Shown here in pieces: positions 1 through 64,000 of a stretch of DNA of 64,000 nt. The stretch covers positions 248,001 to 312,000 of the forward strand of contig NZ_CP050300.1 in NCBI RefSeq assembly GCF_014189505.1. Direction: 5' to 3'. Under the pieces are notes generated by a model, which saw nothing but the letters and a program-made list of their open reading frames with translations, ran no database searches and was not told the origin of the DNA. A program made the translations under genes and the position numbers. Each line of letters starts with the position of its first letter. The stretch's first letter is position 1. The stretch is from Phyllobacterium sp. 628. GTDB taxonomy: Bacteria > Pseudomonadota > Alphaproteobacteria > Rhizobiales > Rhizobiaceae.

Positions 1-305
1 CGTCTTTGTGGGCGAAGTATAATTTCGATACCGGCTTGCTGCAGGGCTTGAACGTAGGTGCCGGTGTTCGTTATGTCGGCAGCAGTTTCGGTGACAATGC
101 CAACAAGATCAATATTGGCGCTTACACCCTTGTGGATGCCGAGTTGAGCTATGAAAAGAATGGCTGGAAGGGCTCGCTCAAAGCAAGCAACCTTTTCGAC
201 AAATCCTACTACGGGAACTGTTCGGCGGACGGCAGCGGTGTCAATCCGATGTGTATCTACGGCGAGGGGCGCACCTTAAAGGGCACATTGTCGGCTAAAT
301 TTTAA
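1..305 (+). CDS. TonB-dependent siderophore receptor, C-terminal end (partial)
   Basis: This is the last ~100 residues of an outer-membrane beta-barrel receptor; the rest lies before the window and the frame starts at base 3. Visible are alternating beta-strand segments, the motif LKASNLFDKSYYGNC (the 'NLFDKxY' signature near the end of TonB-dependent receptors) and a C-terminal phenylalanine (LSAKF), as expected for BAM-dependent insertion. It ends 11 bp before fhuC, so it probably shares an operon with the hydroxamate importer and brings the ferric siderophore across the outer membrane. The exact siderophore cannot be told from this fragment. Confidence 0.85.
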   Translation, partial: SLWAKYNFDTGLLQGLNVGAGVRYVGSSFGDNANKINIGAYTLVDAELSYEKNGWKGSLKASNLFDKSYYGNCSADGSGVNPMCIYGEGRTLKGTLSAKF

Positions 306-316
306 GAAGAAATGCA

Positions 317-1096
317 ATGAACGGAACGTCCTTTTCACTCAGCGGTGTCGGTTTTGATATTGACGGAAGAACATTGCTTCATCCGCTGACACTGGACGTT
401 CCGAAAGGCCAGGTTGTCGGTATTCTCGGCCACAATGGCTCGGGTAAATCGACACTTTTGAAAATCCTCGCTCGTTTTCAGGCGCCGACACATGGTCAGG
501 CCGAATATCACGGCCAGCCACTTGGTTCCTTTCGCCCGAAAGACTATGCCAAGAAGGTCGCTTATCTGCCGCAGCAGACACCCGATACGGATGGTATGAC
601 GGTACGTGAAGTGGTTTCACTCGGCCGTTATCCCTGGCACGGCGCTCTTGGCCGGTTTTCCCTGACTGACCGAACCAAGGTGACCGAAGCGCTGGAACTA
701 ACCGGCCTGATGCCCTTCGCCGACCGCATCGTTGATACCCTGTCGGGCGGCGAGCGGCAGCGGGCGTTTTTGGCCATGCTGATCGCGCAGGACACCGAAT
801 GTCTCCTGCTCGACGAGCCGATCTCGGCTCTCGATATCAATCACCAGATCGAGGTGATGAGCCTCATCCAGACGCTGGCACATGAGCATAATCGCTCGGT
901 GCTCATCGTGCTGCACGATATCAACATGGCGGCACGCTATTGCGACCGGCTGATTGCCCTGTCCGGCGGCAAGCTCGTCGCCCATGACACTACCGGCGCG
1001 CTGATCACAACCGATCAGCTCAATGCCATTTACGGGGTTCGCATGGGTATTTTCCGGCATCCGGAAACGCAATCACCCATCAGCTACGTTTTGTAG
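317..1096 (+). CDS. fhuC: Ferric-hydroxamate ABC transporter ATP-binding protein FhuC
   Basis: A 259-residue cytoplasmic ATPase that would energise import of ferric siderophore. Walker A is GHNGSGKST at residues 38-46, the ABC signature LSGGERQR is near 143, Walker B with catalytic Glu is LLLDEP near 165, and the switch His follows in VLHDI. Length and C-terminal region (HPETQSPISYVL) fit the FhuC/FecE family. It sits between the receptor end and the binding protein, and with the fused permease downstream this is the E. coli-like fhuCDB order. The hydroxamate assignment rests on the fused FhuB and general similarity; another siderophore is possible. Confidence 0.85.
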   Translation: MNGTSFSLSGVGFDIDGRTLLHPLTLDVPKGQVVGILGHNGSGKSTLLKILARFQAPTHGQAEYHGQPLGSFRPKDYAKKVAYLPQQTPDTDGMTVREVVSLGRYPWHGALGRFSLTDRTKVTEALELTGLMPFADRIVDTLSGGERQRAFLAMLIAQDTECLLLDEPISALDINHQIEVMSLIQTLAHEHNRSVLIVLHDINMAARYCDRLIALSGGKLVAHDTTGALITTDQLNAIYGVRMGIFRHPETQSPISYVL

Positions 1097-1112
1097 AAAA
1101 CCGGGAAACGAC

Positions 1113-1985
1113 ATGATGGCCGCGCTGCGCCGACGGGACTTTCTTTTTGGCTCAGCCGCCCTCGCGGGATCATGGCTGCTGCCAGTGGCAAGCAGTGCTG
1201 CCGCCCCGCGCGTGGTTTCGCTGGATTATGGTCTTGCTCAAACCCTGATTGAGATCGGTGCACCACCGGTGGGCCTCATTGATACGCAGGGGTGGTATGA
1301 CTGGGTGATGGAACCCACTCTGCCGCAGGGCGTTGCCAATGTCGGTTCCAATTATGAGATCAACATGGAAATGCTGCAGCTTTTGCAGCCCGACCTGATC
1401 GTCACGACGCCTTATCTTGAATGGATACGGCCGCAGCTGGAAAAGATCGCACCGGTCCAATCCTTTCCCATCCACGCACTCGGCTCGCCGCCTTATCCGC
1501 ACATCGTGGCAGCAACGACAGAACTTGGCCGCCTGCTTGGACGGGCGCAGGCAGCGCAGGCTTTGATAGACCGGACAGAGCGCGACTTAGAGTCTGCCAA
1601 GGCGGCAACGCGCCGTCTTGCCGAACAGAAGCTGGCGATCATAACCTTTCTGGATGCCCGCAACATCCGCGTCTATGGCCCCGGCGGGATTTTTCAGGAT
1701 GTCCTCGACAGAATTGAACTGCAGAATGCCTGGACGCGAAAGACCAATGAATGGGGCTTCAGTGATGCCGGGTTGGCTGATCTGATCGCCCTTGGCGACA
1801 GCCATGTTTTCTATATGGATCCGGTTCCGCCGGATGTTCTGGCTGGTCTGGATGGCAGCCCGCTCTGGCAGGCCATGCCCTTCGTGCAAAAGGGCCATGT
1901 GCAACGCATGGCAAGCGTGCTGATGTTTGGAGCGCTGCCTTCGATTTCCCGCTTCGCCCGTCTGCTGGCAGAGGTAAAAGTCTAG
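1113..1985 (+). CDS. fhuD: Siderophore-binding periplasmic protein FhuD-like
   Basis: A 290-residue periplasmic binding protein of the FhuD/BtuF type that hands ferric siderophore to FhuB. I chose the ATG at 1113, 16 bp after the fhuC stop, because the N-terminus then reads as a twin-arginine signal: RRRDFLFGSAALAG followed by a hydrophobic stretch and an Ala-rich cleavage site (ASSAAA, about residue 31). An earlier in-frame start at 1023 would overlap fhuC by 74 bp and bury the signal. The mature part opens with PRVVSLDYGLAQTLIEIGAPPVG, typical of this clan. Its stop is immediately followed by the fhuB ATG. Confidence 0.85.
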   Translation: MMAALRRRDFLFGSAALAGSWLLPVASSAAAPRVVSLDYGLAQTLIEIGAPPVGLIDTQGWYDWVMEPTLPQGVANVGSNYEINMEMLQLLQPDLIVTTPYLEWIRPQLEKIAPVQSFPIHALGSPPYPHIVAATTELGRLLGRAQAAQALIDRTERDLESAKAATRRLAEQKLAIITFLDARNIRVYGPGGIFQDVLDRIELQNAWTRKTNEWGFSDAGLADLIALGDSHVFYMDPVPPDVLAGLDGSPLWQAMPFVQKGHVQRMASVLMFGALPSISRFARLLAEVKV

Positions 1986-3977
1986 ATGTTGCGCACCGCA
2001 TCCTCACAGCGGCTGGCCGGAACCGCTTTCATCTGGTGCCTTGCGCTGGGCATCGCGGCCATCAATCTCTGGCCGCTGATAAGCACGCTTGGGTTGCAAG
2101 CCGCGATTTCGCCGCCGGTCAGTGACGGTCAGGCCATTCTCCTGCATTACAGTCTGCTGCCACGATTGACGATTTCCATCGTTTGCGGCTTTGCACTGGG
2201 CCTGTCCGGCACCCTGTTCCAGCATGTCCTGCGCAATCCGCTGGCTTCGCCGTCAACGCTCGGGATCGAGGCGGGTGCGCAGCTGGCGCTCGGGATAGCC
2301 ATTCTCTGGTTCCCGGCCCTGCTGGGCTGGAACCGTGACCTGACTACGGCCCTGGGTGGGTTCAGCGCCATGGCGATTGTCTTTCTGGTGGCCTGGCGTT
2401 TTCAGTTTCAGCCTGTGACCGTCATTCTGACGGGTCTTGTCATGGGGCTCTATTGCAGTGCCATCGTGACGATCCTCGTTCTGATGAACGACCACTATCT
2501 TGCAGGCCTGTTTATTTGGGGCGGCGGGTCGCTCAACCAGAATGACTGGCGCGATGTGAGTGCACTTCTGCCGAAGATCGGCCTATTCACACTGTTCGCC
2601 CTGTTTCTGACGCGCCAACTGAACGTACTCTCGCTGGGTGATGCAGCCCAAAGTCTTGGCATGAAGTTACAGACCACACGCGCCATTACCCTGCTTGTTG
2701 CCGTCGCGCTCACAACCTTCACCGTCAGCGCCGTTGGCGTGATCGGCTTTCTCGGCCTCGCATCGCCAGCCATTGCCCGCGCTATTGGTGCCCGGCGTGT
2801 CAAGGAAAGGCTGATCATCGCCCCTCTGATTGGCGCAGGATTGCTTGTGCTGATTGACCAGCTCCTGCAACTGCTCACGGCCAAGACCGGCATTGCGCTG
2901 CCGACCGGCGCGGTCACCGCATTGATCGGTGTACCGGCATTGCTGATTGTCATGCTGCGGCGCAAGGCCGTTGCGCAACCGACCGCTGCGGCACCAGCCA
3001 TTGCCAGGACGCGACGGCCGGTAATGGTGCTTTCTACGCTTGCTGTTCTTCTGATACTCGCATGCATCACCGCGATTTTTGTCGGCAAGGATATTGACAC
3101 ATCCTGGACAATTCATACGGGAGCGATGCTCGATTTGCTCCTGCCATGGCGATTGCCCCGGCTGGTTGCCGCTGTGTCGGCCGGTATTATGCTCGCCCTT
3201 GCCGGAACCCTGCTGCAGCGTTTGACCAGCAATTCCATGGCAAGCCCGGAAGTGCTCGGCGTCAGTGCGGGAACGGCATTCGGCTTGCTGTGTATTCTCT
3301 TCGTATTCGCCCAGCCCGATTATGGCCACCGGCTTCTCGGCGGATTTCTGGGTGCCGCAGTGGTTCTTGCGGCTCTCTTTGCCATGAGCTGGCGCAAGGC
3401 GCAGTCGGGCAATCAGTTTCTAATCATCGGCGTATCGCTGAGTGCATTCCTGACGGCTCTGATTTCCGTCATTCTGGCGTCGGGCGATCCCCGTGCCATG
3501 TCGCTGATCAGTTGGATGACCGGTTCGACCTACAGTGTCACCAGCTCCGCCGCGATCATTTCGCTCGTATGCGCCCTTATTGCCATGGTTACGGTCCCGG
3601 TATTTCTGCGACCGCTGCAGCACTTCGCTCTGGGCGAAATATCGGCGCATTCGCACGGCGTCAACGTCAGGACTTTCCGGATACTGATTCTAGGCTTTTC
3701 CGCGCTGCTGACAGCCATCGCAACCCTGGTTGTCGGCCCATTGAGCTTTGTTGGCTTGATGGCCCCGCATCTGGCACAGCGCATTGGATTGACGCGTGGG
3801 TACGCGCATCTTCTTGGTACGGCCCTGTTCGGTGCTTTGTTGATGGCCGTGGCAGATTTTATTGGCCGGACCGCCTATTTCCCTTGGCAATTGCCAACGG
3901 GATTGATTGCAACGCTTCTGGGTGGGCCGGTCTTTGCGGTGCTGCTGTTAAAGCCGCGCAGAACTACGCGGCTTTAA
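1986..3977 (+). CDS. fhuB: Ferric-hydroxamate permease FhuB, fused two-domain form
   Basis: A 663-residue inner-membrane permease made of two FecCD-family halves in tandem (roughly 1-330 and 345-663), as in E. coli FhuB, so one polypeptide forms the whole channel. Each half carries the family signature: GTLFQHVLRNPLASPSTLG in the first and GTLLQRLTSNSMASPEVLG in the second, and each has a GFLGL/SFVGLMAPH segment that contacts the ATPase. The start codon directly follows the fhuD stop (TAGATG). The last 14 bp overlap the convergent sigma-factor gene. No cargo other than Fe-siderophore is suggested. Confidence 0.9.
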   Translation: MLRTASSQRLAGTAFIWCLALGIAAINLWPLISTLGLQAAISPPVSDGQAILLHYSLLPRLTISIVCGFALGLSGTLFQHVLRNPLASPSTLGIEAGAQLALGIAILWFPALLGWNRDLTTALGGFSAMAIVFLVAWRFQFQPVTVILTGLVMGLYCSAIVTILVLMNDHYLAGLFIWGGGSLNQNDWRDVSALLPKIGLFTLFALFLTRQLNVLSLGDAAQSLGMKLQTTRAITLLVAVALTTFTVSAVGVIGFLGLASPAIARAIGARRVKERLIIAPLIGAGLLVLIDQLLQLLTAKTGIALPTGAVTALIGVPALLIVMLRRKAVAQPTAAAPAIARTRRPVMVLSTLAVLLILACITAIFVGKDIDTSWTIHTGAMLDLLLPWRLPRLVAAVSAGIMLALAGTLLQRLTSNSMASPEVLGVSAGTAFGLLCILFVFAQPDYGHRLLGGFLGAAVVLAALFAMSWRKAQSGNQFLIIGVSLSAFLTALISVILASGDPRAMSLISWMTGSTYSVTSSAAIISLVCALIAMVTVPVFLRPLQHFALGEISAHSHGVNVRTFRILILGFSALLTAIATLVVGPLSFVGLMAPHLAQRIGLTRGYAHLLGTALFGALLMAVADFIGRTAYFPWQLPTGLIATLLGGPVFAVLLLKPRRTTRL

Positions 3978-4482
3978 GCGATTGCTCGCAGTAACGGTGC
4001 GCATCCTTGATCATGAAATTCACGAGCGTACGCGAGACGCCAAGCTCTTCGGCAATGTCTTTCTGCGGGACGCCTTCAATGCGATGCCGGATGAAGGCAT
4101 CGTGGGTGCGTTTCGGCAAATCCTTGAGCGAAGCCATGACTTTGTTCAAAGCTTCCGTCGTCACAATACAGTCCAGTGCATTGACACAAGGGGCCGGAAC
4201 GGAATCGACACCGTCCATCGGCATCATATTATTCTTCTCATATTGCCGTTTACGGGCCTCATCCAACGCCAGATTGTAGACCATCCGGCAGGCATAACCG
4301 ACAGGGCAGTGAATGCAACTGGTCTGCATAGTACACGCTTTTACGACAGCATCATGAAATATATCTTCGGCTTGTGCATGCGAGTGCAGTACACTTTCTG
4401 CAATTACCAAGAGTTTATTTTTGTATTTAACCATTGCATCGATAAGAACATTTCCATCATGAAGACCTAGTTCTTTTGACAT
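3964..4482 (-). CDS. ECF-family RNA polymerase sigma factor with Cys-rich insertion
   Basis: A 172-residue extracytoplasmic-function sigma factor. Region 2 is visible around residues 20-80 (SHAQAEDIFHDAVVKA... NLALDEARKRQ) and region 4 around 112-165, with the helix-turn-helix GVPQKDIAEELGVSRTLVNFMI. The context, convergent with fhuB and next to a TonB receptor, suggests a FecI-like iron-uptake sigma factor. No FecR-type anti-sigma gene is in the window, though one could lie upstream of base 1. Odd features are Cys50, 56, 59 and 65 inserted between the core helices of region 2, plus Cys99 and Cys105 in the linker. The FecI-like role is inferred from context. Confidence 0.85.
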   Translation of the reverse strand: MSKELGLHDGNVLIDAMVKYKNKLLVIAESVLHSHAQAEDIFHDAVVKACTMQTSCIHCPVGYACRMVYNLALDEARKRQYEKNNMMPMDGVDSVPAPCVNALDCIVTTEALNKVMASLKDLPKRTHDAFIRHRIEGVPQKDIAEELGVSRTLVNFMIKDAHRYCEQSLKAA

Positions 4483-4804
4483 GATCTTTATTCTTTATGA
4501 CAAAGGATTTCGACTTGATGTTTGGCAAAAGTAAACCCCATCAGAAATATTTCAAATTCTGAAATATCCGACTCCGCAACCTTCGCGGGTGCAGCTATAC
4601 AAGAACATGAGAAAAAGAGTCAAGTTAAAGAAAATACGATTTGTTATGGCCCTCAAAACCCTCGAAATCATCCTCGCGGAAAGGTTCCATTTGTCACGAT
4701 CACCAAAAATCTACCGGATATCCCGAAAGTGATAGTCGACCGGATTGTGACAGGCTGCTAAGCCGGTCAGATACGAATTGAAATATATTGGATACCTGAC
4801 AATC
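4483..4804. other. Intergenic region, ECF sigma gene to methyltransferase (322 bp)
   Basis: Divergent intergenic region that should hold the promoters of both the minus-strand sigma factor and the plus-strand methyltransferase gene. Apart from the dyad at 4547-4567 I see no recognisable element. An open frame at 4522-4761 could encode 79 residues but has no family signature or ribosome-binding site, and I do not call it a gene. Confidence 0.5.
4547..4567. promoter_or_regulatory. AT-rich 21-bp inverted repeat upstream of the ECF sigma gene
   Basis: Perfect dyad with 8-bp arms ATATTTCA and TGAAATAT around a 5-nt spacer (AATTC), centred about 75 bp upstream of the sigma-factor start codon. Its size and AT-richness match operators of iron-responsive regulators such as Fur, Irr or RirA, but the sequence does not let me say which one, or whether it is an operator at all. 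Confidence 0.45.
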
Positions 4805-5284
4805 ATGAGCCGTCTCGACAGCTTCATCCGCCGCATGACGGCCCAGCGTGATATTCTCAACCACATTTGCGATACAGTTAAAGAGCTTGAAGGGCCGGTT
4901 CTCGAACTTGGCCTTGGCAATGGCCGTACCTATGACCATTTGCGCGAGCGTTTCCCTGACCGGCGGATCATTGCCTTCGACAGGGCATCCCATGCCTATA
5001 AAAGCTCGACACCCGACCCGGAAAATCTGGTGATCGGCGAAATCAAGGAAACCGCACAAAGTTTCATCGGCATCAATGCGGCCCTTGTCCATGCGGATAT
5101 CGGCACGGGCTATCCGGAAATGGATGCCATAACCCAGACCTGGCTGCCGCAACTGGCGGCCGGATTGCTTATCAGCGAAGGTATCGTCGCCAGCGGGCTC
5201 GCGCTTGATCATCCGGAGCTGACACCTTTGCCACTACCGAAATCCGTCAAACCTGGCCGCTATTTCCTTTACCGCCGTATTTAG
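4805..5284 (+). CDS. Class I SAM-dependent methyltransferase
   Basis: A 159-residue protein with the SAM-binding motif I LELGLGNGRTYDHL (about residues 34-47) followed by the acidic end of strand 2 (IIAFDR). I start it at the ATG at 4805 (MSRLDSFIRR); an in-frame start at 4778 adds nine residues of poor quality. The family is small and lacks an obvious substrate domain, so the acceptor is unknown. It overlaps the convergent FkbM methyltransferase gene by 4 bp at their 3' ends. Its place at the edge of a glycan-synthesis region suggests, but does not prove, a link to surface molecules. Confidence 0.7.
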   Translation: MSRLDSFIRRMTAQRDILNHICDTVKELEGPVLELGLGNGRTYDHLRERFPDRRIIAFDRASHAYKSSTPDPENLVIGEIKETAQSFIGINAALVHADIGTGYPEMDAITQTWLPQLAAGLLISEGIVASGLALDHPELTPLPLPKSVKPGRYFLYRRI

Positions 5285-6150
5285 CCTGAGGCGAAAAGCA
5301 GGATATCGAACTGAATACGGTCGACGGGAATTTCACGGACCTTCATTGGTGTCGGCTCGTCGCCTAGAAAGACAAGGCAGTCTTCATAGAAGCCGGACAA
5401 ATACTGCACAAAGGCGGCTGCCTGTTTATCCCCGTAGAATGCGGGTGAAAACTCCAGATACAGCGGAACCTGACGCTGGAGCAGCATTTCCATCGACCGG
5501 CAGGCAACGGGTTCGTAGCCTTCAATATCCATCCAGATGAGACCGATCTGGTCAGAAGCGATAGCCGCATCTTCCAGAATTTTATCAACCCGCCGCACTG
5601 GTACGACGATCTTGACGTCGGTATGGCTCTGACGGCTCGCACTGCTCTTGCCGTGATTGTTGCGATGTTGAAAGAAATCCAACTCGCCATCCCGATCGCC
5701 CGCAGCGCAATTGACCAGTGTCACCCGGTCCTCGAGATGATTCTGCGCGATATTGGATCGCAGCAACCGAAAATTGCGCGGGTCAGGCTCCACGCTGATA
5801 ATGTGGCTGAAAGACCCGCTCAGGCTGAAATAGATGGTCTGCGTGCCGATATTGCCACCAAGCTCCAACAGCGTTGCATCACTGCGCAGAAGTTGCCGCT
5901 CCCGCAGGATTGTCAGCAAACGGCTGACATGGTGCCGTTCAAAATGGCCCTTGCGGAAGATTTTACGGCCAATGTAATCATTGGGAGAGAAGGTCATGAC
6001 GTGGTCGCCGCAATCCACGGTCATTGTCAGAACGCGTGGGTCCATGGCGCTGATCATCAGCTCCCGGCCGTAGCGCGTGTTGAAAAATTGTCCCGCAGCA
6101 CGGTTTCTGGCTTTTTCAAAGCCCCGCCGCCATGATTTGATATCGATCAC
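5281..6150 (-). CDS. FkbM-family methyltransferase
   Basis: About 289 residues. The SAM-binding segment is TLLELGGNIGTQTIYFSLSG, followed by VEPDPRNFRLLRSNI and a later IGLIWMDIEGYE, the three landmarks of the FkbM family, whose members O-methylate sugars, lipids and antibiotics. I favour the GTG at 6150 (VIDIKSWRRG), preceded by a G-rich stretch; a TTG at 6186 gives 12 more residues. It lies downstream of the cyclase on the same strand with a gap of under 60 bp, so the two may be co-transcribed. A surface-glycan substrate is inferred from neighbouring glycosyltransferases. Confidence 0.75.
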   Translation of the reverse strand: MIDIKSWRRGFEKARNRAAGQFFNTRYGRELMISAMDPRVLTMTVDCGDHVMTFSPNDYIGRKIFRKGHFERHHVSRLLTILRERQLLRSDATLLELGGNIGTQTIYFSLSGSFSHIISVEPDPRNFRLLRSNIAQNHLEDRVTLVNCAAGDRDGELDFFQHRNNHGKSSASRQSHTDVKIVVPVRRVDKILEDAAIASDQIGLIWMDIEGYEPVACRSMEMLLQRQVPLYLEFSPAFYGDKQAAAFVQYLSGFYEDCLVFLGDEPTPMKVREIPVDRIQFDILLFASG

Positions 6151-6207
6151 TGTCCGCCCCGTACCGTCCGATAAACCCGTCCCCAAGCGGACACGATAAC
6201 AGGGTTA

Positions 6208-7941
6208 TCAAAGGAAGCGAACACTGCTTTCCTGCGAAACAACATAAACCCGTAGCGGCAATGCCCGGCCACGAATTGCCACCTCGCGAACTTCGAGCCC
6301 GGCAATGTCAGACCCTGCCAGCACGATTGTCGGCTCCGACACCACCAGCGTTGCATCAAATTCCTTGGCGACAGTTTCCAGACGGCTTGCCACATTCACC
6401 GTATCGCCAATGGCGGTCAGGCTCTTGACCGCGCCATAACCCATCGCGCCAACAATGGCAGGGCCCGTATGAATTCCGATAGCGACGCGCAAGGGAATGG
6501 TGAGCTCCGCCGCCAGTTCAGCATTCAGCCGCTCGATTTCCCGGATAATCAGCGCGGCGGCCTTCAGCGCATTGCTACAGCCATCGGCGGTCGAACCGGT
6601 GAGGCCAAACAAGGCCATGGCACCATCACCAATGAATTTGTCCAGCCGCCCGCCCGAACGTTCAACCGCCTGACCGACAATGGCAAAATACCGATTGAGC
6701 AGGAAAACGATGTCATAGGGCAGACGGGCTTCAGTGAGCATGGTGAAACTGCGGATATCGCAAAACAGAACGGCGATTTCCCGTTCGCGGCCCGGACTTG
6801 CCTGCTGGCTTCCGGCCGGCACGATACTTTCAAGGCTGGGCACCAGCAGCGGCACGACGCTGATATCATGGGTCGGATGCAACTGGCAGGCGAGTCGAAC
6901 CCCATGATCAGCGCCGATACGGGTGAGCGTCGCCTGCTCGATAGGCTGGGGTGGCGGCAATGTCTCCGCACCTTCAAGCACCTGCACCCGGCAGGTTGAA
7001 CAGCGGCCTTTGCCGCCGCAGACGGCATAATGCGGTATGCCCCCAAGACGGCTGGCTTCGAGCACACTGAACCCGAGGGGAACCCGCACGCTTTGACCGT
7101 CGGCATAGCGGATGGCAATCTGGCTTGCCCGTTCGCGCCAGTGGCGGCGGAAGCGAAGCGCAAGAACCAGTGCTAACGCGCCCGCATAGGATCCAAAAAG
7201 ACCAACCTTGATATAAAACTCATCATTTTTGACTTCTATGCGCTCGGCAGGAGAGGCGTAACGCGTTGAATTATAGCTCTTATGCCCCTGATAACCGGAA
7301 GAAGGAAACTCGCCATAGCCGGAAGCGGGCGACATATTGGCAATCGTACGCCCCGTATTGGCAAAGCCGAGCAAGGCAAGAACCGGCAGCAGAATGGCTG
7401 CCGTCAGCAATACCGGCGCTGCCTGCTGATACCATTGCCGGTAGCGCAGCCAGAAGTGAACCCCGATGCAGCCATGACACCAAATAACAATCAGCGCGAC
7501 CGTCTGCTTGATACCGTTGAAAGGCGAGTTGATCCAGAAGCCGCGAATGATCGTTTCATAACTGTCATAGTAATTGGAGATCTCGTAGCGAATGCGCGTG
7601 CCGACTACATGTTCAATGATCAGCATGGGTATGAGCAGCCCAAGAATGATCTGCAGCGCTTCACCCAGCGGCATATAGAGCGTCCGGCGCGCATAGAGCG
7701 AGCGCATGACCAGAGCGACGTGGGTGATCGCAGCTCCGTAAAAGATCACCGTCCCGACAGGATTGCGCCAGATGAACAGAAACCAGCGGCGGCCTTCTTC
7801 AGCCGCTGCGAGCGAAATCAGGTTGAGCGAATGATTGGCGAGATGCAATGTCAGGAATGTGAGCATGATCAGGCCGGATAGCAACCGCGCCCTGCGCAGG
7901 GATCGCTCGGAAACAATGGGCGCTGCTACAGCTATCGTCAT
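6208..7941 (-). CDS. cyaC: CyaC-type membrane adenylate cyclase with ferredoxin domain
   Basis: A 577-residue class III adenylate cyclase. Order of parts: a six-helix membrane anchor (residues ~20-265) carrying membrane histidines (LTLHLANH, AAITHVAL, LIIEHVVG, VIWCHGCIGVHFW); a [2Fe-2S] ferredoxin domain with CGGKGRCSTC and a later LACQL cysteine (~275-365); and a cyclase domain (~380-570). The cyclase domain has metal aspartates in FCDIRSFT and FIGDGAMALFG, adenine-selecting Lys (DKFIGDG) and Asp (IGDTVN), and the Asn/Arg pair in TVNVASRLE. This matches S. meliloti CyaC, reported as a quinone-responsive diheme-b, iron-sulfur adenylate cyclase. Function is therefore likely redox-gated cAMP synthesis. 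Confidence 0.85.
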   Translation of the reverse strand: MTIAVAAPIVSERSLRRARLLSGLIMLTFLTLHLANHSLNLISLAAAEEGRRWFLFIWRNPVGTVIFYGAAITHVALVMRSLYARRTLYMPLGEALQIILGLLIPMLIIEHVVGTRIRYEISNYYDSYETIIRGFWINSPFNGIKQTVALIVIWCHGCIGVHFWLRYRQWYQQAAPVLLTAAILLPVLALLGFANTGRTIANMSPASGYGEFPSSGYQGHKSYNSTRYASPAERIEVKNDEFYIKVGLFGSYAGALALVLALRFRRHWRERASQIAIRYADGQSVRVPLGFSVLEASRLGGIPHYAVCGGKGRCSTCRVQVLEGAETLPPPQPIEQATLTRIGADHGVRLACQLHPTHDISVVPLLVPSLESIVPAGSQQASPGREREIAVLFCDIRSFTMLTEARLPYDIVFLLNRYFAIVGQAVERSGGRLDKFIGDGAMALFGLTGSTADGCSNALKAAALIIREIERLNAELAAELTIPLRVAIGIHTGPAIVGAMGYGAVKSLTAIGDTVNVASRLETVAKEFDATLVVSEPTIVLAGSDIAGLEVREVAIRGRALPLRVYVVSQESSVRFL

Positions 7942-8208
7942 GAATACCGGTTCAGCTCCTGTATCCTCTCAGCCATGATTGCACGTGCCTCTTCCCAGCT
8001 TCGCCTTAAGTTTATGCGAGCGCGGCTGATTTGGCGATACAGACACGAGTGGTCAACCGCTATGATGGCTTTTTGACAGAAAGACCAGCGAAGCAGGATC
8101 AAAAGATTGTTAGTGCCTGTGAACGGCAACCCGTTATAGATTACCGGGAATCGGCTTCGCTGCGCCGAAATGGCTGAAACGATTGTAAAAACACTGGATT
8201 GCGTGCGG

Positions 8209-9303
8209 ATGCAGGTCGCCTTTTACGCTCCCCTCAAGTCACCCAACCACGGGGTTCCGTCTGGCGACCGGCAAATGGCGCGCCTGCTGGTGGCTGCCCT
8301 GCAGATGGCCGGGCATAGCGTTGAGGTGGTTTCAGAGCTGCGCAGTTTTACCAAACAGCCGGATTTTGCCGAACGTCAACGCGTTGCGGTGGCGGCCACG
8401 GAAGAGATAGCGCGCCTTACCGCTCTCTGGCAAACAGCCGCGAAGCCCGATCTCTGGTTCTGCTATCATCCCTATTACAAGGCCCCGGATTTAATCGGTC
8501 CGCCGATGGCCGCCGCTCTAGATATTCCCTATGTAACTGCAGAAGCCTCCTATTCGCCGCGCCGTAACGCTACCGGTTGGGCCGAGACACAGATACTTGT
8601 GGCCGAAGCGGTGCGTCAGGCCGCCGTCAATATCTGGTTCACCCAGCGTGATCAGAATGGTCTCGCCGCAAACATCCCCGGCGCACGGTTTGCGCCGTTG
8701 AAACCGTTTATCGACGTAACGCCCTTCGGCAATGGTCAAATTGCGGACAATCCGCATCGTCTTGTCACCGTGGCAATGATGCGGCCGGGTGATAAATTGC
8801 ACAGCTATGAGATGCTCGCCAAATCGCTTGCCTTGATCAAGGACAAGCCTTGGACGCTTGATGTCATCGGTGACGGTCCGCAACGGGAAACTGTGCAGTC
8901 TTTGTTTTCCTGCTTCGATCCCCGCCGGATAAATTGGCTGGGACAACGGAACGCTGACCAGGTTACCGCGTTGCTTCTTAAGGGCGGCACCTATGTCTGG
9001 CCCGGATGCGGCGAAGCCTACGGCATTGCCTATCTTGAAGCTCAGGCGGCAGGACTGCCTCTGGTAGCGCAAGCAACAGCTGGCGTACCTGAAGTGGTCA
9101 ATGACGGTGTAACCGGCTTTCTGACGCCAGAAGGCGATGTCGGGGCCTATGCCAAAGCTGTAGCCGAAATGCTGGATGACCAGGGCAAACACCGGATCAT
9201 GGGTTTGGCCGCCCGGCGCTTTATAAGGGAAGAACGGTCGCTGGAGGTCGCAGCGGTGCAGCTGGACAGGCTGCTGAAACATTCAATGGGACGGAGCCAA
9301 TGA
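8209..9303 (+). CDS. Glycosyltransferase family 4 (GT-B fold)
   Basis: About 364 residues with the start placed at the ATG at 8209 (MQVAFYAPLKSP), because the family opens with this beta strand; the in-frame ATG at 8170 adds 13 unlikely residues. The C-terminal nucleotide-sugar domain shows GCGEAYGIAYLEAQAAGLP with the E-x7-E motif of retaining GT4 enzymes, then GVPEVVNDGVTGFL. It overlaps the polysaccharide deacetylase gene by 4 bp (ATGA), so the two are translationally coupled and probably act on the same glycan. Donor and acceptor are unknown. Confidence 0.8.
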   Translation: MQVAFYAPLKSPNHGVPSGDRQMARLLVAALQMAGHSVEVVSELRSFTKQPDFAERQRVAVAATEEIARLTALWQTAAKPDLWFCYHPYYKAPDLIGPPMAAALDIPYVTAEASYSPRRNATGWAETQILVAEAVRQAAVNIWFTQRDQNGLAANIPGARFAPLKPFIDVTPFGNGQIADNPHRLVTVAMMRPGDKLHSYEMLAKSLALIKDKPWTLDVIGDGPQRETVQSLFSCFDPRRINWLGQRNADQVTALLLKGGTYVWPGCGEAYGIAYLEAQAAGLPLVAQATAGVPEVVNDGVTGFLTPEGDVGAYAKAVAEMLDDQGKHRIMGLAARRFIREERSLEVAAVQLDRLLKHSMGRSQ

Positions 9304-10064
9304 CAGAAGACCCAATCTGGCAACCCCTACAGGCAGAACTTGCCCGCTGGATACATGCCAATCGCAGTGCCAAATTCTGGCTGCGCGATGATGATGCCGT
9401 TGAACCAACTCCCGCACTCGATCAGCTTCTTCAGCTTGCCAACGACTTCAAGGCCCCCGTGACGCTTGCCGTTATCCCTGCCCATACGGGCGAGCCGCTG
9501 GCTGAGCGGTTGGGGGGTGAGACACAAATCTCTGTTGCCGTGCATGGCTGGAGCCATGAAAATCACGCAGCCAAAGACAAGAAAAAGCAGGAATTGGGGT
9601 CCGATCGCCCGGGCGATCTCGTGTTGGGACAGCTCAAGCAAGGTTGCGCGCTGCTGGCCAAACTGCATCCGGCACGTTTTGTGCCCGTTCTTGTGCCACC
9701 ATGGAACAGGATCGATGCTGCTCTGGTGTCGTCACTCGGTGAATGCGGTTTTAGAGTGCTTTCAGTGTTTGGTCCGGCGTCCAAGTCTGCAGCCGGCTTG
9801 CCCGCCATCAACACCCATGTTGATCTGATGGACTGGCATGGAACCAAAGGCTGCCGCGATCATGCGGAGCTGGTGAATGCGCTTGTCACGGAGTTGAAAA
9901 AACGCATTGATGGCAATGACGAGCCTATCGGTATCCTCACCCATCACCTCGTACATGATGAGTCAGCCTGGATATTTCTGAAGAAGCTCTTTCAGGTCGT
10001 GGCTAAAACCCCCGGAGGGCGCTGGCTCTCCATCAATGATTTGATGAAGAGCCAAAAGCTTTAG
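9300..10064 (+). CDS. Polysaccharide deacetylase-like protein
   Basis: A 254-residue NodB-like (CE4) protein. Visible motifs are FWLRDDDA (metal/catalytic Asp region, residues ~23-30), HGWSHENH (the HxxxH metal-binding motif), VPPWNR and a late ILTHHLVHDE. Together they support a metal-dependent de-N-acetylase fold, although the motifs are divergent from classical chitin deacetylases. No signal peptide is visible, so it would act in the cytoplasm on a lipid-linked or nucleotide-linked intermediate. It overlaps the GT4 gene upstream by 4 bp and the convergent hydrolase gene by 4 bp. Substrate not identifiable. Confidence 0.75.
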   Translation: MTEDPIWQPLQAELARWIHANRSAKFWLRDDDAVEPTPALDQLLQLANDFKAPVTLAVIPAHTGEPLAERLGGETQISVAVHGWSHENHAAKDKKKQELGSDRPGDLVLGQLKQGCALLAKLHPARFVPVLVPPWNRIDAALVSSLGECGFRVLSVFGPASKSAAGLPAINTHVDLMDWHGTKGCRDHAELVNALVTELKKRIDGNDEPIGILTHHLVHDESAWIFLKKLFQVVAKTPGGRWLSINDLMKSQKL

Positions 10065-10891
10065 AGATCGATGATTTGCCCGTCGCGGGCGGCAAAAGTG
10101 CCCGCAAACCTCTTTTTGGCCAGCTTTTCGAAATGATCGATCTCGTCATCGGTGCGCGAAGGCGCGTGATGAAAGAGGGCGAGCTGGCCGATTTTACCTG
10201 CCGCTGCCAGTTTGACACCGTGCTGCCATGTGGAATGGCCATAGCCGAACCGGCGCGGCATTTCATCTTCCGTGTAGGTGCAGTCATAGACAACCAGATC
10301 AGCACCCTCGATCAGCCCAAGCACCGCCGGATCAAGAATACCAGCTTCGTGTTCGGTATCGTAAATAAGCGCAAGGACCTTCCCCGCCCATTCAATCCGG
10401 TAACCGATGCAGCCGCCGGGATGATTGAGACTGTCTGTCCGGATTGTGATGCCTTCACGCGGGCTCAGAACATCGCCCGAGGTGAAATCACGAAAACCAA
10501 GACAAGCCTTGCAAATATCCGGCTCAACCGGGAACCAAGGCGGACGCATGAATTGCTTGACGATCTCGCGCGTTGTCATGATCCCGGCGAGATGGCCGGA
10601 CCACAGCCGCACATTCATCGTCGGATTGTAGATCGGCGCAAAATAGGGAAGACCGATAATGTGATCGTAATGGCTATGGGTGAAAATAACGTCGAAGTCA
10701 GTTATGCCTTCCGCAGACAAAGCATCACCTGCCTGACGCAGACCGGAGCCCGCATCAAAGATCAATCTATGTTCACCGCAACGCACCTCGATACATGACG
10801 TGTTTCCGCCGTAGCGCTGAAATTCAGATCCGGATACTGGGATACTGCCGCGCGTTCCCCAGAATTTCACCCGAAATACATCGTTGTTCAT
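10061..10891 (-). CDS. Metallo-beta-lactamase-fold hydrolase
   Basis: A 276-residue MBL-fold protein of the PhnP/COG1235 type. It opens with KFWGTRGSIPVSG and GGNTSCIEV, and carries the metal motif THSHYDHIIGLPYF (HxHxDH), a further histidine in NHPGGCIGYR, and metal-ligand candidates in VYDCTYTEDE and GHSTW. Relatives cleave phosphodiesters, including cyclic nucleotides and phosphonate-pathway intermediates, so a nucleotide or sugar phosphodiester substrate is plausible. Given two cyclase genes and a cyclic-nucleotide-binding protein nearby, cAMP breakdown is worth considering, but that is inference. Read divergently from the calcineurin-like phosphoesterase gene. Confidence 0.75.
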   Translation of the reverse strand: MNNDVFRVKFWGTRGSIPVSGSEFQRYGGNTSCIEVRCGEHRLIFDAGSGLRQAGDALSAEGITDFDVIFTHSHYDHIIGLPYFAPIYNPTMNVRLWSGHLAGIMTTREIVKQFMRPPWFPVEPDICKACLGFRDFTSGDVLSPREGITIRTDSLNHPGGCIGYRIEWAGKVLALIYDTEHEAGILDPAVLGLIEGADLVVYDCTYTEDEMPRRFGYGHSTWQHGVKLAAAGKIGQLALFHHAPSRTDDEIDHFEKLAKKRFAGTFAARDGQIIDL

Positions 10892-11091
10892 ACGTTTCTC
10901 ACACCCAATTCCCCGTTTTTTTGGTCATCGTAACCAAACTACAAACGTTATGCGAGGCTTGGATTTTGTTTTATTGGCTAACAGCGCAATAAAAACCTGC
11001 CATAGAGCATATGTAGGTGATAGCCATTTGTTTTTTAAGCTTTATGAAAATCGCTGATACAAATGTATAAATTCACCGGAACTGCTGATTC

Positions 11092-12861
11092 ATGCCTTTG
11101 TCCCAATTTCCACCCATAGCCGTCATCGCAGATGCTCATTTTCACGACCTTTACGGTGATTATGATTTCGCCGGAATAGATGTTGGCGGCAAGCGGATGA
11201 CGGCACGGCGGCTGACCGACACAGTCCGGTCAACCCGTGTTTTCAACGAAAGCTATCATGCGCTGCGAGGCGCCCTTGATGCAGTGGTCAGGCGCGGTAT
11301 CAAACATGTGGTCCTGCTCGGCGACTATTCCGATGACGGGCAGGCCGCAACCTTGAACGCGCTTGGACGACTACTGGACACCTATACAACCGATCATGGG
11401 CTGATTTTCATTGCCACGCCGGGTAATCACGACATTTTCGGCCCCAAGGGCAGACACCATGCCAAACGCCTGCTCAATCCTGATGGCACCTACACCATCG
11501 TTGCCAGCGACAGTGCGTTCATCGACGAGGATGCCGACGGCATGGTCGTTACCGGCAAAATGTATTGTGATGGTTATCCTAATGGCTTGCAGGCTTTGCC
11601 CGGTCTCGGCTTTTTCCGCCGCGCCAGTGATCTTCACTGGGAAACGCCTTTCGGCGCCGACGATGATCCCGCAAAACGGCAATACACCGTGCACTCGGCA
11701 GACGGGCTGAACGAATACCAGCTCATGGATGCGTCCTATCTGGTCGAACCTGTTCCCGGACTTTGGTTACTGATGATCGATGCCAATGTGTTCGAACCAC
11801 GGGATGGCCATTTCGAGCGCGGCGATTCCGGTGCCTTTATCGACAGCACCAATGCCGGCTGGAATGGCATGCTGAAACACAAACGTTTCATCCTCGACTG
11901 GATGCAGGATGTTGCGGAGCGGGCAAAGAACGAGGGGAAAACGCTGCTCGCCTTCTCCCATTACCCGATGCTCGACATAATGGACGGAACGCATGGGGAC
12001 GAGAAAAACCTGATCGGCAATACCAGCGCCGTACGCCGTACACCATCGGCCGATGTTGCCGCCGCCGTTATGAAAGCCGGTATACGGATACATTTCAGCG
12101 GTCATCTGCATGTCAATGACACGGCCCGTGTACAGGAAAAAGCCGCATGGCTGGTCAATGTTGCAGTGCCATCCCTCGTGGCCTTTCCACCTGCTTTCAA
12201 AGTACTGCAACTGGACGGGCAGAACCTGAATGTTGAGACCGTCTCCATGGACGATCTGCCGATAGATCCTGTGCTCAATAGGCAATACCGCACCGAAATC
12301 AGCCTCACGGGCAAGAAAACCGGCAATATGCTGGATGCGGCAAATTACGGAGACTTCATCTCGGAACACGTGGACCAGCTTGTGGTGCATCGCTATCTCA
12401 GGCGCGAGTGGCCAGCCGATCTGGCGCGGATACTGCCATTGCTGAGCCTTGGCGATCTGTTGACACTCAGCCTGTTCGAACAGCCCGTGGAAACAGATAC
12501 CGCTGTTGTTCTTGTCCACGCCGAGCGCGGCAGGCCTGAAACCGCAGCACGATTGGAAACGCTTCTTTCAGACACGGGCATCAGTCTTCAGCAACTCGAT
12601 GTCTTTCCCGTTCTGCTGCTTCTAGGCGACTGGTATCGTTTGCGCATGGGCAGTGAAATGGCACTCGATCGCATAGCCGTATCGACCCTTGGCATTTACA
12701 GCGTGCTGATAGACGTTTTCGCCCGCTCCAATGCAATCGGCAGGGGCGGGGCGCAGGCTCAATTTGCGCGGCTGTTCCGCATGATGGCCAATTATCTCGA
12801 AGGCCTGCCATCACGCGACTTCAGGATCGATCTGGCAACTGGCGAGATCGGTACTTTCTGA
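11092..12861 (+). CDS. Calcineurin-like metallophosphoesterase
   Basis: A 589-residue protein with all core motifs of the calcineurin-like family: DAHFHD near residue 14, GDYSDD near 83, GNHD near 109, SHYPM near 291 and GHLHVND near 337. The C-terminal ~230 residues have no motif I recognise. There is no clear signal peptide. The family hydrolyses phosphomonoesters or diesters (nucleotides, cAMP, lipid-sugar phosphates), and the substrate here is not evident. It stands alone on the plus strand and converges with the cyclic-nucleotide-binding gene (10-bp gap). Confidence 0.8.
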   Translation: MPLSQFPPIAVIADAHFHDLYGDYDFAGIDVGGKRMTARRLTDTVRSTRVFNESYHALRGALDAVVRRGIKHVVLLGDYSDDGQAATLNALGRLLDTYTTDHGLIFIATPGNHDIFGPKGRHHAKRLLNPDGTYTIVASDSAFIDEDADGMVVTGKMYCDGYPNGLQALPGLGFFRRASDLHWETPFGADDDPAKRQYTVHSADGLNEYQLMDASYLVEPVPGLWLLMIDANVFEPRDGHFERGDSGAFIDSTNAGWNGMLKHKRFILDWMQDVAERAKNEGKTLLAFSHYPMLDIMDGTHGDEKNLIGNTSAVRRTPSADVAAAVMKAGIRIHFSGHLHVNDTARVQEKAAWLVNVAVPSLVAFPPAFKVLQLDGQNLNVETVSMDDLPIDPVLNRQYRTEISLTGKKTGNMLDAANYGDFISEHVDQLVVHRYLRREWPADLARILPLLSLGDLLTLSLFEQPVETDTAVVLVHAERGRPETAARLETLLSDTGISLQQLDVFPVLLLLGDWYRLRMGSEMALDRIAVSTLGIYSVLIDVFARSNAIGRGGAQAQFARLFRMMANYLEGLPSRDFRIDLATGEIGTF

Positions 12862-12871
12862 TCGTCCGGAA

Positions 12872-13321
12872 TTAATGCTTGCTGCGTTCTTCGGAAAGCT
12901 CCGCCGTTGTATGGCTGAGACGGCTGGCAAGAACCCGCATGATTTCGATGGTCATTTCAGGATAGTCGCTGAGCAGCTTGAGAAAATGCTCCTTGCTGAT
13001 ACGCAGGGCTTCAAGCGGTGTTGAGGCTGTTACGGTCGCCGTACGCAGCACATCGCAAAGAATAGCGATCTCGCCCACGATGGAATCATGCTCGACTTCG
13101 GCGACTTTGATCTGACCGCTGGGGCTATCAACGCTTACTTCTGCAGTACCCGAGAGAATGACATAGGCAGCGTCCGCCATATCACCCTGCCTGAACAATG
13201 CCTGATCAGCGCGATAACTGACACGATCCGACGTGAACGCAAGCAACTTGAGTTTTGCTGGCGCTACACCTGAAAACAGCGGAATCCGCCGCAACATTTC
13301 AACTTCATCCCGCAGAAGCAT
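12872..13321 (-). CDS. Cyclic-nucleotide-binding domain protein
   Basis: A 149-residue protein consisting of a single Crp-type cNMP-binding beta-roll (residues ~10-130). The phosphate-binding cassette reads GEIAILCDVLRTATV, which keeps the Glu and Arg that contact the ribose and phosphate of cAMP. There is no helix-turn-helix, so it is not a transcription factor. It starts 47 bp downstream of the ABC-like gene on the same strand and very likely forms an operon with it, so it may report cAMP levels to that membrane protein. The partnership is inferred from gene order. Confidence 0.8.
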   Translation of the reverse strand: MLLRDEVEMLRRIPLFSGVAPAKLKLLAFTSDRVSYRADQALFRQGDMADAAYVILSGTAEVSVDSPSGQIKVAEVEHDSIVGEIAILCDVLRTATVTASTPLEALRISKEHFLKLLSDYPEMTIEIMRVLASRLSHTTAELSEERSKH

Positions 13322-13368
13322 GAACGTCCATTATCCCCCAAGTTCTATCCTACCCCGGCCCTACAGTA

Positions 13369-16084
13369 TTACGATACGAGCTCCTTGAATATACCATTTT
13401 TCTCCAGAAGAGTCGCGTGTGTTCCGTCTTCGACCAATGTACCCCGGTCGAAGACAAGCACCCGATCAAACAGGTTTGCCAGCGACGAATTAGCCAGCAC
13501 CCAGATAATCGCGGGCGCATGACCCTCCTCATGCAGGTTCTGCATGACATTGCGGGTAATCTGGTCCTGTACACGCTGGTCCAGCGCGGGCAGGGGCCGG
13601 TTGAAAATCACGTAATCGGATCGCTTGAGCAGGGCTCTGGCAACATTGATCTTCTGCCGCTGCACATTTGTCAGCCGCTTGCCGCCCGAACCGACATCGA
13701 AATCCAGACCGATGGACAGAACACTGTCATAGACGCCCAGCTCATCGAAAAGATCGCGCAGGATCACGCGAATACGCTCCGAACCGTCAGCCTGCGTGTA
13801 CCCGATCCTGCCGAACAGCACATTGTCCATCAGACTTGCCGAGGCGATGAATTTCTTGGCGTCATAGCGCTCGATGACCGCTTTCAGATCATCCGGCAGG
13901 TTCTTGTGAAACCGGATGCGGGCGTCAACAATCTTGGCCATCAGCTCATCGGTCAGCAAACCGAAACGGTGCCTTGGTTCAACATAGGCAAAACTCAAGC
14001 GGATGATGCTCGAGCGTTCATCGGGCGAAGCGGCCTCGAAATCCCGGCCTTGCAACTTTTGCAGCAGCAGTTGATAAGCCGGGATATCATCAGCCGTCAT
14101 GAATGTAAGCTGCTGGAAGAACGGATGATCCGGCGGCAGATCCTCGAACAGTTCGATCGCATTGGCAGCAATCTCAAGGCCCATCTTATACAGATCGATA
14201 TGAAGCCCGCTTTCCCGCAGGATCGAGCGGAAATACGGATGCGCGGCCAACTTGAGGTTCGTCATCATCGGCCGTTTCAGCGTACCGAACAGAAGGTTCT
14301 CGCCGATTGTCGCCTGCACGTTGTAAGCCTTGGGTTCAAATGGCACCACGAGGCTGTCCAAATCCTCTTCCTTGAGGCTTTTGCGCAAGGCTTGGCGCAA
14401 CTCGACGATCCGGCTGGTCAGATCGGCATGGGCTGTCGTATCGACCTGAGAACGCAGGGCAAGATCCATAATATCCTGCGAGATCATGACCGCTTCCAGA
14501 ACCGGGCGTATGGCACGGAACAGGTCATCCGGACCCGTGACACCCGCAGACGCATAGTCAACCCAGTCACTGTTCAGATCGAGTTCCGGGTTACCGGCCA
14601 GACGGGCTTCGTTGATATTCCACTTGTACCTGACGGCTTTTGCACCCTCGTACTCAACCTTCGTCAGCGGCGCATGTTTGAGGCCGTAGAGAAGGTTGTC
14701 GCGCAAAGTCCCATGGAAGAAATAGGCATCCGATGCCGCATAGGCGATGCGCCGCCCGGTGACCGATTCAGGCAGTTCGAGCAGATCCTTGCCGTCAATC
14801 GTTATGCGGCCGGACTCTGGCCAGATCAGACGGGCAAACGCTTCGGCAATTGCTTCACCGCCGCCACCGCTAGGCCCTACAATAGCAACCGTTTCGCCAA
14901 GCTTGATCTCAAGCGAGACGTGATCGACAAGGCGCGCTCCACTATCGTCGGAAAGTCGGAGATTGACCGCGTTGAGCGAATGTTCCAGCCGCCCGACAGG
15001 TTCATGCACAACGGCTTGAATACGCGGATCGACCAGCATGTCCACGTTGAACTGCTCAACAACCTGAGCATATTTGATTTGCACATCCTGACGGGACTGG
15101 TCCCAGTCAATGAGTTCCTTCAATGGACCCGGCAAATCCTTGTAGGCATTGATGACCGCAACCAGCTGTCCAATGTCCAAACGCCCCCTGCAAGGCAAGA
15201 ACACCGCCAATGGAATAAAACAGGAAGGGTGTGACCTGAGCGAGGAAGTTATTGATGAACTTGACCAAAAATTTCCACTGATAAAGATCATAGCGGATGG
15301 AAAAAATAAGGCCGAGGCGCGCAGCGATATCAGCGCGTTCGTAGTTCGATGTGTCATTGCCGTGGATCGTTCCGATCCCATCGACAATTTCACCAACCCG
15401 CCCGGAAAGCTCGCGCGCCGTCAGCTGGCGCTGACGCCCAAGATCGAGCAATTTTTTGCGCATACGCGGGATAACCACGCCTTGCACCGCAACGATGCCG
15501 GCGGCAATCATACCCAGCCAGAAATTCTGCAAAATGATGAAGACAAGCGCGGTAATCGCCTGTCCGCCAAGCAGTGCCGGCTGAACAAACGCATCTCCGG
15601 TAAAGCCGCCCATCGGCTCCACCTCGTCCTTGATCATCGTCGCGATTTCGGCCGATTTCACCCGCTTGAACTGAGCCGGCGGGAAACGCAGCACGCGGTC
15701 AATCAACTCGAAACGGATGCGGCGCAGCATGCGCTCGCCAAGGCGGCCCTTGTAGGTATTGATATAGAGCTTGAACAGGCCGTTGATGACGACCAGCAGC
15801 AGGAAAACCAGACTAAGCGCCATCAGCATCTGGAAACGCGTAAGTTGCAGTCCTTCGAAGAACATCACCTTGCCGAAATAGGGCAGATTGTACTGGATGC
15901 GCATGAACGTCTGGGTTGCGCCTTCCCCTTCGAATCCGGTGCCCTGTATGGGGCCATTGACTATCTGTTTCGGCAGATCGAACGACAGGAAATACGGAAT
16001 CATCGAGGCCGCAACAACCGTCAGGATCCATATTTGCTGGAGTCGCGTATTCGACCAGATATAGCGTGTTAGACTTTTTTCCAT
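13369..16084 (-). pseudogene. ABC-exporter-like protein with degenerate ATPase domain, frame-disrupted
   Basis: Reading from the ATG at 16084, the first ~298 residues are an ABC exporter membrane domain (LGERMLRRIRFELIDRVLRFP, then FYSIGGVLALQG). The frame breaks at a C5 run (15184-15188, G5 on the coding strand). Removing one base restores LALQGRLDIGQLVAV and gives a ~904-residue protein. The nucleotide-binding part is abnormal: Walker A reads GPSGGGGEA (no Lys), the signature LTNVQRQ replaces LSGGQ, Walker B reads YVIFNRPLPALD without Asp-Glu, and the H-loop is VLANSS. About 250 residues are inserted between the two halves of the domain. The frame break is probably a sequencing error; the lost ATPase motifs are not. 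Function unknown; it pairs with the cNMP-binding gene downstream. Confidence 0.7.
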
Positions 16085-16326
16085 GGGCAACCGTGAGCTG
16101 TGAAATAAGCTGAATTCGTAACTATTTTAATGGGTTATACGCGGTGAAATCCTCCTTGCTGAGACCGTGAGGCACAATAAAGTGGAGGGGAAATAGGCGG
16201 CAGTTCATAGATTTTACGGGATTGGCTGAAATCTCCCCAAACCTTTCAGATGTTCAGTTTACAACACGGGATGGATGAACGCTATACGCTTGCACCCGAT
16301 TGTATGGGTGGAAATCGGGTACAGAC

Positions 16327-17450
16327 TTAGAGCAGATTTCGCAGTATTTCCGCTGTCCGTTTTGCGCCATCAAGATCAAGACGGTGGTCCCCTGGTTTTG
16401 GCTGCCGCAATGACCGCTCAACCGCTTCCGCAAGCATAGCTGCGTTCAAGCCGCTTTCCGGAAGGGCAATAGCCAGCCCCAGCGCTTCCAGACGCGTGGC
16501 GCGCACTGTCTGTTCAGTTTCGCCGCCCGCAGTGAACGGCACAAGAATGGACCGGCAACCCGCCTGCAGCACATCGCAAACGGTATTGTACCCGGCCTGC
16601 GATATGGACAGCTCCGCCCCCTGAGCAGGGAAGGGAAGTCTCTGCGAAAACGCACGAGCGCAACATTATCCGGAGTCTGATCAGACAGTGCAGCAAAATC
16701 CGTTTCCGGCAAGTTGGGCCCGGTAATCACACACCATTTGCCGTGTGACGTGCGGGCTGCTTCAAGCGCCGAGCGAACGAGATCAAGCCCGACAGCACCG
16801 CCACCCGCCGAGACCACAATGTCGAAAATATCCGTTGGTATTGGCGCAACCGGCCCAGCAACCAGACCGGTGTAGACAATCTTGCCGGCAATGTCGCCAG
16901 CAAGCGGAAATGTGTCGGGTAGGGCGACAAAACCGGGATCGCCATGCACCAGCACATTGTCGAAATGCCCGTTGATAAGAGCAACCGTTTCTTGGTCACG
17001 ACCGGGCTTTGCCCGCTCCTGAAGAATATCCCTGACCGATGTCAGCAACTTCGGCCGGGGCGTTGCCGCTTGAATGGCATCAAGCAAAGGCAGCAGCTCA
17101 AAACGCATCTGGCGGCGGCCAAACGGGAAGGCTTCAATGATGACAATATCCGGTTGTACCCGGTGAAATGCCTGAAGCAGCAGGTCGCGGCGGTGATGAA
17201 GAAAAGCCTCGTCAACCGGCTTGCCCTGTTCGTCGGCCAATCCTGAAAATCCGGCATTGCTCGCAACAACAGCGGGGAGGGCAACTGATTTCACATTGGA
17301 ACCGGGAAAGCCCGGGACAGCCAGCCCGCCCGTTACCACAGTCACGTCAAAGCCGTCCTCAGCCAATGCCGAAGCTATGCGGCTGGCACGGGCCAGATGC
17401 CCGATGCCAAGCAGATGCTGGACGTAAAAGAAGACGCGGAGCGCCGTCAT
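16327..17450 (-). pseudogene. MurG-like glycosyltransferase (GT28 type), frame-disrupted
   Basis: Start ATG at 17450 overlaps the upstream GT4 stop (ATGA). The N-terminal half contains YVQHLLGIGHLARASRIASA, the glycine/His loop of GT-B enzymes. The frame breaks at a C5 run (16617-16621). With one extra G on the coding strand the sequence continues LLRGAELSISQAGYNTVCDV and then FTAGGETEQTVRATRLEALG, the acceptor-site and nucleotide-sugar signature of MurG-like enzymes, giving ~374 residues. The restored product is coherent over its whole length, so a sequencing error is the likelier cause. Substrate unknown; it belongs to a three-gene glycosyltransferase run. Confidence 0.75.
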
Positions 17451-18745
17451 TGTGTTTTCTGCCATTCGGTTTCAAACAGGGCGGTCAGTTGCCGGATGCT
17501 GGAATTGTGATCGAAATGTTCACGCACCCGCACTTCCGCAGCATCGCCAAGCCGGTGGCGCAGATCCGGTTCGCGTATCGCCCTTTCCAAGGCTGCTGCC
17601 AAAGCATGCGGCTCTTCGGGCGGAACCACAAAACCATTCTCGCCATCGGTGAGCAATTCGGGCACGCCCGAAATATTGGTCGAGATACAGACAAGGTTCT
17701 GGCTGGACGCCTCGACAAGCACGTTCGGCAGGCCGTCGCGGTCGCCATCGGCTGCGATCCGGCAGGCCAGCGCAAAAATATCGGCACGGCGATAGTGCTC
17801 CAGCACCTCTTCCTGCGCCAGTGCACCTTTCCAGGTGATGCGGTCAGTTATCCCTAGCTCTTTGGCCAATGGTTTCAGTTTCGCCAGTTGATCGCCGCCG
17901 CCAATGTGCACAAACGTCCAGTTCAATTCTGCAGGCAGAAGAGCTAGGGCGCGCAGGAGAATGTCGTAACCCTTCTTCTCCACGGCGCGGCCGACGCTCA
18001 GAATTTGCACCGAATCAGCTGCGCTGGAGCCATCGCGCTTCGACCGCACGGTGTTGAAATGACCAAAGCGCGCCAGATCAAGGCCGTGATAGCTCAGATG
18101 TACCTCGTCCTTGCGATCCGTCAGTTGCCGCATATGGTCGTAGCCACTACGGGTGCAGGTTACGCTCCAGCGTGCTTCCGCCAGCTTTTCCGTCAGTTCC
18201 CAATCCGGCGATGTCCAGATGTCCTTGGCATGGGCCGAACAGGTCCAGGGAACGCCTGTCAGGATGCTGGTATAGGCAGTTACAGAAGCCGGTGTGTGAA
18301 TGAAATGCGCGTGCAGCCATTCGCCTGCATCCGGCCATTCATGCGCCAGAACCAGTGCCTGTCCCAAACGGCGAAACCGGTTGCGGGTTACATCGCGTTT
18401 AAGATCAGCCCAGAACCGTCGCAAAAGTGGCTTGAAGCCCGGCTTGGACCACCCGGCAACAAGACCGCGCAATACCCGGAGCGGCTCGTCATGCAGATAT
18501 TCCGGCAGGTAGACAACCCGCGCCTTGATCTCGTCATGGATAGGATGGCGCTTCTTGTCCGTTGGCTTGCGCATGGAAATGAGCGTCAGGTCAAAACCGG
18601 CGCGTTCAAGCCCAAGCAGTTCCTGCGCAATAAAGGTCTCCGACAGGCGCGGATAACCCTTCAGCACCACCAGTGTTTTACGGCGTATCGGCAAAACAGT
18701 CTCTTTATTCAGCAACGGCAAGAGGTAGCTGCTGCTCGCGTTCAT
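17447..18745 (-). CDS. Glycosyltransferase family 4 (WcaL-like)
   Basis: About 432 residues. N-terminal domain opens VVLKGYPRLSETFIAQELLGLE, typical of colanic-acid WcaL/AmsK-type enzymes. The C-terminal domain has RAVEKKGYDILLRAL and DGDRDGLPNVLVEASSQNL, with the E-x7-E pair, then GVPELLTDGENGFVVPP. I start it at the ATG at 18745, which overlaps the preceding gene by 41 bp; a TTG at 18694 just after that gene's stop is an alternative. It would transfer a hexose to a lipid-linked glycan at the inner membrane. The glycan is not identified. Confidence 0.75.
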   Translation of the reverse strand: MNASSSYLLPLLNKETVLPIRRKTLVVLKGYPRLSETFIAQELLGLERAGFDLTLISMRKPTDKKRHPIHDEIKARVVYLPEYLHDEPLRVLRGLVAGWSKPGFKPLLRRFWADLKRDVTRNRFRRLGQALVLAHEWPDAGEWLHAHFIHTPASVTAYTSILTGVPWTCSAHAKDIWTSPDWELTEKLAEARWSVTCTRSGYDHMRQLTDRKDEVHLSYHGLDLARFGHFNTVRSKRDGSSAADSVQILSVGRAVEKKGYDILLRALALLPAELNWTFVHIGGGDQLAKLKPLAKELGITDRITWKGALAQEEVLEHYRRADIFALACRIAADGDRDGLPNVLVEASSQNLVCISTNISGVPELLTDGENGFVVPPEEPHALAAALERAIREPDLRHRLGDAAEVRVREHFDHNSSIRQLTALFETEWQKTQ

Positions 18746-19919
18746 CCAGCCAATCGCCAACAATCTTGGATATATGGACCAGCCCTTCCAGCCTCATACC
18801 TTCGCCCTTGCCGCTCTTGGATGGCGGCGCCCGATCAGGCAACCGTTTCAAGGCTTCGGCGAGAAGCAGCGGATCTTCGGCTTCTTCGGGCAGCAGCATA
18901 TCCACCAGCCCAAGCTCCGATGCGCGCTGGGCGCGGATCAGTTGCTCTTCGCGCGGCTGGACGCGTGGCACGATGAGCGCAGGCTTGTCGAAGGACAGGA
19001 TTTCGCAATAGGTGTTGTAACCGCCCATCGCCACCACGGCCTTGGCTCCGGCAATCAGCTCTTCCATGCGGTTATCGAACTCTATGACCTCGATATAAGG
19101 GATTTTGCCGCCCTTCTTCACCAGCTTGGCCCGCTGTTTTGCGGGCATGTAGGGTCCAAGTACGATAAACGCCTTGTGCTGCAGGGTAGGGTCCTGCTGA
19201 TAGGCGTGAATGACATTGTGAACGAGATCGGCACCATCGCCGCCACCGCCGGTTGTCACCAGAATATAATCGCCTTCCGGAACGTGGGTAGAAGCCTTGT
19301 CATGCGACAGGCTGCGCTGCAGGAAGCCGACAAACTTCATCTTGTCACGCACGGTCGAAGGCACATCCAGATCCAGCAGCGGATCATAAAAATCCGGCGG
19401 ACCATAGACCCAGATATTATCATAATACTGGTCGATCTTCTCCATCACATTGCTCTTCTTCCATTCGGCTTCGAGCAGATGCGGGGCATCCATCACTTCG
19501 CGCAGACCAAGCACCAGCGTTGTACCGCGTGATTTCAGATAGGCGAGGGTTTCTTCCGCTTCGCCCTTCAGGCCCATCGGTTCTTTGTCGACAATGAAAA
19601 TGTCGGGCTGGAAAGTTTCCGCCGTATGCCGGATGATGGACTGCCGCATCTTCAGCGTGTCGTGCAGATCAATATGCCGGGCTAGCGATGTATATTCGCC
19701 GTTACGCAGCTTGATCACGCTTGGCACCTTCACAAAATCCACGCGTGCACGGTAGTCGAACGCTCCGGCAATGGTTGCACCGGAGATGATGAGAATGTTG
19801 AGCCCGCGATAATCTTCGACAAGCGAATGGGCAATGGTCCTGCAGCGCCTCAGATGGCCAAGACCAAAAGTATCGTGGCTGTACATCAGGATCCGCGCAT
19901 CTTCAAAACGCCGCATCAT
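18705..19919 (-). CDS. MurG-like glycosyltransferase (GT28 type)
   Basis: About 404 residues, started at the ATG at 19919 (MMRRFEDARILMYSHDTFGLGHL); an upstream in-frame start at 19973 adds 18 residues of low quality. Landmarks are GLGHLRRCRTIAHSL in the N-terminal Rossmann domain, LVTTGGGGDG, and AMGGYNTYCEILSFDKPAL with the GGYN acceptor loop. It shares this layout with the disrupted gene at 16327-17450, so the cluster has two related enzymes. It is the first gene of the run and starts about 100 bp after the ABC permease gene ends. Substrate unknown. Confidence 0.75.
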   Translation of the reverse strand: MMRRFEDARILMYSHDTFGLGHLRRCRTIAHSLVEDYRGLNILIISGATIAGAFDYRARVDFVKVPSVIKLRNGEYTSLARHIDLHDTLKMRQSIIRHTAETFQPDIFIVDKEPMGLKGEAEETLAYLKSRGTTLVLGLREVMDAPHLLEAEWKKSNVMEKIDQYYDNIWVYGPPDFYDPLLDLDVPSTVRDKMKFVGFLQRSLSHDKASTHVPEGDYILVTTGGGGDGADLVHNVIHAYQQDPTLQHKAFIVLGPYMPAKQRAKLVKKGGKIPYIEVIEFDNRMEELIAGAKAVVAMGGYNTYCEILSFDKPALIVPRVQPREEQLIRAQRASELGLVDMLLPEEAEDPLLLAEALKRLPDRAPPSKSGKGEGMRLEGLVHISKIVGDWLDEREQQLPLAVAE

Positions 19920-20021
19920 GGTCAAAACCTCTTGAATACGATGTGCCGTTGCAGTCGGAACTGCACAGCACATTCGGAACGGCTGGGAGAATCCAAGTTC
20001 ATTGGCCTTTCAACTTTCCAC

Positions 20022-21197
20022 TTATCTGTAGGGATCGGCTGCGTCGCGCAACCCGTCTCCCAGAAAATTGAACGCCAAAATAACAAGAATAACCGGAATC
20101 ATCGGGAACAGCAGCCACGGATAGAAGGCGATAACGCTGACACTGCGTGCTTCGGTCAACAAAATACCCCAACTGGTGATGGGTGGCCGAAGGCCAAGGC
20201 CCAGAAAGCTCAATGCTGTTTCGCCAAGGATCATACCGGGTATCGATATGGTTGCGGTTGCGATGAGGTGCGACATAAAGCCGGGCACAAGGTGCCGGCC
20301 GATGATGCGTCCGCTCTTTGCGCCCATCAACTGTGCGGCGAGCACGTAATCCTCTTCCCGCAATGCCAGAATTTTGGAGCGCACCGCACGGGCAAGACCA
20401 GTCCAGTCCAGCATGCCGAGAATCAGCGTGATGCCAAAATAGATCAGAATTGGGCTCCAGGTCACGGGCATGATCGCCGCCAACGCCATCCAGAGCGGCA
20501 AGCTGGGTAGAGATTGAAGCACCTCGATGACGCGCTGAACAAGCAAGTCAAACCATCCGCCATGATACCCTGCCAGTCCGCCGATAATGATGCCGAGAAC
20601 GAAACTGATGGTGATACCAATAAGGCCAATGGTCAATGAGATACGCGCACCATAGATGATGCGTGAAAGCACGTCACGGCCAAGGCGATCCGTACCAAGC
20701 AAGAACATCTGCCCCCCTTTGGCGGGACAGACAAGATGAACATTGGTCGCCACGGCTCCCCAGAAGCGGTAATCATCGCCGCGGCAGAAGAAGCGCAACG
20801 GCTGCACATCGCTTTTGTTGTCGGTATACACGCGCTTCAGCGATTCCATGTCTACTTTCATTTCACGGCCGTAGACATAAGGCCCAATTAACTTTCCGTC
20901 ATGGAACAGACGGACCCGCTGTGGCGGGGAATGAATGAAATCAACATTTCGTGTGTGCAGGTTATAAGGCGCCAGAAACTCGGCAATGATGATCATGCCG
21001 TAGAGTGCGAGCAGGAAAATACCTGAGGCAAGCGCCAGCCGGTGGCGTTTGAATTTCCACCACATCAAGCGCAATTGCGAAGCAAGATGAATCTTGGCCT
21101 GCGCTTCGGTCATGGCCTCGATCGACATCGGGTCGAACGGAGCGGCGGAGACATAGTGCTGCAAAGGTGCACCGGGTTGTGGGAGCGGCAAAGTCAC
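20022..21197 (-). CDS. Peptide-type ABC transporter permease (DppC/YejE-like)
   Basis: A 391-residue inner-membrane permease. The start is a GTG overlapping the preceding stop (GTGA). The first membrane helix is near residues 55-75; then ~70 extra residues (SPPQRVRLFHDGKLIGPYVYG and on) precede the conserved GTDRLGRDVLSRIIYGARISL. The ATPase-coupling EAA loop is EEDYVLAAQLMGAKSGRII. The periplasmic insertion resembles that of YejE-type permeases more than plain DppC. Last gene of a four-gene importer operon. Substrate not predictable from this; peptides or oligosaccharides are both known for the class. Confidence 0.85.
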   Translation of the reverse strand: MTLPLPQPGAPLQHYVSAAPFDPMSIEAMTEAQAKIHLASQLRLMWWKFKRHRLALASGIFLLALYGMIIIAEFLAPYNLHTRNVDFIHSPPQRVRLFHDGKLIGPYVYGREMKVDMESLKRVYTDNKSDVQPLRFFCRGDDYRFWGAVATNVHLVCPAKGGQMFLLGTDRLGRDVLSRIIYGARISLTIGLIGITISFVLGIIIGGLAGYHGGWFDLLVQRVIEVLQSLPSLPLWMALAAIMPVTWSPILIYFGITLILGMLDWTGLARAVRSKILALREEDYVLAAQLMGAKSGRIIGRHLVPGFMSHLIATATISIPGMILGETALSFLGLGLRPPITSWGILLTEARSVSVIAFYPWLLFPMIPVILVILAFNFLGDGLRDAADPYR

Positions 21198-22192
21198 TTG
21201 GTGCTCCTGCCCTGCAAACGGATACGCGGATCGAGAAAGGCCAGTGCGATATCGGATATCAGCACGCCGATAACGGTGAGGAAAGCGAGGAACATTAGAA
21301 ACGAACCCGCAAGATACATATCCTGGCTTTGCAGCGCCTTGATCAGCATCGGCCCGGTCGTTTCCAGTGAAAGCACGATGGCCGTAATCTCTGCCCCCGA
21401 AATAATCGACGGGAGGATCGAACCGATATCAGCCACGAAAAAGTTCAGCGCCATGCGCAGTGGATATTTGACCAGCGTACGGAAAGGATGCAGCCCTTTG
21501 GCCCGGGCGGTCATCACATATTGCTTTTGCAATTCGTCCAGCAAGTTGGCGCGCAGACGCCTGATCATGCCTGCCGTACCAGCGGTACCGACGATGATAA
21601 CGGGAATCCACAAGTGAGCGAGGATCGACCGGGCCTTTTCCCAGCTCATGGGCTCGCTGAGATATTTCTGGTCCATCAGGTGGCCAATGGATGTGCCGAA
21701 CCAGATATTGGCAAAATACATCAGGATGAGCGCCAGCATAAAGTTTGGAATGGCAATACCAAGCAGGCCAAACAGCGTCAGACCATAATCGCTCCAGCTA
21801 TATTGATGGGTTGCCGAGTACATGCCGATGGGGAATGCGAGCAGCCACGTCACCAAGATGGTGCAGAACGATACGAGCACTGTCAGCCACAAGCGGTCTC
21901 CCACAACGGCGCTTACCGGCAGCTGGTACTCAAAGGAATAGCCAAAATCGCCCTGCAGCATGCCGCCGAGCCAATGGAAATAACGCAGCACCGGGGGCTG
22001 GTCGAAACCGTATTGGTGGCGAAGCTCCTCCATATCCTGAAGGTTTACCGTCTCGCCCTGCGCCTGCATTTCGGCGATCTGGCTTTCGAAGAAATTGCCG
22101 GGCGGCAATTCGATGATAACGAAAACGAGCGCTGAAATGATCAGCAGCGTCGGGATCATGGCGGCTATCCGCCAGAGAATATATCGCAGCAT
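21194..22192 (-). CDS. Peptide-type ABC transporter permease (DppB-like)
   Basis: A 332-residue permease with about six membrane helices. It begins MLRYILWRIAAMIPTLLIIS, the standard DppB/OppB opening, and has the EAA coupling loop QYVMTARAKGLHPFRTLVKY and an ending RIRLQGRSTK. It follows the substrate-binding gene by 4 bp and overlaps the second permease by 4 bp, so the two permeases are translated together and form the channel heterodimer. Confidence 0.85.
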   Translation of the reverse strand: MLRYILWRIAAMIPTLLIISALVFVIIELPPGNFFESQIAEMQAQGETVNLQDMEELRHQYGFDQPPVLRYFHWLGGMLQGDFGYSFEYQLPVSAVVGDRLWLTVLVSFCTILVTWLLAFPIGMYSATHQYSWSDYGLTLFGLLGIAIPNFMLALILMYFANIWFGTSIGHLMDQKYLSEPMSWEKARSILAHLWIPVIIVGTAGTAGMIRRLRANLLDELQKQYVMTARAKGLHPFRTLVKYPLRMALNFFVADIGSILPSIISGAEITAIVLSLETTGPMLIKALQSQDMYLAGSFLMFLAFLTVIGVLISDIALAFLDPRIRLQGRSTK

Positions 22193-22196
22193 CCGG

Positions 22197-24101
22197 TCAG
22201 CCCTCCTTCAGCCAGAAGGTGTCGGGCATATAGATTCCGAGATAGCAAGTCGGATCAAACCCGTAGAGGCCCTTCTCAGGGACATTCTGCAAACGGGATG
22301 ATCGCATGATGGGCTGCAACGTTCCGTTGACCAGCCCAATGGAGAACACTTGATCGGTGAAAATCGACAGCATCTTATGCCATATTTCCGTGCGCTCCTG
22401 CATATGCGCGGATTTGCGCCACTGGTGCTGCAGGGCAAGAAGCTCCACTGCCGCCGGCAGATCGGGCGCTTCACCATTCTGCCCGAGTGAAAGATAATGT
22501 CTGCCCCAGACCGGCCACTGGTATTGATCGTCCATGGTTGGGGCCAACTGTCCGGGATTCATATCCGGCGTAGCAACGCCATTGGCAATGCCATACCAGA
22601 TCGACATCATGATCCGGCCACCCTGCGCCCGGCTGCGGAAAATATCGCGCTGCGACGTGCGCGTGTACAGTGCCAGGCCAAGCTTGCGCCAATGATCCGT
22701 CACGAGTTCGAGTACGTCCGTATCGAGCGTACTCTCGCCGGGTGACTCTATTGTAATCTCAGCAGGGCGGCCATCGGGTAAAAGGCGGACGCCGTCATCA
22801 TTGCGGTTCTGCATACCCAACTCATCGAGCAGGGCATTGGCCTTATCAGGATTGTGTTCAATCCAGGCTTTGGCATATTCGGGTTTATAGAGCGGGCTTT
22901 CCGGCAATACCGTATCGGCACTTGGCGTTCCAAGGCCGTAGAATACCGCCATATTGATTTCGTGCCGGTCAGTACCCAGCGATAGGGCACGGCGGAAGCG
23001 CACATCCCGGAACAGATTACGCCAGCCATCATCCACGTAATTCAAATTGGGCACGATCGCAACGCGCGAGCCACGGATCATCTTCCACAGGTCGACTTTC
23101 ACCGGGTAACGTTTTTCCGCATCCTTCAGGAAGGTATAATCGGTGAAATCCACACCCGTCGCCTGCAGATCGCTTTCGCCTGCACCCGCCTTGGCCGGAA
23201 TGATTGACGATGAACTGACATTCAGGATGAAACGGTCGATATAGGGCAATTGCCGCCCATTCTCGTCCACGCGATGAAAGAACGGATTGCGATCAAAAAC
23301 AAATTGTTCGGCTGGCGACGTCGTTGTATTGACCCATGGATCAAGCACCGGCAGTTCCGGATTTTCCGGACGATATTGCCGCGCCATCTTGATGTGAAGG
23401 TCCGCCCATTTCTTGACCCGGTTTTCCTTCATCAGGGCCTGAAGCCGGAACTTGTCCTGATAGTCCTTGTGGAATTTCTTCAAATAGGCTGACGGGCCAA
23501 CAATAACCAATGCCTGCGGGGCAGCGAGCGTGGGAAGAAAGTCAGGGTTGGGCGCTTCCCAGGAATAACGAACCGTCAGCGGATCGATGACTTCAAACTT
23601 GGGCAGCTTTCCGTCAATACGCAGCTCAAGCGCACCACCACCCGGTGTCAAATCCGCATTCAGAAGGACATCATTCCACCAATAGCTGAAATCATCCGCG
23701 GTCAATGGCGAGCCATCAGACCATCTATGGCCTTCACGAATCCGGAAGGTGAAAACCGTATCATTTTCCGATTCGAACGATTCAAGCACGTCAGGGCGCA
23801 AGACAAGATGCTCGTCATAGCCGACCAGACGGGCATAGCCATAGATCGTCATGAAGCGGATATCTTTTCCGCTGCCAATAATGGTGCGGACTGTTCCGCC
23901 ATATTGGCCGGGAACACGGCCGATTTCCTTCATGTTGATGATACGCGGGTGCTTCGGCAAACGCTGTACCAGCGGCGGCAGGCTCGTGGCACGCAGCCGG
24001 TCTGCAAGGAATTCCGGCTCGCGTTCGCGATCGGCGGCCTTCACCGTAGCCGGCACCATGGCGGATGCGAGCACACCCAGGACCGTGCGCCGCGTTACCA
24101 C
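22197..24101 (-). CDS. Extracellular solute-binding protein, family 5
   Basis: A 634-residue periplasmic binding protein of the SBP_bac_5 class. The GTG start at 24101 overlaps the ATPase gene by 7 bp. The N-terminus is a probable twin-arginine signal ([13 protein letters not shown], then a cleavage site around ATVKAA). Family landmarks are FRIREGHRWSDGSPLTADDF, DVRFRRALSLGTDRHEIN and PNPDFLPTLAAP. At ~600 mature residues it is longer than DppA/OppA and similar in size to YejA and the binding proteins for larger oligomers. Ligand unknown. Confidence 0.85.
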   Translation of the reverse strand: MVTRRTVLGVLASAMVPATVKAADREREPEFLADRLRATSLPPLVQRLPKHPRIINMKEIGRVPGQYGGTVRTIIGSGKDIRFMTIYGYARLVGYDEHLVLRPDVLESFESENDTVFTFRIREGHRWSDGSPLTADDFSYWWNDVLLNADLTPGGGALELRIDGKLPKFEVIDPLTVRYSWEAPNPDFLPTLAAPQALVIVGPSAYLKKFHKDYQDKFRLQALMKENRVKKWADLHIKMARQYRPENPELPVLDPWVNTTTSPAEQFVFDRNPFFHRVDENGRQLPYIDRFILNVSSSSIIPAKAGAGESDLQATGVDFTDYTFLKDAEKRYPVKVDLWKMIRGSRVAIVPNLNYVDDGWRNLFRDVRFRRALSLGTDRHEINMAVFYGLGTPSADTVLPESPLYKPEYAKAWIEHNPDKANALLDELGMQNRNDDGVRLLPDGRPAEITIESPGESTLDTDVLELVTDHWRKLGLALYTRTSQRDIFRSRAQGGRIMMSIWYGIANGVATPDMNPGQLAPTMDDQYQWPVWGRHYLSLGQNGEAPDLPAAVELLALQHQWRKSAHMQERTEIWHKMLSIFTDQVFSIGLVNGTLQPIMRSSRLQNVPEKGLYGFDPTCYLGIYMPDTFWLKEG

Positions 24102-25984
24102 GCGCGTAATTCCCGTGCATCGGCATTGCGCCTTGCGAGCACCAGATGGCCATTGCCGAGATCGGCCGGTGACAGCGGGTCGTCACTGTCCTCGCCGGAA
24201 AAATTCGGTCCCCAGGCGTGCTGATCCGATGCACCGCTGGCCTTCAAAGTTTTGAAGTCGAGGGGACGATCGAGATCGGGGAAGGGCACGGCCGCGAGAA
24301 GCGCGCGGGTATAGGGATGCACCGGGTCCCGCAGGATAATTTCGCGCGGGGCAATCTCGACAATACGGCCAGCGCACATCACGGCAATTCGATCCGCCAT
24401 ATAATCGACCACTGCCAGATTATGCGAAATGAAGAGGTAAGTCAGGCCCAATTCCTTCTGCAGATCTTTGAGCAGATTGAGAATCTGCGCCTGTACCGAA
24501 ACATCCAGCGCCGAGACAGGCTCGTCGCAGATCAGCAATTGCGGCCCGAGCGCCAGCGCCCGCGCGATGCCGATACGCTGCCGCTGCCCACCGGAAAAAC
24601 TGTGCGGATAGCGATTGAGGTAGCGCTGGTCGAGACCAATGGCCTGCATCAGTGCCCGCACCTTCTCCAGCCGGTACGCCTTGTCGCCGCGACCATGAAT
24701 TTCCAGCGGCTCGCTCAGAATATTCTGCACCGTCATGCGCGGCGAAAGCGAGGATACCGGATCCTGAAACACCATCTGGATCTTGGTGCGCAGTTCCATC
24801 AGTTTTGCACCCTGCGCGGCAAGCACATCGATCTTGCCTTTGCCATCGTCAAACGTGACGGAGCCACCATCGGGCGTAATGGCGCGCATCAGAATTTTGC
24901 TGACCGTGGTCTTGCCACAACCGCTCTCACCCACGAGCCCGAGACATTCCCCGCGCCTGATATCGAAGCTGACGCCGTCAACTGCACGAATTCGGGTCTT
25001 GTCCTGTTTGCCGAACAATCCGGATTTCCGGATGCCGTAGGTCTTGGTCAGGTTTCGCACTGAGAGCAGGACGTCAGGCGCGGACTCTTCCTGCTTTTTC
25101 TTGCCCCACAATGCGCCCGAATTGACCGGCACCTCACGCAAGGCTTTCAGGCGCTCGCCGGGCTTCATATCGAAATGCGGAATAGCGGCCATCAGGCCCT
25201 TCAGATAGGGATGCTGCGGATTGCGGAATATCGCATCAACCGGCCCGGCTTCCATGATCTCGCCATGATAGATCACCACCACTTCATCGGCCATGTTGGC
25301 AACAACGCCAAGATCATGGGTGATCAACAGCATTGCCATATTGAGCTTGTGCTGGAGATTGCGCAGCAGTTCGAGAATTTGCGCCTGAATGGTCACATCA
25401 AGCGCGGTTGTCGGCTCGTCAGCAATCAACAAAGCAGGGCGGCAGATCAGCGCCATGGCGATCATGGCACGCTGGCGCATACCGCCGGACAGCTCAAACG
25501 GGTACATGTCATAGGTGCGCTTGGGATTGGAGAACCCCACAAGCCCGAGCATCTCTTCGGTCTGGGACCGGCGTTCGGATTTGGTTGCTTTGGTATGGAT
25601 TGCCAGAACTTCGCTGATCTGGTTGCCGACCGTGTGCAGCGGCGACAACGAGGTCATTGGTTCCTGAAAGATCTTGGCCATGCGGCTGCCGCGCAGCGCT
25701 CTGATTTCAGGCCCATCCCGTTCCAGTTGCAGAATATCGGTGGTTTTCCCGTCAACGGGATCCGTGAACAATATTTTGCCTGTCACCGCAGCCGTATTGG
25801 GCAGGATACCCATAACCGATTGGCTGATAACGGATTTTCCGGAACCGGATTCACCAACGAGTGCCGTCACCTTACCCGGAAGGATGCGCAGATTTGCGCC
25901 TTTGACGACATGCATACGCCCTCCCAGCATCGAAAACGAGATGCCGAGATTTTCAATACGCAACAGATCAGACCCCGACGTCAT
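24095..25984 (-). CDS. Fused double ATP-binding protein of a peptide-type ABC importer
   Basis: A 629-residue protein joining two ATPase domains, equivalent to DppD plus DppF and arranged like YejF. Domain 1 has Walker [12 protein letters not shown] near residue 40 and signature [11 protein letters not shown]; domain 2 has [12 protein letters not shown] near 348 and [15 protein letters not shown]. Both have intact Walker B motifs ([11 protein letters not shown] and [11 protein letters not shown]). It is the first gene of the operon (ATPase, binding protein, permease B, permease C). All motifs needed for transport are present. Confidence 0.9.
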
Positions 25985-26121
25985 GCCAGTTTTTTGTTCC
26001 CCAAAGCGCTTTTTATTGCCGCCATTAAACCCAGACTATCTCACGATATACAGTGAGTCCAGTTGGGTCACATGCTGATGACAACACCACCCTGTTGGGG
26101 ATCGTTTCGGTGCGCCAGCCC

Positions 26122-27082
26122 TTACAGTACCGGGCAGAATTGCGCATCCATGACATCTTCGCACCGGGGCGAGCGGCGGAAGTCGTCATAATAGAGCGTC
26201 CAATTCCTGTCGTCCGCCGCACGATAGGGGCCGAATTTGAAATACTGATTCTTGCCAAGACCTTTGTCGTTGTGACCAATATGACCCTTGATCGTGACAA
26301 TCCACTTATTGTTGGCAAATATCTCGACATGCCCGGAACCGTCGGGTCCAGGCTTGGTATAAATGGCAAAATCGATCCAGCCGGAACCGGGCGTCGGCAG
26401 CTTGTTGCCCCGATCGATCAGCGTGATCGCATTGGTACAGGTGTTGAACTGCTTGCCATCCTGCGGCGTCCAGGTGGAATCCGTCGCCACAAGCGCACGC
26501 ATCTGGTTGGTGTCCGGCCGCAGCCACACCCGCGTCTGATCATCGCCACATGCCTTGACGGTCGTGGTTCCTTCAGCTTTCAGCGGCGCAATGTAATTGG
26601 TTTCGATCGTGGCAAACAATTTGCCCTGATTGAGCCGCAGCGCCAGAAACGGACTGAAATCGCCCACTGCTTTCGGCCCGATTTCCCGTTTCCATTGGGC
26701 GATCAGATAACGGTGGTCACCGCTTGGTATCGGATCGGCAAACTTGACGGCAAATCCGTACCAGACACCTTCATTGTAGGGGACACGCTTATCGGTCTTT
26801 TCCCAGATTTCGGCCCGTTCGCTGCAGTTGTTTTTTTACACCGGGGCATAATGGTTTGACACTCAGTTTGAGTGCACCCCCGCCTGTCCGCGTCACCTCG
26901 GATTGGAATTCGACAGTCCCGGCGCTCTGCTCAAAGTTCTTGCGGTAATAAAGTCCACCGGCAGGCGAAAAATCCTTACCGTCAAAACCATCCACGAGCA
27001 CATCGCTCTTTGGCTCGGCAGTTGCGGGGGACATGTTTAAACCAGCAAACAAGGCGGCCATCAGGACGATCTTTCGCTTCAT
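26122..27082 (-). pseudogene. Polysaccharide lyase-like (heparin-lyase I fold) exported protein, frame-disrupted
   Basis: Begins with a Sec signal peptide (MKRKIVLMAALFAGLNMSPATA). The frame breaks at a T7 run (26831-26837, A7 on the coding strand). With six A the sequence continues VKNNCSERAEIWEKTDKRV, then a coherent jelly-roll pattern including WIDFAIYTKPGPDGSG and GPYRAADDRNWTLYYDDF, ~319 residues in all. The ERAEI segment and the W-x-D-F core are typical of alginate/heparin-lyase-I-like folds (PL7/PL13/PL20 style). Its ATG overlaps the stop of the cyclase gene upstream (ATGA), so they are co-transcribed. The lyase assignment is by fold pattern only. Confidence 0.6.
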
Positions 27083-28419
27083 TGCATGAACTTCTCCAGA
27101 AGGGGCCTCTGATCCTGTATCTTGGCGTCACGGTGCAGCAACATCACCTGTTCGGCTTCTGACAGACCATCATAGGAGACCTCGTCGAAAGCATCCTCCT
27201 GAGGCACAGCAATAGACTGTTTCGGCAGAAGAACCGTAACTTTCTGGCCGACACCACGCAATTTCTCTTCGCCCAGTGTCGTCCAGTCGCCGCCACAATA
27301 GGTGGCAAATGCCTGGCTGGCGACCACCTCGCGCGAATATTTCTTCGTCAGTCCCTGCAGGCGCTGCACCTCGTTGACCGCCGAGCCGAAGGCGGAAAAT
27401 GTCAGGCGGTCTTTCAGACCGACATTGCCAAACATGACATTGCCGACATGCAAGCCGATACCGTAACGGACATCGCTCAAACCATCCTTGCGCCGTTCCC
27501 TGTTGAGTTCGGAAACGCGGGCCTGCGCCTTGAAGACGGCGGAAAGCGCGGCCTGACAAGCAACTTTCGACGGATCCTTATGCCGTCCGCATGGATAGAC
27601 GGCGAGAAAACCATCGCCCATGAAGCTCAAAATCTCACCGCCGCCGCGATTGAACGGGGCAGCTATCGCGTCAAAGAAATGATTGAGCGTATCGATATAG
27701 GCCTGACGGCCCTCCTTTTCGGCCAACATGGTTGATTGACGCATATCGCCCATAACCAGCGCGGCACGGATGGTTTCGCCATCGCCGCGCCGGATCTGGC
27801 CATTCAGCACGCGCTTGCCGGCATTCCCGCCAAGATAGGTCGTCAGCATATTGTCGGCGAGCTTGCCGAGAACCGCCATCTTCGCAGCGACAGCCAGATG
27901 ATTCTGCAGTTTCAGCAATGCGCCGATCATGCTTTCGCTGAACCCAGCTTTGCTGTCAGTTGACCAGGAACCCATCATGCCTTGCGCGGACTCGCCGCTG
28001 AATGGCTGCACAAAGGCCAGATAATCGGTCACTCCCTGCTGCCGCAACTCATCGAATATTGGAAATTCATTGGGTCCATCGGCATCGATACGGCGGCGGA
28101 CATGTTCAAGATTGTTTGTGAGAAGATAATAATAGGGGCTGAGAAGGAAGCGCTCGGGCTTTTCGCCGGGCGTATGGCGATAACCTTCGACCACGAGACC
28201 GCTCGAGCGCTGCCACGTAAAGCCAAGCGCATCGTAAAGCGGGTGGAGCATGGAGAAGGTTAGATGCACGCGGGCCAGCGGCAGACCCGCTGCAGCAATA
28301 CGTTCACAAAATCCACGCACAATTGTCTCAAGATTTTCACCCGCAAGGGACGAGCGCGTGAGCCAGTCTGCTACCTTATCGAGAAGTATGGTGGAAACAT
28401 CGGTCTGGTTCGTACTCAT
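27079..28419 (-). CDS. Adenylate/guanylate cyclase-domain protein
   Basis: About 446 residues, start at ATG 28419 preceded by AGGACGAG (an in-frame GTG lies one codon earlier). An N-terminal soluble domain (~1-205) without membrane segments is followed by a class III cyclase catalytic domain: metal Asp in VMGDMRQST, second metal Asp in SFMGDGFLAVY, glycine turn GLHVGNVMFGNVG, and Asn/Arg in AVNEVQRLQ. The adenine-selecting Asp position reads AFGSAVN instead of IGDTVN, so substrate choice may differ from classic adenylate cyclases. It overlaps the lyase-like gene by 4 bp. Confidence 0.75.
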   Translation of the reverse strand: MSTNQTDVSTILLDKVADWLTRSSLAGENLETIVRGFCERIAAAGLPLARVHLTFSMLHPLYDALGFTWQRSSGLVVEGYRHTPGEKPERFLLSPYYYLLTNNLEHVRRRIDADGPNEFPIFDELRQQGVTDYLAFVQPFSGESAQGMMGSWSTDSKAGFSESMIGALLKLQNHLAVAAKMAVLGKLADNMLTTYLGGNAGKRVLNGQIRRGDGETIRAALVMGDMRQSTMLAEKEGRQAYIDTLNHFFDAIAAPFNRGGGEILSFMGDGFLAVYPCGRHKDPSKVACQAALSAVFKAQARVSELNRERRKDGLSDVRYGIGLHVGNVMFGNVGLKDRLTFSAFGSAVNEVQRLQGLTKKYSREVVASQAFATYCGGDWTTLGEEKLRGVGQKVTVLLPKQSIAVPQEDAFDEVSYDGLSEAEQVMLLHRDAKIQDQRPLLEKFMQ

Positions 28420-28547
28420 CACTCGTCCTGTCCTTGCGAGCCACGTCCAGCCTCAACACGCTGTCCCATGATCGGCCGGGCACGAAAAATCATACCCAAA
28501 ACAAGCAGATACGGGGGACAGGATGAGCGAACCGGGCACCAGTGTCA

Positions 28548-28566
28548 ACGCCGCCAACGGCGGCGT
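28548..28566. repeat. GC-rich inverted repeat, 8-bp arms
   Basis: Arms ACGCCGCC and GGCGGCGT around the 3-nt loop AAC. No T-run follows on either strand, so it is not a standard intrinsic terminator. It lies about 130 bp upstream of the cyclase start on the minus strand. Confidence 0.5.
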
Positions 28567-28712
28567 CAGCTGGAAATGACTGGTCCAATACAACTCATGC
28601 GGATGGGTGACGGGCGGTCCTCTTTGAATACCCTGTTGTTCTATCTTTGAAATGGGCATGTCATCGATCCGAAACAATAGAGCGTCACGGGATAATTGCC
28701 TCCGCGAAGTCA

Positions 28713-28740
28713 CTCTCCTGACAGCCTCCTGTCAGGAGAG
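28713..28740. repeat. Perfect inverted repeat with 12-bp arms
   Basis: Arms CTCTCCTGACAG and CTGTCAGGAGAG around the 4-nt loop CCTC, about 70 bp upstream of the GFA-family gene. No poly-T tail follows. It could be a regulator binding site or an RNA hairpin in the 5' leader of the GFA gene. Confidence 0.6.
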
Positions 28741-28812
28741 CAGCAGGCAATTGCAATGACTGTATCGTTCGTTGTAAATATTGCAGCCGCTTGGTTTCAA
28801 AGGAGACACAGC

Positions 28813-29205
28813 ATGGACCGATTCACGGGCGGGTGCCTGTGCGGAAACGTCCGAATTGTGGCATCAGGACCTCCATACCGGGTCGGCCTTTGTCACTGTC
28901 TCGACTGCCGCAAGCATCATGGGGCGCTTTTTCACGCTTCCGCGATATTCCCTCAGGATGCGGTGACAATTAGTGGCGAAACGCGGGACTATGCCGGGCG
29001 GTTTTTTTGTCCTAACTGCGGCTCGCCGGTTTTTGCGCGCACTGCAGATGAAATCGAAGTGAATCTGGGATCCCTGGATGCCCCTGACCAACTGATACCA
29101 ACCTACGAACTCTGGACCATCCGCCGCGAGGCCTGGTTGCCACAATTTCCGCTGATGCGGCGATACGACCGCGACCGTGATGCCACGAGTCGTTTTGAAG
29201 AGTAA
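28813..29205 (+). CDS. GFA-family (CENP-V/GFA) zinc-binding protein
   Basis: A 130-residue protein. I chose the ATG at 28813 because AAAGGAGA sits just upstream and the family normally begins here (MDRFTGGCLCGNVRI). Zinc ligands are visible: CLCG near residue 9, CHCLDCRKHHG near 27 and FCPNCGSPVF near 66. The founding member, Gfa, binds glutathione and speeds its reaction with formaldehyde, but most small GFA proteins have no proven activity. No formaldehyde-metabolism genes are nearby, so I would not assign a pathway. Confidence 0.8.
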   Translation: MDRFTGGCLCGNVRIVASGPPYRVGLCHCLDCRKHHGALFHASAIFPQDAVTISGETRDYAGRFFCPNCGSPVFARTADEIEVNLGSLDAPDQLIPTYELWTIRREAWLPQFPLMRRYDRDRDATSRFEE

Positions 29206-29370
29206 GTCGCATCTGTCACTACATCGGCATCGCATAGCTTTGATTGCATCACCTGTTTGTGACACGGGTGACCCCACGCCCCTTGCTTGACAGTTGTGTG
29301 CGGGCAAGCCATCTAAACCGGACAAATTCCGGGCCTGCTTTATGGCCTCAATCGCATCCGCCGAGGCGGC

Positions 29371-30738
29371 ATGCCTCGCAAAGAAGAGATCGCCTTGGCC
29401 GTTTCCTCCTCTCCCTTCACAGCGCTTTCAACAAAGATCGAAAACGGGACAGCCCACGCCGGTGTCATCGGCCTCGGTTACGTTGGTCTTCCCCTTGCCA
29501 TAACGCTGGCCCATAGCGGGTTCCCGGTGACGGGTTTTGATATTGATCCGAAGAAGATCGTTGCTCTGGATGCGGGCAGCTCCTACATCGAAGCGGTGAC
29601 TGACAGCGCCCTTGCGACGGAAGCAGGGCAGGGCCGGTTCCGCTCGACCAGCGATTTTGCCGGGCTCGCCAATTGTGATGTGATCATCATTTGCGTGCCA
29701 ACCCCGCTCACCAAGCACCGTGATCCCGATCTGTCTTTCGTCGAAGCCACCTGCCATTCCATCGCGGCGACATTGCGCCCCGGCCAATTGATCGTACTGG
29801 AGTCGACCACCTATCCCGGCACCACCGATGACGTCGTAAAAACCATTCTGGAGAAGACCGGCCTCAAATCAGGCGTGGATTTCTTCCTCGGCTTTTCGCC
29901 GGAGCGCGAAGATCCGGGCAACCGTGATTTTCAAACCTCGACCATCCCGAAAATTGTCGCCGGCGATGGGCCGGAAGCGGGCCAGTTGATGCAGGCGTTT
30001 TATGGCGCCGCAGTCAAGACTGTCGTCCCGGTCTCCTCCAATGCAACGGCCGAAGCCGTCAAGCTCACCGAAAACATCTTTCGCGCAGTCAATATTGCGC
30101 TCGTCAATGAGCTCAAGACTGTCTATTCCGCCATGGGCATCGATATCTGGGAAGTCATCGAAGCGGCCAAGACCAAACCCTTCGGCTATATGCCGTTCTA
30201 TCCGGGACCCGGACTGGGCGGACATTGCATACCGATCGATCCGTTTTATCTCACCTGGAAGTCGCGCGAATACGAGTTGCCGACGCGCTTCATCGAACTG
30301 GCGGGCGAGATCAATTCCGCCATGCCGCGCTATGTTGTCGGTAAGCTGGCCGAAGCGCTGGATATGCGTGCCGGCAAGGCATTGAGCCGTTCCCGCGTGC
30401 TTGTTCTCGGGCTAGCCTACAAGAAGAACGTGCCGGACATCCGCGAAAGCCCATCGCTGCGCCTGATCGAGCTTATCGAGGAGCGCGGAGGCAGGGCGGA
30501 CTATCACGATCCCTTCGTCGCCGAGATTCCGTCCACCCGCGAGTATATGGCGCTGAAAGGCCGTTCTTCGGTGGATCTCGATGAAAAGACCGTGAGGTCT
30601 TACGACGCCATACTGGTTTCAACCGATCATGACGGCGTGGATTATGCAGCGCTGGCGAAGTGGTCGCCATTGATTGTCGATACCCGCAATATCTTCACCA
30701 AGCTCGGCCTTGCAGCCGAACACATCGTCAAGTCCTGA
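29371..30738 (+). CDS. UDP-sugar dehydrogenase (UDP-N-acetylglucosamine/mannosamine dehydrogenase type)
   Basis: A 455-residue NAD-dependent nucleotide-sugar dehydrogenase that oxidises C6 of a UDP-hexosamine to the uronic acid. NAD-binding loop GVIGLGYVGLPLA is near residue 31, VVLESTTYPGTT-like segment IVLESTTYPGTTD near 148, and the catalytic cysteine lies in GPGLGGHCIPIDP near 285. The C-terminal domain has GLAYKKNVPDIRESPSL. The motif set matches WbpA/WbpO/TviB-type enzymes more closely than plain UDP-glucose dehydrogenase, but the exact sugar is uncertain. It could supply an acidic sugar for the surface glycan of the neighbouring cluster. Confidence 0.85.
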   Translation: MPRKEEIALAVSSSPFTALSTKIENGTAHAGVIGLGYVGLPLAITLAHSGFPVTGFDIDPKKIVALDAGSSYIEAVTDSALATEAGQGRFRSTSDFAGLANCDVIIICVPTPLTKHRDPDLSFVEATCHSIAATLRPGQLIVLESTTYPGTTDDVVKTILEKTGLKSGVDFFLGFSPEREDPGNRDFQTSTIPKIVAGDGPEAGQLMQAFYGAAVKTVVPVSSNATAEAVKLTENIFRAVNIALVNELKTVYSAMGIDIWEVIEAAKTKPFGYMPFYPGPGLGGHCIPIDPFYLTWKSREYELPTRFIELAGEINSAMPRYVVGKLAEALDMRAGKALSRSRVLVLGLAYKKNVPDIRESPSLRLIELIEERGGRADYHDPFVAEIPSTREYMALKGRSSVDLDEKTVRSYDAILVSTDHDGVDYAALAKWSPLIVDTRNIFTKLGLAAEHIVKS

Positions 30739-30747
30739 GGAAGCCGT

Positions 30748-31902
30748 TCAGGCAAGCTTCGCCTTGAGATTGCTCGCCGCCATAGCGTAGCCGCCCGCCG
30801 CGCCATCAATGAAATGGATGTGGTTGCGTGACATGGGCGTTGGTACGAAACAGGTCATCAGCGCGGAGTCCTGTTTGTGCAGGCCATAGCGGGCAATCCC
30901 GGCCTTGGAAGCGTTTTCAAGCAGCGTTTCGATGCGGCGCAGCCGTGCCGCATCGATATCAATGGTCATTTTGAGACCATCGTCGAACTTCCGGAAATCT
31001 GAATTCTGCGCCACATCACGTTTGTATTGTTTCGGATCAAACGTTCCCAGCTTAAGACCCAATCTGTCGAGCGCGACGGTCAGGAAAATTTGGCCAAGAA
31101 TGGCAATTTTTCGCAGAAAACGCTTTCCCTTGGGTGCAGAAGCCCGCGCTTCCGTATCGAGACCCTTTGTCGTTACCGTTATGGGCGGCCCCTCCTCGGG
31201 CAGGGGATGCGCACCACGGTTTTGTTCGGCGGCAATGGCAACGATTTCACTGACAAGGTGCTGGAATGGCGCACTGGCGCCTGCGTCCCCGGGAACAGCA
31301 ATAATCGACAGGATTTCACCGTTGCGCGCCTGTATCGGATTCCAGCGGCAGGAGAGACCTGTCAGATCAGGCCGTGTTCCCGCTTGAGCCGCCGCAATGG
31401 CATATTTCCCGGCTTTCATTTGCGCCTCGGCCCAACTGCTGCCGCCACCGGTGAACATGGCATAAAAAACGTCCGGACTGGCGCTGAAGCGGGCAACGCG
31501 CACCTCAAGACCTTGGGCCTTGATGTCACGCATTGGCACGAGCGCAGCGCGCAGCGTCAATTGCAGATCGTCGTGCACCCAGGCCTGAACGGCTGCAAGC
31601 GCTTCTCTGGCCTGCTCGGTCGCGGAGGCGGGTATTGCGACCAAGGCACCATCACCGCCAAAGACAAATGGATAGTCACGCTTGCCAAGCGCATTGAGCA
31701 GGGCGGAAATAACACTTGCACCGGCCATGTTCACGGCTTTGTAGCGGCCTTCCCCGATTGCTTTGGTCGAGCCGACAATGTCCGCCGTCGCCAGCATCCA
31801 GTCATCCGGAAGCGGTTTATAATTGTTCGTATCCGCCACACCCTCGAATTCAACGAAGACCGGAAGTGTATCGAAGAAATTGTCGTTTGAAATATCACCC
31901 AT
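30748..31902 (-). CDS. DUF3095-family protein, cyclase-like N-terminal domain
   Basis: A 384-residue protein of the DUF3095 family. The N-terminal ~250 residues carry WMLATADIVGSTKAIGEGRYK and FVFGGDGALVAIP, which correspond to the two metal-binding Asp positions of class III nucleotide cyclases, followed by LTLRAALVPM. Downstream is a family-specific C-terminal domain ending FIDGAAGGYAMA. No activity has, to my knowledge, been shown for the family. It converges with the UDP-sugar dehydrogenase gene (9-bp gap). Confidence 0.75.
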   Translation of the reverse strand: MGDISNDNFFDTLPVFVEFEGVADTNNYKPLPDDWMLATADIVGSTKAIGEGRYKAVNMAGASVISALLNALGKRDYPFVFGGDGALVAIPASATEQAREALAAVQAWVHDDLQLTLRAALVPMRDIKAQGLEVRVARFSASPDVFYAMFTGGGSSWAEAQMKAGKYAIAAAQAGTRPDLTGLSCRWNPIQARNGEILSIIAVPGDAGASAPFQHLVSEIVAIAAEQNRGAHPLPEEGPPITVTTKGLDTEARASAPKGKRFLRKIAILGQIFLTVALDRLGLKLGTFDPKQYKRDVAQNSDFRKFDDGLKMTIDIDAARLRRIETLLENASKAGIARYGLHKQDSALMTCFVPTPMSRNHIHFIDGAAGGYAMAASNLKAKLA

Positions 31903-32399
31903 GAGAAGGAACTAGCATATTCTCAAGGCACAGGCGACGAAGGAAAAACACGGCGCCAAATGAATACTCGCATGGGGGTTTCCGAGGCCAGCCAAATACC
32001 TCATGCAATGTGCAAAAAGGATAAAATACAAATGCGCGCGTCGGTTGTACTTGCGATTACTTCTTGATTAGATGAATACGGAAACTGACTGATTCTTGAG
32101 GGAAAATGACTGAAACCATCATCAAGCTCAACAAAATACAGACATTTACCGTATGGTTTGCTACGAATAGCACAGACAACCACAGATTGCGGCCTGAGTG
32201 AGGTCTATCTCAAACAACCGGAGATTGTTTTTTACAGTAAATATGTGAAAAACTGCAAATACAATTGTTCATCGACTTGTCTGTCTGCTGGTCTCGTGCA
32301 AGCATGGAGAAGCTGTTAAATCCCTGAAAATAAAAGCTATCCGAAATCCAAAAAATCCCGCTACGGGCCCTGACAAATCGTTGGGGTAAGAGGAATGAC
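31903..32399. other. Long intergenic region upstream of the vjbR-like gene (497 bp)
   Basis: AT-rich compared with its flanks. It should contain the promoter of the LuxR-type regulator on the plus strand and that of the DUF3095 gene on the minus strand. A weak dyad AAACAA/TTGTTT lies at 32212-32230, 170-190 bp before the regulator start. I see no clear lux-box palindrome. A 60-codon minus-strand frame at 32001-32183 is not supported by any signature. Confidence 0.5.
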
Positions 32400-33203
32400 G
32401 TGTATCCAATGAATCTTGAACTGACTCATTTTCCCGACTTTCAGAAGGGTCTGTTCAAAGAAACTGTCGCCGGTGACACACTTGAGATGCTCAGGGACGT
32501 CAAGCACCAGGTCGACTGTCAATATCTTGCCCATATAGGCCATCCTGAGCCCCGTCCGGGCGCTGATGTGGTGGACGAGCATCTGCCGCTCCTGACCACA
32601 TACCCGGTCAGCTGGATGCTGCGCTATTTCGCCAAGGACTACATCAAGATCGATCCCATCATGCAGGGAATGTCGTTGTTTCCGCCCCGTGCCGATGCGC
32701 CGGGCACAATTCGCAACCTGACTTCGGAGCCAGCCCTCGCACCCGCTGCCACGCATTACTTCCGGGACGCGCAAAGACGTGGCCTCGGCAATCTTTATCT
32801 TGCCGTTTGCGCGACCAATCCCTTCGGATTCAGGGGCATCACACTCTTTACGTTCGACACTGGCGATGAGGATCAGACAGCTTTCATCGAGCGCAAACGC
32901 AAGCAATTGTCAGCCGCATCGGCGCGGGTTCACAATGCGTTGCATGGCAGCCGTAATCCAGCCCTTGCCGCCATCATTGCCAATCTTCTAACCAAACGTG
33001 AAATCGACTGCCTCTTCTGGGCGGCAAACGGCAAGACGGATGGTGAGATTGGCGAAATATTGAATATTGCTCGCTGGACAGTCGTTACCTATCTGCAGAA
33101 CGCCAAGAACAAGCTGGGCTGTTCCAACCGGACCTCAACCGTAGCAACGGCGCTCGCACTCGGCGTCATCGATATTCCGGCAGTTGCCAAGGCCTATCTC
33201 TAA
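32400..33203 (+). CDS. vjbR: LuxR-family quorum-sensing regulator, VjbR-like
   Basis: A 267-residue LuxR-type regulator. The autoinducer-binding domain (~1-190) retains the usual Trp, Tyr, Asp and Pro of the acyl-homoserine-lactone pocket in YPVSWMLRYFAKDYIKIDPI. The DNA-binding HTH is at ~198-255 (LTKREIDCLFWAANGKTDGE). The N-terminus (MNLELTHFPDF from an ATG at 32409) resembles Brucella VjbR, which controls virulence and flagellar genes and is also encoded beside the flagellar locus. A GTG at 32400 fits the AGAGGA ribosome site better and is used here. No luxI-type synthase gene is in the window. Confidence 0.8.
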   Translation: MYPMNLELTHFPDFQKGLFKETVAGDTLEMLRDVKHQVDCQYLAHIGHPEPRPGADVVDEHLPLLTTYPVSWMLRYFAKDYIKIDPIMQGMSLFPPRADAPGTIRNLTSEPALAPAATHYFRDAQRRGLGNLYLAVCATNPFGFRGITLFTFDTGDEDQTAFIERKRKQLSAASARVHNALHGSRNPALAAIIANLLTKREIDCLFWAANGKTDGEIGEILNIARWTVVTYLQNAKNKLGCSNRTSTVATALALGVIDIPAVAKAYL

Positions 33204-33213
33204 AGCGATTCTG

Positions 33214-33702
33214 CTAAAGCAAATTTTGTTTGAACGTCGCCGGGGTGTCCGCAGATGTCAGCTTTGGCAGACGCGCATTTTCAAATGCTTCGGCCAGGAG
33301 TGCCGTATTATGCGCAGGGGTCTGGCCCGCCACGGCAAACCGCACGTGATGCAGGTCAATCTCTTCGCCTTCCGAGGATAATGTCAGGCGGAAATAGGCG
33401 TTCACACCCATATTCTTGAACTCAAGATCCAGCATCACCTTGGGCGATGTATTCCAGTCAAGTTTATATTCTCCGCCAAGGCCAAACGTTAAAGTATCGG
33501 GATAGAAAGTCAGCTCTGTTGCAGAGTTGACGATATCAGCAATATTGCCAAACAACTCACATCGTATGAATGCAATATAGTCAGCGACCTCAACGAGACG
33601 AATATCCCGTATGACCTCTGTCATTTGGCTCGAGATTATCTCGACCCGAGTTGCCGAATATTGCGTTCTCTTCATCTGTGTACCCGACCAAGGCGTCAAC
33701 AT
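33214..33702 (-). CDS. Conserved hypothetical protein of the flagellar locus
   Basis: A 162-residue soluble protein with no motif I recognise. Its ATG at 33702 overlaps the flhB stop by one base (TAATG), implying translational coupling, so it is probably the last gene of the motA-to-flhB operon; an internal ATG at 33675 (MKRTQYSATR) is an alternative start. The pattern WNTSPKVMLDLEFKNMGVNAYFRLTL suggests a beta-sheet-rich domain. It converges with the vjbR-like gene at a 10-bp gap. A role in flagellar export or its control is guessed from position only. Confidence 0.65.
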   Translation of the reverse strand: MLTPWSGTQMKRTQYSATRVEIISSQMTEVIRDIRLVEVADYIAFIRCELFGNIADIVNSATELTFYPDTLTFGLGGEYKLDWNTSPKVMLDLEFKNMGVNAYFRLTLSSEGEEIDLHHVRFAVAGQTPAHNTALLAEAFENARLPKLTSADTPATFKQNLL

Positions 33703-34766
33703 TATTTACGACGCACATTAACGAATTGAATAAGTTCCGCCACTGCTTTGTAAAATTCTGGCGCAATAGCATTGTTAACTTGAACTTGCTTATACAATGC
33801 CCGTGCCAATGCTACATTTTCAAAAACCGGTATGTCACTTGCTTGGGCAATTTCCCTGATCTTCAAAGCAATCAGATCCTGCCCCTTGGCAACAACAATA
33901 GGCGCCGGATCCTTCTCCGGGCTGTAGCGGAGAGCAACCGAGAAGTGTGTCGGATTTGCGACGATCAGCGTGGCAGTTGGAACAGAGGCAATCATCCGCT
34001 GGCGGGCTCTGTTGCGGCCCAGTGAGCGCAGGCGCGCCTTCAGGATCGGATCGCCTTCGGCCTGCTTGTGTTCGTCCTTGATTTCCTGCTTTGTCATGCG
34101 TAGTTCGCTGCGCCAATGAATGCGCGTCCAGGCAAGATCGAAAGCGGCCAGTGCGGTCACGGCTATGGTCACCGATGCCAAAAGCCGTGTGATATTGCTG
34201 CGAATAAGCTCCGGCAGCTGGCTCGGCTCGGTTATAATCGTGTCGATGAAGAAATGGCTGCTGCGGAAGAACATCATGAACACGATGACGCTGGCGGCGA
34301 AGAACTTGAACGTCGATTTCAGAAACTCCACCCGTCCTGCCGAACCGAAAATGCGCGTCCATCCCTTGGCGGGTGATACACGGGAGAATTGCGGCTGGAT
34401 GCGATCGAAGACCATGCGCGGCGCGTTCTGCAGGACTGACGCCAAAATACCGGCAAGCGGTATGATGATGAACACCGGAACCAGCGCTGTGCCCACGGCG
34501 ATACCAATGATACCGAACAACTGCCTTGCATCCTGCGCACTGTTGAGCCGCCATTCCTCCGGCTTGTCGATCAGGGCCGACAGGAAGGAAACAAGTTTTG
34601 AACCGCTGGGAACAGCGACAAAAACCATGATGATCAGAAACGCGACAATGGAAGCGAGAATGGGCGCTTCCCGCGAGACGGGAAGATTGCCCTTCTCGAC
34701 CGCATCACTGATTTTCTTCTCAGTGGCTTCCTCGGTTTTGCTTTCCTTGTCAGTATCGTCTGACAT
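33702..34766 (-). CDS. flhB: Flagellar export apparatus protein FlhB
   Basis: A 354-residue inner-membrane component of the flagellar type III export gate, controlling the switch from rod/hook to filament substrates. Four membrane helices lie in the first ~215 residues, followed by the cytoplasmic domain with the autocleavage site NPTH in IVANPTHFSVALRYSPEKDP. The Asp/Lys-rich N-terminus (MSDDTDKESKTEEATEKK) is typical. It lies 11 bp downstream of fliG on the same strand. All expected features are intact. Confidence 0.95.
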   Translation of the reverse strand: MSDDTDKESKTEEATEKKISDAVEKGNLPVSREAPILASIVAFLIIMVFVAVPSGSKLVSFLSALIDKPEEWRLNSAQDARQLFGIIGIAVGTALVPVFIIIPLAGILASVLQNAPRMVFDRIQPQFSRVSPAKGWTRIFGSAGRVEFLKSTFKFFAASVIVFMMFFRSSHFFIDTIITEPSQLPELIRSNITRLLASVTIAVTALAAFDLAWTRIHWRSELRMTKQEIKDEHKQAEGDPILKARLRSLGRNRARQRMIASVPTATLIVANPTHFSVALRYSPEKDPAPIVVAKGQDLIALKIREIAQASDIPVFENVALARALYKQVQVNNAIAPEFYKAVAELIQFVNVRRK

Positions 34767-34777
34767 GGCTCAGAGGA

Positions 34778-35806
34778 TCACGTTTCGGGTTCTTGCGGCT
34801 CGAGTTTGATATCTCCCCGCTCGGCAAGAGTGATAGCGGTGCGCGCAATCGAGCGGCGTGCTTCGGTGACCGTGTTGGCGTTGATGTTCGTCTGGCTCGA
34901 CAACTCGGTTTCGACCATGCGGCGGCCGCGGGTCGACAGGGATTGAAGAATGAGTTCCTGCAGCCGTGGCTCGCAACCGTGCAGCGCAGAGGTAACCACA
35001 TCCGTCTGGATTTCATCGAAGAGAATGAGCCGTGCGCGTTGCGATATGCGGATAATATCTTCGAAAGTGAACAGCTTGGCCTTGATCTTGGCAAGGTCCT
35101 CGGCACCCAGATCGGTGAGGCCCGCGAGCAATTCGTCGATTTCCGCTTTTTCCAGCTGGTTGATAATATTGGCAATGGTGCCGTGATGGCTCTTTTCTGA
35201 GCCTGAATTGTCTTTGCCGGTGACCTCGCGCTGCAGGATTGCTTCCAGCATGGCTATGGCAGACGGACCGACCTTACGAATGTGCAAAGTGCGCTGGATG
35301 ATTGTGCTGCGCTCCTGCGGCGCAAAACTGATCAGCAGCCGTGCGGCTACATCGGAGGGCAGGCGGGAAATGATATAGGCTGTGACCTGAGGGTGCTGCG
35401 CCGATAGATAGGTTTGCAGGACATCGAGCGGAACGCGGGGGAGAATGTCCCAGACGGATTCCTGTGTCAGCAATTCCGGGCGGCGGTTTTCAATGACTGC
35501 ACTGGCATCTTCCGCTGACAGCGTTTCGCGCAGCAGCCCTTCAAAGCGCATTCCGGCCTCGGATACCGGCGCGCCATCGGCAAAGGCGTTTTCAAATTCC
35601 TTGACCAGCTCTTCGAAATTCCCCGGTGTGATTGGCTCAAGCTTGCGCGCGTGACCGGCAAGCGAACGCAGATCATCCGCCGTGAAGTGCTTGAGAAGCC
35701 GTGATGCGGATGGGCGGCCAATCGCCACGAGCAATGCCGCCACCTTTTCCGGACCACTGAGATCCTGAATGGTGTTTTCGCCTTGAGGTGTATCTTGATC
35801 GCTCAT
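34778..35806 (-). CDS. fliG: Flagellar motor switch protein FliG
   Basis: A 342-residue C-ring protein that couples stator force to rotor rotation. The middle domain has the EHPQ-like turn SAQHPQVTAYIISRL, and the C-terminal domain has the charged torque helix region FTFEDIIRISQRARLILFDEI. The C-terminal part diverges from the enteric form, as is common in rhizobia. Neighbours are flhB downstream and fliN upstream in one operon. Confidence 0.9.
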   Translation of the reverse strand: MSDQDTPQGENTIQDLSGPEKVAALLVAIGRPSASRLLKHFTADDLRSLAGHARKLEPITPGNFEELVKEFENAFADGAPVSEAGMRFEGLLRETLSAEDASAVIENRRPELLTQESVWDILPRVPLDVLQTYLSAQHPQVTAYIISRLPSDVAARLLISFAPQERSTIIQRTLHIRKVGPSAIAMLEAILQREVTGKDNSGSEKSHHGTIANIINQLEKAEIDELLAGLTDLGAEDLAKIKAKLFTFEDIIRISQRARLILFDEIQTDVVTSALHGCEPRLQELILQSLSTRGRRMVETELSSQTNINANTVTEARRSIARTAITLAERGDIKLEPQEPET

Positions 35807-35860
35807 GCGGTCCGGCTTCTCGAGATTTCAGAGGAAGAGTACAAAGACGGGGGCAGCGAA

Positions 35861-36214
35861 TTAACCGCCGCTGCCGATCACTTCAGTCAGGCTGACGCCA
35901 AAGCGCGATGAATCATCCTCAAGGACGATAACTTCACCCCGGGCTATAACCCGGCCATTGACGACGATATCCACGGGATCACCGATCTGCTTGTCGAGTG
36001 TGACAACCGCGCCGCGCCCCAGCTTCATCAGATTGGCCACCGGCATTGACGTGCTGCCAAGCACCACCTGCACGTCGACCGGAATGCCCATGATAAGATC
36101 GATATTGGGCTTTGACCCGGCAGGCTTGCGCGCCTGCTGTGGCTCATCGCGTTTGAGATCTTCGATGGCTTCGTTGAGCTCGTCTTCGATCGAATTTTTG
36201 TCGGATATGGCCAT
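35861..36214 (-). CDS. fliN: Flagellar motor switch protein FliN
   Basis: A 117-residue C-ring protein with a full SpoA domain in its C-terminal ~75 residues (IMGIPVDVQVVLGSTSMPV ... LGRGAVVTLDK ... VNGRVIARGEVIVLEDD). The N-terminal ~40 residues are charged and probably flexible. With FliM it forms the bottom ring that binds CheY-P. It is 54 bp upstream of fliG and 27 bp downstream of the small membrane-protein gene. Confidence 0.92.
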   Translation of the reverse strand: MAISDKNSIEDELNEAIEDLKRDEPQQARKPAGSKPNIDLIMGIPVDVQVVLGSTSMPVANLMKLGRGAVVTLDKQIGDPVDIVVNGRVIARGEVIVLEDDSSRFGVSLTEVIGSGG

Positions 36215-36241
36215 GATATGAAATCCCGGTCAGAGCAGGGG

Positions 36242-36724
36242 TTAAAGGACGACGCTTGCCACATCGGCGCTACGGACGATGCGGTTGACGAAAACGGGCA
36301 GGACTTTTGCCGGAGCAGCGGGCTGAACCGGAACAGCAGGCGGCGCAGCAGCGGCGGGCTGGGCAACAGAAGCCGGAGCTGCGTTTCGCTGCGCTGGATC
36401 GATGGCCGGGAATGGGCGGACATTGTCCTTGAACTCGTTTCTGGCACGTTCAACCAGATGAATGGTCCGTGTCATTTCGGTTCGTGCCCGATCGGAATCC
36501 TTGAGTTTGGCTTCCAGCCGCACGCTTTCATCCCGGCAGGTTTCGCGCTCGTTCTGCAGAAGCTGCAGCGCCTGCTCGAGGCTCTTGGCTGAACCGGCCA
36601 CCTGCTGCGCCAAGGCGCGACTCATCGCCGTCAACTTGTTGGCTTTGCGCAGGGTAACGAAAAAGACGATCAGGCCCGTGGTTATCACGGCCACCGAAAT
36701 GAGATTAGCCAGCAGCAAGCTCAT
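36242..36724 (-). CDS. Small single-span membrane protein between fliN and fliM
   Basis: A 160-residue protein starting at the ATG at 36724, overlapping the end of fliM by 20 bp; upstream in-frame starts lie inside fliM and give a non-hydrophobic leader, so I reject them. An N-terminal membrane helix (LLLANLISVAVITTGLIVFF) is followed by a charged, probably coiled-coil region (~30-105) and a Pro/Ala-rich tail. The layout suggests a membrane-tethered accessory protein near the rotor. I recognise no family; the motor role is inferred from its place in the operon. Confidence 0.7.
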   Translation of the reverse strand: MSLLLANLISVAVITTGLIVFFVTLRKANKLTAMSRALAQQVAGSAKSLEQALQLLQNERETCRDESVRLEAKLKDSDRARTEMTRTIHLVERARNEFKDNVRPFPAIDPAQRNAAPASVAQPAAAAPPAVPVQPAAPAKVLPVFVNRIVRSADVASVVL

Positions 36725-37643
36725 CGAGCAAATCCTCCTCTTCATTGATCGGGTCAGTAATACGCACGGTAAAGGCAGTACCGGTCTTGCCAAGACGGCA
36801 CTTGTAGAGTGCCTGTTTGCCACTGCGCAGACGCACCTGATTGATGGCGTCTTTTGGCAGTTGCAGGATTTGTCCAGGCTTGAGCAAAGCAATCTGCTCG
36901 AGCGTCATCGATCCCTGCTGCAGATAGGCTTCAATATCGATATGGGCGCGGCTGACTTCGAGCCGCAGCTTTTTCGCCCAGGTCGGGTCTGAATGATGCG
37001 CCGGCTGCTGCAGCATGCGCGCAATGGCATCCTGCATGGGCCGGAAACTTGAGCGCGGCATCATAATGATGATTTGCCCCACCCGTCCGCCAACCTTCAG
37101 CAGCATCGTGCAGCAGATCATACGGGTATCGGTAACTGTTGTGGGAGCAAAGTGGGCAGCCTCGATGAGGTCCGCGACCTGAAAGAGCGCCTCGTTGCCG
37201 CTTGCAAACATATGATCAAGCGAGCCCGTCACATCGGAAAAGATTTGCCGGGCAACACCCAGATCAACCGACGTCATCGCCCGTTGCGGGGCAACACTAT
37301 CCTGGCTTGCACCGGAGCCGAACAGCGCATCGACGCCGCAATCAACAAACGCCCGGTCGGCGGCGAGTAGCAGGCGTGAACCCCATTTGACCACCTGCAC
37401 CGTTCCAATCAGACCCGAGCGCAGCAATGTATTGGCGATGGCGTCCTTCTCGATGGATTCCATGCGGACAAATTCCGCCGAAATGGCCACATCGGTCTGC
37501 GCAGCTATTTTACCGGCAAAAGATGTTGCCAGATCGCGAAACACTGTTTCAAGCGACTTGAGATCATCAACCGACATGCCGGCAGCGCGCAGAATGCTTT
37601 CTGCCAGGACATCAGGTCTTTTCTGTTCCGTCTCGACATCCAT
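36705..37643 (-). CDS. fliM: Flagellar motor switch protein FliM
   Basis: A 312-residue C-ring protein. The C-terminal SpoA domain is visible (LEVSRAHIDIEAYLQQGSM ... LKPGQILQLPKDAINQVRL). The N-terminal CheY-binding segment (usually LSQxEIDALL) is not recognisable; the sequence begins MDVETEQKRPDVLAESILR. FliM in Rhizobiales is known to be divergent. It lies 8 bp downstream of motA. Confidence 0.85.
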   Translation of the reverse strand: MDVETEQKRPDVLAESILRAAGMSVDDLKSLETVFRDLATSFAGKIAAQTDVAISAEFVRMESIEKDAIANTLLRSGLIGTVQVVKWGSRLLLAADRAFVDCGVDALFGSGASQDSVAPQRAMTSVDLGVARQIFSDVTGSLDHMFASGNEALFQVADLIEAAHFAPTTVTDTRMICCTMLLKVGGRVGQIIIMMPRSSFRPMQDAIARMLQQPAHHSDPTWAKKLRLEVSRAHIDIEAYLQQGSMTLEQIALLKPGQILQLPKDAINQVRLRSGKQALYKCRLGKTGTAFTVRITDPINEEEDLLDELAAG

Positions 37644-37651
37644 GGCTCAGC

Positions 37652-38524
37652 CTATGCCGCCTGCTGCATGGGGATGGTCGAGATCGTTTCCTGCTCGACC
37701 ACATCAATTGACGGGCGATCATAGGCCGAAATTGTCTTGCGGCCATATTCCAGCGCGATCTGTGGTAGAGCGCCATTCATATAGGCCAGCAATGTCTGCT
37801 TGACGATCATATAGAGCCGGTTCTGCTTCTCGCGCGTCATCTTGATCTTGGTGGCGATGGGGCCGACCACACCATAGGACAGGAAGATACCGGCAAAGGT
37901 TCCAACCAGCGCCGCGCCGATCAGATGCCCGAGCACTTCGGGCGATTCGTTCAACGCGCCCATGGCCTTGATGACGCCAAGCACGGCCGCGACAATACCA
38001 AGCGCGGGCAGGCCTTCGGAAATACTGACCATGGCATGGTAAGGCTTCAGCTTGTCGCGCGAGATCGTATGGATTTCTTCGTCCATCAGCGCTTCGATTT
38101 CGTGCGAGCGGGCATTGCCGATGATGATCAAGCGGCAATAATCGCAGATGAAATGCGTCAGGTCATGGTTCTTGAGAACACTTGGAAATGCCTGAAAAAT
38201 GGTTGATTCCGTTGGATTGTCGATGTGAACTTCAACTTCATTGCGGGATTTCGCCCGCAACTCGCGCATCAGCGCATAGAGAACACCGAGAACGTCGAGA
38301 TAATCGCGCTGTTTGGGTACCTTGTTGGTGAAGGCTTCCATGCAGGCGCGGCCGGTATCCTTGACTGCCGAGAAGGGATTGGCAACGAGGAAGGTGCCGA
38401 GCGCCGAACCGCCGATGATGACGAATTCCCATGGCTGCATAAGAACGCTGACATGCCCGCCCATGGCGATAAACCCGCCAAGGAGACACCCCATCGTTAC
38501 AACAAGTCCAATAAGGATACCCAA
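37652..38524 (-). CDS. motA: Flagellar stator protein MotA
   Basis: A ~290-residue stator protein, four membrane helices, forming the proton channel with MotB. I place the start at a TTG at 38524 (reads [18 protein letters not shown]) because GGAGAG lies seven bases upstream and MotA begins at exactly this point; an ORF extension to 38566 adds 14 non-hydrophobic residues. Landmarks are the [16 protein letters not shown] segment and the cytoplasmic loop with charged residues, then [14 protein letters not shown] and [15 protein letters not shown]-like helices. First gene of the minus-strand operon. Confidence 0.85.
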
Positions 38525-38684
38525 AGCACTCTCCTGCAAATATTGCCAGCAGTGCAGAGGTAGCAAGTCCGGCTTGCGTGAACCTTGCAGGCAATGACAG
38601 GCTCATTTCAGCAGCAGACAACAGCGACAGCTTCAGGCAAGCTTGATTTGGCAAAGATATGCGAAAGCTTTGGGAGCGCCGCGC
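38525..38684. promoter_or_regulatory. Divergent promoter region motA / DUF1217 gene with CAAGC repeats
   Basis: The 160-bp region between the two flagellar operons contains TTCAGGCAAGCTTGA (38632-38645 area) and ATGCGAAAGCTTTGG (38660-38673 area). Their AAGCTT cores start 26 bp apart. The same type of paired repeat occurs upstream of fliF, flgE and flgB, so it is a candidate site for FtcR. Not experimentally known here. Confidence 0.4.
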
Positions 38685-39464
38685 ATGGTTAGCACGATGA
38701 CGAGTTACAAGTTGATCTCTTCCAACCTGCCGCGTTCGCTCGATCGCGTCGCGAAGGAACCGGCCGTTCAGCGTGATACCGACTATTACCTGAAGAACAT
38801 CGGCAAGGTGAAAACCATCGATGATCTCATGAAAAATGACCGGCTTTACAAATATGCCATGAAGGCGGCTGGTCTCGAGGACATGACATTTGCCAAGGCA
38901 TTCATCAAGAAGGTTCTCACCGAGGGCACCGGCAAGGACAGTTTCGCCAGCAAGTTGACCGACAAACGCTACCTTGAATTTGCCACGACATTCGATTTCG
39001 CCAAGCTTGGCGACAAGGCGACGAGCCAGCCAGCCGTGCTCAAGCCGGTTACGGACAAATACGCGCGGCAGACACTCGAACAGGAAGCCGGTCAACAGAA
39101 TGAAGGCGTCCGGCTTGCGCTCTATTTTGCCCGCAAGGCACCGACGATCACCAATGCCTATGAAATCCTTGGCGACAAGGCTTTGCTGAAGGTCTTCCAG
39201 ACGACGTTTTCGATTCCAACGCAAACCTCCAACATGGATATTGACCGGCAGGCCAAGATGGTCACCGACAAACTGGATCTGGCATCACTGAAGGATCCGG
39301 TAAAACTGGAAAAGCTCCTGACGCGATTTACAGCGATGTATGAAATGAACAATCCCTCGTCTGCGCCCAGTATCGCATCCCTGCTGATCGGCGGGCAAAG
39401 CAATGTCGGCATCTCGCAGGATATTCTCGCAACATTGCAATCCTTCAAGCTGGGTGGCCGCTGA
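38685..39464 (+). CDS. DUF1217 flagellar-locus protein
   Basis: About 259 residues. Starts are possible at ATG 38685 (MVSTMTSYKLISSN) or ATG 38697; a frame extension to 38643 is not needed. Repeated segments such as DRLYKYAMKAAGLEDMTFAKAFIKKVL and DKRYLEFATTFDFAKLGD mark the DUF1217 family, found beside flagellar genes in Rhizobiales. The stop overlaps the flgF start (TGATG), so the two are coupled. Function unknown; a role in rod or basal-body assembly is inferred from position. Confidence 0.75.
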   Translation: MVSTMTSYKLISSNLPRSLDRVAKEPAVQRDTDYYLKNIGKVKTIDDLMKNDRLYKYAMKAAGLEDMTFAKAFIKKVLTEGTGKDSFASKLTDKRYLEFATTFDFAKLGDKATSQPAVLKPVTDKYARQTLEQEAGQQNEGVRLALYFARKAPTITNAYEILGDKALLKVFQTTFSIPTQTSNMDIDRQAKMVTDKLDLASLKDPVKLEKLLTRFTAMYEMNNPSSAPSIASLLIGGQSNVGISQDILATLQSFKLGGR

Positions 39465-40186
39465 TGGAAAATTCAATCTATGTCGGCCTGTCATCGCAGA
39501 TATCGCTGGAGCGTCGCCTCGATGCGCTGGCTCACAATGTTGCGAACATGTCGACGCCAGGTTTCCGCGCCACGGGCATGAAGTTCGAAACGATGGTGTC
39601 GAAAGCCGCCGAGGATTCCAGCTTCGTTTCCGCCGGTCAGAGCTATATCAAGACCGATGCAGGCCCAATCAGCCCAACAGGCAATCCACTTGATATCGCA
39701 GCTAAGGGCGACGTCTGGTTTTCCCTGCAGACACCTGCCGGCCAGGTCTTTACCCGCGACGGGCGAATGCAGATGTCAGCGACGGGTGAGCTTCTCTCGG
39801 TCAAGGGCTATTCGTTTCTCGATGCGGGTGGTCAACCCTTGACGATTGACCCGAATGGCGGACCGCCGGACATTTCAGCTGATGGCGCGATTTACCAGAA
39901 CAAGCGTCAGATTGGAACGATCGGGCTGTTCACCATCAATCCCAACGCGAAGCTGACCTATTTCGACAATTCGGCTGTCATTCCGAGCATTACCGCTCAG
40001 CCGGCAATCGACAACCCGCATGCGGGGGTTATTCAAGGCTCGATCGAAGGTTCAAACGTCGATGCTATCAGCGAAATGACGCGGCTTATGAGTGTCACGC
40101 GTGCCTTCGAACGGATTGATTCATTGTTGCGCGGCAACGAAAACACCTTTTCCGAAGGCATCAAGACCCTCGGATCAAAAACCTGA
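39464..40186 (+). CDS. flgF: Flagellar basal-body rod protein FlgF
   Basis: A 240-residue proximal rod protein. It has the flagellar rod N-terminal signature (LSSQISLERRLDALAHNVANMSTPGF) and the C-terminal D0 helix (NVDAISEMTRLMSVTRAFERI). The central region has the hook-basal-body fold (FTRDGRMQMSATGELLSVKGY). Start codon is coupled to the DUF1217 gene. Upstream of fliI in a plus-strand operon. Confidence 0.92.
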   Translation: MENSIYVGLSSQISLERRLDALAHNVANMSTPGFRATGMKFETMVSKAAEDSSFVSAGQSYIKTDAGPISPTGNPLDIAAKGDVWFSLQTPAGQVFTRDGRMQMSATGELLSVKGYSFLDAGGQPLTIDPNGGPPDISADGAIYQNKRQIGTIGLFTINPNAKLTYFDNSAVIPSITAQPAIDNPHAGVIQGSIEGSNVDAISEMTRLMSVTRAFERIDSLLRGNENTFSEGIKTLGSKT

Positions 40187-40217
40187 TGCGAAGCCTTCGT
40201 GAGCTCGCCGGATAAGC

Positions 40218-41594
40218 ATGCACGATCTTGAATCAGCCTTGCCAACCATGAGCAACGGGACAGGCAGTCTCGAGGCCTTGGCACGGCTTGTCTCGCAGGT
40301 CACCCAGTCCGCCATGCCTGTCGCTGTGGGCGGCTACGTCAACGAGGTTTCCCGTTCAGCCATCGGTGTACGTGGCATTTCCGAACGCGCGCAGCTCGGC
40401 GATATGGTCACCATCCGCAGCGACAACAAGCTCTATCCCGCCGAAGTGGTGCGGATCGAGCAGACACGGGTACTGGTCAAACCTTTCGATGACCGTGTCA
40501 TGCCGTCGCTCGGAACCGCTGTTTTTCCGGAAGGTCCGTTTCGCATTGCCCCGGCTCCTGACTGGAAGGGCAGGGTGATCAATGCGCTCGGACAGCCGCT
40601 GGATGACAAGGGTCTGCTGACCGCCGGGGCCGATCCGAGACCGGTCGATTGTCCGGCGCCGCTCGCCATGAACCGCAGCCGCGTCGAGATAGGGCTCAGA
40701 ACCGGCGTCAATGTTGTCGATGTGTTTGCTCCGATGTGCTTTGGCCAGCGTATGGGTGTGTTTGCCGGTTCTGGCGTCGGAAAATCCACGCTTCTGGCGA
40801 TGATGACGAAGGCGACGGATTTCGACACCGTTGTGCTGGCGCTGACCGGCGAACGCGGCCGCGAGGTGCGCGACATGCTCGAAGACACCATGGCCGGCAA
40901 ACTCGGCAAGACCATCACTGTGGTTGCCACAGGCGACGAAAGCCCGATGATGCGCCGACTTGCGCCCAACACGGCAACAGCCATTGCCGAATATTTCCGC
41001 GATCTTGGTGACAATGTTCTGCTGATCGTCGATTCCATCACCCGTTTTGCCCATGCTGCCCGCGAGATCGCCATTGCGGCAGGTGAGCCGCCAGTGTCAC
41101 GCGGCTATCCACCCAGCGTGTTCAGCCAGTTGCCGCGCCTGCTCGAGCGGGCCGGGCCGGGCACGTTGAACGGCGGAACGATCACCGGCATCTATGCTGT
41201 GCTTGTCGATGGCGACGATCACAATGACCCGATCTCCGATGCAATTCGCGGCACGCTGGACGGGCATATCGTGCTTGATCGCGCCATTGCTGCACAGGGC
41301 CGTTTTCCGGCGATGGATATTCTCGGCTCCATTTCGCGTCTGGCGCAGCACAACTGGTCCGTGGATCAGGCAAAGCTTGCCACCAGTCTGCGCGGCCTGA
41401 TTGCCCGCTTTGAAGAAACGCGCGACCTGCGGATGATCGGTGCCTATCAGGAGGGCAGCGATCCCTATCTCGATCAGGCGGTCAATCTGGTTCCGCGCAT
41501 CTACGATGCCATGCAGCAAACACCGGCTTCGCCGCTCTCGCATGATCCCTATAGTGATCTTGCATCGGCGCTTCGGCCAAAGGAGGGGTCATGA
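40218..41594 (+). CDS. fliI: Flagellum-specific ATPase FliI
   Basis: A 458-residue ATPase of the flagellar type III export system, related to the F1 beta subunit. Walker A is GVFAGSGVGKSTLLAMM near residue 178, Walker B follows as NVLLIVDSITRFAHAAREIA, and the conserved segment GEPPVSRGYPPSVFSQLPRLLERAG is complete. It overlaps the next gene by 4 bp (ATGA). An alternative start at ATG 40248 would remove 10 residues. Confidence 0.95.
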   Translation: MHDLESALPTMSNGTGSLEALARLVSQVTQSAMPVAVGGYVNEVSRSAIGVRGISERAQLGDMVTIRSDNKLYPAEVVRIEQTRVLVKPFDDRVMPSLGTAVFPEGPFRIAPAPDWKGRVINALGQPLDDKGLLTAGADPRPVDCPAPLAMNRSRVEIGLRTGVNVVDVFAPMCFGQRMGVFAGSGVGKSTLLAMMTKATDFDTVVLALTGERGREVRDMLEDTMAGKLGKTITVVATGDESPMMRRLAPNTATAIAEYFRDLGDNVLLIVDSITRFAHAAREIAIAAGEPPVSRGYPPSVFSQLPRLLERAGPGTLNGGTITGIYAVLVDGDDHNDPISDAIRGTLDGHIVLDRAIAAQGRFPAMDILGSISRLAQHNWSVDQAKLATSLRGLIARFEETRDLRMIGAYQEGSDPYLDQAVNLVPRIYDAMQQTPASPLSHDPYSDLASALRPKEGS

Positions 41595-42166
41595 CAAAAC
41601 CGAAAACCACGGGCACTCCTCCACAAGGCGAGGAAGCGATTGATGCCAAGCCGCGCCGCCAGCGCGACAAACGGTTCGATGGATATATCAAGGGCGCGGG
41701 CTTTGTTCTTGCAACGATCTGCGCCATCCTGCCTTTCGTCATGTACTACGACATTCTGGAAGCGCGGCCAAAGCCTGAAACAACGGGCAAAACCGTTCGC
41801 GATCCGCTCAATCGCGCAAACCAGAAGGTGGTGCGCAAGAACAATGGTGTTGAAGTTTCCCAGTCCAAAACACGTGACGGCGAACTTGACCCGATGACCA
41901 CAGCCACCACCTCGGCGCTCACGGGTGACAGACTGGCCGGTATCGATGCCGCCAGCAAACAACCTTATCCGGCCAAACCGGTTTTCCTGCTGCGCGAAGT
42001 CGTCGGCGGACTGGTGATGATCGAAGACGATACGGGCTACTGGTTTGTCGAAAAAGGCTCGCCTCTGCCCGATGGCAGCACGCTGGTGGCAATCGAGCGC
42101 GGCAGCAACAGCGGTTCCTGGCACATCAAGACATCCGATGGCGATGTGATCAACCGGACGAACTGA
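41591..42166 (+). CDS. Conserved flagellar-locus membrane protein, function unknown
   Basis: A 191-residue protein, start overlapping the fliI stop. A basic N-terminus is followed by one membrane helix near residues 36-54 (GFVLATICAILPFVMYYDIL), then a periplasmic part with VFLLREVVGGLVMIEDDTGYWFVEKGSPLPD near the end, which looks like a small beta domain. I recognise no family; conserved proteins of this layout lie between fliI and flgB in rhizobial loci. Transcriptionally it belongs with flgF-fliI. Confidence 0.65.
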   Translation: MTKPKTTGTPPQGEEAIDAKPRRQRDKRFDGYIKGAGFVLATICAILPFVMYYDILEARPKPETTGKTVRDPLNRANQKVVRKNNGVEVSQSKTRDGELDPMTTATTSALTGDRLAGIDAASKQPYPAKPVFLLREVVGGLVMIEDDTGYWFVEKGSPLPDGSTLVAIERGSNSGSWHIKTSDGDVINRTN

Positions 42167-42285
42167 AACCGCCCAAATGACTTGTCATTCTTACATAAGT
42201 TCCCAAGCTGACCGCGCCACAAGTCTCACGCAAGTTTGACAGCCTAGATTGCCCCTAGTTGATCGGTTGGGATGCGGGGCATAAC
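42167..42285 (+). promoter_or_regulatory. Upstream region of flgB with paired CAAG repeats
   Basis: Contains CCCAAGCTGACCGC (42202-42215) and TCACGCAAGTTTGA (42226-42239). The AAG cores at 42205 and 42232 are 27 bp apart, the same spacing class as seen upstream of fliF and the DUF1217 gene. Candidate FtcR-binding region and promoter of the flgB-to-fliP operon. Confidence 0.4.
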
Positions 42286-42666
42286 ATGCAGGAAATTCAT
42301 CTGTTCGAATTGGCGTCGCGTCAGGCTGAGTGGCTGTCTGTCCGGCAGGCTACGATTTCCGGCAATGTCGCCAATGCCAATACGCCCGGCTTCAAGGCGC
42401 GGGATGTCGAGCCATTCAAGGATGTGCTGGAGCAAACCCAGCTGACAATGACCGCCACCAATTCAAAGCATCTGGAAATCAATGCGTCGGGTATTGCCGC
42501 AACGGCGCTGCGCAAGGACGAGGTCACCGAACAGAACCATTCCAAAAACACGGTCAGTCTCGAATCGGAAATGGTCAAGTCCGGCGAGATCAACCGGGAA
42601 TTCGCGCTCAACACCAGCATCGTCAAAGCATTTCATCGCATGATGCTGTCTGCGGTAAAGGCCTGA
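42286..42666 (+). CDS. flgB: Flagellar rod protein FlgB
   Basis: A 126-residue proximal rod protein. Start at ATG 42286 ([19 protein letters not shown]); an in-frame upstream codon adds 9 residues. The rod signature [25 protein letters not shown] is clear, and the C-terminal helix ends [11 protein letters not shown]. First gene of the long operon flgB-flgC-fliE-flgG-flgA-flgI-motE-flgH-fliL-fliP. Confidence 0.92.
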
Positions 42667-42670
42667 ACAG

Positions 42671-43090
42671 ATGTCAGATCCACTACAAGCGGCCCTCAAG
42701 GTTGCGGCTTCCGGTCTCTCCGCCCAGTCAACGCGGCTGCGCATCGTCTCCGAAAACCTCGCCAATGCCCAATCAACCGGCAAGACATCCGGCAGCGATC
42801 CCTATCGGCGCAAAACCGTATCCTTTGCGACGGAACTTGATCGCAGCACCGGGGTCGAGACTGTGCGCATCGCTGAAGTGGGCCACGACGTCTCCAATTT
42901 TACCGAAGAATACGACCCAAGCCATCCGGCTGCCGATGCCAAGGGCATGGTCAAATATCCCAATGTCAACATGGTCGTCGAAATGGCGGACATGCGCGAA
43001 GCCAACCGCTCCTATGAAGCCAATCTCCAGGTGGTCAAGCAAGCACGCGAGCTGATTGCAATGACCGTCGATCTCTTGAGGAATTCCTGA
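42671..43090 (+). CDS. flgC: Flagellar rod protein FlgC
   Basis: A 139-residue rod protein. N-terminal [26 protein letters not shown]-type rod signature, the FlgC-typical segment [25 protein letters not shown], and ends VDLLRNS. Starts 4 bp after flgB and overlaps fliE by one base (TGATG). Confidence 0.94.
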
Positions 43091-43407
43091 TGATAGACCA
43101 GCTACTCAGTGTTTCCACCCGCAACGCCCTTTCCAAGTTGTCGGAAACTGTCAACCAGACCGCAACCTCGGGCGCCACATCGCCTGCTGCCACAGCCGGC
43201 CAGCCTTCGTTCGACAATGTCCTGTCGCAGCTCACCGGCAAGCTGGAAAGCGCCGAAGCTGTCTCCCTCAAGAGCATGACAGGCGACGTACCCACACGCG
43301 ATGTGGTGAACGCGGTTATGGACGCGGAAAAGTCGCTGCAAACGGCCATCGCCATCCGCGACAAGATCGTCCAGGCCTATCTCGAAATCAGCCGTATGCC
43401 GATTTAA
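43090..43407 (+). CDS. fliE: Flagellar hook-basal body protein FliE
   Basis: A 105-residue protein joining the MS ring to the rod. C-terminal half shows the FliE signature [35 protein letters not shown]. The N-terminal ~45 residues are low-complexity and variable. Start overlaps the flgC stop by one base. Confidence 0.93.
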
Positions 43408-43416
43408 GGAATCAGA

Positions 43417-44205
43417 ATGAAAGCGCTCACCATCGCTGCCACCGGTATGAATGCCCAGCAGCTCAATCTGGAAGTGATTGCCAACAACATCGCCAATATC
43501 AACACGACCGGGTTCAAGCGCGCCAAAGCTGAGTTCTCGGATTTGCTGTATCAGGCAGAACGTACTGCCGGTGTGCCGAATATGGCGAACCAGAGCATCA
43601 TTCCGGAAGGAGCGATGGTCGGGCTGGGCGTCCAGACATCCGCCGTGCGCAACCTGCATATCCAGGGTGGCCTCAACCAGACGGGCAACCCGTTTGACGT
43701 GGCTTTGACCGGGCGCGGCTGGTTCCAGATCCAGAACACAGCCGGTGAAACGCTCTATACCCGCGCCGGTGCGTTCAACACCAATGCCACCGGACAGCTT
43801 GTCACGCTGGATGGCAATCAGGTCGAGCCCAACATCGTCGTTCCCACCGGGGCAGTCGAGGTCAAGATCAACGATTCCGGTCAGGTTTTCGCCAAGATGG
43901 CGGACCAGACCCAACTGGTTAATCTCGGTCAGTTGCAGATTGCCAACTTCGCCAACGAAGCAGGTCTCGAACCGCTCGGTGACAATCTCTACAAGCAGAC
44001 CGAAGCCTCCGGCGATCCTGTTGTGGGCGTTCCCGGCGATCCGGGTTTTGCTACGCTCAAACAGGGCTGGCTGGAAAGTTCAAACGTTGATCCGGTCAAG
44101 GAAATCACCGACCTGATCACCGCACAGCGTGCATATGAAATGAACTCCAAAGTCATTCAGGCTGCCGACGATATGGCGTCTGTCGTATCGAAGAACCTGC
44201 GCTGA
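43417..44205 (+). CDS. flgG: Flagellar distal rod protein FlgG
   Basis: A 262-residue distal rod protein. Begins [34 protein letters not shown], the classical FlgG opening, and ends [33 protein letters not shown]. Length matches the family (about 260). Intact. Confidence 0.95.
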
Positions 44206-44207
44206 GG

Positions 44208-44696
44208 ATGATCATGAGTGCGGCAAAGCCTATCAGGAACTGGATCATTCGCGTACTGGCGGCAAGCTTGTATGCGTTGATCTTTTCCGTTGCCGCTCAT
44301 GCCGAGCGCATCGCCTTTCTCGTGCCCTCGCAAATCATCTATCCCGGCCAGACCATCGGCAATACGGGCTTGCAGGAAAAGTATTTCACCATCCGCGCCA
44401 GTGCCGCAGGCCAATATGTTCTGTCTGCCGAACAGTTGGTCGGCAAGGTGTCGCGCCGGACATTGCTGCCGGGCCAGCCCATTCTTCTGACAGCTGTCAA
44501 CGAGCCTGACATGATCCAGCGCGGTGTTCCCGCAGTTCTGATTTACGACACGGGCTCACTGGTCATTACCGCACGTGGTACTCCGCTCGAAGCGGGGCGC
44601 GTCGGCGATTTCATCAAGGTACGCAATATCGACAGCGGCATCACCGTTTCAGGCACCATCCTTGCTGATGGGCGTATTCAGGTGGGCCTGCAATGA
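44208..44696 (+). CDS. flgA: Flagellar P-ring assembly chaperone FlgA
   Basis: A 162-residue periplasmic protein that assists P-ring formation. A signal peptide (LAASLYALIFSVAAHAE) ends near residue 31. The SAF-type domain follows (FLVPSQIIYPGQTI ... LVGKVSRRTLLPGQPI). It is shorter than enteric FlgA because the N-terminal wing domain is reduced, as in other rhizobia. ATG at 44208 or 44214. Overlaps flgI by 4 bp. Confidence 0.88.
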   Translation: MIMSAAKPIRNWIIRVLAASLYALIFSVAAHAERIAFLVPSQIIYPGQTIGNTGLQEKYFTIRASAAGQYVLSAEQLVGKVSRRTLLPGQPILLTAVNEPDMIQRGVPAVLIYDTGSLVITARGTPLEAGRVGDFIKVRNIDSGITVSGTILADGRIQVGLQ

Positions 44697-45913
44697 TGCG
44701 GCGTCTCGCAATAGCCCTGCTTGTGCTCTTCTCAACGTCCGCATTGCATGCGGGCGAAGCCAATCCCAATGCCAAAACCTACAAGACACCGGGTCAGGCA
44801 CAGGCGGCGTTTCAAAGAGAAGTTGACGACGGACGATGGGGTGGTCCGCCCTCGCAATTCGGTGATGGTGGGGTCATTGTCCGGTTGAAGGATATTGCTG
44901 CCATTCAAGGCGTGCGCGAAAACCAGCTCGTAGGCTATGGTCTGGTCATTGGCTTGAACAGTACAGGTGACAGCCTGCGCAACGCGCCTTTCACCGAGCA
45001 ATCCATGCGCGCCATGCTGGACAATCTGGGTATCAGTCCGCCAGCCGGTGCCTCGCGTTCAAAAAATATCGCAGCTGTTATCGTCACTGCCAATCTGCCG
45101 CCTTTTGCCGGGCGCGGATCACGTATTGACGTCACGGTCTCCTCGCTCGGCGATGCCACGTCACTGGCGGGCGGTACGCTGGTCATGACACCCCTGACCG
45201 GTGCGGATACCCAGGTCTACGCGGTGGCGCAGGGCAATCTCGTCGTCTCCGGTTATACTGCCTCGGGGCAGGCAGCAACGGTTACAAATGGCATCCCGAC
45301 GAGCGGGCGCGTTCCCAACGGCGCACTGGTCGAACGGGAAGTCGCCGGCAGTTTTGGTCAGGATGCCGAGTTGATCGTCGAGCTGCGTGACCCCGACTTC
45401 ACCACCGCCGTTCGCATCACCGATACGATCAATGCCTTCGCCAAGCGTCGCTACAGCGAGCCGGTTGCCAAGGAACGCGATGCCAAGTCGATCCGCCTGC
45501 GCAAACCAAAGAACATTACCGCAGCGCGTTTCCTCGCCGAGATCGAAGGCCTGCCAGTCCCAACGGACGAGGTGGCACGCGTGGTGGTCGATGAGCGCAC
45601 CGGTACGGTGGTGATTGGCGAGAAGGTTCGGATTTCGCGGGTTGCGATCAGCCATGGCACTCTTTCGGTGCGCGTCACCGAGACACCGACTGTGATACAG
45701 CCCGAGCCATTCAGCGACGGCGTCACTGCGGTAGAGCCCAACACGAATATTCAGGTTCAGCAGACCTCGAAAATCGGCGTTCTCGGCGGGACCGATCTGG
45801 AAAGCCTCGTCAAGGGCCTCAACCAGATCGGCGTCAAACCCCAGGGCATCATTGCCATCCTTCAGGGTATCAAATCGGCCGGTGCATTGCATGCGGAGCT
45901 GGTGGTTCAATGA
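44693..45913 (+). CDS. flgI: Flagellar P-ring protein FlgI
   Basis: A 406-residue periplasmic P-ring protein. Signal peptide MMRRLAIALLVLFSTSALHAG. Family landmarks: VRLKDIAAIQGVRENQLVGYG, GLNSTGDSLRNAPFTEQSM, MTPLTGADTQVYAVAQGNL and GVKPQGIIAILQGIKSAGALHAELVVQ at the C-terminus. Complete and at normal length. Confidence 0.95.
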   Translation: MMRRLAIALLVLFSTSALHAGEANPNAKTYKTPGQAQAAFQREVDDGRWGGPPSQFGDGGVIVRLKDIAAIQGVRENQLVGYGLVIGLNSTGDSLRNAPFTEQSMRAMLDNLGISPPAGASRSKNIAAVIVTANLPPFAGRGSRIDVTVSSLGDATSLAGGTLVMTPLTGADTQVYAVAQGNLVVSGYTASGQAATVTNGIPTSGRVPNGALVEREVAGSFGQDAELIVELRDPDFTTAVRITDTINAFAKRRYSEPVAKERDAKSIRLRKPKNITAARFLAEIEGLPVPTDEVARVVVDERTGTVVIGEKVRISRVAISHGTLSVRVTETPTVIQPEPFSDGVTAVEPNTNIQVQQTSKIGVLGGTDLESLVKGLNQIGVKPQGIIAILQGIKSAGALHAELVVQ

Positions 45914-46434
45914 GAGCTGCAACGACACGGTCCCGCATATTGTCTGGTCTAGCCGGTCTGGCACTGGTGACGCTGGTGCCTTTGCCGCAAGCATTGGCGC
46001 AGGACGCAGCACCGACACCCGATAATGCGCAGGAAATCGACCGCTACTGCACCAATATCAGCGACAAGGCCGCCGACGCCCGCCATGCCATGCAGACACG
46101 CGAGCTCGAACAGCTGCGTTCCGACATCGACAGCCGTATCGAGGAACTGGAAGACAAGCGTAAGGAATACGAAGTCTGGCTGAAACGCCGGGATGATTTT
46201 GCTGAAAAAGCCAAGGACTCGCTCGTTGAAATCATCTCGAAGATGCGGCCGGACGCTGCCGCTGCACAAATGGCGCTGATGGGCGATGAAGCTGCTGCTG
46301 CCTTGCTGTTGAAGCTCAATCCGCGTGTGTCCAGCGTTATTCTGAATGAAATGCCGGCGGAAAAATCCTCGCGGCTTGCCCGCGTGGTCATTGGGTCCGG
46401 TGCCATTAAAACCAAAGAAAGAACCGCGCAATGA
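45910..46434 (+). CDS. motE: Motility protein MotE
   Basis: A 174-residue periplasmic protein with a signal peptide (LAGLALVTLVPLPQALAQ), a charged coiled-coil (ELEQLRSDIDSRIEELEDKRKEYE) and the MgtE-N-like helical domain DAAAAQMALMGDEAAAALLLKLNPRVSSVILNEM. In S. meliloti MotE is a chaperone that folds and dimerises MotC; a motC gene is present at 55.5 kb. Start overlaps flgI stop by 4 bp. Confidence 0.88.
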   Translation: MRAATTRSRILSGLAGLALVTLVPLPQALAQDAAPTPDNAQEIDRYCTNISDKAADARHAMQTRELEQLRSDIDSRIEELEDKRKEYEVWLKRRDDFAEKAKDSLVEIISKMRPDAAAAQMALMGDEAAAALLLKLNPRVSSVILNEMPAEKSSRLARVVIGSGAIKTKERTAQ

Positions 46435-47144
46435 GAACAGCGGCATCCTTGCTTGTCATCGCCAGCGCTGTTGCCCTCTCGGGTTGCGCCGATAATTTTC
46501 GCGATCTCAACCGCGCGCCGCAGATGTCGCCGGTGGGCGCAGGCGTCGGACAAAGTTTCAGCGTGAATGATCCGTCTTATTACCCGACCCAGCCCCAGCC
46601 AAAGCGTTACTCCCTTTGGCAGGACCGCTCGGCCGGTTTCTTTCGCGATCCGCGCGCAACCAATCCGGGTGATGTACTGACTGTCAGTATCGTGATCGAT
46701 GAAAAGGCAACGCTGGATAATAAAAATAGCCGCTCTCGCGTCGGCGCCTCAATCTATGGCGGCAAGGCGGATGTCAGTGGCAGCGGCTTTGAGGCAGGCA
46801 ATGTCGGCGGTAATCTTAATCTGAAATCCGACAGCAGCACCAAAGGTGAAGGCAAGATCGAACGGTCAGAAAAGATCGTGCTAAAGGTGGCGGCAATCGT
46901 CACCAATATTCTGCCCAACGGCAATCTGGTGATCCGCGGCTCACAGGAGGTACGCGTCAATTACGAGCTGCGTGTGCTCAACGTGGCCGGGGTTGTGCGT
47001 CCGCGCGACATTACCGGTGAAAACATCATTTCCTACGACAAGATCGCTGAAGCGCGTATCTCCTATGGCGGTCGCGGCCGTCAAAGCGAAACCCAGCAGC
47101 CAGCCTGGAGCCAGCAGGTTCTTGATACCGTGGCGCCGATCTGA
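46431..47144 (+). CDS. flgH: Flagellar L-ring lipoprotein FlgH
   Basis: A 237-residue outer-membrane L-ring protein. Lipobox ALSGC places the lipidated Cys near residue 20. Landmarks are LWQDRSAGFFRDPRATNPGD, LTVSIVIDEKATLDNKNS, and the C-terminal VRPRDITGENIISYDKIAEARISYGGRG. Complete, 4-bp overlap with motE. Confidence 0.94.
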   Translation: MRTAASLLVIASAVALSGCADNFRDLNRAPQMSPVGAGVGQSFSVNDPSYYPTQPQPKRYSLWQDRSAGFFRDPRATNPGDVLTVSIVIDEKATLDNKNSRSRVGASIYGGKADVSGSGFEAGNVGGNLNLKSDSSTKGEGKIERSEKIVLKVAAIVTNILPNGNLVIRGSQEVRVNYELRVLNVAGVVRPRDITGENIISYDKIAEARISYGGRGRQSETQQPAWSQQVLDTVAPI

Positions 47145-47149
47145 CGATC

Positions 47150-47632
47150 ATGAGCACACTGGCCGAAGATACGCGACCCCAACCAAAAGCGCCATCCAGC
47201 GCGGCTTTGATCGCGGTTGTCGTTGTGCTGACGCTGATTGCAGCGGCGGGCGGCTGGTTTCTCGGAATGCAGCTTGGCCTCAACACACCAGCAGGCGCTC
47301 CGGCCGGTGACAAAGCTGCCGGCAAGAGCGAAACCATGCCATCGGGCACTGTGGTGGCGCTGAAACCGATCCTCACCAACGTCAAGCTTCCACAGGATGT
47401 CTGGATCAGGCTGGAGGCGGGTGTCGTCGCCAAACCGGGCGAAAAAATATCCGACGAAATGGCGGCGACTGTTGCCGGTGATTTCATGGCCTTCCTGCGT
47501 ACGGTCAATCTGATGCAGTTGCGCGGTGCCGCCGGACTTGAATATCTGCGCATGGATCTGCAGGAGAGGGCGCGCATGCGCTCCGAAGGCAAGATCGAAA
47601 AAGTCTATATCTGGGCATTGGTGATGGAATGA
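47150..47632 (+). CDS. fliL: Flagellar basal-body-associated protein FliL
   Basis: A 160-residue protein with one N-terminal membrane helix (ALIAVVVVLTLIAAAGGWFL, residues ~18-37) and a periplasmic FliL domain containing VALKPILTNVKLPQDVWIRLEAG and a C-terminal GLEYLRMDLQERARMRSEGKI. It surrounds the stator. Overlaps fliP by 4 bp. Confidence 0.9.
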   Translation: MSTLAEDTRPQPKAPSSAALIAVVVVLTLIAAAGGWFLGMQLGLNTPAGAPAGDKAAGKSETMPSGTVVALKPILTNVKLPQDVWIRLEAGVVAKPGEKISDEMAATVAGDFMAFLRTVNLMQLRGAAGLEYLRMDLQERARMRSEGKIEKVYIWALVME

Positions 47633-48366
47633 AACTGCGCCTTCTGACACCTCTGTTTCTGCTGGCTCTCGGCGGAACGGCCATGGCCCAGACCCCGTCG
47701 CTGCTTGACGGTCTGATTCCGCAAGGCAGTGCCTCGACCAGCGGCCAGATCATCCAGATGCTGGCTGTGCTGACCGTGCTGTCGATTGCACCCGGCATCC
47801 TGATCATGGCAACGAGCTTCACCCGTTTCGCCATCGCCTTTTCGATGTTGCGCGCCGGTCTTGGGCTGCAGACAACGCCAGCCAATCTGGTCATGATCAG
47901 TCTTGCCCTGTTCATGACATTCTATGTCATGGCGCCTGTCTTCGACCGCGCCTGGCAGAACGGCGTACAACCGCTGGTGAACAACCAGATCACCCAGGAC
48001 GTCGCAATCCGGGAAATCACCACGCCCTTCCGCGAGTTCATGCTGAGGCAGGTGCGCGACAAGGATTTGCGCCTGTTCGAAGATCTGGCGGATGAGTCCT
48101 TCCGCACCAAGGCCAACGAAGTGGTGGACATGCGCATTCTCGTGCCCGCCTTCATGATCTCCGAACTGCGCCGCGGTTTCGAAATCGGTTTCCTGATCGT
48201 CCTGCCGTTTCTGGTCATCGACCTGATCGTCGCGACGCTGACCATGTCCATGGGCATGATGATGCTGCCGCCAACCGTGCTGTCGCTGCCATTCAAGATT
48301 CTGTTCTTCGTGCTGATCGACGGCTGGAATATTCTGGTCGGCAGTCTGATCCGGTCTTTTTCTTAG
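47629..48366 (+). CDS. fliP: Flagellar export gate protein FliP
   Basis: A 245-residue export-gate membrane protein with a cleavable signal (MKLRLLTPLFLLALGGTAMAQ) and four helices. Landmarks: PGILIMATSFTRFAIAFSMLR, DMRILVPAFMISELRRGFEIGFLI and FLVIDLIVATLTMSMGMMMLPP. Last gene of the flgB-fliP operon; the other gate subunits FliQ, FliR and FlhA are not in the window and likely follow flbT. Confidence 0.95.
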   Translation: MKLRLLTPLFLLALGGTAMAQTPSLLDGLIPQGSASTSGQIIQMLAVLTVLSIAPGILIMATSFTRFAIAFSMLRAGLGLQTTPANLVMISLALFMTFYVMAPVFDRAWQNGVQPLVNNQITQDVAIREITTPFREFMLRQVRDKDLRLFEDLADESFRTKANEVVDMRILVPAFMISELRRGFEIGFLIVLPFLVIDLIVATLTMSMGMMMLPPTVLSLPFKILFFVLIDGWNILVGSLIRSFS

Positions 48367-48515
48367 GTCCTCACAAGCACGCAGCCATTCAACGCCGATT
48401 GGGCGACCTGTAAATGGTCGATGGCGATGGTCTGCGACCCGTGGCAAAACAGCAAGATCGGTCGAGCGCGGCACGTCTGCCTGCGCTAGTCTGGTGCTGC
48501 CACGGAGGATAAACG

Positions 48516-49397
48516 ATGAAGGCAGCGCTTCAAAACTACCATGCCCGGATGCAGCGGGTGCTGGATCACATAGACCGGCATCTGGACGATGATCTGGACC
48601 TGGACACGCTGAGCACCATCGCAGCCTATTCGAAATATCATTTCCACCGGCAGTTCACGGCGACCTTCGGGTTGTCCATGCATAGCTATATCCAGCTTGC
48701 CCGCATGAAACGTGCTTCCTACCGGCTAGCCTACAGGGATGCCCAGAGCGTCACTGATATAGCAATGGATGCCGGCTACGATGCACCGGACGCCTTCGCC
48801 CGCGCGTTTCGACAACGGTTCGGGCAATCGCCTTCGTCGTTCCGGAAGTCTCCCGGCTGGGAGCCGTGGCTTGCGGCCTTCGGGCCTCTCGACAACGCAA
48901 GGAGCAAGCTGATGCAGAAGACTTTTACCACTGACGACGTGACGATTCGCAATGTGCCCTCTACGCCGGTGGCGATCATCGAGCATCGGCGCGACCCGGC
49001 GACGCTTGGCGCCACCATCCAGCGGTTCATCGCGTTTCGCAAGGCTGCTGGCCTGCACCCCAAAACAAGTCCGACCTTCAATGTCTGGCGTTCCGAGCGG
49101 CGCCCTGCGTCGCCTGCCGATTACAGCGTGGATCTTTGTGTTGGGACCGGCCAACCGATGCAGGTGGATGGCGAGCAGATCAAGCCGGGCGAAATTCCTG
49201 GCGGACGCTGCGCGGTGCTGCGCATCGTTGGCAACACCGACAATCTGGAACCCGCCGCGCTCTACCTCTATCGCGACTGGCTTCCGGCCAGTGGTGAGGA
49301 AGCATGCGACTTCCCGATCTATTGCCAGCGGCTGAGCCTCTTCCCGGAGGTGGCGGAGCATGAGGCGGTTGCGGAACTGTTTTTGCCGCTGAAATAG
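48516..49397 (+). CDS. AraC-family regulator with GyrI-like effector domain
   Basis: A 293-residue protein: AraC DNA-binding domain at ~8-105 (LDLDTLSTIAAYSKYHFHRQF ... DIAMDAGYDAPDAFARAFRQRFGQSPSSFR) joined to a C-terminal GyrI-like small-molecule-binding domain (~140-293). This Rob/SoxS-like layout responds to small hydrophobic compounds in known members. It sits alone between fliP and the flagellins, has its own upstream region of ~150 bp, and does not look flagellar. It marks the joint between two flagellar blocks. Ligand unknown. Confidence 0.85.
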   Translation: MKAALQNYHARMQRVLDHIDRHLDDDLDLDTLSTIAAYSKYHFHRQFTATFGLSMHSYIQLARMKRASYRLAYRDAQSVTDIAMDAGYDAPDAFARAFRQRFGQSPSSFRKSPGWEPWLAAFGPLDNARSKLMQKTFTTDDVTIRNVPSTPVAIIEHRRDPATLGATIQRFIAFRKAAGLHPKTSPTFNVWRSERRPASPADYSVDLCVGTGQPMQVDGEQIKPGEIPGGRCAVLRIVGNTDNLEPAALYLYRDWLPASGEEACDFPIYCQRLSLFPEVAEHEAVAELFLPLK

Positions 49398-49553
49398 CCC
49401 CTTCTGACGGCTGCCTGTCGCTTCCAATCTCTTGGAAATGGACGGGCCGTTACCCGCCCTATCGCGATCTTTATGGGTTTACGGCCTGACCGAGCGGCGC
49501 CTAAGACTAAAGCTCAATTGAAGCCATTGAATTTCTGGCTTACTTTTAAAACC

Positions 49554-49630
49554 ATAACAGGTAGCAGCGGCGGTTACGTCTGGGCTACAGGCATCATGCC
49601 GGTCTGTTATGTCGGTGCAGTCCGACATGT
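49554..49630 (+). promoter_or_regulatory. Structured 5' leader upstream of flagellin gene 1
   Basis: A conserved segment shared with the second flagellin gene. Hairpin arms visible: GTAGC (49561-49565) with GTTAC (49573-49577), GGCA/TGCC around 49590-49600, and ATGTCGG (49609-49615) with CCGACAT (49622-49628). It differs from the second copy by an 11-nt insertion and by loop sequence, while stems are kept. It ends 34 bp before the start codon. Probably an untranslated mRNA leader; FlbT-type control is inferred. Confidence 0.65.
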
Positions 49631-49664
49631 ATTTCGAAAATACCTTTTTAGCTCAGGATTTTTC

Positions 49665-50471
49665 ATGTCAAGTATTCTTACGAACGCGTCAGCGATGACT
49701 GCGTTGCAGACACTTATCGCGACCGGCAAAAGTCTCGCAACGACCCAGGATCGCATCGCTACAGGCCAGCGCGTTGCAACCGCTTCCGACAATGCTGCAT
49801 ACTGGTCAATCGCGACCGGCATGCGTTCACAGAACTCTGCTCTCAATGCCGTTAAGGACGGTCTTGGCCTGGGTGCATCGATCGTCGATACAGCCTACAC
49901 GTCGTTGACCAAGGCAATCGATCTCGCCCAGAAAATTCAGGCGAAATATGTAGCCAAAGAAACACCCGGTACCGACGGCGCAATTATCGACGCGGACATT
50001 GCACAGTTCAAGGCTCAGATCGTTGAAATGGCCCAAGGTGCAACATTTCAGGGCGTCAATCTGCTAGAGACCGGTGCCACCGCCCAAAATATCGTTACGG
50101 GTTATACGGCAGGCAAAGGAGGCGCTACGCCAAAGGAAGGCGCAGTGAGCACGATGACCGTTTCCGCCTATGATCTTGAAGCGGCACTTGCAAGTGCAAC
50201 CACTTCGGGCGCTGTCGGCACGGCAATTGACGCAATGAAGGCGGCGGCCGCCAGTTTGGGTACAGCCAAGGCGCGCATTGACACACAGATAGACTTCACA
50301 AGCTTACTCACCGACGCCATTGATCGCGGCATCGGCACGCTGGTTGATGCGGATATGAACAAGGAAGCAGCACGCTTGTCATCTTTGCAGGTTCAGCAGC
50401 AGCTTGGCGTGCAGGCACTGCAGATCGCCAACTCAAGCAACCAGAGCATTGCACAATTGTTCCGCAACTAA
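49665..50471 (+). CDS. Flagellin (short form)
   Basis: A 268-residue flagellin. Start ATG at 49665 (MSSILTNASAMTALQTLIAT) aligns with the second flagellin; a frame extension to 49473 runs through the leader and is rejected. N-terminal D0/D1 (TTQDRIATGQRVATASDNAAYWSIATGM) and C-terminal D1/D0 (DADMNKEAARLSSLQVQQQLG ... NQSIAQLFRN) are intact. It is ~50 residues shorter than its neighbour, mainly in the central surface-exposed part, including a shorter linker after the D1 helix. Confidence 0.92.
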   Translation: MSSILTNASAMTALQTLIATGKSLATTQDRIATGQRVATASDNAAYWSIATGMRSQNSALNAVKDGLGLGASIVDTAYTSLTKAIDLAQKIQAKYVAKETPGTDGAIIDADIAQFKAQIVEMAQGATFQGVNLLETGATAQNIVTGYTAGKGGATPKEGAVSTMTVSAYDLEAALASATTSGAVGTAIDAMKAAAASLGTAKARIDTQIDFTSLLTDAIDRGIGTLVDADMNKEAARLSSLQVQQQLGVQALQIANSSNQSIAQLFRN

Positions 50472-50501
50472 AGCCAGCTATCCTTCCGGCTTATCTTCGG
50501 C

Positions 50502-50528
50502 AAGGCCACACCTCGCGTGTGGCCTTTT
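50502..50528 (+). terminator. Rho-independent terminator after flagellin 1
   Basis: Stem AAGGCCACAC / GTGTGGCCTT with loop CTCGC, followed by TTTT. Lies 30 bp after the flagellin stop. Confidence 0.85.
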
Positions 50529-50706
50529 GCTTGATTTGAACCCGGCCTATGCCGACGAAGAGGCTCACAATTAGCCTATTTTTGGCGAACCATCTTCAAG
50601 CTTTGGTTGCCATACAGAGAGCGATTTGGCACGCTCTCAACCATAACGTGAAAATTATTCCAAGACGTTATTGAAACTGTAACACTTTAGTCGTACTCAT
50701 AGCCCT

Positions 50707-50774
50707 CATAACAGGTAGCCGCTTCGGTTACAGGCATCATGCCGCTCTGTTAGGTCGGCTTCGATCCGACATGT
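50707..50774 (+). promoter_or_regulatory. Structured 5' leader upstream of flagellin gene 2
   Basis: Three possible hairpins: GTAGCCG (50715-50721) with CGGTTAC (50725-50731), GGCA (50733-50736) with TGCC (50740-50743), and GTCGG (50754-50758) with CCGAC (50766-50770). Downstream, CCCC at 50775 could pair with the ribosome site AGGGG before the ATG. Shared with the leader of flagellin 1 with stem-preserving differences. Confidence 0.65.
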
Positions 50775-50808
50775 CCCCATCACATGTATCTTTTATAGGG
50801 GCTTTCCC

Positions 50809-51765
50809 ATGGCCAGCATTCTTACCAACGCGTCAGCAATGACAGCGCTGCAGACACTTACCGTTACCAACAAGAACCTTGCAACGACTCAAAACCGTAT
50901 TGCTACGGGTCTGAAGATTGGCGAAGCTTCTGACAACGCCGCTTATTGGTCGATCGCGACAACCATGCGTTCGGACAACGGTGCAAACTCCGTCATTCAG
51001 GACGCTCTTGGTCTTGGTAGCGCGAAAATCGATACGGCTTATTCGGCGATGAACAAAGCGATTGATTCTGTTAACACAATCAAGCAGCTCGTTTTGGCTT
51101 CGAAGAACGCCAGTGCGGAAGACCGCGCCAAGAACCAGTTGCTGATCAATTCAGCTATTGGCGCTCTGAAGGAAAATGCAGGCGCTTCTTATGCCGGCTC
51201 CAACCTTCTTTCCACCGACCAGGCTGCCGACGCTGCTCCTGCAACAGCCAATTTCAGCACGATCGCTTCCTACGCCCGTGATTCGACAGGCAAGGTAACG
51301 ACCGGTTCGATCGACGTTGCTCTGGCAAACACCCGCCTGATCGATCTTGGCGGTGCTACACCTGCAGCCAAGACCGGCATTCTCGACAAGCAGTTTGCTG
51401 TCACCAACGCCGCTACTGCACCTGTCACAACACAGGTTTCGATCCTCACGATCGATGTTTCCGCAGCTGGTATCGACAACAAGGCACTTGATGACATCCT
51501 GACCGGTGTTGAAGCTGCTTCCAAGGGCCTCGCTTCCGGTGCTTCGCAGCTCGGTGCTGCCAAGACCCGTATCGCCAGCCAGACTTCTTTCATCAGCGCC
51601 CTTTCGGACGCCGTTGATCGCGGTATCGGTACACTTGTTGATGCTGACATGAACAAGGAATCGGCTCGTCTGTCGGCTCTGCAGGTTCAGCAGCAGCTCG
51701 GCGTTCAGGCGCTATCGATTGCCAATGCAAGCAACCAGAGCATTCAGCAGCTGTTCCGCGGCTAA
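50809..51765 (+). CDS. Flagellin (long form)
   Basis: A 318-residue flagellin. It begins MASILTNASAMTALQTLTVT and ends NASNQSIQQLFRG, and both terminal D0/D1 domains are complete. The central part is longer than in flagellin 1. A ribosome site AGGGG lies just before the ATG. Two tandem flagellins suggest a complex filament, common in rhizobia, but also could be recent duplication with divergence. A terminator follows directly. Confidence 0.93.
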   Translation: MASILTNASAMTALQTLTVTNKNLATTQNRIATGLKIGEASDNAAYWSIATTMRSDNGANSVIQDALGLGSAKIDTAYSAMNKAIDSVNTIKQLVLASKNASAEDRAKNQLLINSAIGALKENAGASYAGSNLLSTDQAADAAPATANFSTIASYARDSTGKVTTGSIDVALANTRLIDLGGATPAAKTGILDKQFAVTNAATAPVTTQVSILTIDVSAAGIDNKALDDILTGVEAASKGLASGASQLGAAKTRIASQTSFISALSDAVDRGIGTLVDADMNKESARLSALQVQQQLGVQALSIANASNQSIQQLFRG

Positions 51766-51798
51766 GGATAACAATCCTTCTGAAGCGTTCTTTACATT

Positions 51799-51825
51799 GG
51801 CCACGCCTCGCGCGTGGCCTTTTTC
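51799..51825 (+). terminator. Rho-independent terminator after flagellin 2
   Basis: Stem GGCCACGC / GCGTGGCC with a short loop, then TTTTTCTTTT. Very similar to the terminator after flagellin 1, consistent with gene duplication including the 3' end. Confidence 0.85.
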
Positions 51826-51860
51826 TTTTCCGGCCTGAAAACTGCCTTCCCGGACGAGGC

Positions 51861-51919
51861 TCTAACTTCGCGCAAGCTTCGGCATCTATGGTTGTTCGAC
51901 GCAAGCGTGGTGGGCATTA
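51861..51919 (+). promoter_or_regulatory. Direct repeats upstream of fliF (candidate FtcR site)
   Basis: TTCGCGCAAGCTTCG (51867-51881) and TTCGACGCAAGCGTGG (51895-51910) share the core CGCAAGC, cores 29 bp apart. In Brucella melitensis FtcR is known to bind upstream of fliF. The assignment here is by position and repeat only. Confidence 0.55.
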
Positions 51920-53566
51920 ATGGAAAAGAATATCAGACAGTCTCTTGAGCAGTTTCTGGGCGCCATGAAAAAACTTGGTGCAAGGCGGCTCATAGGGCTC
52001 GCCGTTATCGGCGTTACGCTGTTCAGCGCCATTCTTGTTTCCAGCATGTACCTCAATCGCCCGCAATATGAGACGCTTTACGTTGGCCTCAGCCGCGATG
52101 ACGTCAACCGCATGGGTATGGCTCTCGGCGAGGCGGGCATTCCTTTCGACGTCAAGTCCGATGGCACCTCGGTTCTCGTGCCATTCGGCAAAGCGGATCA
52201 GGCGCGCATGTATCTGGCTGAAAAGGGCCTCCCCACCAGCAACAATGCCGGCTACGAACTCTTCGACAATATGGGCTCACTCGGCCTGACCTCTTTCATG
52301 CAGGAAATTACCCGCGTGCGGGCGCTGGAAGGCGAGATTTCCCGGACCATTCAGGCCATTCGGGGTATCAAGGCCGCCCGTGTCCATATCGTTCTGCCTG
52401 AGAAAGGCAGCTTTCGCCGCGGCGACCAGCAGCCTTCCGCATCCGTGGTCATTCGCACCGAGGGCGGCTTTTCGGTTGAATCCGCCCAGTCGATCCGCCA
52501 GCTTGTCGCCGCTGCCGTACCGCAGCTGACGCCATCCGAAGTGACAGTGCTCGACACCAATGGACGTTTGCTCGCATCGAAAGATGATGGTTCAAGTGCC
52601 GGTGCCGTCATGTCGGCAACCCTTGAACAGAATGTATCCAATTCTGTTGACGAGAGTATTCGCAAGGCGCTGGCCCCCTATCTTGGAATGGGCCATTTCC
52701 AGACAAGCGTTCAAGTTGCGCTTGATACGGACAAGCGTCAGACCAACGAGACCGTGTTTGATCCCGAATCCCGGGTCGAGCGCTCTGTGCGGGTTGTGCG
52801 CGAGAGCGGCGATTCCAAAAACTCGAAGAGCGACACGGCAACAGGCGTTGAACAGAATATTCCGCAGGAAGAGATTCAGAGCAAGAATGGCGACAGCTCA
52901 ACGGAAAAGACCGACAAGCGCGAGGAACTCACCAATTACGAGATGAACTCGAAGACGGTCTCCACCGTCAGTGACAGCTATCAGATCAAGCGTCTGTCGA
53001 TTGCCGTTGTCATCGATCAGGCACGATTGCTGGCAACAGCCGGGGTCACTCCGGTGCCGGATAAATTCGTTGAGCAGCAGATTGCCAAGATTCAGGAGCT
53101 GGTCGCCACTGCAGCGGGCCTGGATCAGAAGCGCGGTGACGTCATCACCGTAACGGCTCTGAACTTTATGGAAGCGACCGACGACCAGTTGCAGCCAGCG
53201 GCAACACCGTTGTCCGAGACGATTTTCCGGCAGGCTGGCAGCTTCGTCAATGCCGCCGCCCTGATCGCTGCGGTTGGTCTTATCCTCTGGTTCGGCGTGC
53301 GCCCGCTGATGCGTGAAATGGCCAAGCCGCAGGACGCGTTGCAGCTGGTTGCCGGGACAGATGTGGCTGTCCCCAACTTCACCAGCGCGGCGAACGCGCA
53401 GCCAACCCTGTCGGCAAATTCCGAACAGAGCTTGCCCTATGACGATCTAAGCGAACTCAGGCGCCGTATGCGTGTGCCCGCACAAAATCGTCTGGAACAA
53501 ATGATTGAAATGGATGAAGAGCGGGTTGCCGCGATCCTGAAACAATGGGTCCACGAGGCAGCTTGA
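51920..53566 (+). CDS. fliF: Flagellar MS-ring protein FliF
   Basis: A 548-residue inner-membrane ring protein, the base of the flagellum. Two membrane helices flank a large periplasmic part: near residue 22 (LIGLAVIGVTLFSAILVSSMY) and near 445 (SFVNAAALIAAVGLILWFGV). The ring-building motif region contains NNAGYELFDNMGSLGLTSFMQE and KAARVHIVLPEKGSFRR. C-terminal tail ends RVAAILKQWVHEAA, the FliG-binding end. Intact. Confidence 0.95.
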   Translation: MEKNIRQSLEQFLGAMKKLGARRLIGLAVIGVTLFSAILVSSMYLNRPQYETLYVGLSRDDVNRMGMALGEAGIPFDVKSDGTSVLVPFGKADQARMYLAEKGLPTSNNAGYELFDNMGSLGLTSFMQEITRVRALEGEISRTIQAIRGIKAARVHIVLPEKGSFRRGDQQPSASVVIRTEGGFSVESAQSIRQLVAAAVPQLTPSEVTVLDTNGRLLASKDDGSSAGAVMSATLEQNVSNSVDESIRKALAPYLGMGHFQTSVQVALDTDKRQTNETVFDPESRVERSVRVVRESGDSKNSKSDTATGVEQNIPQEEIQSKNGDSSTEKTDKREELTNYEMNSKTVSTVSDSYQIKRLSIAVVIDQARLLATAGVTPVPDKFVEQQIAKIQELVATAAGLDQKRGDVITVTALNFMEATDDQLQPAATPLSETIFRQAGSFVNAAALIAAVGLILWFGVRPLMREMAKPQDALQLVAGTDVAVPNFTSAANAQPTLSANSEQSLPYDDLSELRRRMRVPAQNRLEQMIEMDEERVAAILKQWVHEAA

Positions 53567-53567
53567 T

Positions 53568-54224
53568 ATGGCAGCGCGATCCATTGCCAGCATGCTGACT
53601 GACTTCACGCCCAAAATCGTGCCGGACGACCGGATAACTGTTTTTGCCGCCGCCACGCGCGAGCGCGCTGAACCGTTTGGTGCTGATGACGCGCCGGAAG
53701 ATGTCGTTGAGTTGATCGATGTCGAACTCAAGATCAAGGAAGCTTTCGAATTTGGCCGTGCCGAAGGGCAATCTGAAGCCTCCGTGTTGTTCGAGGCGGA
53801 AAAGTTGCGGCTTGAACGCGATTTTCAGGAAAAATTGGCTCAAGCCGAGGCTGATTTCATTCAGCGTATGGGCATCCGCATGTTCGAACAGTTGGAGGAG
53901 GGGCTTTCCGGCATTTCCGCCGGTCTTTCCAGCAGTCTTGCGACGGTCCTTGCTCCTCTGGTTGAAAACAATTTGCGTGATCGTGCCGTTGCCGGCTTTG
54001 TGGCTGAAGTGGAGCGTTTGACCAAAGGGCTCGAAGCCGTGATGATCGAGATATCCGGGCCCCCACATCTGCTCGATGTTTTGCGCAAACAACCGGAAAT
54101 TGACCCCATACGTTTCACATTCAATGAGGCCGAGCAGTCGGAACTGTCGATGAAACTCGATGACGTGGTTGTTGAAACACGGCTTGGCCGGTTGATTGAA
54201 GCGGTGAAGGATACAACCCGATGA
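53568..54224 (+). CDS. fliH: FliH-like flagellar export regulator
   Basis: A 218-residue protein 1 bp after fliF. The middle is a charged helical/coiled-coil region (EAFEFGRAEGQSEASVLFEAEKLRLERDFQEKL) and the C-terminal half follows the FliH/YscL pattern. FliH regulates FliI; here it is far from fliI. Symbol is based on place in the rhizobial cluster and helical pattern, with weak sequence conservation. Confidence 0.65.
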   Translation: MAARSIASMLTDFTPKIVPDDRITVFAAATRERAEPFGADDAPEDVVELIDVELKIKEAFEFGRAEGQSEASVLFEAEKLRLERDFQEKLAQAEADFIQRMGIRMFEQLEEGLSGISAGLSSSLATVLAPLVENNLRDRAVAGFVAEVERLTKGLEAVMIEISGPPHLLDVLRKQPEIDPIRFTFNEAEQSELSMKLDDVVVETRLGRLIEAVKDTTR

Positions 54225-55492
54225 ACATTGATCCGGAAACCCGCCGTGAGATCATTATCGTCCGGCGTAACCGCAATGACGGTGAAGATAGCCATCATGG
54301 CGGCGTCTGGAAGATTGCCTATGCCGACTTCATGACCGCCATGATGGCGTTCTTTCTGGTCATGTGGCTCATCAACGCTGCCAATGAGGAAACCAAAGCT
54401 GCGGTTGCAAGCTATTTCAACCCGGTCAAACTGATGGACAGGCAGTCACGGCCCAAAGGCATCGAGCAGACGGATGATCAGGAGGGCAAGGTTCGCTTCG
54501 AACGCCCGAACTCGACCGATGCCGAAACAAAGAGCGCCCGCAATGAACGGGCGGCGGAACCCAAACCGGAAACCGAAGAGCGGCAGATATTCAAGGATCC
54601 CTATGCAGTCCTTGCGGAGATCGCCACGGATTCCGGTGTATTGCAAAACCGTTCAGCCAAGGGCGACGGCGGTTCCAATACCGCCGGTCCCTCCACGGGC
54701 GCGGAAGGCGGTGATGCCTATCGCGATCCGTTCAATCCGAATTACTGGTCCACGCATGTAGAGGACGATCTCTTTCCGCTGACAGATAGCCCCGCGGTTC
54801 CGCCGCCGTCGCAGGAACAGCTGGAAAAGCGAGTGGCAGGTATTGAGGCAAAAGACGCGAGCCAGCCATCGCAGGGCGATGCAAAGGCAATGGATAAAGC
54901 CAATGCCAGGCAGCAGGCAGACCAGCAGAAGGTAGAAAACGCGGTACTCAAACCGGCTGATGTCCTTGCTGCCAATCCGGCAAAAGAGGCTGTAGCGACA
55001 GAGCCAAAACCCGATGCGGCACAGACCGCCTCAGCCCGCGAACTTGCTGCGGAAATTTCCAAGAAAACCGGTGGCACTGCTGCAGATGACAAAGCGCCCG
55101 ATATAACGGTCGTTCCAACTGAAGACGGCGTGATGATCCAGCTGACGGACAAGGTCGATTACGGCATGTTTGCCATAGGCTCGGCCAAACCGGACAAGCG
55201 TGTCGTGCAGGTGCTTGCGGAGATCGGCAAGATCATCGCATCGCGCAAAGGTGGCATCATCATCAGCGGTCACACGGATGCGCGTCCGTTCAAGAGTGAG
55301 ACCTATGACAATTGGCGGCTGTCGTCGGCGCGCGCTCACATGGCTTATTACATGCTCACCCGCGGCGGGCTCGATGCCAAGCGCATCCTGCGTGTGGAAG
55401 GCTATGCGGACCGCGATCCAAAGATCGTGTCTGATCCCTATGCGGCGCAGAACCGGCGCATCGATATCTTCCTGAAAACGGCCAAAAAATGA
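54221..55492 (+). CDS. motB: Flagellar stator protein MotB
   Basis: A 423-residue stator protein. N-terminal membrane helix with the proton-binding Asp36 in YADFMTAMMAFFLVMWLINA. C-terminal OmpA-like peptidoglycan-binding domain (~305-420) with ISGHTDARPF and NRRIDIFL. The linker of ~230 residues is long and low-complexity, as in other rhizobia. Overlaps fliH by 4 bp. Confidence 0.94.
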   Translation: MNIDPETRREIIIVRRNRNDGEDSHHGGVWKIAYADFMTAMMAFFLVMWLINAANEETKAAVASYFNPVKLMDRQSRPKGIEQTDDQEGKVRFERPNSTDAETKSARNERAAEPKPETEERQIFKDPYAVLAEIATDSGVLQNRSAKGDGGSNTAGPSTGAEGGDAYRDPFNPNYWSTHVEDDLFPLTDSPAVPPPSQEQLEKRVAGIEAKDASQPSQGDAKAMDKANARQQADQQKVENAVLKPADVLAANPAKEAVATEPKPDAAQTASARELAAEISKKTGGTAADDKAPDITVVPTEDGVMIQLTDKVDYGMFAIGSAKPDKRVVQVLAEIGKIIASRKGGIIISGHTDARPFKSETYDNWRLSSARAHMAYYMLTRGGLDAKRILRVEGYADRDPKIVSDPYAAQNRRIDIFLKTAKK

Positions 55493-56702
55493 TATTCGGC
55501 CGGTATTTCCGATGGCTTCTTGTTGGTTTTCTCGGCTTGCCTCTTGGCATAGCCCGGGCCGACATGCCGTCGCCGGAACCCTATCTGCTGGTCCGTTCCA
55601 TGCGCATGCTGCAGGACCAGGTTGCATCCGGCAAACCGGAAGCATTGCCCATGCTCAACCGCGTTCTTGGCCATATTGCCGGACAGCTTGAGGCAGCCAA
55701 ACCCGAGGTGTGGCAAAAACCCGCCAATGCCTATGCCATCCTCATCTATCTCCTGAATGGCGGCAATCCGCAGGTGGTGCGCGGCATTCTCACGACAACA
55801 AAGCTCGAGAATATCAGCCCAAAACTCGTCGCCGGTTCGCTGGCTTATGCGGACGGTGATTCCCTTGGAATTGTCGAAAATTTCAGCGAGCAATTACCGC
55901 CGGATGTTCCCAGCGAATTGATAGCGTCGATATCGCTGGTTACGGCGGCGCAGCTTGCGGCCATCGACGCACCCACCGCGCTGAAACGTCTCGACTATAT
56001 CCGGCTGTCCGCCCCCGGTACTTTGCTCGAAGAAGCCGCGTTGCGCCGGGGTTTGATGATTGCAGCCCGTCTCAACGACAAGGAGAAGGTCAAACTTCTC
56101 GCCCGCAATTATCTGCAGCGGTTTGCCCTGTCGCCATATTCGGAAGACTTCTTTCGCCAGCTTGTCGATGCTGTGATGACCTTGAAAGCCAAAATCAGCA
56201 ATGACGAGATCGAGGAAATGGCGACGCTTGCCTGGACCGGCGCTCGCTTGCCATTCTATCTGCGCATAGCACGTGGGGCTGTGGTCGGCGGCGATATGCA
56301 GCGCGCCCGTTTCATGTCTGAAAAAGCCGAAGCCCTGTCTCAATCACTCAAGACGGATGATACACAGGCAAGGCTTTATCTCGGGATCAGCAATGTCGGC
56401 ACTGATAAGACCGACGATGCCATCAAAATGCTTTCGCAACTGCCAAAAGACCGCTTGCACGAGCGGGATCTCAAGCTTCTGGAAGCGGCAACGGCCATGG
56501 GGGAAAGATATTGGAACAGCCCTCTGCAACTGCGGTGCAAGCAATGCCAAACCCTGTCATCAAGGCTGGTTCGACGACACCCGCAAACGGCACGGCGAGA
56601 ATCAGCGCCTCGCCAGCGACCGTGCCCGCCGATCCGATGATCGATGAGACGCGCAAGAAACTCGACGCCATAGACGCACTTCTGGGAAAGGCCAAGAAAT
56701 GA
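55489..56702 (+). pseudogene. motC: Chemotaxis/motility protein MotC, frame-disrupted near C-terminus
   Basis: A periplasmic motor protein of rhizobia, working with MotB and MotE. Signal peptide near residues 5-23 (FRWLLVGFLGLPLGIARA), then a helical repeat-like body. The frame breaks at a G5 run (56499-56503). With one more G the sequence continues MGGKILEQPSATAVQAMPNP and ends DAIDALLGKAKK, giving ~404 residues, the normal size range. As read, the frame ends in an unrelated tail at 56640. The restored stop overlaps the fliK start by 4 bp (ATGA), which supports the restored version. Confidence 0.8.
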
Positions 56703-57940
56703 CCATCGGAGCCGATATGCCTTTCAAATCATTGCAGGATGCCATTACCCGCGAAACCGGCAAGGGTGGTCAGCGGTTGCCGGAAAAGAAGGGCGCAAAG
56801 GGCAAGGATGACGACGTTCTCGATTTCAAAGCGATGATGGAGACGAAAACACCACGCGCCTTGCCGGATACGTCTGAAATCGCCGCTGAGGATGATACGG
56901 CTCAACTGCCTGAAATCGGTGAAACCGACAAAAAGGACGAAAAGACAAGCAGCAGCGTATCCACGTCAGGATTGTTCGGCCAGAGCCTGCTCGCCTTCGA
57001 ACAGCTCTTGCAGAAACAGCGCCAGACCAGTGACGATGAGGCCGACGGCAAAGACAAGCCGGCCCAGAACCATATCAAAGCCAAGGGCGCTTTGCCGCAG
57101 AATGAAGCAGCACTTGTGTCTGATGGGAAGGCCGATGAACAATTGATACCGGTTTCACCCAGGATCGAGCCAAAGCAACGGTCAGAGGCAACGGAAAAAC
57201 CGGCTCCAATCGCTATAGAAAACAAGCCGCAACAGGCCAAGGCTGAACCTGTCCAGGCACCATCCGCCCAAGTGGAAACAGCGTCAGCAGACGCACCAAA
57301 GGCACGCAGCAATGCCAGAGAAGCGCTCGAGCAAGTGTCGCAGCCCCCGGCGGCCAACAACGCAGCCCCTGCCACGTCATCAACGCCGCAGGCTGAGACG
57401 CGGCTCAATACGGCCCCATCGGTAAACACCGCCGCGGCTCCGCAAAGCCCGCCACGCATAACCGACGTACAGATCATTTCCGATCAAAGCACCAGCGCTG
57501 CCAGAACGCTGGTGATTCAGTTGCAGCCGGTCGAGCTTGGAACAGTCACTGCCCGTCTGCGCCTGACCGGCGAAGGCATGCATATCCAACTGATGGCCGA
57601 GAACAAGGCCGCCGCAGAACATTTGGCCCGCGATCATGAAGCACTGGGCAAGGCGCTGCAGAGGGCAGGTGTCGCCGATGACACATCAGCCGTAACGATC
57701 ACCATCGTGGATCGCAGCAGTGCAGGGGCTAACCTGCAATCCGGCCAGCAAAGCCTGACGGGTCAGGAGCAGCAAGCGGGTAACAGAACAGGCGGACAGG
57801 CCAATTCCGGTTCACAGGGAGCGCAAGGCGACCATTCATCCAGCCAACAATCTTTTGGAGACACCAGACCCGATGAGCGCGATGACAAGGCAGCCAAACC
57901 TGTTCCGGATCGCAATTTGTCTCGTGGTTTGGTGGTTTAG
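56699..57940 (+). CDS. fliK: Flagellar hook-length control protein (FliK/MotD)
   Basis: A 413-residue protein. The C-terminal Flg_hook domain (~260-345) contains LVIQLQPVELGTVTARLRLTGEGM and EALGKALQRAGV. The N-terminal part and the tail are low-complexity, Gln/Ala/Lys-rich, as in hook-length rulers. The gene at this place in S. meliloti was first named motD and later shown to be fliK. Start overlaps the restored motC stop. Confidence 0.88.
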   Translation: MTIGADMPFKSLQDAITRETGKGGQRLPEKKGAKGKDDDVLDFKAMMETKTPRALPDTSEIAAEDDTAQLPEIGETDKKDEKTSSSVSTSGLFGQSLLAFEQLLQKQRQTSDDEADGKDKPAQNHIKAKGALPQNEAALVSDGKADEQLIPVSPRIEPKQRSEATEKPAPIAIENKPQQAKAEPVQAPSAQVETASADAPKARSNAREALEQVSQPPAANNAAPATSSTPQAETRLNTAPSVNTAAAPQSPPRITDVQIISDQSTSAARTLVIQLQPVELGTVTARLRLTGEGMHIQLMAENKAAAEHLARDHEALGKALQRAGVADDTSAVTITIVDRSSAGANLQSGQQSLTGQEQQAGNRTGGQANSGSQGAQGDHSSSQQSFGDTRPDERDDKAAKPVPDRNLSRGLVV

Positions 57941-58463
57941 TTCTCTTCTTGCGGCGCAGGCAGCCTTTGCCGACAATCTTTGTGAACGCGAAATGCACCG
58001 TGCTTCGGCTAAATACGATATTCCAATCGGTATTCTCTATGCTGTCGGACTGACAGAAACCGGCCATAAAGAGTCGTTGCAACCCTACGCCATGAACATT
58101 GAAGGCAAGGCGGTTTTCATGCCCTCAGCGGCTGCGGCCGTTGTAAAATTCAATGAGGCACATGCACAAGGCGCAAAACTGATTGATCTGGGTTGTATGC
58201 AGATCAATCACTATTTTCACGCCAGCAAATTTCCTTCGGTGAGTGCAATGCTGGACCCGGCAACCAACGTCGATTACGCCGCGCGTTTTCTCAAAGAGCT
58301 TCGGGCGCGGGAAGGAAATTGGACCATGGCTGTGGCACGCTATCATGCCGGTCCCAATAATGACCCCGCGCAGAAACAATATGTTTGCCGGGTAATAGAA
58401 AATATGGTGGCATCCGGGTTCGGAAACTGGACGCAGAAGGCGCGAATGTTTTGCGATAAGTGA
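57873..58463 (+). CDS. Flagellar-locus lytic transglycosylase
   Basis: A ~196-residue exported enzyme. Start at ATG 57873 with GGAG upstream, overlapping fliK by 68 bp in another frame; ATG 57882 is also possible. Signal peptide IAICLVVWWFSSLLAAQAAFA. Catalytic Glu lies in GLTETGHKE, with the Slt-fold motifs DLGCMQINHYFH and AVARYHAGPNND. It would open peptidoglycan for the rod, replacing the muramidase domain of FlgJ that rhizobia lack. Confidence 0.85.
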   Translation: MSAMTRQPNLFRIAICLVVWWFSSLLAAQAAFADNLCEREMHRASAKYDIPIGILYAVGLTETGHKESLQPYAMNIEGKAVFMPSAAAAVVKFNEAHAQGAKLIDLGCMQINHYFHASKFPSVSAMLDPATNVDYAARFLKELRAREGNWTMAVARYHAGPNNDPAQKQYVCRVIENMVASGFGNWTQKARMFCDK

Positions 58464-58633
58464 AGGCGTTAATGATCAGTAATAAAACGTGAATTTGTTC
58501 CAATGGTCATTTTTGGTTAAGGTATCGCTGGTAGAGATTTACGCGCATTGATTGCTCAACCTCCCACACCTCATCATCACGATTGCCCGCCGTTTCCGAC
58601 TCCCAATTAATTGTGTTCAATTTGTTGGGAATT

Positions 58634-58650
58634 GTCGGCGAGTCGCCGAC
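58634..58650. promoter_or_regulatory. Palindrome upstream of ftcR
   Basis: Arms GTCGGCG and CGCCGAC around AGT, 52 bp before the chosen ftcR start. Could be an operator or an RNA hairpin in the leader. A second, weaker dyad AATTG/CAATT lies at 58609-58622. Confidence 0.45.
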
Positions 58651-58701
58651 CCCGCTACTTGTGTGCGCAATGGGGTTTTTACTGATTCGGAAGGTGGGGT
58701 C

Positions 58702-59373
58702 GTGATCGTAGTCGTCGATGAACGAAGTCTGGTTACGAGTGGCTATACTGCGTGGTTCGCCCGAGAGGGCATTACAACAACAGGGTTCGCTCCCGATGAT
58801 TTCGGCGACTGGGTCTCAACGGTCCAGCAGAGCGATATTATGGCAGTCGAGGCATTCCTGCTAGGGGAGTGCAGCAACCGCAACCAGTTTCCCCACAAGA
58901 TTCGTGAGCGGTGCTCGGCGCCGGTTATCGCGGTCAATGATACCCAGTCGCTTGAGCACACGCTTGAACTGTTTCAGGCAGGGGTTGATGACGTTGTCCG
59001 CAAACCAATGCATGTTCGGGAAATTCTGGCGCGGATCAATGCCATCCGCCGCCGTTACGGCAATGGCGATTCTGGCACGCAGGTTGGTCCCATCCGGGTG
59101 TTTTCCGATGGCCGTGATCCGCAGGTCAATGGCCTCGAATTCTCGCTGCCCCGCCGCGAACGCCGCATCCTGGAATATTTGATTGCCAATCGCGGCCGCC
59201 GCCTCAACAAGGCTCAGATTTTCAGCGCGATCTACGGCATTTTTGACAGCGAAGTCGAGGAAAGCGTCGTGGAAAGCCACATCAGCAAATTGCGCAAGAA
59301 ACTGCGTGAACAGCTTGGCCATGACCCGATCGATTCAAAGCGTTTCCTCGGCTACTGCATCAATCTCGATTGA
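58702..59373 (+). CDS. ftcR: Flagellar transcriptional regulator FtcR (Rem-like)
   Basis: A 223-residue two-component-type response regulator. I use the GTG at 58702 (reads [19 protein letters not shown]) since it is preceded by GGAAGGTGGGG and matches where the family starts; a TTG-started frame from 58552 adds 50 unrelated residues. The receiver domain lacks the typical phospho-acceptor pattern after VVVDERS. The OmpR-type DNA-binding domain is ~125-223 ([22 protein letters not shown] ... [17 protein letters not shown]). In Brucella FtcR is the flagellar master regulator, and Rem plays this role in S. meliloti. Confidence 0.92.
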
Positions 59374-59410
59374 TAGACCGTGATTGCTCCGCGTTGGCGG
59401 GGTGGTCAAA

Positions 59411-59504
59411 TCCGAAGACTTCTCGAAGCTTACGAAAGCGTCAGGTTCGCGCAAGCGTCGTCAGGGTACGATCTCGAACGGAATAACGGCGCAAGGAGAC
59501 GGAA
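59411..59504 (+). promoter_or_regulatory. Repeat cluster upstream of flgE (candidate FtcR site)
   Basis: CGAAGC (59424), CGAAAGC (59433) and CGCAAGC (59450), the last inside TTCGCGCAAGCGTCG (59446-59460). This 15-mer differs from the fliF copy TTCGCGCAAGCTTCG at one base. Candidate FtcR-controlled promoter of the flgE-flgK-flgL-flaF-flbT operon. Confidence 0.5.
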
Positions 59505-60776
59505 ATGAGCCTCTATGGAATGATGCGGACGGGTGTGTCGGGCATGAACGGCCAGGCCAACCGCCTGTCGACAGTGTCGGATAATATCGCCAATGCCGGG
59601 ACCACCGGCTACAAACGCGCCAGCACCCAGTTTTCCACCCTTGTGCTGCCAAGCTCCGGCGGCGGCTACAATTCGGGCGGCGTTGAAACGGTTGTTCGCC
59701 ATCATATCTCCGAAGACGGTTCAATGCGCGGCACAACGTCATCAACCGATCTCGCACTCAAGGGCAATGGTTTCTTCGTTGTCAGCAATTCCGGCGGGAC
59801 ACCTTATCTGACCCGCGCCGGGTCGTTCGTTCCCGATGCGCAGGGCAATCTTGTCAATGCCGCCGGCTACTACCTGATGGGATACCCCATCACCAATGGC
59901 CAGACCAATCCGGTCATCAATAGTTTTCAGGGTCTGGAAAAGGTCAACATCGCCCAGCGCGACCAGATTGCCGACCCAAGCCGTGCAGGTACGTTCACTG
60001 CGAACCTGCCGGCCGGTGCAACGGTTATTCCAGCTGCGAACCTGCCCTCGGCCAATGCCGCCGGAGCACAATTCTCCAACAAGACATCGGTCCAGGCTTT
60101 CGACAACCTCGGAAACCCGGTTACGCTCGACCTTTATTTCAGCAAGACCGGCGTTGACGCGACAGGAAATCCGACATGGGAAGTGACGGCCTATAACAAG
60201 GCAGACGCGTCCGCGACAGGCGGCTTCCCCTATTCCAAGCCGGCATTGAAGTCGGAAACATACACATTCGACGCAACGAACGGCAAACTTATCTCCGCTG
60301 ACAAGTCGCTGTCGGTTGCCATTCCGGGCGGTCAGACGCTTGAACTTGATCTGTCCGGCACCAAGCAGCTCGCCGGGGATTTCAACGTCAGCCAGATCAA
60401 GGTTGACGGCAATACACCAAGCCAGATCGAGAATGTCGATATCGGCCCCGATGGCACAGTGGTTGCCCTCTACAAGAACGGTGCCAAGCGTGAAATCTAC
60501 AAAATCCCGCTGGCCGACGTTCCAAGCCCGGACAATCTTCTGGTTCTGTCAGGCAATGTGTTTTCGCCCAGCGCGGAATCCGGCGACGTCCAGATCGGCT
60601 TTCCCGGCAAGGGCAGCTTCGGCAGCCTCACATCCGGTGCGCTGGAAGATTCGAACGCCGACATGGCGCAAGAACTGACTGAAATGATTGAAGCTCAGAG
60701 AAGCTACACGGCCAATTCCAAGGTCTTCCAGACCGGTGCGGATTTGATGGACGTGTTGGTCAATCTGAAAAGATAA
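59505..60776 (+). CDS. flgE: Flagellar hook protein FlgE
   Basis: A 423-residue hook subunit. N-terminal MSLYGMMRTGVSGMNGQANRLSTVSDNIANAGTTGYK and C-terminal LEDSNADMAQELTEMIEAQRSYTANSKVFQTGADLMDVL are the standard hook D0 helices. The FlgE-specific segment GAQFSNKTSVQAFDNLGNPV is in the centre. Ribosome site AAGGAGA is clear. Confidence 0.95.
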   Translation: MSLYGMMRTGVSGMNGQANRLSTVSDNIANAGTTGYKRASTQFSTLVLPSSGGGYNSGGVETVVRHHISEDGSMRGTTSSTDLALKGNGFFVVSNSGGTPYLTRAGSFVPDAQGNLVNAAGYYLMGYPITNGQTNPVINSFQGLEKVNIAQRDQIADPSRAGTFTANLPAGATVIPAANLPSANAAGAQFSNKTSVQAFDNLGNPVTLDLYFSKTGVDATGNPTWEVTAYNKADASATGGFPYSKPALKSETYTFDATNGKLISADKSLSVAIPGGQTLELDLSGTKQLAGDFNVSQIKVDGNTPSQIENVDIGPDGTVVALYKNGAKREIYKIPLADVPSPDNLLVLSGNVFSPSAESGDVQIGFPGKGSFGSLTSGALEDSNADMAQELTEMIEAQRSYTANSKVFQTGADLMDVLVNLKR

Positions 60777-60804
60777 ACCTCGAAATGTCGATTGGACCTA
60801 GGGC

Positions 60805-62277
60805 ATGTCACTAACTTCGGCACTCCTTACCGCTCAGAGTGCTCTTACGACCACATCGAAACAGACTGCATTGGTCTCCCGCAATATTGCGGGGGCCAAT
60901 GATCCCAATTTCACACGCCGCATTGGCTCCGTGGTCAGCGGCCCGAACGGAACAACCTATCTGTCGGTCAGCCGTTCCGCTGACGATGCCCTGCTTTCCA
61001 AATATATCGAGACCAATAGTCTTTACGGCTCGTCAAGCACGATGAAGAGCGGTCTTGACCGGCTCTCGGGCATTTATTCCGCTGACAATTCATCCGGCTC
61101 ACCCAAAGCTTTGCTTGGTGACCTGCGCGATTCCATGCAGCAATACGCCACGCAGCCGGGCAACGCGGCCGTCGGCGAAACGGCAGTATCGAAAGCCATC
61201 AGGCTCGCCAACGCATTGAATGAGGGTTCGAGCCAGATCCAGAAGCTACGGCAGGATGCCGACAGTGACATCAATGACTCCGTCAAGAATTTGAACGAGT
61301 TGCTGGCGAAATTCGAGACGGTCAACAATCGTGTCGTGAACGGAACGCGTTCCGGAGCCGATGTCTCCGACTTTCTCGATCAGCGCGACGGTCTTCTGAA
61401 AGAAATTTCCGGCGAGATCGGCATCACGACGATCAAGCGCGGCGACAATGACATGGTCATCTTTGCCGAATCCGGCGTGACCCTGTTTGAAAACACGCCC
61501 CGCGCGGTGAGTTTTGCTCCGACCAGTGCATTTTCCGCCGGGACCAACGGCAATCAGGTTTATGTGGATGGCGTACCGTTGTCGCACGACACATTCCAGC
61601 AGCCCTACGGCACAGGACGCCTCAGCGGCCTGTTGCAGTTGCGCGATCAGGTTGCGCCCGCCTATCAGAAGCAGCTCGATGAAGTTGCGCGCAGCCTTGT
61701 CACCATGTTCGCTGAAAAGGACAAGAAGACACCGGCAACCTTGCCGAACATTCCGGGCCTGTTCACCTATTCGGGTGCTCCGGCGATGCCGGCAGACAAT
61801 ACGATTTCACCCGGCATCGCCGGAACGATCAAGGTCTCATCCGCTTATATCGCTTCTGAAGGCGGCAGTCCGACGCTTCTGCGCGATGGCGGCACCAATC
61901 CCGCCAACCCGGATTATGTGCAGAACCCTGATGGATCGGCTGGTTACTCCACGCGGTTGCAGAGTTTGATTGGCGCCATCAACGCGCCCCGCACATATGA
62001 TCCGGCCGCAGGCATCGGCAACAATCAGAGCCTTTCGGATTATTCTGCGGCAGCAATCAGCTCCATTGAAAGCAAACGCCAATCGGTCACCGATACGAAC
62101 ACGTATAATGGCGTGCTGGCATCCCGCGCGGAGGACGCCATTTCCAACGCGTCCGGCGTCAACATTGATGTGGAAATGCAGGCGATGCTCAATCTTGAAC
62201 ACTCCTATCAGGCATCGGCACGGATTCTCTCCGCTGTGGACGCTATGCTCAACGAACTCTTGAATGCGGTGAAATAG
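60805..62277 (+). CDS. flgK: Flagellar hook-filament junction protein FlgK
   Basis: A 490-residue hook-associated protein 1. Begins MSLTSALLTAQSALTTTSKQTALVSRNIAGANDPNFTRR and ends NIDVEMQAMLNLEHSYQASARILSAVDAMLNELLNAVK. The conserved segment FLDQRDGLLKEISGEIGI is present. Normal length. Confidence 0.94.
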   Translation: MSLTSALLTAQSALTTTSKQTALVSRNIAGANDPNFTRRIGSVVSGPNGTTYLSVSRSADDALLSKYIETNSLYGSSSTMKSGLDRLSGIYSADNSSGSPKALLGDLRDSMQQYATQPGNAAVGETAVSKAIRLANALNEGSSQIQKLRQDADSDINDSVKNLNELLAKFETVNNRVVNGTRSGADVSDFLDQRDGLLKEISGEIGITTIKRGDNDMVIFAESGVTLFENTPRAVSFAPTSAFSAGTNGNQVYVDGVPLSHDTFQQPYGTGRLSGLLQLRDQVAPAYQKQLDEVARSLVTMFAEKDKKTPATLPNIPGLFTYSGAPAMPADNTISPGIAGTIKVSSAYIASEGGSPTLLRDGGTNPANPDYVQNPDGSAGYSTRLQSLIGAINAPRTYDPAAGIGNNQSLSDYSAAAISSIESKRQSVTDTNTYNGVLASRAEDAISNASGVNIDVEMQAMLNLEHSYQASARILSAVDAMLNELLNAVK

Positions 62278-62279
62278 CG

Positions 62280-63329
62280 ATGAAAATACAATCTGTTTCA
62301 TCCTACATGCTGATGAACTCCACCCGTAATACGATCCTTACAGCGCAGGCGGCACTCACAAAGGCATCATACGAGTCTCAAGAAGGCCGTGTGTTCGATG
62401 TGGGGCTCGCCCTGGGCAACCGAACCGGCCAAACCGTTTCTTTACGCAAGGAATTTGATCGCCTGAACGTTCTGACAGAGACGAACAGTCTCATCGGCGA
62501 GCGGATGACCACCTCACAGAATGCTTTGGGCAACCTTGTCAAAGGCGCTACCGATCTGCTGGGCACTGTAACAGCGCTGCGTGGTTCGTCCGATGGCCAC
62601 TCGGTTGCAACGGACAAGGCGAAGTCTGGTCTGCAAGCAACAACGGGCATGATTAACACCAACTACAACGGCGAATACGTGTTTGCCGGTGTGAATACGG
62701 ATATTCAGCCGGTTGGCGATTATTATGCCGCCGGAAATCCGGCCCGCGCCGCTATACAAACTGCGTTCCAGACACAGTTTGGCTTTCCGATGACGGATCC
62801 GCAGGTTGCCAACATCACTGCGGACCAGATGAAGACCTTTCTCGATACCACGATGACGGCGCAGTTCGACGCGGGTTCCTGGTCCAGCAACTGGTCATCG
62901 GCCTCCGATACACTTGTCAAGAGCCGCATTGCTCCGACTGAACTTACTGAAACGTCCGTCAGCGCCAACAATGCCGGTTTCCGGCAGTTGGCCATGAGCT
63001 ATACGATGGTGGCGGAACTCGGGAATATCGGCCTCAATCAAGGCGCGTTCGATGCCGTGATGAACAAGGCCATTTCGACGACGAGCCAGAGCATTACATC
63101 CCTGACCGGTGCGCAATCCTTCCTCGGTGTTGCACAGGCACAGACCAAGGACGCAACCGATCGGCTCAAAATCCAGATCAATGTCTTGAACAGCTCGATC
63201 AACGATCTGGAAGCCGTCGACCCTTACGAAGCCGCCAACAGGGTCAACGCCCTGACAGCGCAGATCAATGCATCCTATGCGTTGACTGTAAAATTGCAGA
63301 GCATGAGCTTGCTCAACTACCTGAAATAA
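62280..63329 (+). CDS. flgL: Flagellar hook-filament junction protein FlgL
   Basis: A 349-residue hook-associated protein 3, flagellin-like at both ends (SSYMLMNSTRNTILTAQAALTKA ... AANRVNALTAQINASYALTVKLQSMSLLNYL). 2 bp after flgK. The FlgL-typical GEYVFAGVNTDIQPV segment is visible. Confidence 0.92.
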   Translation: MKIQSVSSYMLMNSTRNTILTAQAALTKASYESQEGRVFDVGLALGNRTGQTVSLRKEFDRLNVLTETNSLIGERMTTSQNALGNLVKGATDLLGTVTALRGSSDGHSVATDKAKSGLQATTGMINTNYNGEYVFAGVNTDIQPVGDYYAAGNPARAAIQTAFQTQFGFPMTDPQVANITADQMKTFLDTTMTAQFDAGSWSSNWSSASDTLVKSRIAPTELTETSVSANNAGFRQLAMSYTMVAELGNIGLNQGAFDAVMNKAISTTSQSITSLTGAQSFLGVAQAQTKDATDRLKIQINVLNSSINDLEAVDPYEAANRVNALTAQINASYALTVKLQSMSLLNYLK

Positions 63330-63339
63330 CCGCAACAGG

Positions 63340-63356
63340 CGCGGTTCCCGCGCCCG
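63340..63356. repeat. Perfect GC-rich hairpin between flgL and flaF
   Basis: Arms GGCGCGG and CCGCGCC around TTC, 10 bp after the flgL stop and 25 bp before flaF. No T-run follows, so it is likely an mRNA-processing or stability element rather than a full terminator. Confidence 0.5.
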
Positions 63357-63381
63357 TCTTGCGCCGATACCGGAAAAACAT

Positions 63382-63726
63382 ATGTACCAGGCTCGATACG
63401 ACGACATCATGAACGACGGCGCGGACAGCGCCAAGGAACGCGAGCGTTCTCTGTTCGACCAGTCGATCATGATGCTGGAAGCAGCGCGTGACGAGGATAG
63501 CTATTCCTATAAGAGCATTGAGGCAGTGCATTTCACCTCGCGGCTTTGGGTGATTGTGATCGAAGATCTTGGCAGCCCGGAAAATGGCTTGCCACCGCAA
63601 TTGCGCGCTTCGCTGATTTCGATTGGCATCTTCATTCTGAAAGAACTCGAGGCGATCCGGCAGGGAACCTCAACGGACTATGATGGCATTATCGAGATCA
63701 CCAGAACCATTCGTGACGGGATCTGA
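63382..63726 (+). CDS. flaF: Flagellin biosynthesis regulator FlaF
   Basis: A 114-residue alphaproteobacterial protein that promotes flagellin synthesis or secretion, opposing FlbT in Caulobacter. Family pattern [32 protein letters not shown] and [13 protein letters not shown]. Located 5 bp before flbT. Confidence 0.92.
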
Positions 63727-63731
63727 ACATC

Positions 63732-64000
63732 ATGAAAATTACACTGCGCGCCGGTGAAAAGGTCTATATCAACGGTGCTATTCTGAAGGCTGACCGTAAG
63801 GTCTCGCTCGAATTTCTCAACGACGTTACATTCCTGCTTGAAAGCCATGTGCTGCAGGCTGACGAGACGACGACGCCGTTGCGCCAGCTTTACTACGCTG
63901 CGCAGATCATGCTGATCAATCCGCTAATCCGGCAGGAAGCGAACCTCGCATTTAAGCGGATGCTGAGCAATTTGCTGGCAACTTTTGAAAACCAGCAAAT
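63732..64000 (+). CDS. flbT: Flagellin mRNA regulator FlbT (partial, cut by window end)
   Basis: The first 89 residues, [23 protein letters not shown] onward, match FlbT; about 50 more are expected after base 64000. In Caulobacter FlbT binds the flagellin mRNA 5' leader and controls its stability until the hook is finished; in Brucella it activates flagellin production. Both flagellin genes in this window have a conserved folded leader, the probable target. Confidence 0.93.

Follow-up and report, generated by a model that had tools for sequence, protein, structure and literature searches.

The gene at positions 13369-16084 (minus strand) of the window, the 64,000-nucleotide stretch of Phyllobacterium DNA analysed here, encodes a relative of ABC exporters whose sequence has lost the catalytic and ATP-contact motifs and carries conserved residues in their place. 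Together with the regular pairing or fusion of such proteins with a cyclic-nucleotide-sensing domain, this loss suggests control of the protein by a signal molecule instead of ATP. Our best explanation, which we hold with a confidence somewhat short of even, is a membrane gate or switch that has lost ATPase activity, answers to a cyclic nucleotide, and is encoded in a glycosyltransferase locus, with gating, ligand, and substrate all putative. ATP hydrolysis is the defining property of ABC transporters; the hyphomicrobial branch of this family appears to have lost that chemistry and to have become tied to cyclic-nucleotide sensing.

Table 1. Positions of the motifs, domains, and neighbouring genes discussed in the text.
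Feature	Positions	Strand	Basis
N-terminal part of ABC-like protein, most of type IV exporter TMD	15185..16084	-	first frame; ORF 15107-16090; PF00664 match
C-terminal part: TMD end, then pseudo-NBD with insert	13369..15190	-	second frame; ORF 13369-15396; PF00005 match
Degenerate Walker A, GPSGGGGE instead of GxxGxGK[ST]	14854..14877	-	motif reading
Insert of ~280 residues between Q-loop and signature, repeats of helical-subdomain start	13849..14688	-	profile-profile comparison
Repeat motif 1, HGTLRDNLLYGL	14680..14715	-	motif reading
Repeat motif 2, QATIGENLLFGT	14281..14316	-	motif reading
Repeat motif 3, SASLMDNVLFGR, copy running into signature	13807..13842	-	motif reading
X-loop-like segment and degenerate signature, DVGSGGKRLTNVQ	13660..13698	-	motif reading and conservation
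Degenerate Walker B and retained D-loop, YVIFNRPLPALD	13579..13614	-	motif reading
H-loop position, VLANS, without His	13486..13500	-	motif reading
Stand-alone CNB protein, 149 aa, 47 bp downstream of ABC stop	12872..13321	-	PF00027, 74.4 bits
Class III nucleotide cyclase, membrane region and 2Fe-2S domain (CyaC-like)	6211..7941	-	Fer2 and Guanylate_cyc matches
Second class III nucleotide cyclase	27082..28419	-	PF00211, 31.7 bits
GT4, polysaccharide-deacetylase-like, and MBL-fold genes; module-linked in about half of loci	8170..10891	.	
Glycosyltransferase gene of module, also frameshifted in window	16330..17465	-	comparison with same-genus loci
GT4-type glycosyltransferase of module	17450..18745	-	
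GT28-type glycosyltransferase of module	18708..19973	-	
Oligopeptide-type importer cassette (two permeases, binding protein, double ATPase), travels with module	20025..25984	-	

Owing to a frameshift near 15.19 kb, the ABC-like protein is spread over two overlapping ORFs of 327 and 675 aa. This agrees with an earlier note on this DNA, which spoke of a "restored" protein and thereby implied a split gene. Intact orthologs show no break where the window gene changes frame, and ortholog homology within the C-terminal ORF begins at about ORF residue 57. When 16 window genes were set against same-genus loci, two proved to be frameshifted, namely the ABC-like gene and the adjoining glycosyltransferase gene, and the split of the window copy may reflect either a recent frameshift or a sequencing error. 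The overall ABC exporter pattern, which the earlier note had also recognized, is retained: matches to the membrane domain (TMD; ABC_membrane, PF00664, 52.5 bits) and to the NBD (ABC_tran, PF00005, 48 bits) both lie above the Pfam cut-offs (28 and 25 bits, respectively), and phmmer matches ABCB1 and other exporters.

The same note had claimed that the Walker A Lys, the LSGGQ signature, the Walker B Asp-Glu, and the H-loop His are all replaced, and our motif readings bear this out (Table 1). Specifically, the Walker B sequence is VIFNR versus the consensus hhhhDE, with Asn-Arg replacing the Asp and the catalytic Glu, and the signature is LTNVQ, not LSGGQ. Retained elements comprise the D-loop ALD, the X-loop-like VGSGG, and the post-signature QRQKINVARAL. 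Beyond the positions listed in the note, the A-loop aromatic and the Q-loop Gln are also replaced, the corresponding segments being VNLRL and YAASD.

Comparison with relatives reveals matching replacements. Among 103 first-round orthologs, the Walker A Lys is absent from all (Arg is present in 3) and the Walker B Asp is changed to Asn in 102, so motif loss in the window protein is not a chance event. Within a wider collection of 159 relatives, 113 have neither Lys nor Arg in Walker A, 111 of these 113 have the Walker B Asn, and 106 of the 111 have Arg after the Asn. Because two features of this close set of 111 (no Walker A Lys or Arg, plus Walker B Asn) served to define it, only the remaining aligned columns are independent: the A-loop aromatic is present in 0/111 members, the Q-loop Gln in 0/111 (6/48 of the others), the H-loop His in 0/111 (11/48 of the others), and both signature glycines in 8/111 (0/48 of the others). 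Deeper relatives retain parts of the ATPase motifs. The expectation that orthologs would share the motif loss thus holds for first-round and close members but not uniformly for the wider family, in which 46 of the 159 members have a Walker A Lys (26) or Arg (20) and five have the Walker B Asp-Glu, all five being among the 48 outside the close set. The post-signature helix and D-loop are conserved among relatives; conservation peaks in the TMD and coupling helix 1, and the insert is less conserved than the TMD.

The ~280-residue insert had gone unmentioned in the earlier note. Profile-profile comparisons of its repeats gave E values of 1e-18 to 3e-7, whereas controls gave 0.008 or worse, except for one segment overlapping a repeat; the pairs S1/S2 and S2/S3 consist of overlapping segments and hence carry no evidence. 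Of nine stretches from the same genome taken as canonical exporters, five were usable. From these profiles we conclude that the insert arose by triplication of the start of the helical subdomain. Relatives with the membrane domain only (TMD-only) also exist. In a tree built by a quick method from 73 of the 159 full-length members, the placement of TMD-only proteins is unsure because the canonical exporters and several TMD-only rows form long branches.

The most constant association of the family is with a cyclic-nucleotide-binding-type (CNB) protein. In all 68 loci with full flanks, a same-strand CNB gene starts 23-320 bp downstream of the ABC-like gene, and a CNB match is found within the fetched stretch of 155 of the 159 members. 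In the relatives L113 and L114 and in 10 further distinct genes, the CNB domain is fused C-terminally to the ABC-like protein; Azospirillum and Ruegeria are among the lineages with such fusions. The link to the neighbouring cNMP-binding protein that the earlier note had suggested is thus real. The phosphate-binding cassette of the window CNB protein, GEIAILCDVLRTATV, has the Glu and the Arg, and 149 of the 171 loci that have a CNB match share the pattern GE-x8-10-RTA[TS]. Members that keep a Walker A Lys or Arg also have the CNB domain, indicating that CNB control predates full motif loss and does not require it.

Candidate sources of the ligand lie nearby. Of the 68 loci, 33 encode class III cyclases, compared with 0 of 17 control regions, the controls being drawn from a single Phyllobacterium chromosome; in the fetched stretches of the other 35 loci, no cyclase homolog was found. 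The window itself holds two of the genome's nine cyclases. The MBL-fold neighbour matches a cyclic-nucleotide phosphodiesterase weakly (NCBIfam, 34 bits versus a cut-off of 400) and has a partial RNase Z match in the PDB.

In the mechanism that we favour, the local cyclases would produce cAMP or cGMP, which would bind a CNB subunit docked on the pseudo-NBDs. Ligand binding would displace the coupling helices together with the pseudo-NBD dimer and thereby toggle the TMD between two states, so that second-messenger gating would take the place of ATP-driven opening and closing. A product of the adjoining glycosyltransferases could pass through the TMD, acting as a gate or flippase without a drive of its own, or be controlled by the TMD as a membrane switch. 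Points against this mechanism are the 35 loci with no cyclase homolog in the fetched stretch and the presence of the CNB domain in members that keep a Walker A Lys or Arg. A broader proposal, possible but doubtful, is that such proteins represent exporter-fold gates in which a second messenger wholly replaces ATP: cyclases of the locus would supply it, the CNB, whether docked or fused, would sense it, and an enlarged dead NBD pair would relay it to the TMD, in a series ending in NBD-less TMDs.

The alternative that survives best, although we consider it unlikely, is a membrane receptor or scaffold with no conduit, in which the TMD would bind a lipid or glycan intermediate and the pseudo-NBD and CNB would regulate or anchor glycosyltransferases or the peptide-type importer. 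Glycosyltransferases are present in 56 of the 68 loci and importer genes in 44-53 of the 68, and the new surface of the triplicated segment could dock partners. However, the three glycosyltransferases were not seen in the fetched stretches of Agrobacterium-type loci and several others, which leaves the ABC-like and CNB genes as the constant core, and the greater conservation of the TMD than of the insert likewise argues against this reading.

We judge it quite improbable that the protein is instead the inactive half of a heterodimeric exporter, with the ATPase-active half encoded elsewhere and having its site completed by the signature region of this protein. Against such an arrangement, a single site is what known degenerate halves usually lose, whereas here Walker A and B, Q-loop, H-loop, and signature are lost jointly. 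MsRv1273c/72c, BmrCD, PatAB, and TAP likewise combine an exporter fold with non-consensus nucleotide-site residues and have one active site and a known active partner; in the window protein, in contrast, both homodimer sites would be dead, and no linked partner is seen. Heterodimeric exporters in which one site is degenerate are a familiar class (e.g. PMC12038006), and the retained post-signature helix and D-loop, together with the signature glycines kept by eight close members, would suit a half of this kind, but the constant linkage is to the CNB. In addition, no second exporter half is annotated beside the ortholog in R. johnstonii 3841 (where the stretch ends within one ABC ATPase gene) or in S. 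meliloti RCAM1750 (where the other ABC genes belong to importer cassettes). The statement in the earlier note that the protein cannot be an ATP-driven pump is secure for a homodimer and not for pairing with an ATPase encoded elsewhere, because an unlinked partner is possible.

Weak ATP binding could still occur. A stronger version, in which ATP is bound and perhaps slowly hydrolysed via a rebuilt site and the CNB merely tunes the protein, draws on the Lys or Arg of deeper members and the Asp-Glu of five, but is very unlikely given the joint absence of the Walker A Lys, Walker B Asp, Gln, His, and A-loop aromatic in the 111 window-like members.

Selection acts strongly on the family. Single-frame orthologs are present in 17 of 19 same-genus genomes (split in G019, none in G014), and the gene is in a single frame, at 880 aa or longer, in all 80 named loci kept. 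The median dN/dS is 0.042 over 82 of 105 same-genus pairs (23 were discarded for an undefined or very small dS), a rough ratio because the median dS of 1.65 is near saturation; the unsaturated pair L002-L004 gives 0.016. The sample comprised 15 of 18 same-genus orthologs, leaving out L006 and L015 (other length) and the split L019. These values reveal the purifying selection for which the earlier note had proposed looking. That the gene is dying, with motif loss and frameshift as parts of the same decay, as the split copies in the window and G019 and the missing gene in G014 might suggest, is scarcely credible, neutral decay of the family being ruled out by the intact orthologs, the dN/dS of about 0.04, and the conserved replacement residues. 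A recent pseudogene could apply to the window copy only, not to the family.

An ATPase-dead gate under cyclic-nucleotide control would differ from known systems in several respects. CFTR and SUR use ABC exporter folds for gating or regulation, not pumping, with ATP bound and used, whereas in the window protein the ATP-contact residues are missing and the link is instead to a putative cyclic-nucleotide sensor. HetC of Nostoc PCC 7120, as described in the available portion of PMC10986499, also joins an ABC exporter to a CNB-type domain; it is a peptidase-containing exporter whose CNB domain is needed for function and binds ppGpp in vitro. By analogy, the CNB ligand in the window family could be other than a cyclic nucleotide. 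HetC has an essential ATPase residue, a C39 peptidase, and an N-terminal CNB, whereas the window family has lost the ATPase motifs and has its CNB at the C-terminus or in a gene of its own. Because Pfam finds no C39 peptidase in either window ORF or in the two fused relatives scanned, an exporter with a peptidase, like HetC, is ruled out. MsbA2 (SMb21191) of Sinorhizobium meliloti is also a rhizobial ABC exporter in a glycosyltransferase operon on pSymB, and a ChvI-bound fragment in the msbA2 operon is placed at about 938 kb in the available part of PMC3687685. The S. meliloti ortholog of the window gene lies at about 842-844 kb of pSymB, and identity with MsbA2 is ruled out by position. Among the open-licence PMC papers listed by literature searches, none had a title or abstract opening that dealt with the window family.

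CyaC of S. meliloti has a 2Fe-2S cluster. This redox-responsive adenylate cyclase combines a six-helix membrane domain with a cyclase domain, according to the accessible text of PMC10463352; the window cyclase at 6211-7941 likewise joins a membrane region to a class III cyclase domain and also carries a 2Fe-2S domain. That text places the TetR-type gene smc01819 before cyaC (SMc01818) and mentions no ABC-like protein. It further reports 28 adenylate cyclases in S. meliloti and describes how their signals stay separate as unclear (PMC10463352). The ABC-like/CNB family is a candidate membrane cyclic-nucleotide effector relevant to this signalling, and its members, which grade from nearly intact to fully dead and on to TMD-only proteins, allow testing of how an ATP-driven machine gets converted to another use. 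Members of the ABC-like family are present in 96 of 289 sampled alphaproteobacterial genomes, and plasmid records often label them "ABC transporter ATP-binding protein".

The pseudo-ABC region comprises two overlapping ORFs of 327 and 675 aa, the first containing ABC_membrane and the second containing ABC_tran, each above the Pfam cut-off. The source genome (5.25 Mb in four contigs) is from Phyllobacterium, a genus of Hyphomicrobiales. The best partial NCBIfam matches of the ORFs are MsbA-like exporters, far below cut-offs. In the translated stretches, Walker A reads GPSGGGGE, the Q-loop YAASD, the signature LTNVQ, Walker B VIFNR, and the H-loop VLANS; the A-loop is without an aromatic residue, and the D-loop retains ALD. 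The Pfam matches and motif stretches thus uphold the earlier note's description of an ABC-exporter relative without ATPase motifs. By sequence, the family is kin to ABC exporters, yet it fails their defining ATPase features.

Window features, with positions and strands
Feature	Position	Strand	Match or motif
Class III cyclase with 2Fe-2S domain	6211-7941	-	PF00211; DKFIGD
Metallophosphoesterase	11092-12858	+
Cyclic-nucleotide-binding (CNB) protein	12872-13321	-
Pseudo-ABC region	13369-16084	-	ABC_membrane; ABC_tran
Glycosyltransferase adjoining pseudo-ABC gene	16330-17465	-
Oligopeptide-type importer cassette	20025-25984	-
Second class III cyclase	27082-28419	-	PF00211; LSFMGD

Of the 159 full-length relatives collected, the first search round supplied 103, and searches across the class and the phylum supplied the other 56. 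In the column of the Walker A Lys, Ala is found in 69 members, Gly in 34, Lys in 26, Arg in 20, Thr in 5, and Ser in 5; in that of the Walker B Asp, Asn is found in 130, Asp in 16, and Ser in 8, with other residues in the rest. This Asn is present in 111 of the 113 members lacking Walker A Lys/Arg. In the aligned columns of these 111 members, the H-loop His, Q-loop Gln, and A-loop aromatic each occur in 0/111, and both signature glycines are kept in 8; in the 48 other members, the corresponding counts are 11, 6, 15, and 0. Arg directly follows the Walker B Asn in 106/111, and Glu or Asp occupies the Walker A Ser/Thr position in 108/111. A few deep relatives (loci L122, L143, and L149-L151) retain Lys and Asp-Glu. 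A quick-method membrane-domain tree of 73 of the 159 members, nine proteins having the transmembrane domain (TMD) only, and five canonical exporters contains a clade of 29 rows (SH-aLRT 97), every one of which lacks Lys/Arg and carries the Walker B Asn; 42 of the 44 other full-length rows retain Lys or Arg. From the tree and the motif counts, the fully dead state looks derived and maintained, with its own conserved residues. The expectation that orthologs would also be motif-less therefore holds for the 111 Lys/Arg-less, Asn-bearing members and does not hold for the 46 of 159 that keep Walker A Lys or Arg.

The CNB gene starts 47 bp downstream of the pseudo-ABC stop, on the same strand. At 68/68 loci with full flanks, a same-strand CNB match begins downstream at a distance of 23 to 320 bp (median identity 74%), confirming the neighbour named in the earlier note. 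A CNB homolog lies inside the fetched stretch for 155/159 members; the fetched stretches of L145, L149, L150, and L151 gave no CNB match. A longer stretch of the L151 genome (L182) has a fused CNB domain, and in L145, L149, and L150 the match to the Azospirillum fusion extends to query residue 1014-1016, past the CNB domain of that fusion (residues 911-996). Pfam identifies pseudo-ABC-CNB fusions in Azospirillum lipoferum and Ruegeria, and of the 171 loci at which CNB is matched, 15 have the domain in an ORF of >600 aa, corresponding to 12 distinct genes after merging of overlapping stretches. At L116, L117, L120, and others, the ABC-to-CNB match passes a same-frame stop codon. Such arrangements, with both parts in one frame and a stop between, appear to be a natural intermediate between the fused and the unfused form. 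The window CNB protein has a phosphate-binding cassette with Glu and Arg, GEIAILCDVLRTATV, and GE-x8-10-RTA[TS] occurs at 149 of the 171 loci. Thr after the cassette Arg is typical of cGMP-selective domains, which for the CNB protein is a lead only. Relatives with solved structures include 5d1i (a cyclic-nucleotide-binding protein), CRP-type regulators, PKA and PKG domains, and the SthK channel.

Class III cyclase homologs occur at 33/68 full-flank loci and are absent from the fetched stretch at the other 35; none occurs in 17 control regions of 20 kb, which were taken from a single chromosome of another Phyllobacterium. The source genome has nine PF00211 matches, two of them within the window. 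The two window cyclases differ at a position where Lys specifies purine; this Lys seems absent in the second cyclase, and its product is therefore uncertain. The first cyclase resembles S. meliloti CyaC, the activity of which tracks the redox state of quinones, as described in PMC10463352. A cyclase gene stands at the head of the importer-glycosyltransferase-ABC-CNB series in R. johnstonii 3841. In S. meliloti RCAM1750, a cyclase likewise heads the series, with one hypothetical gene separating cyclase and importer and an opposite-strand methyltransferase gene preceding the ABC gene.

Three upstream glycosyltransferases are present at 56/68 full-flank loci, importer genes at 44 to 53, and MBL, deacetylase-like, and GT4 genes at 35 to 37. 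Median identities of 70-87% mark the importer cassette as highly conserved; it accompanies the pseudo-ABC and glycosyltransferase genes. The metallophosphoesterase, located between the CNB and MBL genes, is found at 10/68 loci. Agrobacterium-type loci comprise ABC, CNB, MBL, and cyclase genes, with the three upstream glycosyltransferases not seen within the fetched stretch.

Alignments and gene neighbourhoods establish that, in a conserved set, the examined nucleotide-contact motifs are gone, and that linkage is regular to CNB and frequent to cyclases. We tentatively read the pseudo-ABC protein as a possible cyclic-nucleotide-controlled membrane gate or sensor: a cyclic nucleotide would bind the CNB protein and thereby drive the pseudo-nucleotide-binding domains (pseudo-NBDs), the movement of which would act on the membrane domain, which would in turn gate or sense the product of the linked glycosyltransferases. 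Counting against this mechanism, the CNB domain is present also in members keeping Walker A Lys/Arg, so CNB control is older than full motif loss and does not depend on it. A scaffold or receptor without transport is a somewhat unlikely alternative, an inactive half of a heterodimer is unlikely, and residual ATP use is very improbable. Among the literature examined, the closest described exporter joined to a CNB domain is HetC, which, according to PMC10986499, requires its ATPase and carries a peptidase. Open-licence PMC text yielded no paper concerning the pseudo-ABC family by title or abstract start.

Decay of the pseudo-ABC gene is scarcely credible, given intact orthologs in relatives, low dN/dS, and a dead state with its own conserved residues. 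Of 19 same-genus genomes searched, 18 have an ortholog and G014 does not; the frame is uninterrupted in 17 of them and split in G019. The encoded proteins are at least 880 aa in all of the best 80 of 565 candidate stretches encoding relatives. For 15 same-genus orthologs (82/105 pairs usable), the median dN/dS is 0.042, which bears out the suggested purifying selection; dS is mostly near saturation (median 1.65). By region, the membrane domain has a dN/dS of 0.029, the insert between Q-loop and signature 0.049, and the NBD parts 0.044 to 0.066. The L002-L004 ortholog pair has dS 0.29 and dN/dS 0.016, and compared with L002, the two pieces of the window copy have dN/dS values of 0.009 and 0.031. 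Conservation is highest in the membrane domain and coupling helix 1: the mean commonest-residue share is 0.83 for the former, 0.89 for the latter, and 0.66 to 0.68 for NBD parts and insert. On these comparisons, the gene is conserved, not decaying. A frameshift near 15.19 kb interrupts the window copy, and the adjoining glycosyltransferase gene also carries one when set against five same-genus loci. Of 16 window genes compared with same-genus loci, the remaining 14 are whole over the part compared. This pattern hints at assembly indel errors or two recent mutations.

When five canonical exporters from the source genome are aligned to the family profile, a gap of ~300 positions opens between Q-loop and signature. 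The insert occupies this gap, and the motif type TLRDNLLYG / ATIGENLLFG / ASLMDNVLFG is found three times. Profile-profile comparison of non-overlapping insert segments gives E-values of 1e-18 for the linker copies, 1e-11 for copies 2 and 3, 3e-8 for copies 1 and 3, and 3e-7 for copies 1 and 2. Control segments of the same alignment (10 to 12) give a best E of 0.008 or worse, with one exception (2.8e-5 and 7.5e-5), attributable to its overlap with copy 2, as a repeat predicts. Judged from these profiles, the helical subdomain is expanded by repeats, with a segment triplicated.

Matches at E <=1e-50 occur in 96/289 alphaproteobacterial genomes, a few in pieces, and many plasmid matches are annotated as ABC transporter ATP-binding protein. 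In a phylum-wide sample, 28/398 match at 1e-30, the sole non-alphaproteobacterial one being a membrane-domain-only protein. The gammaproteobacterium Plasticicumulans lactativorans has pseudo-ABC and CNB genes (L034:3771-6485) with cyclase, GT4, and deacetylase-like genes, a locus perhaps acquired by horizontal transfer. At nine further loci (L173-L181), ORFs of 323-425 aa match the membrane domain alone (113 to 273 bits) and stop soon after it, with no NBD (e.g. L174:6516-7727). Going by the opening 70 residues of neighbour ORFs, no ATPase gene adjoins eight of the nine (for L176, over the 3.2 kb available); L178 has one nearby, which belongs to a distinct importer cassette. The tree places four of these nine proteins within the family and five next to it, on long branches. 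Judged by eye, L173-L175 adjoin multicopper-oxidase-like genes and L176 a cytochrome-like gene.
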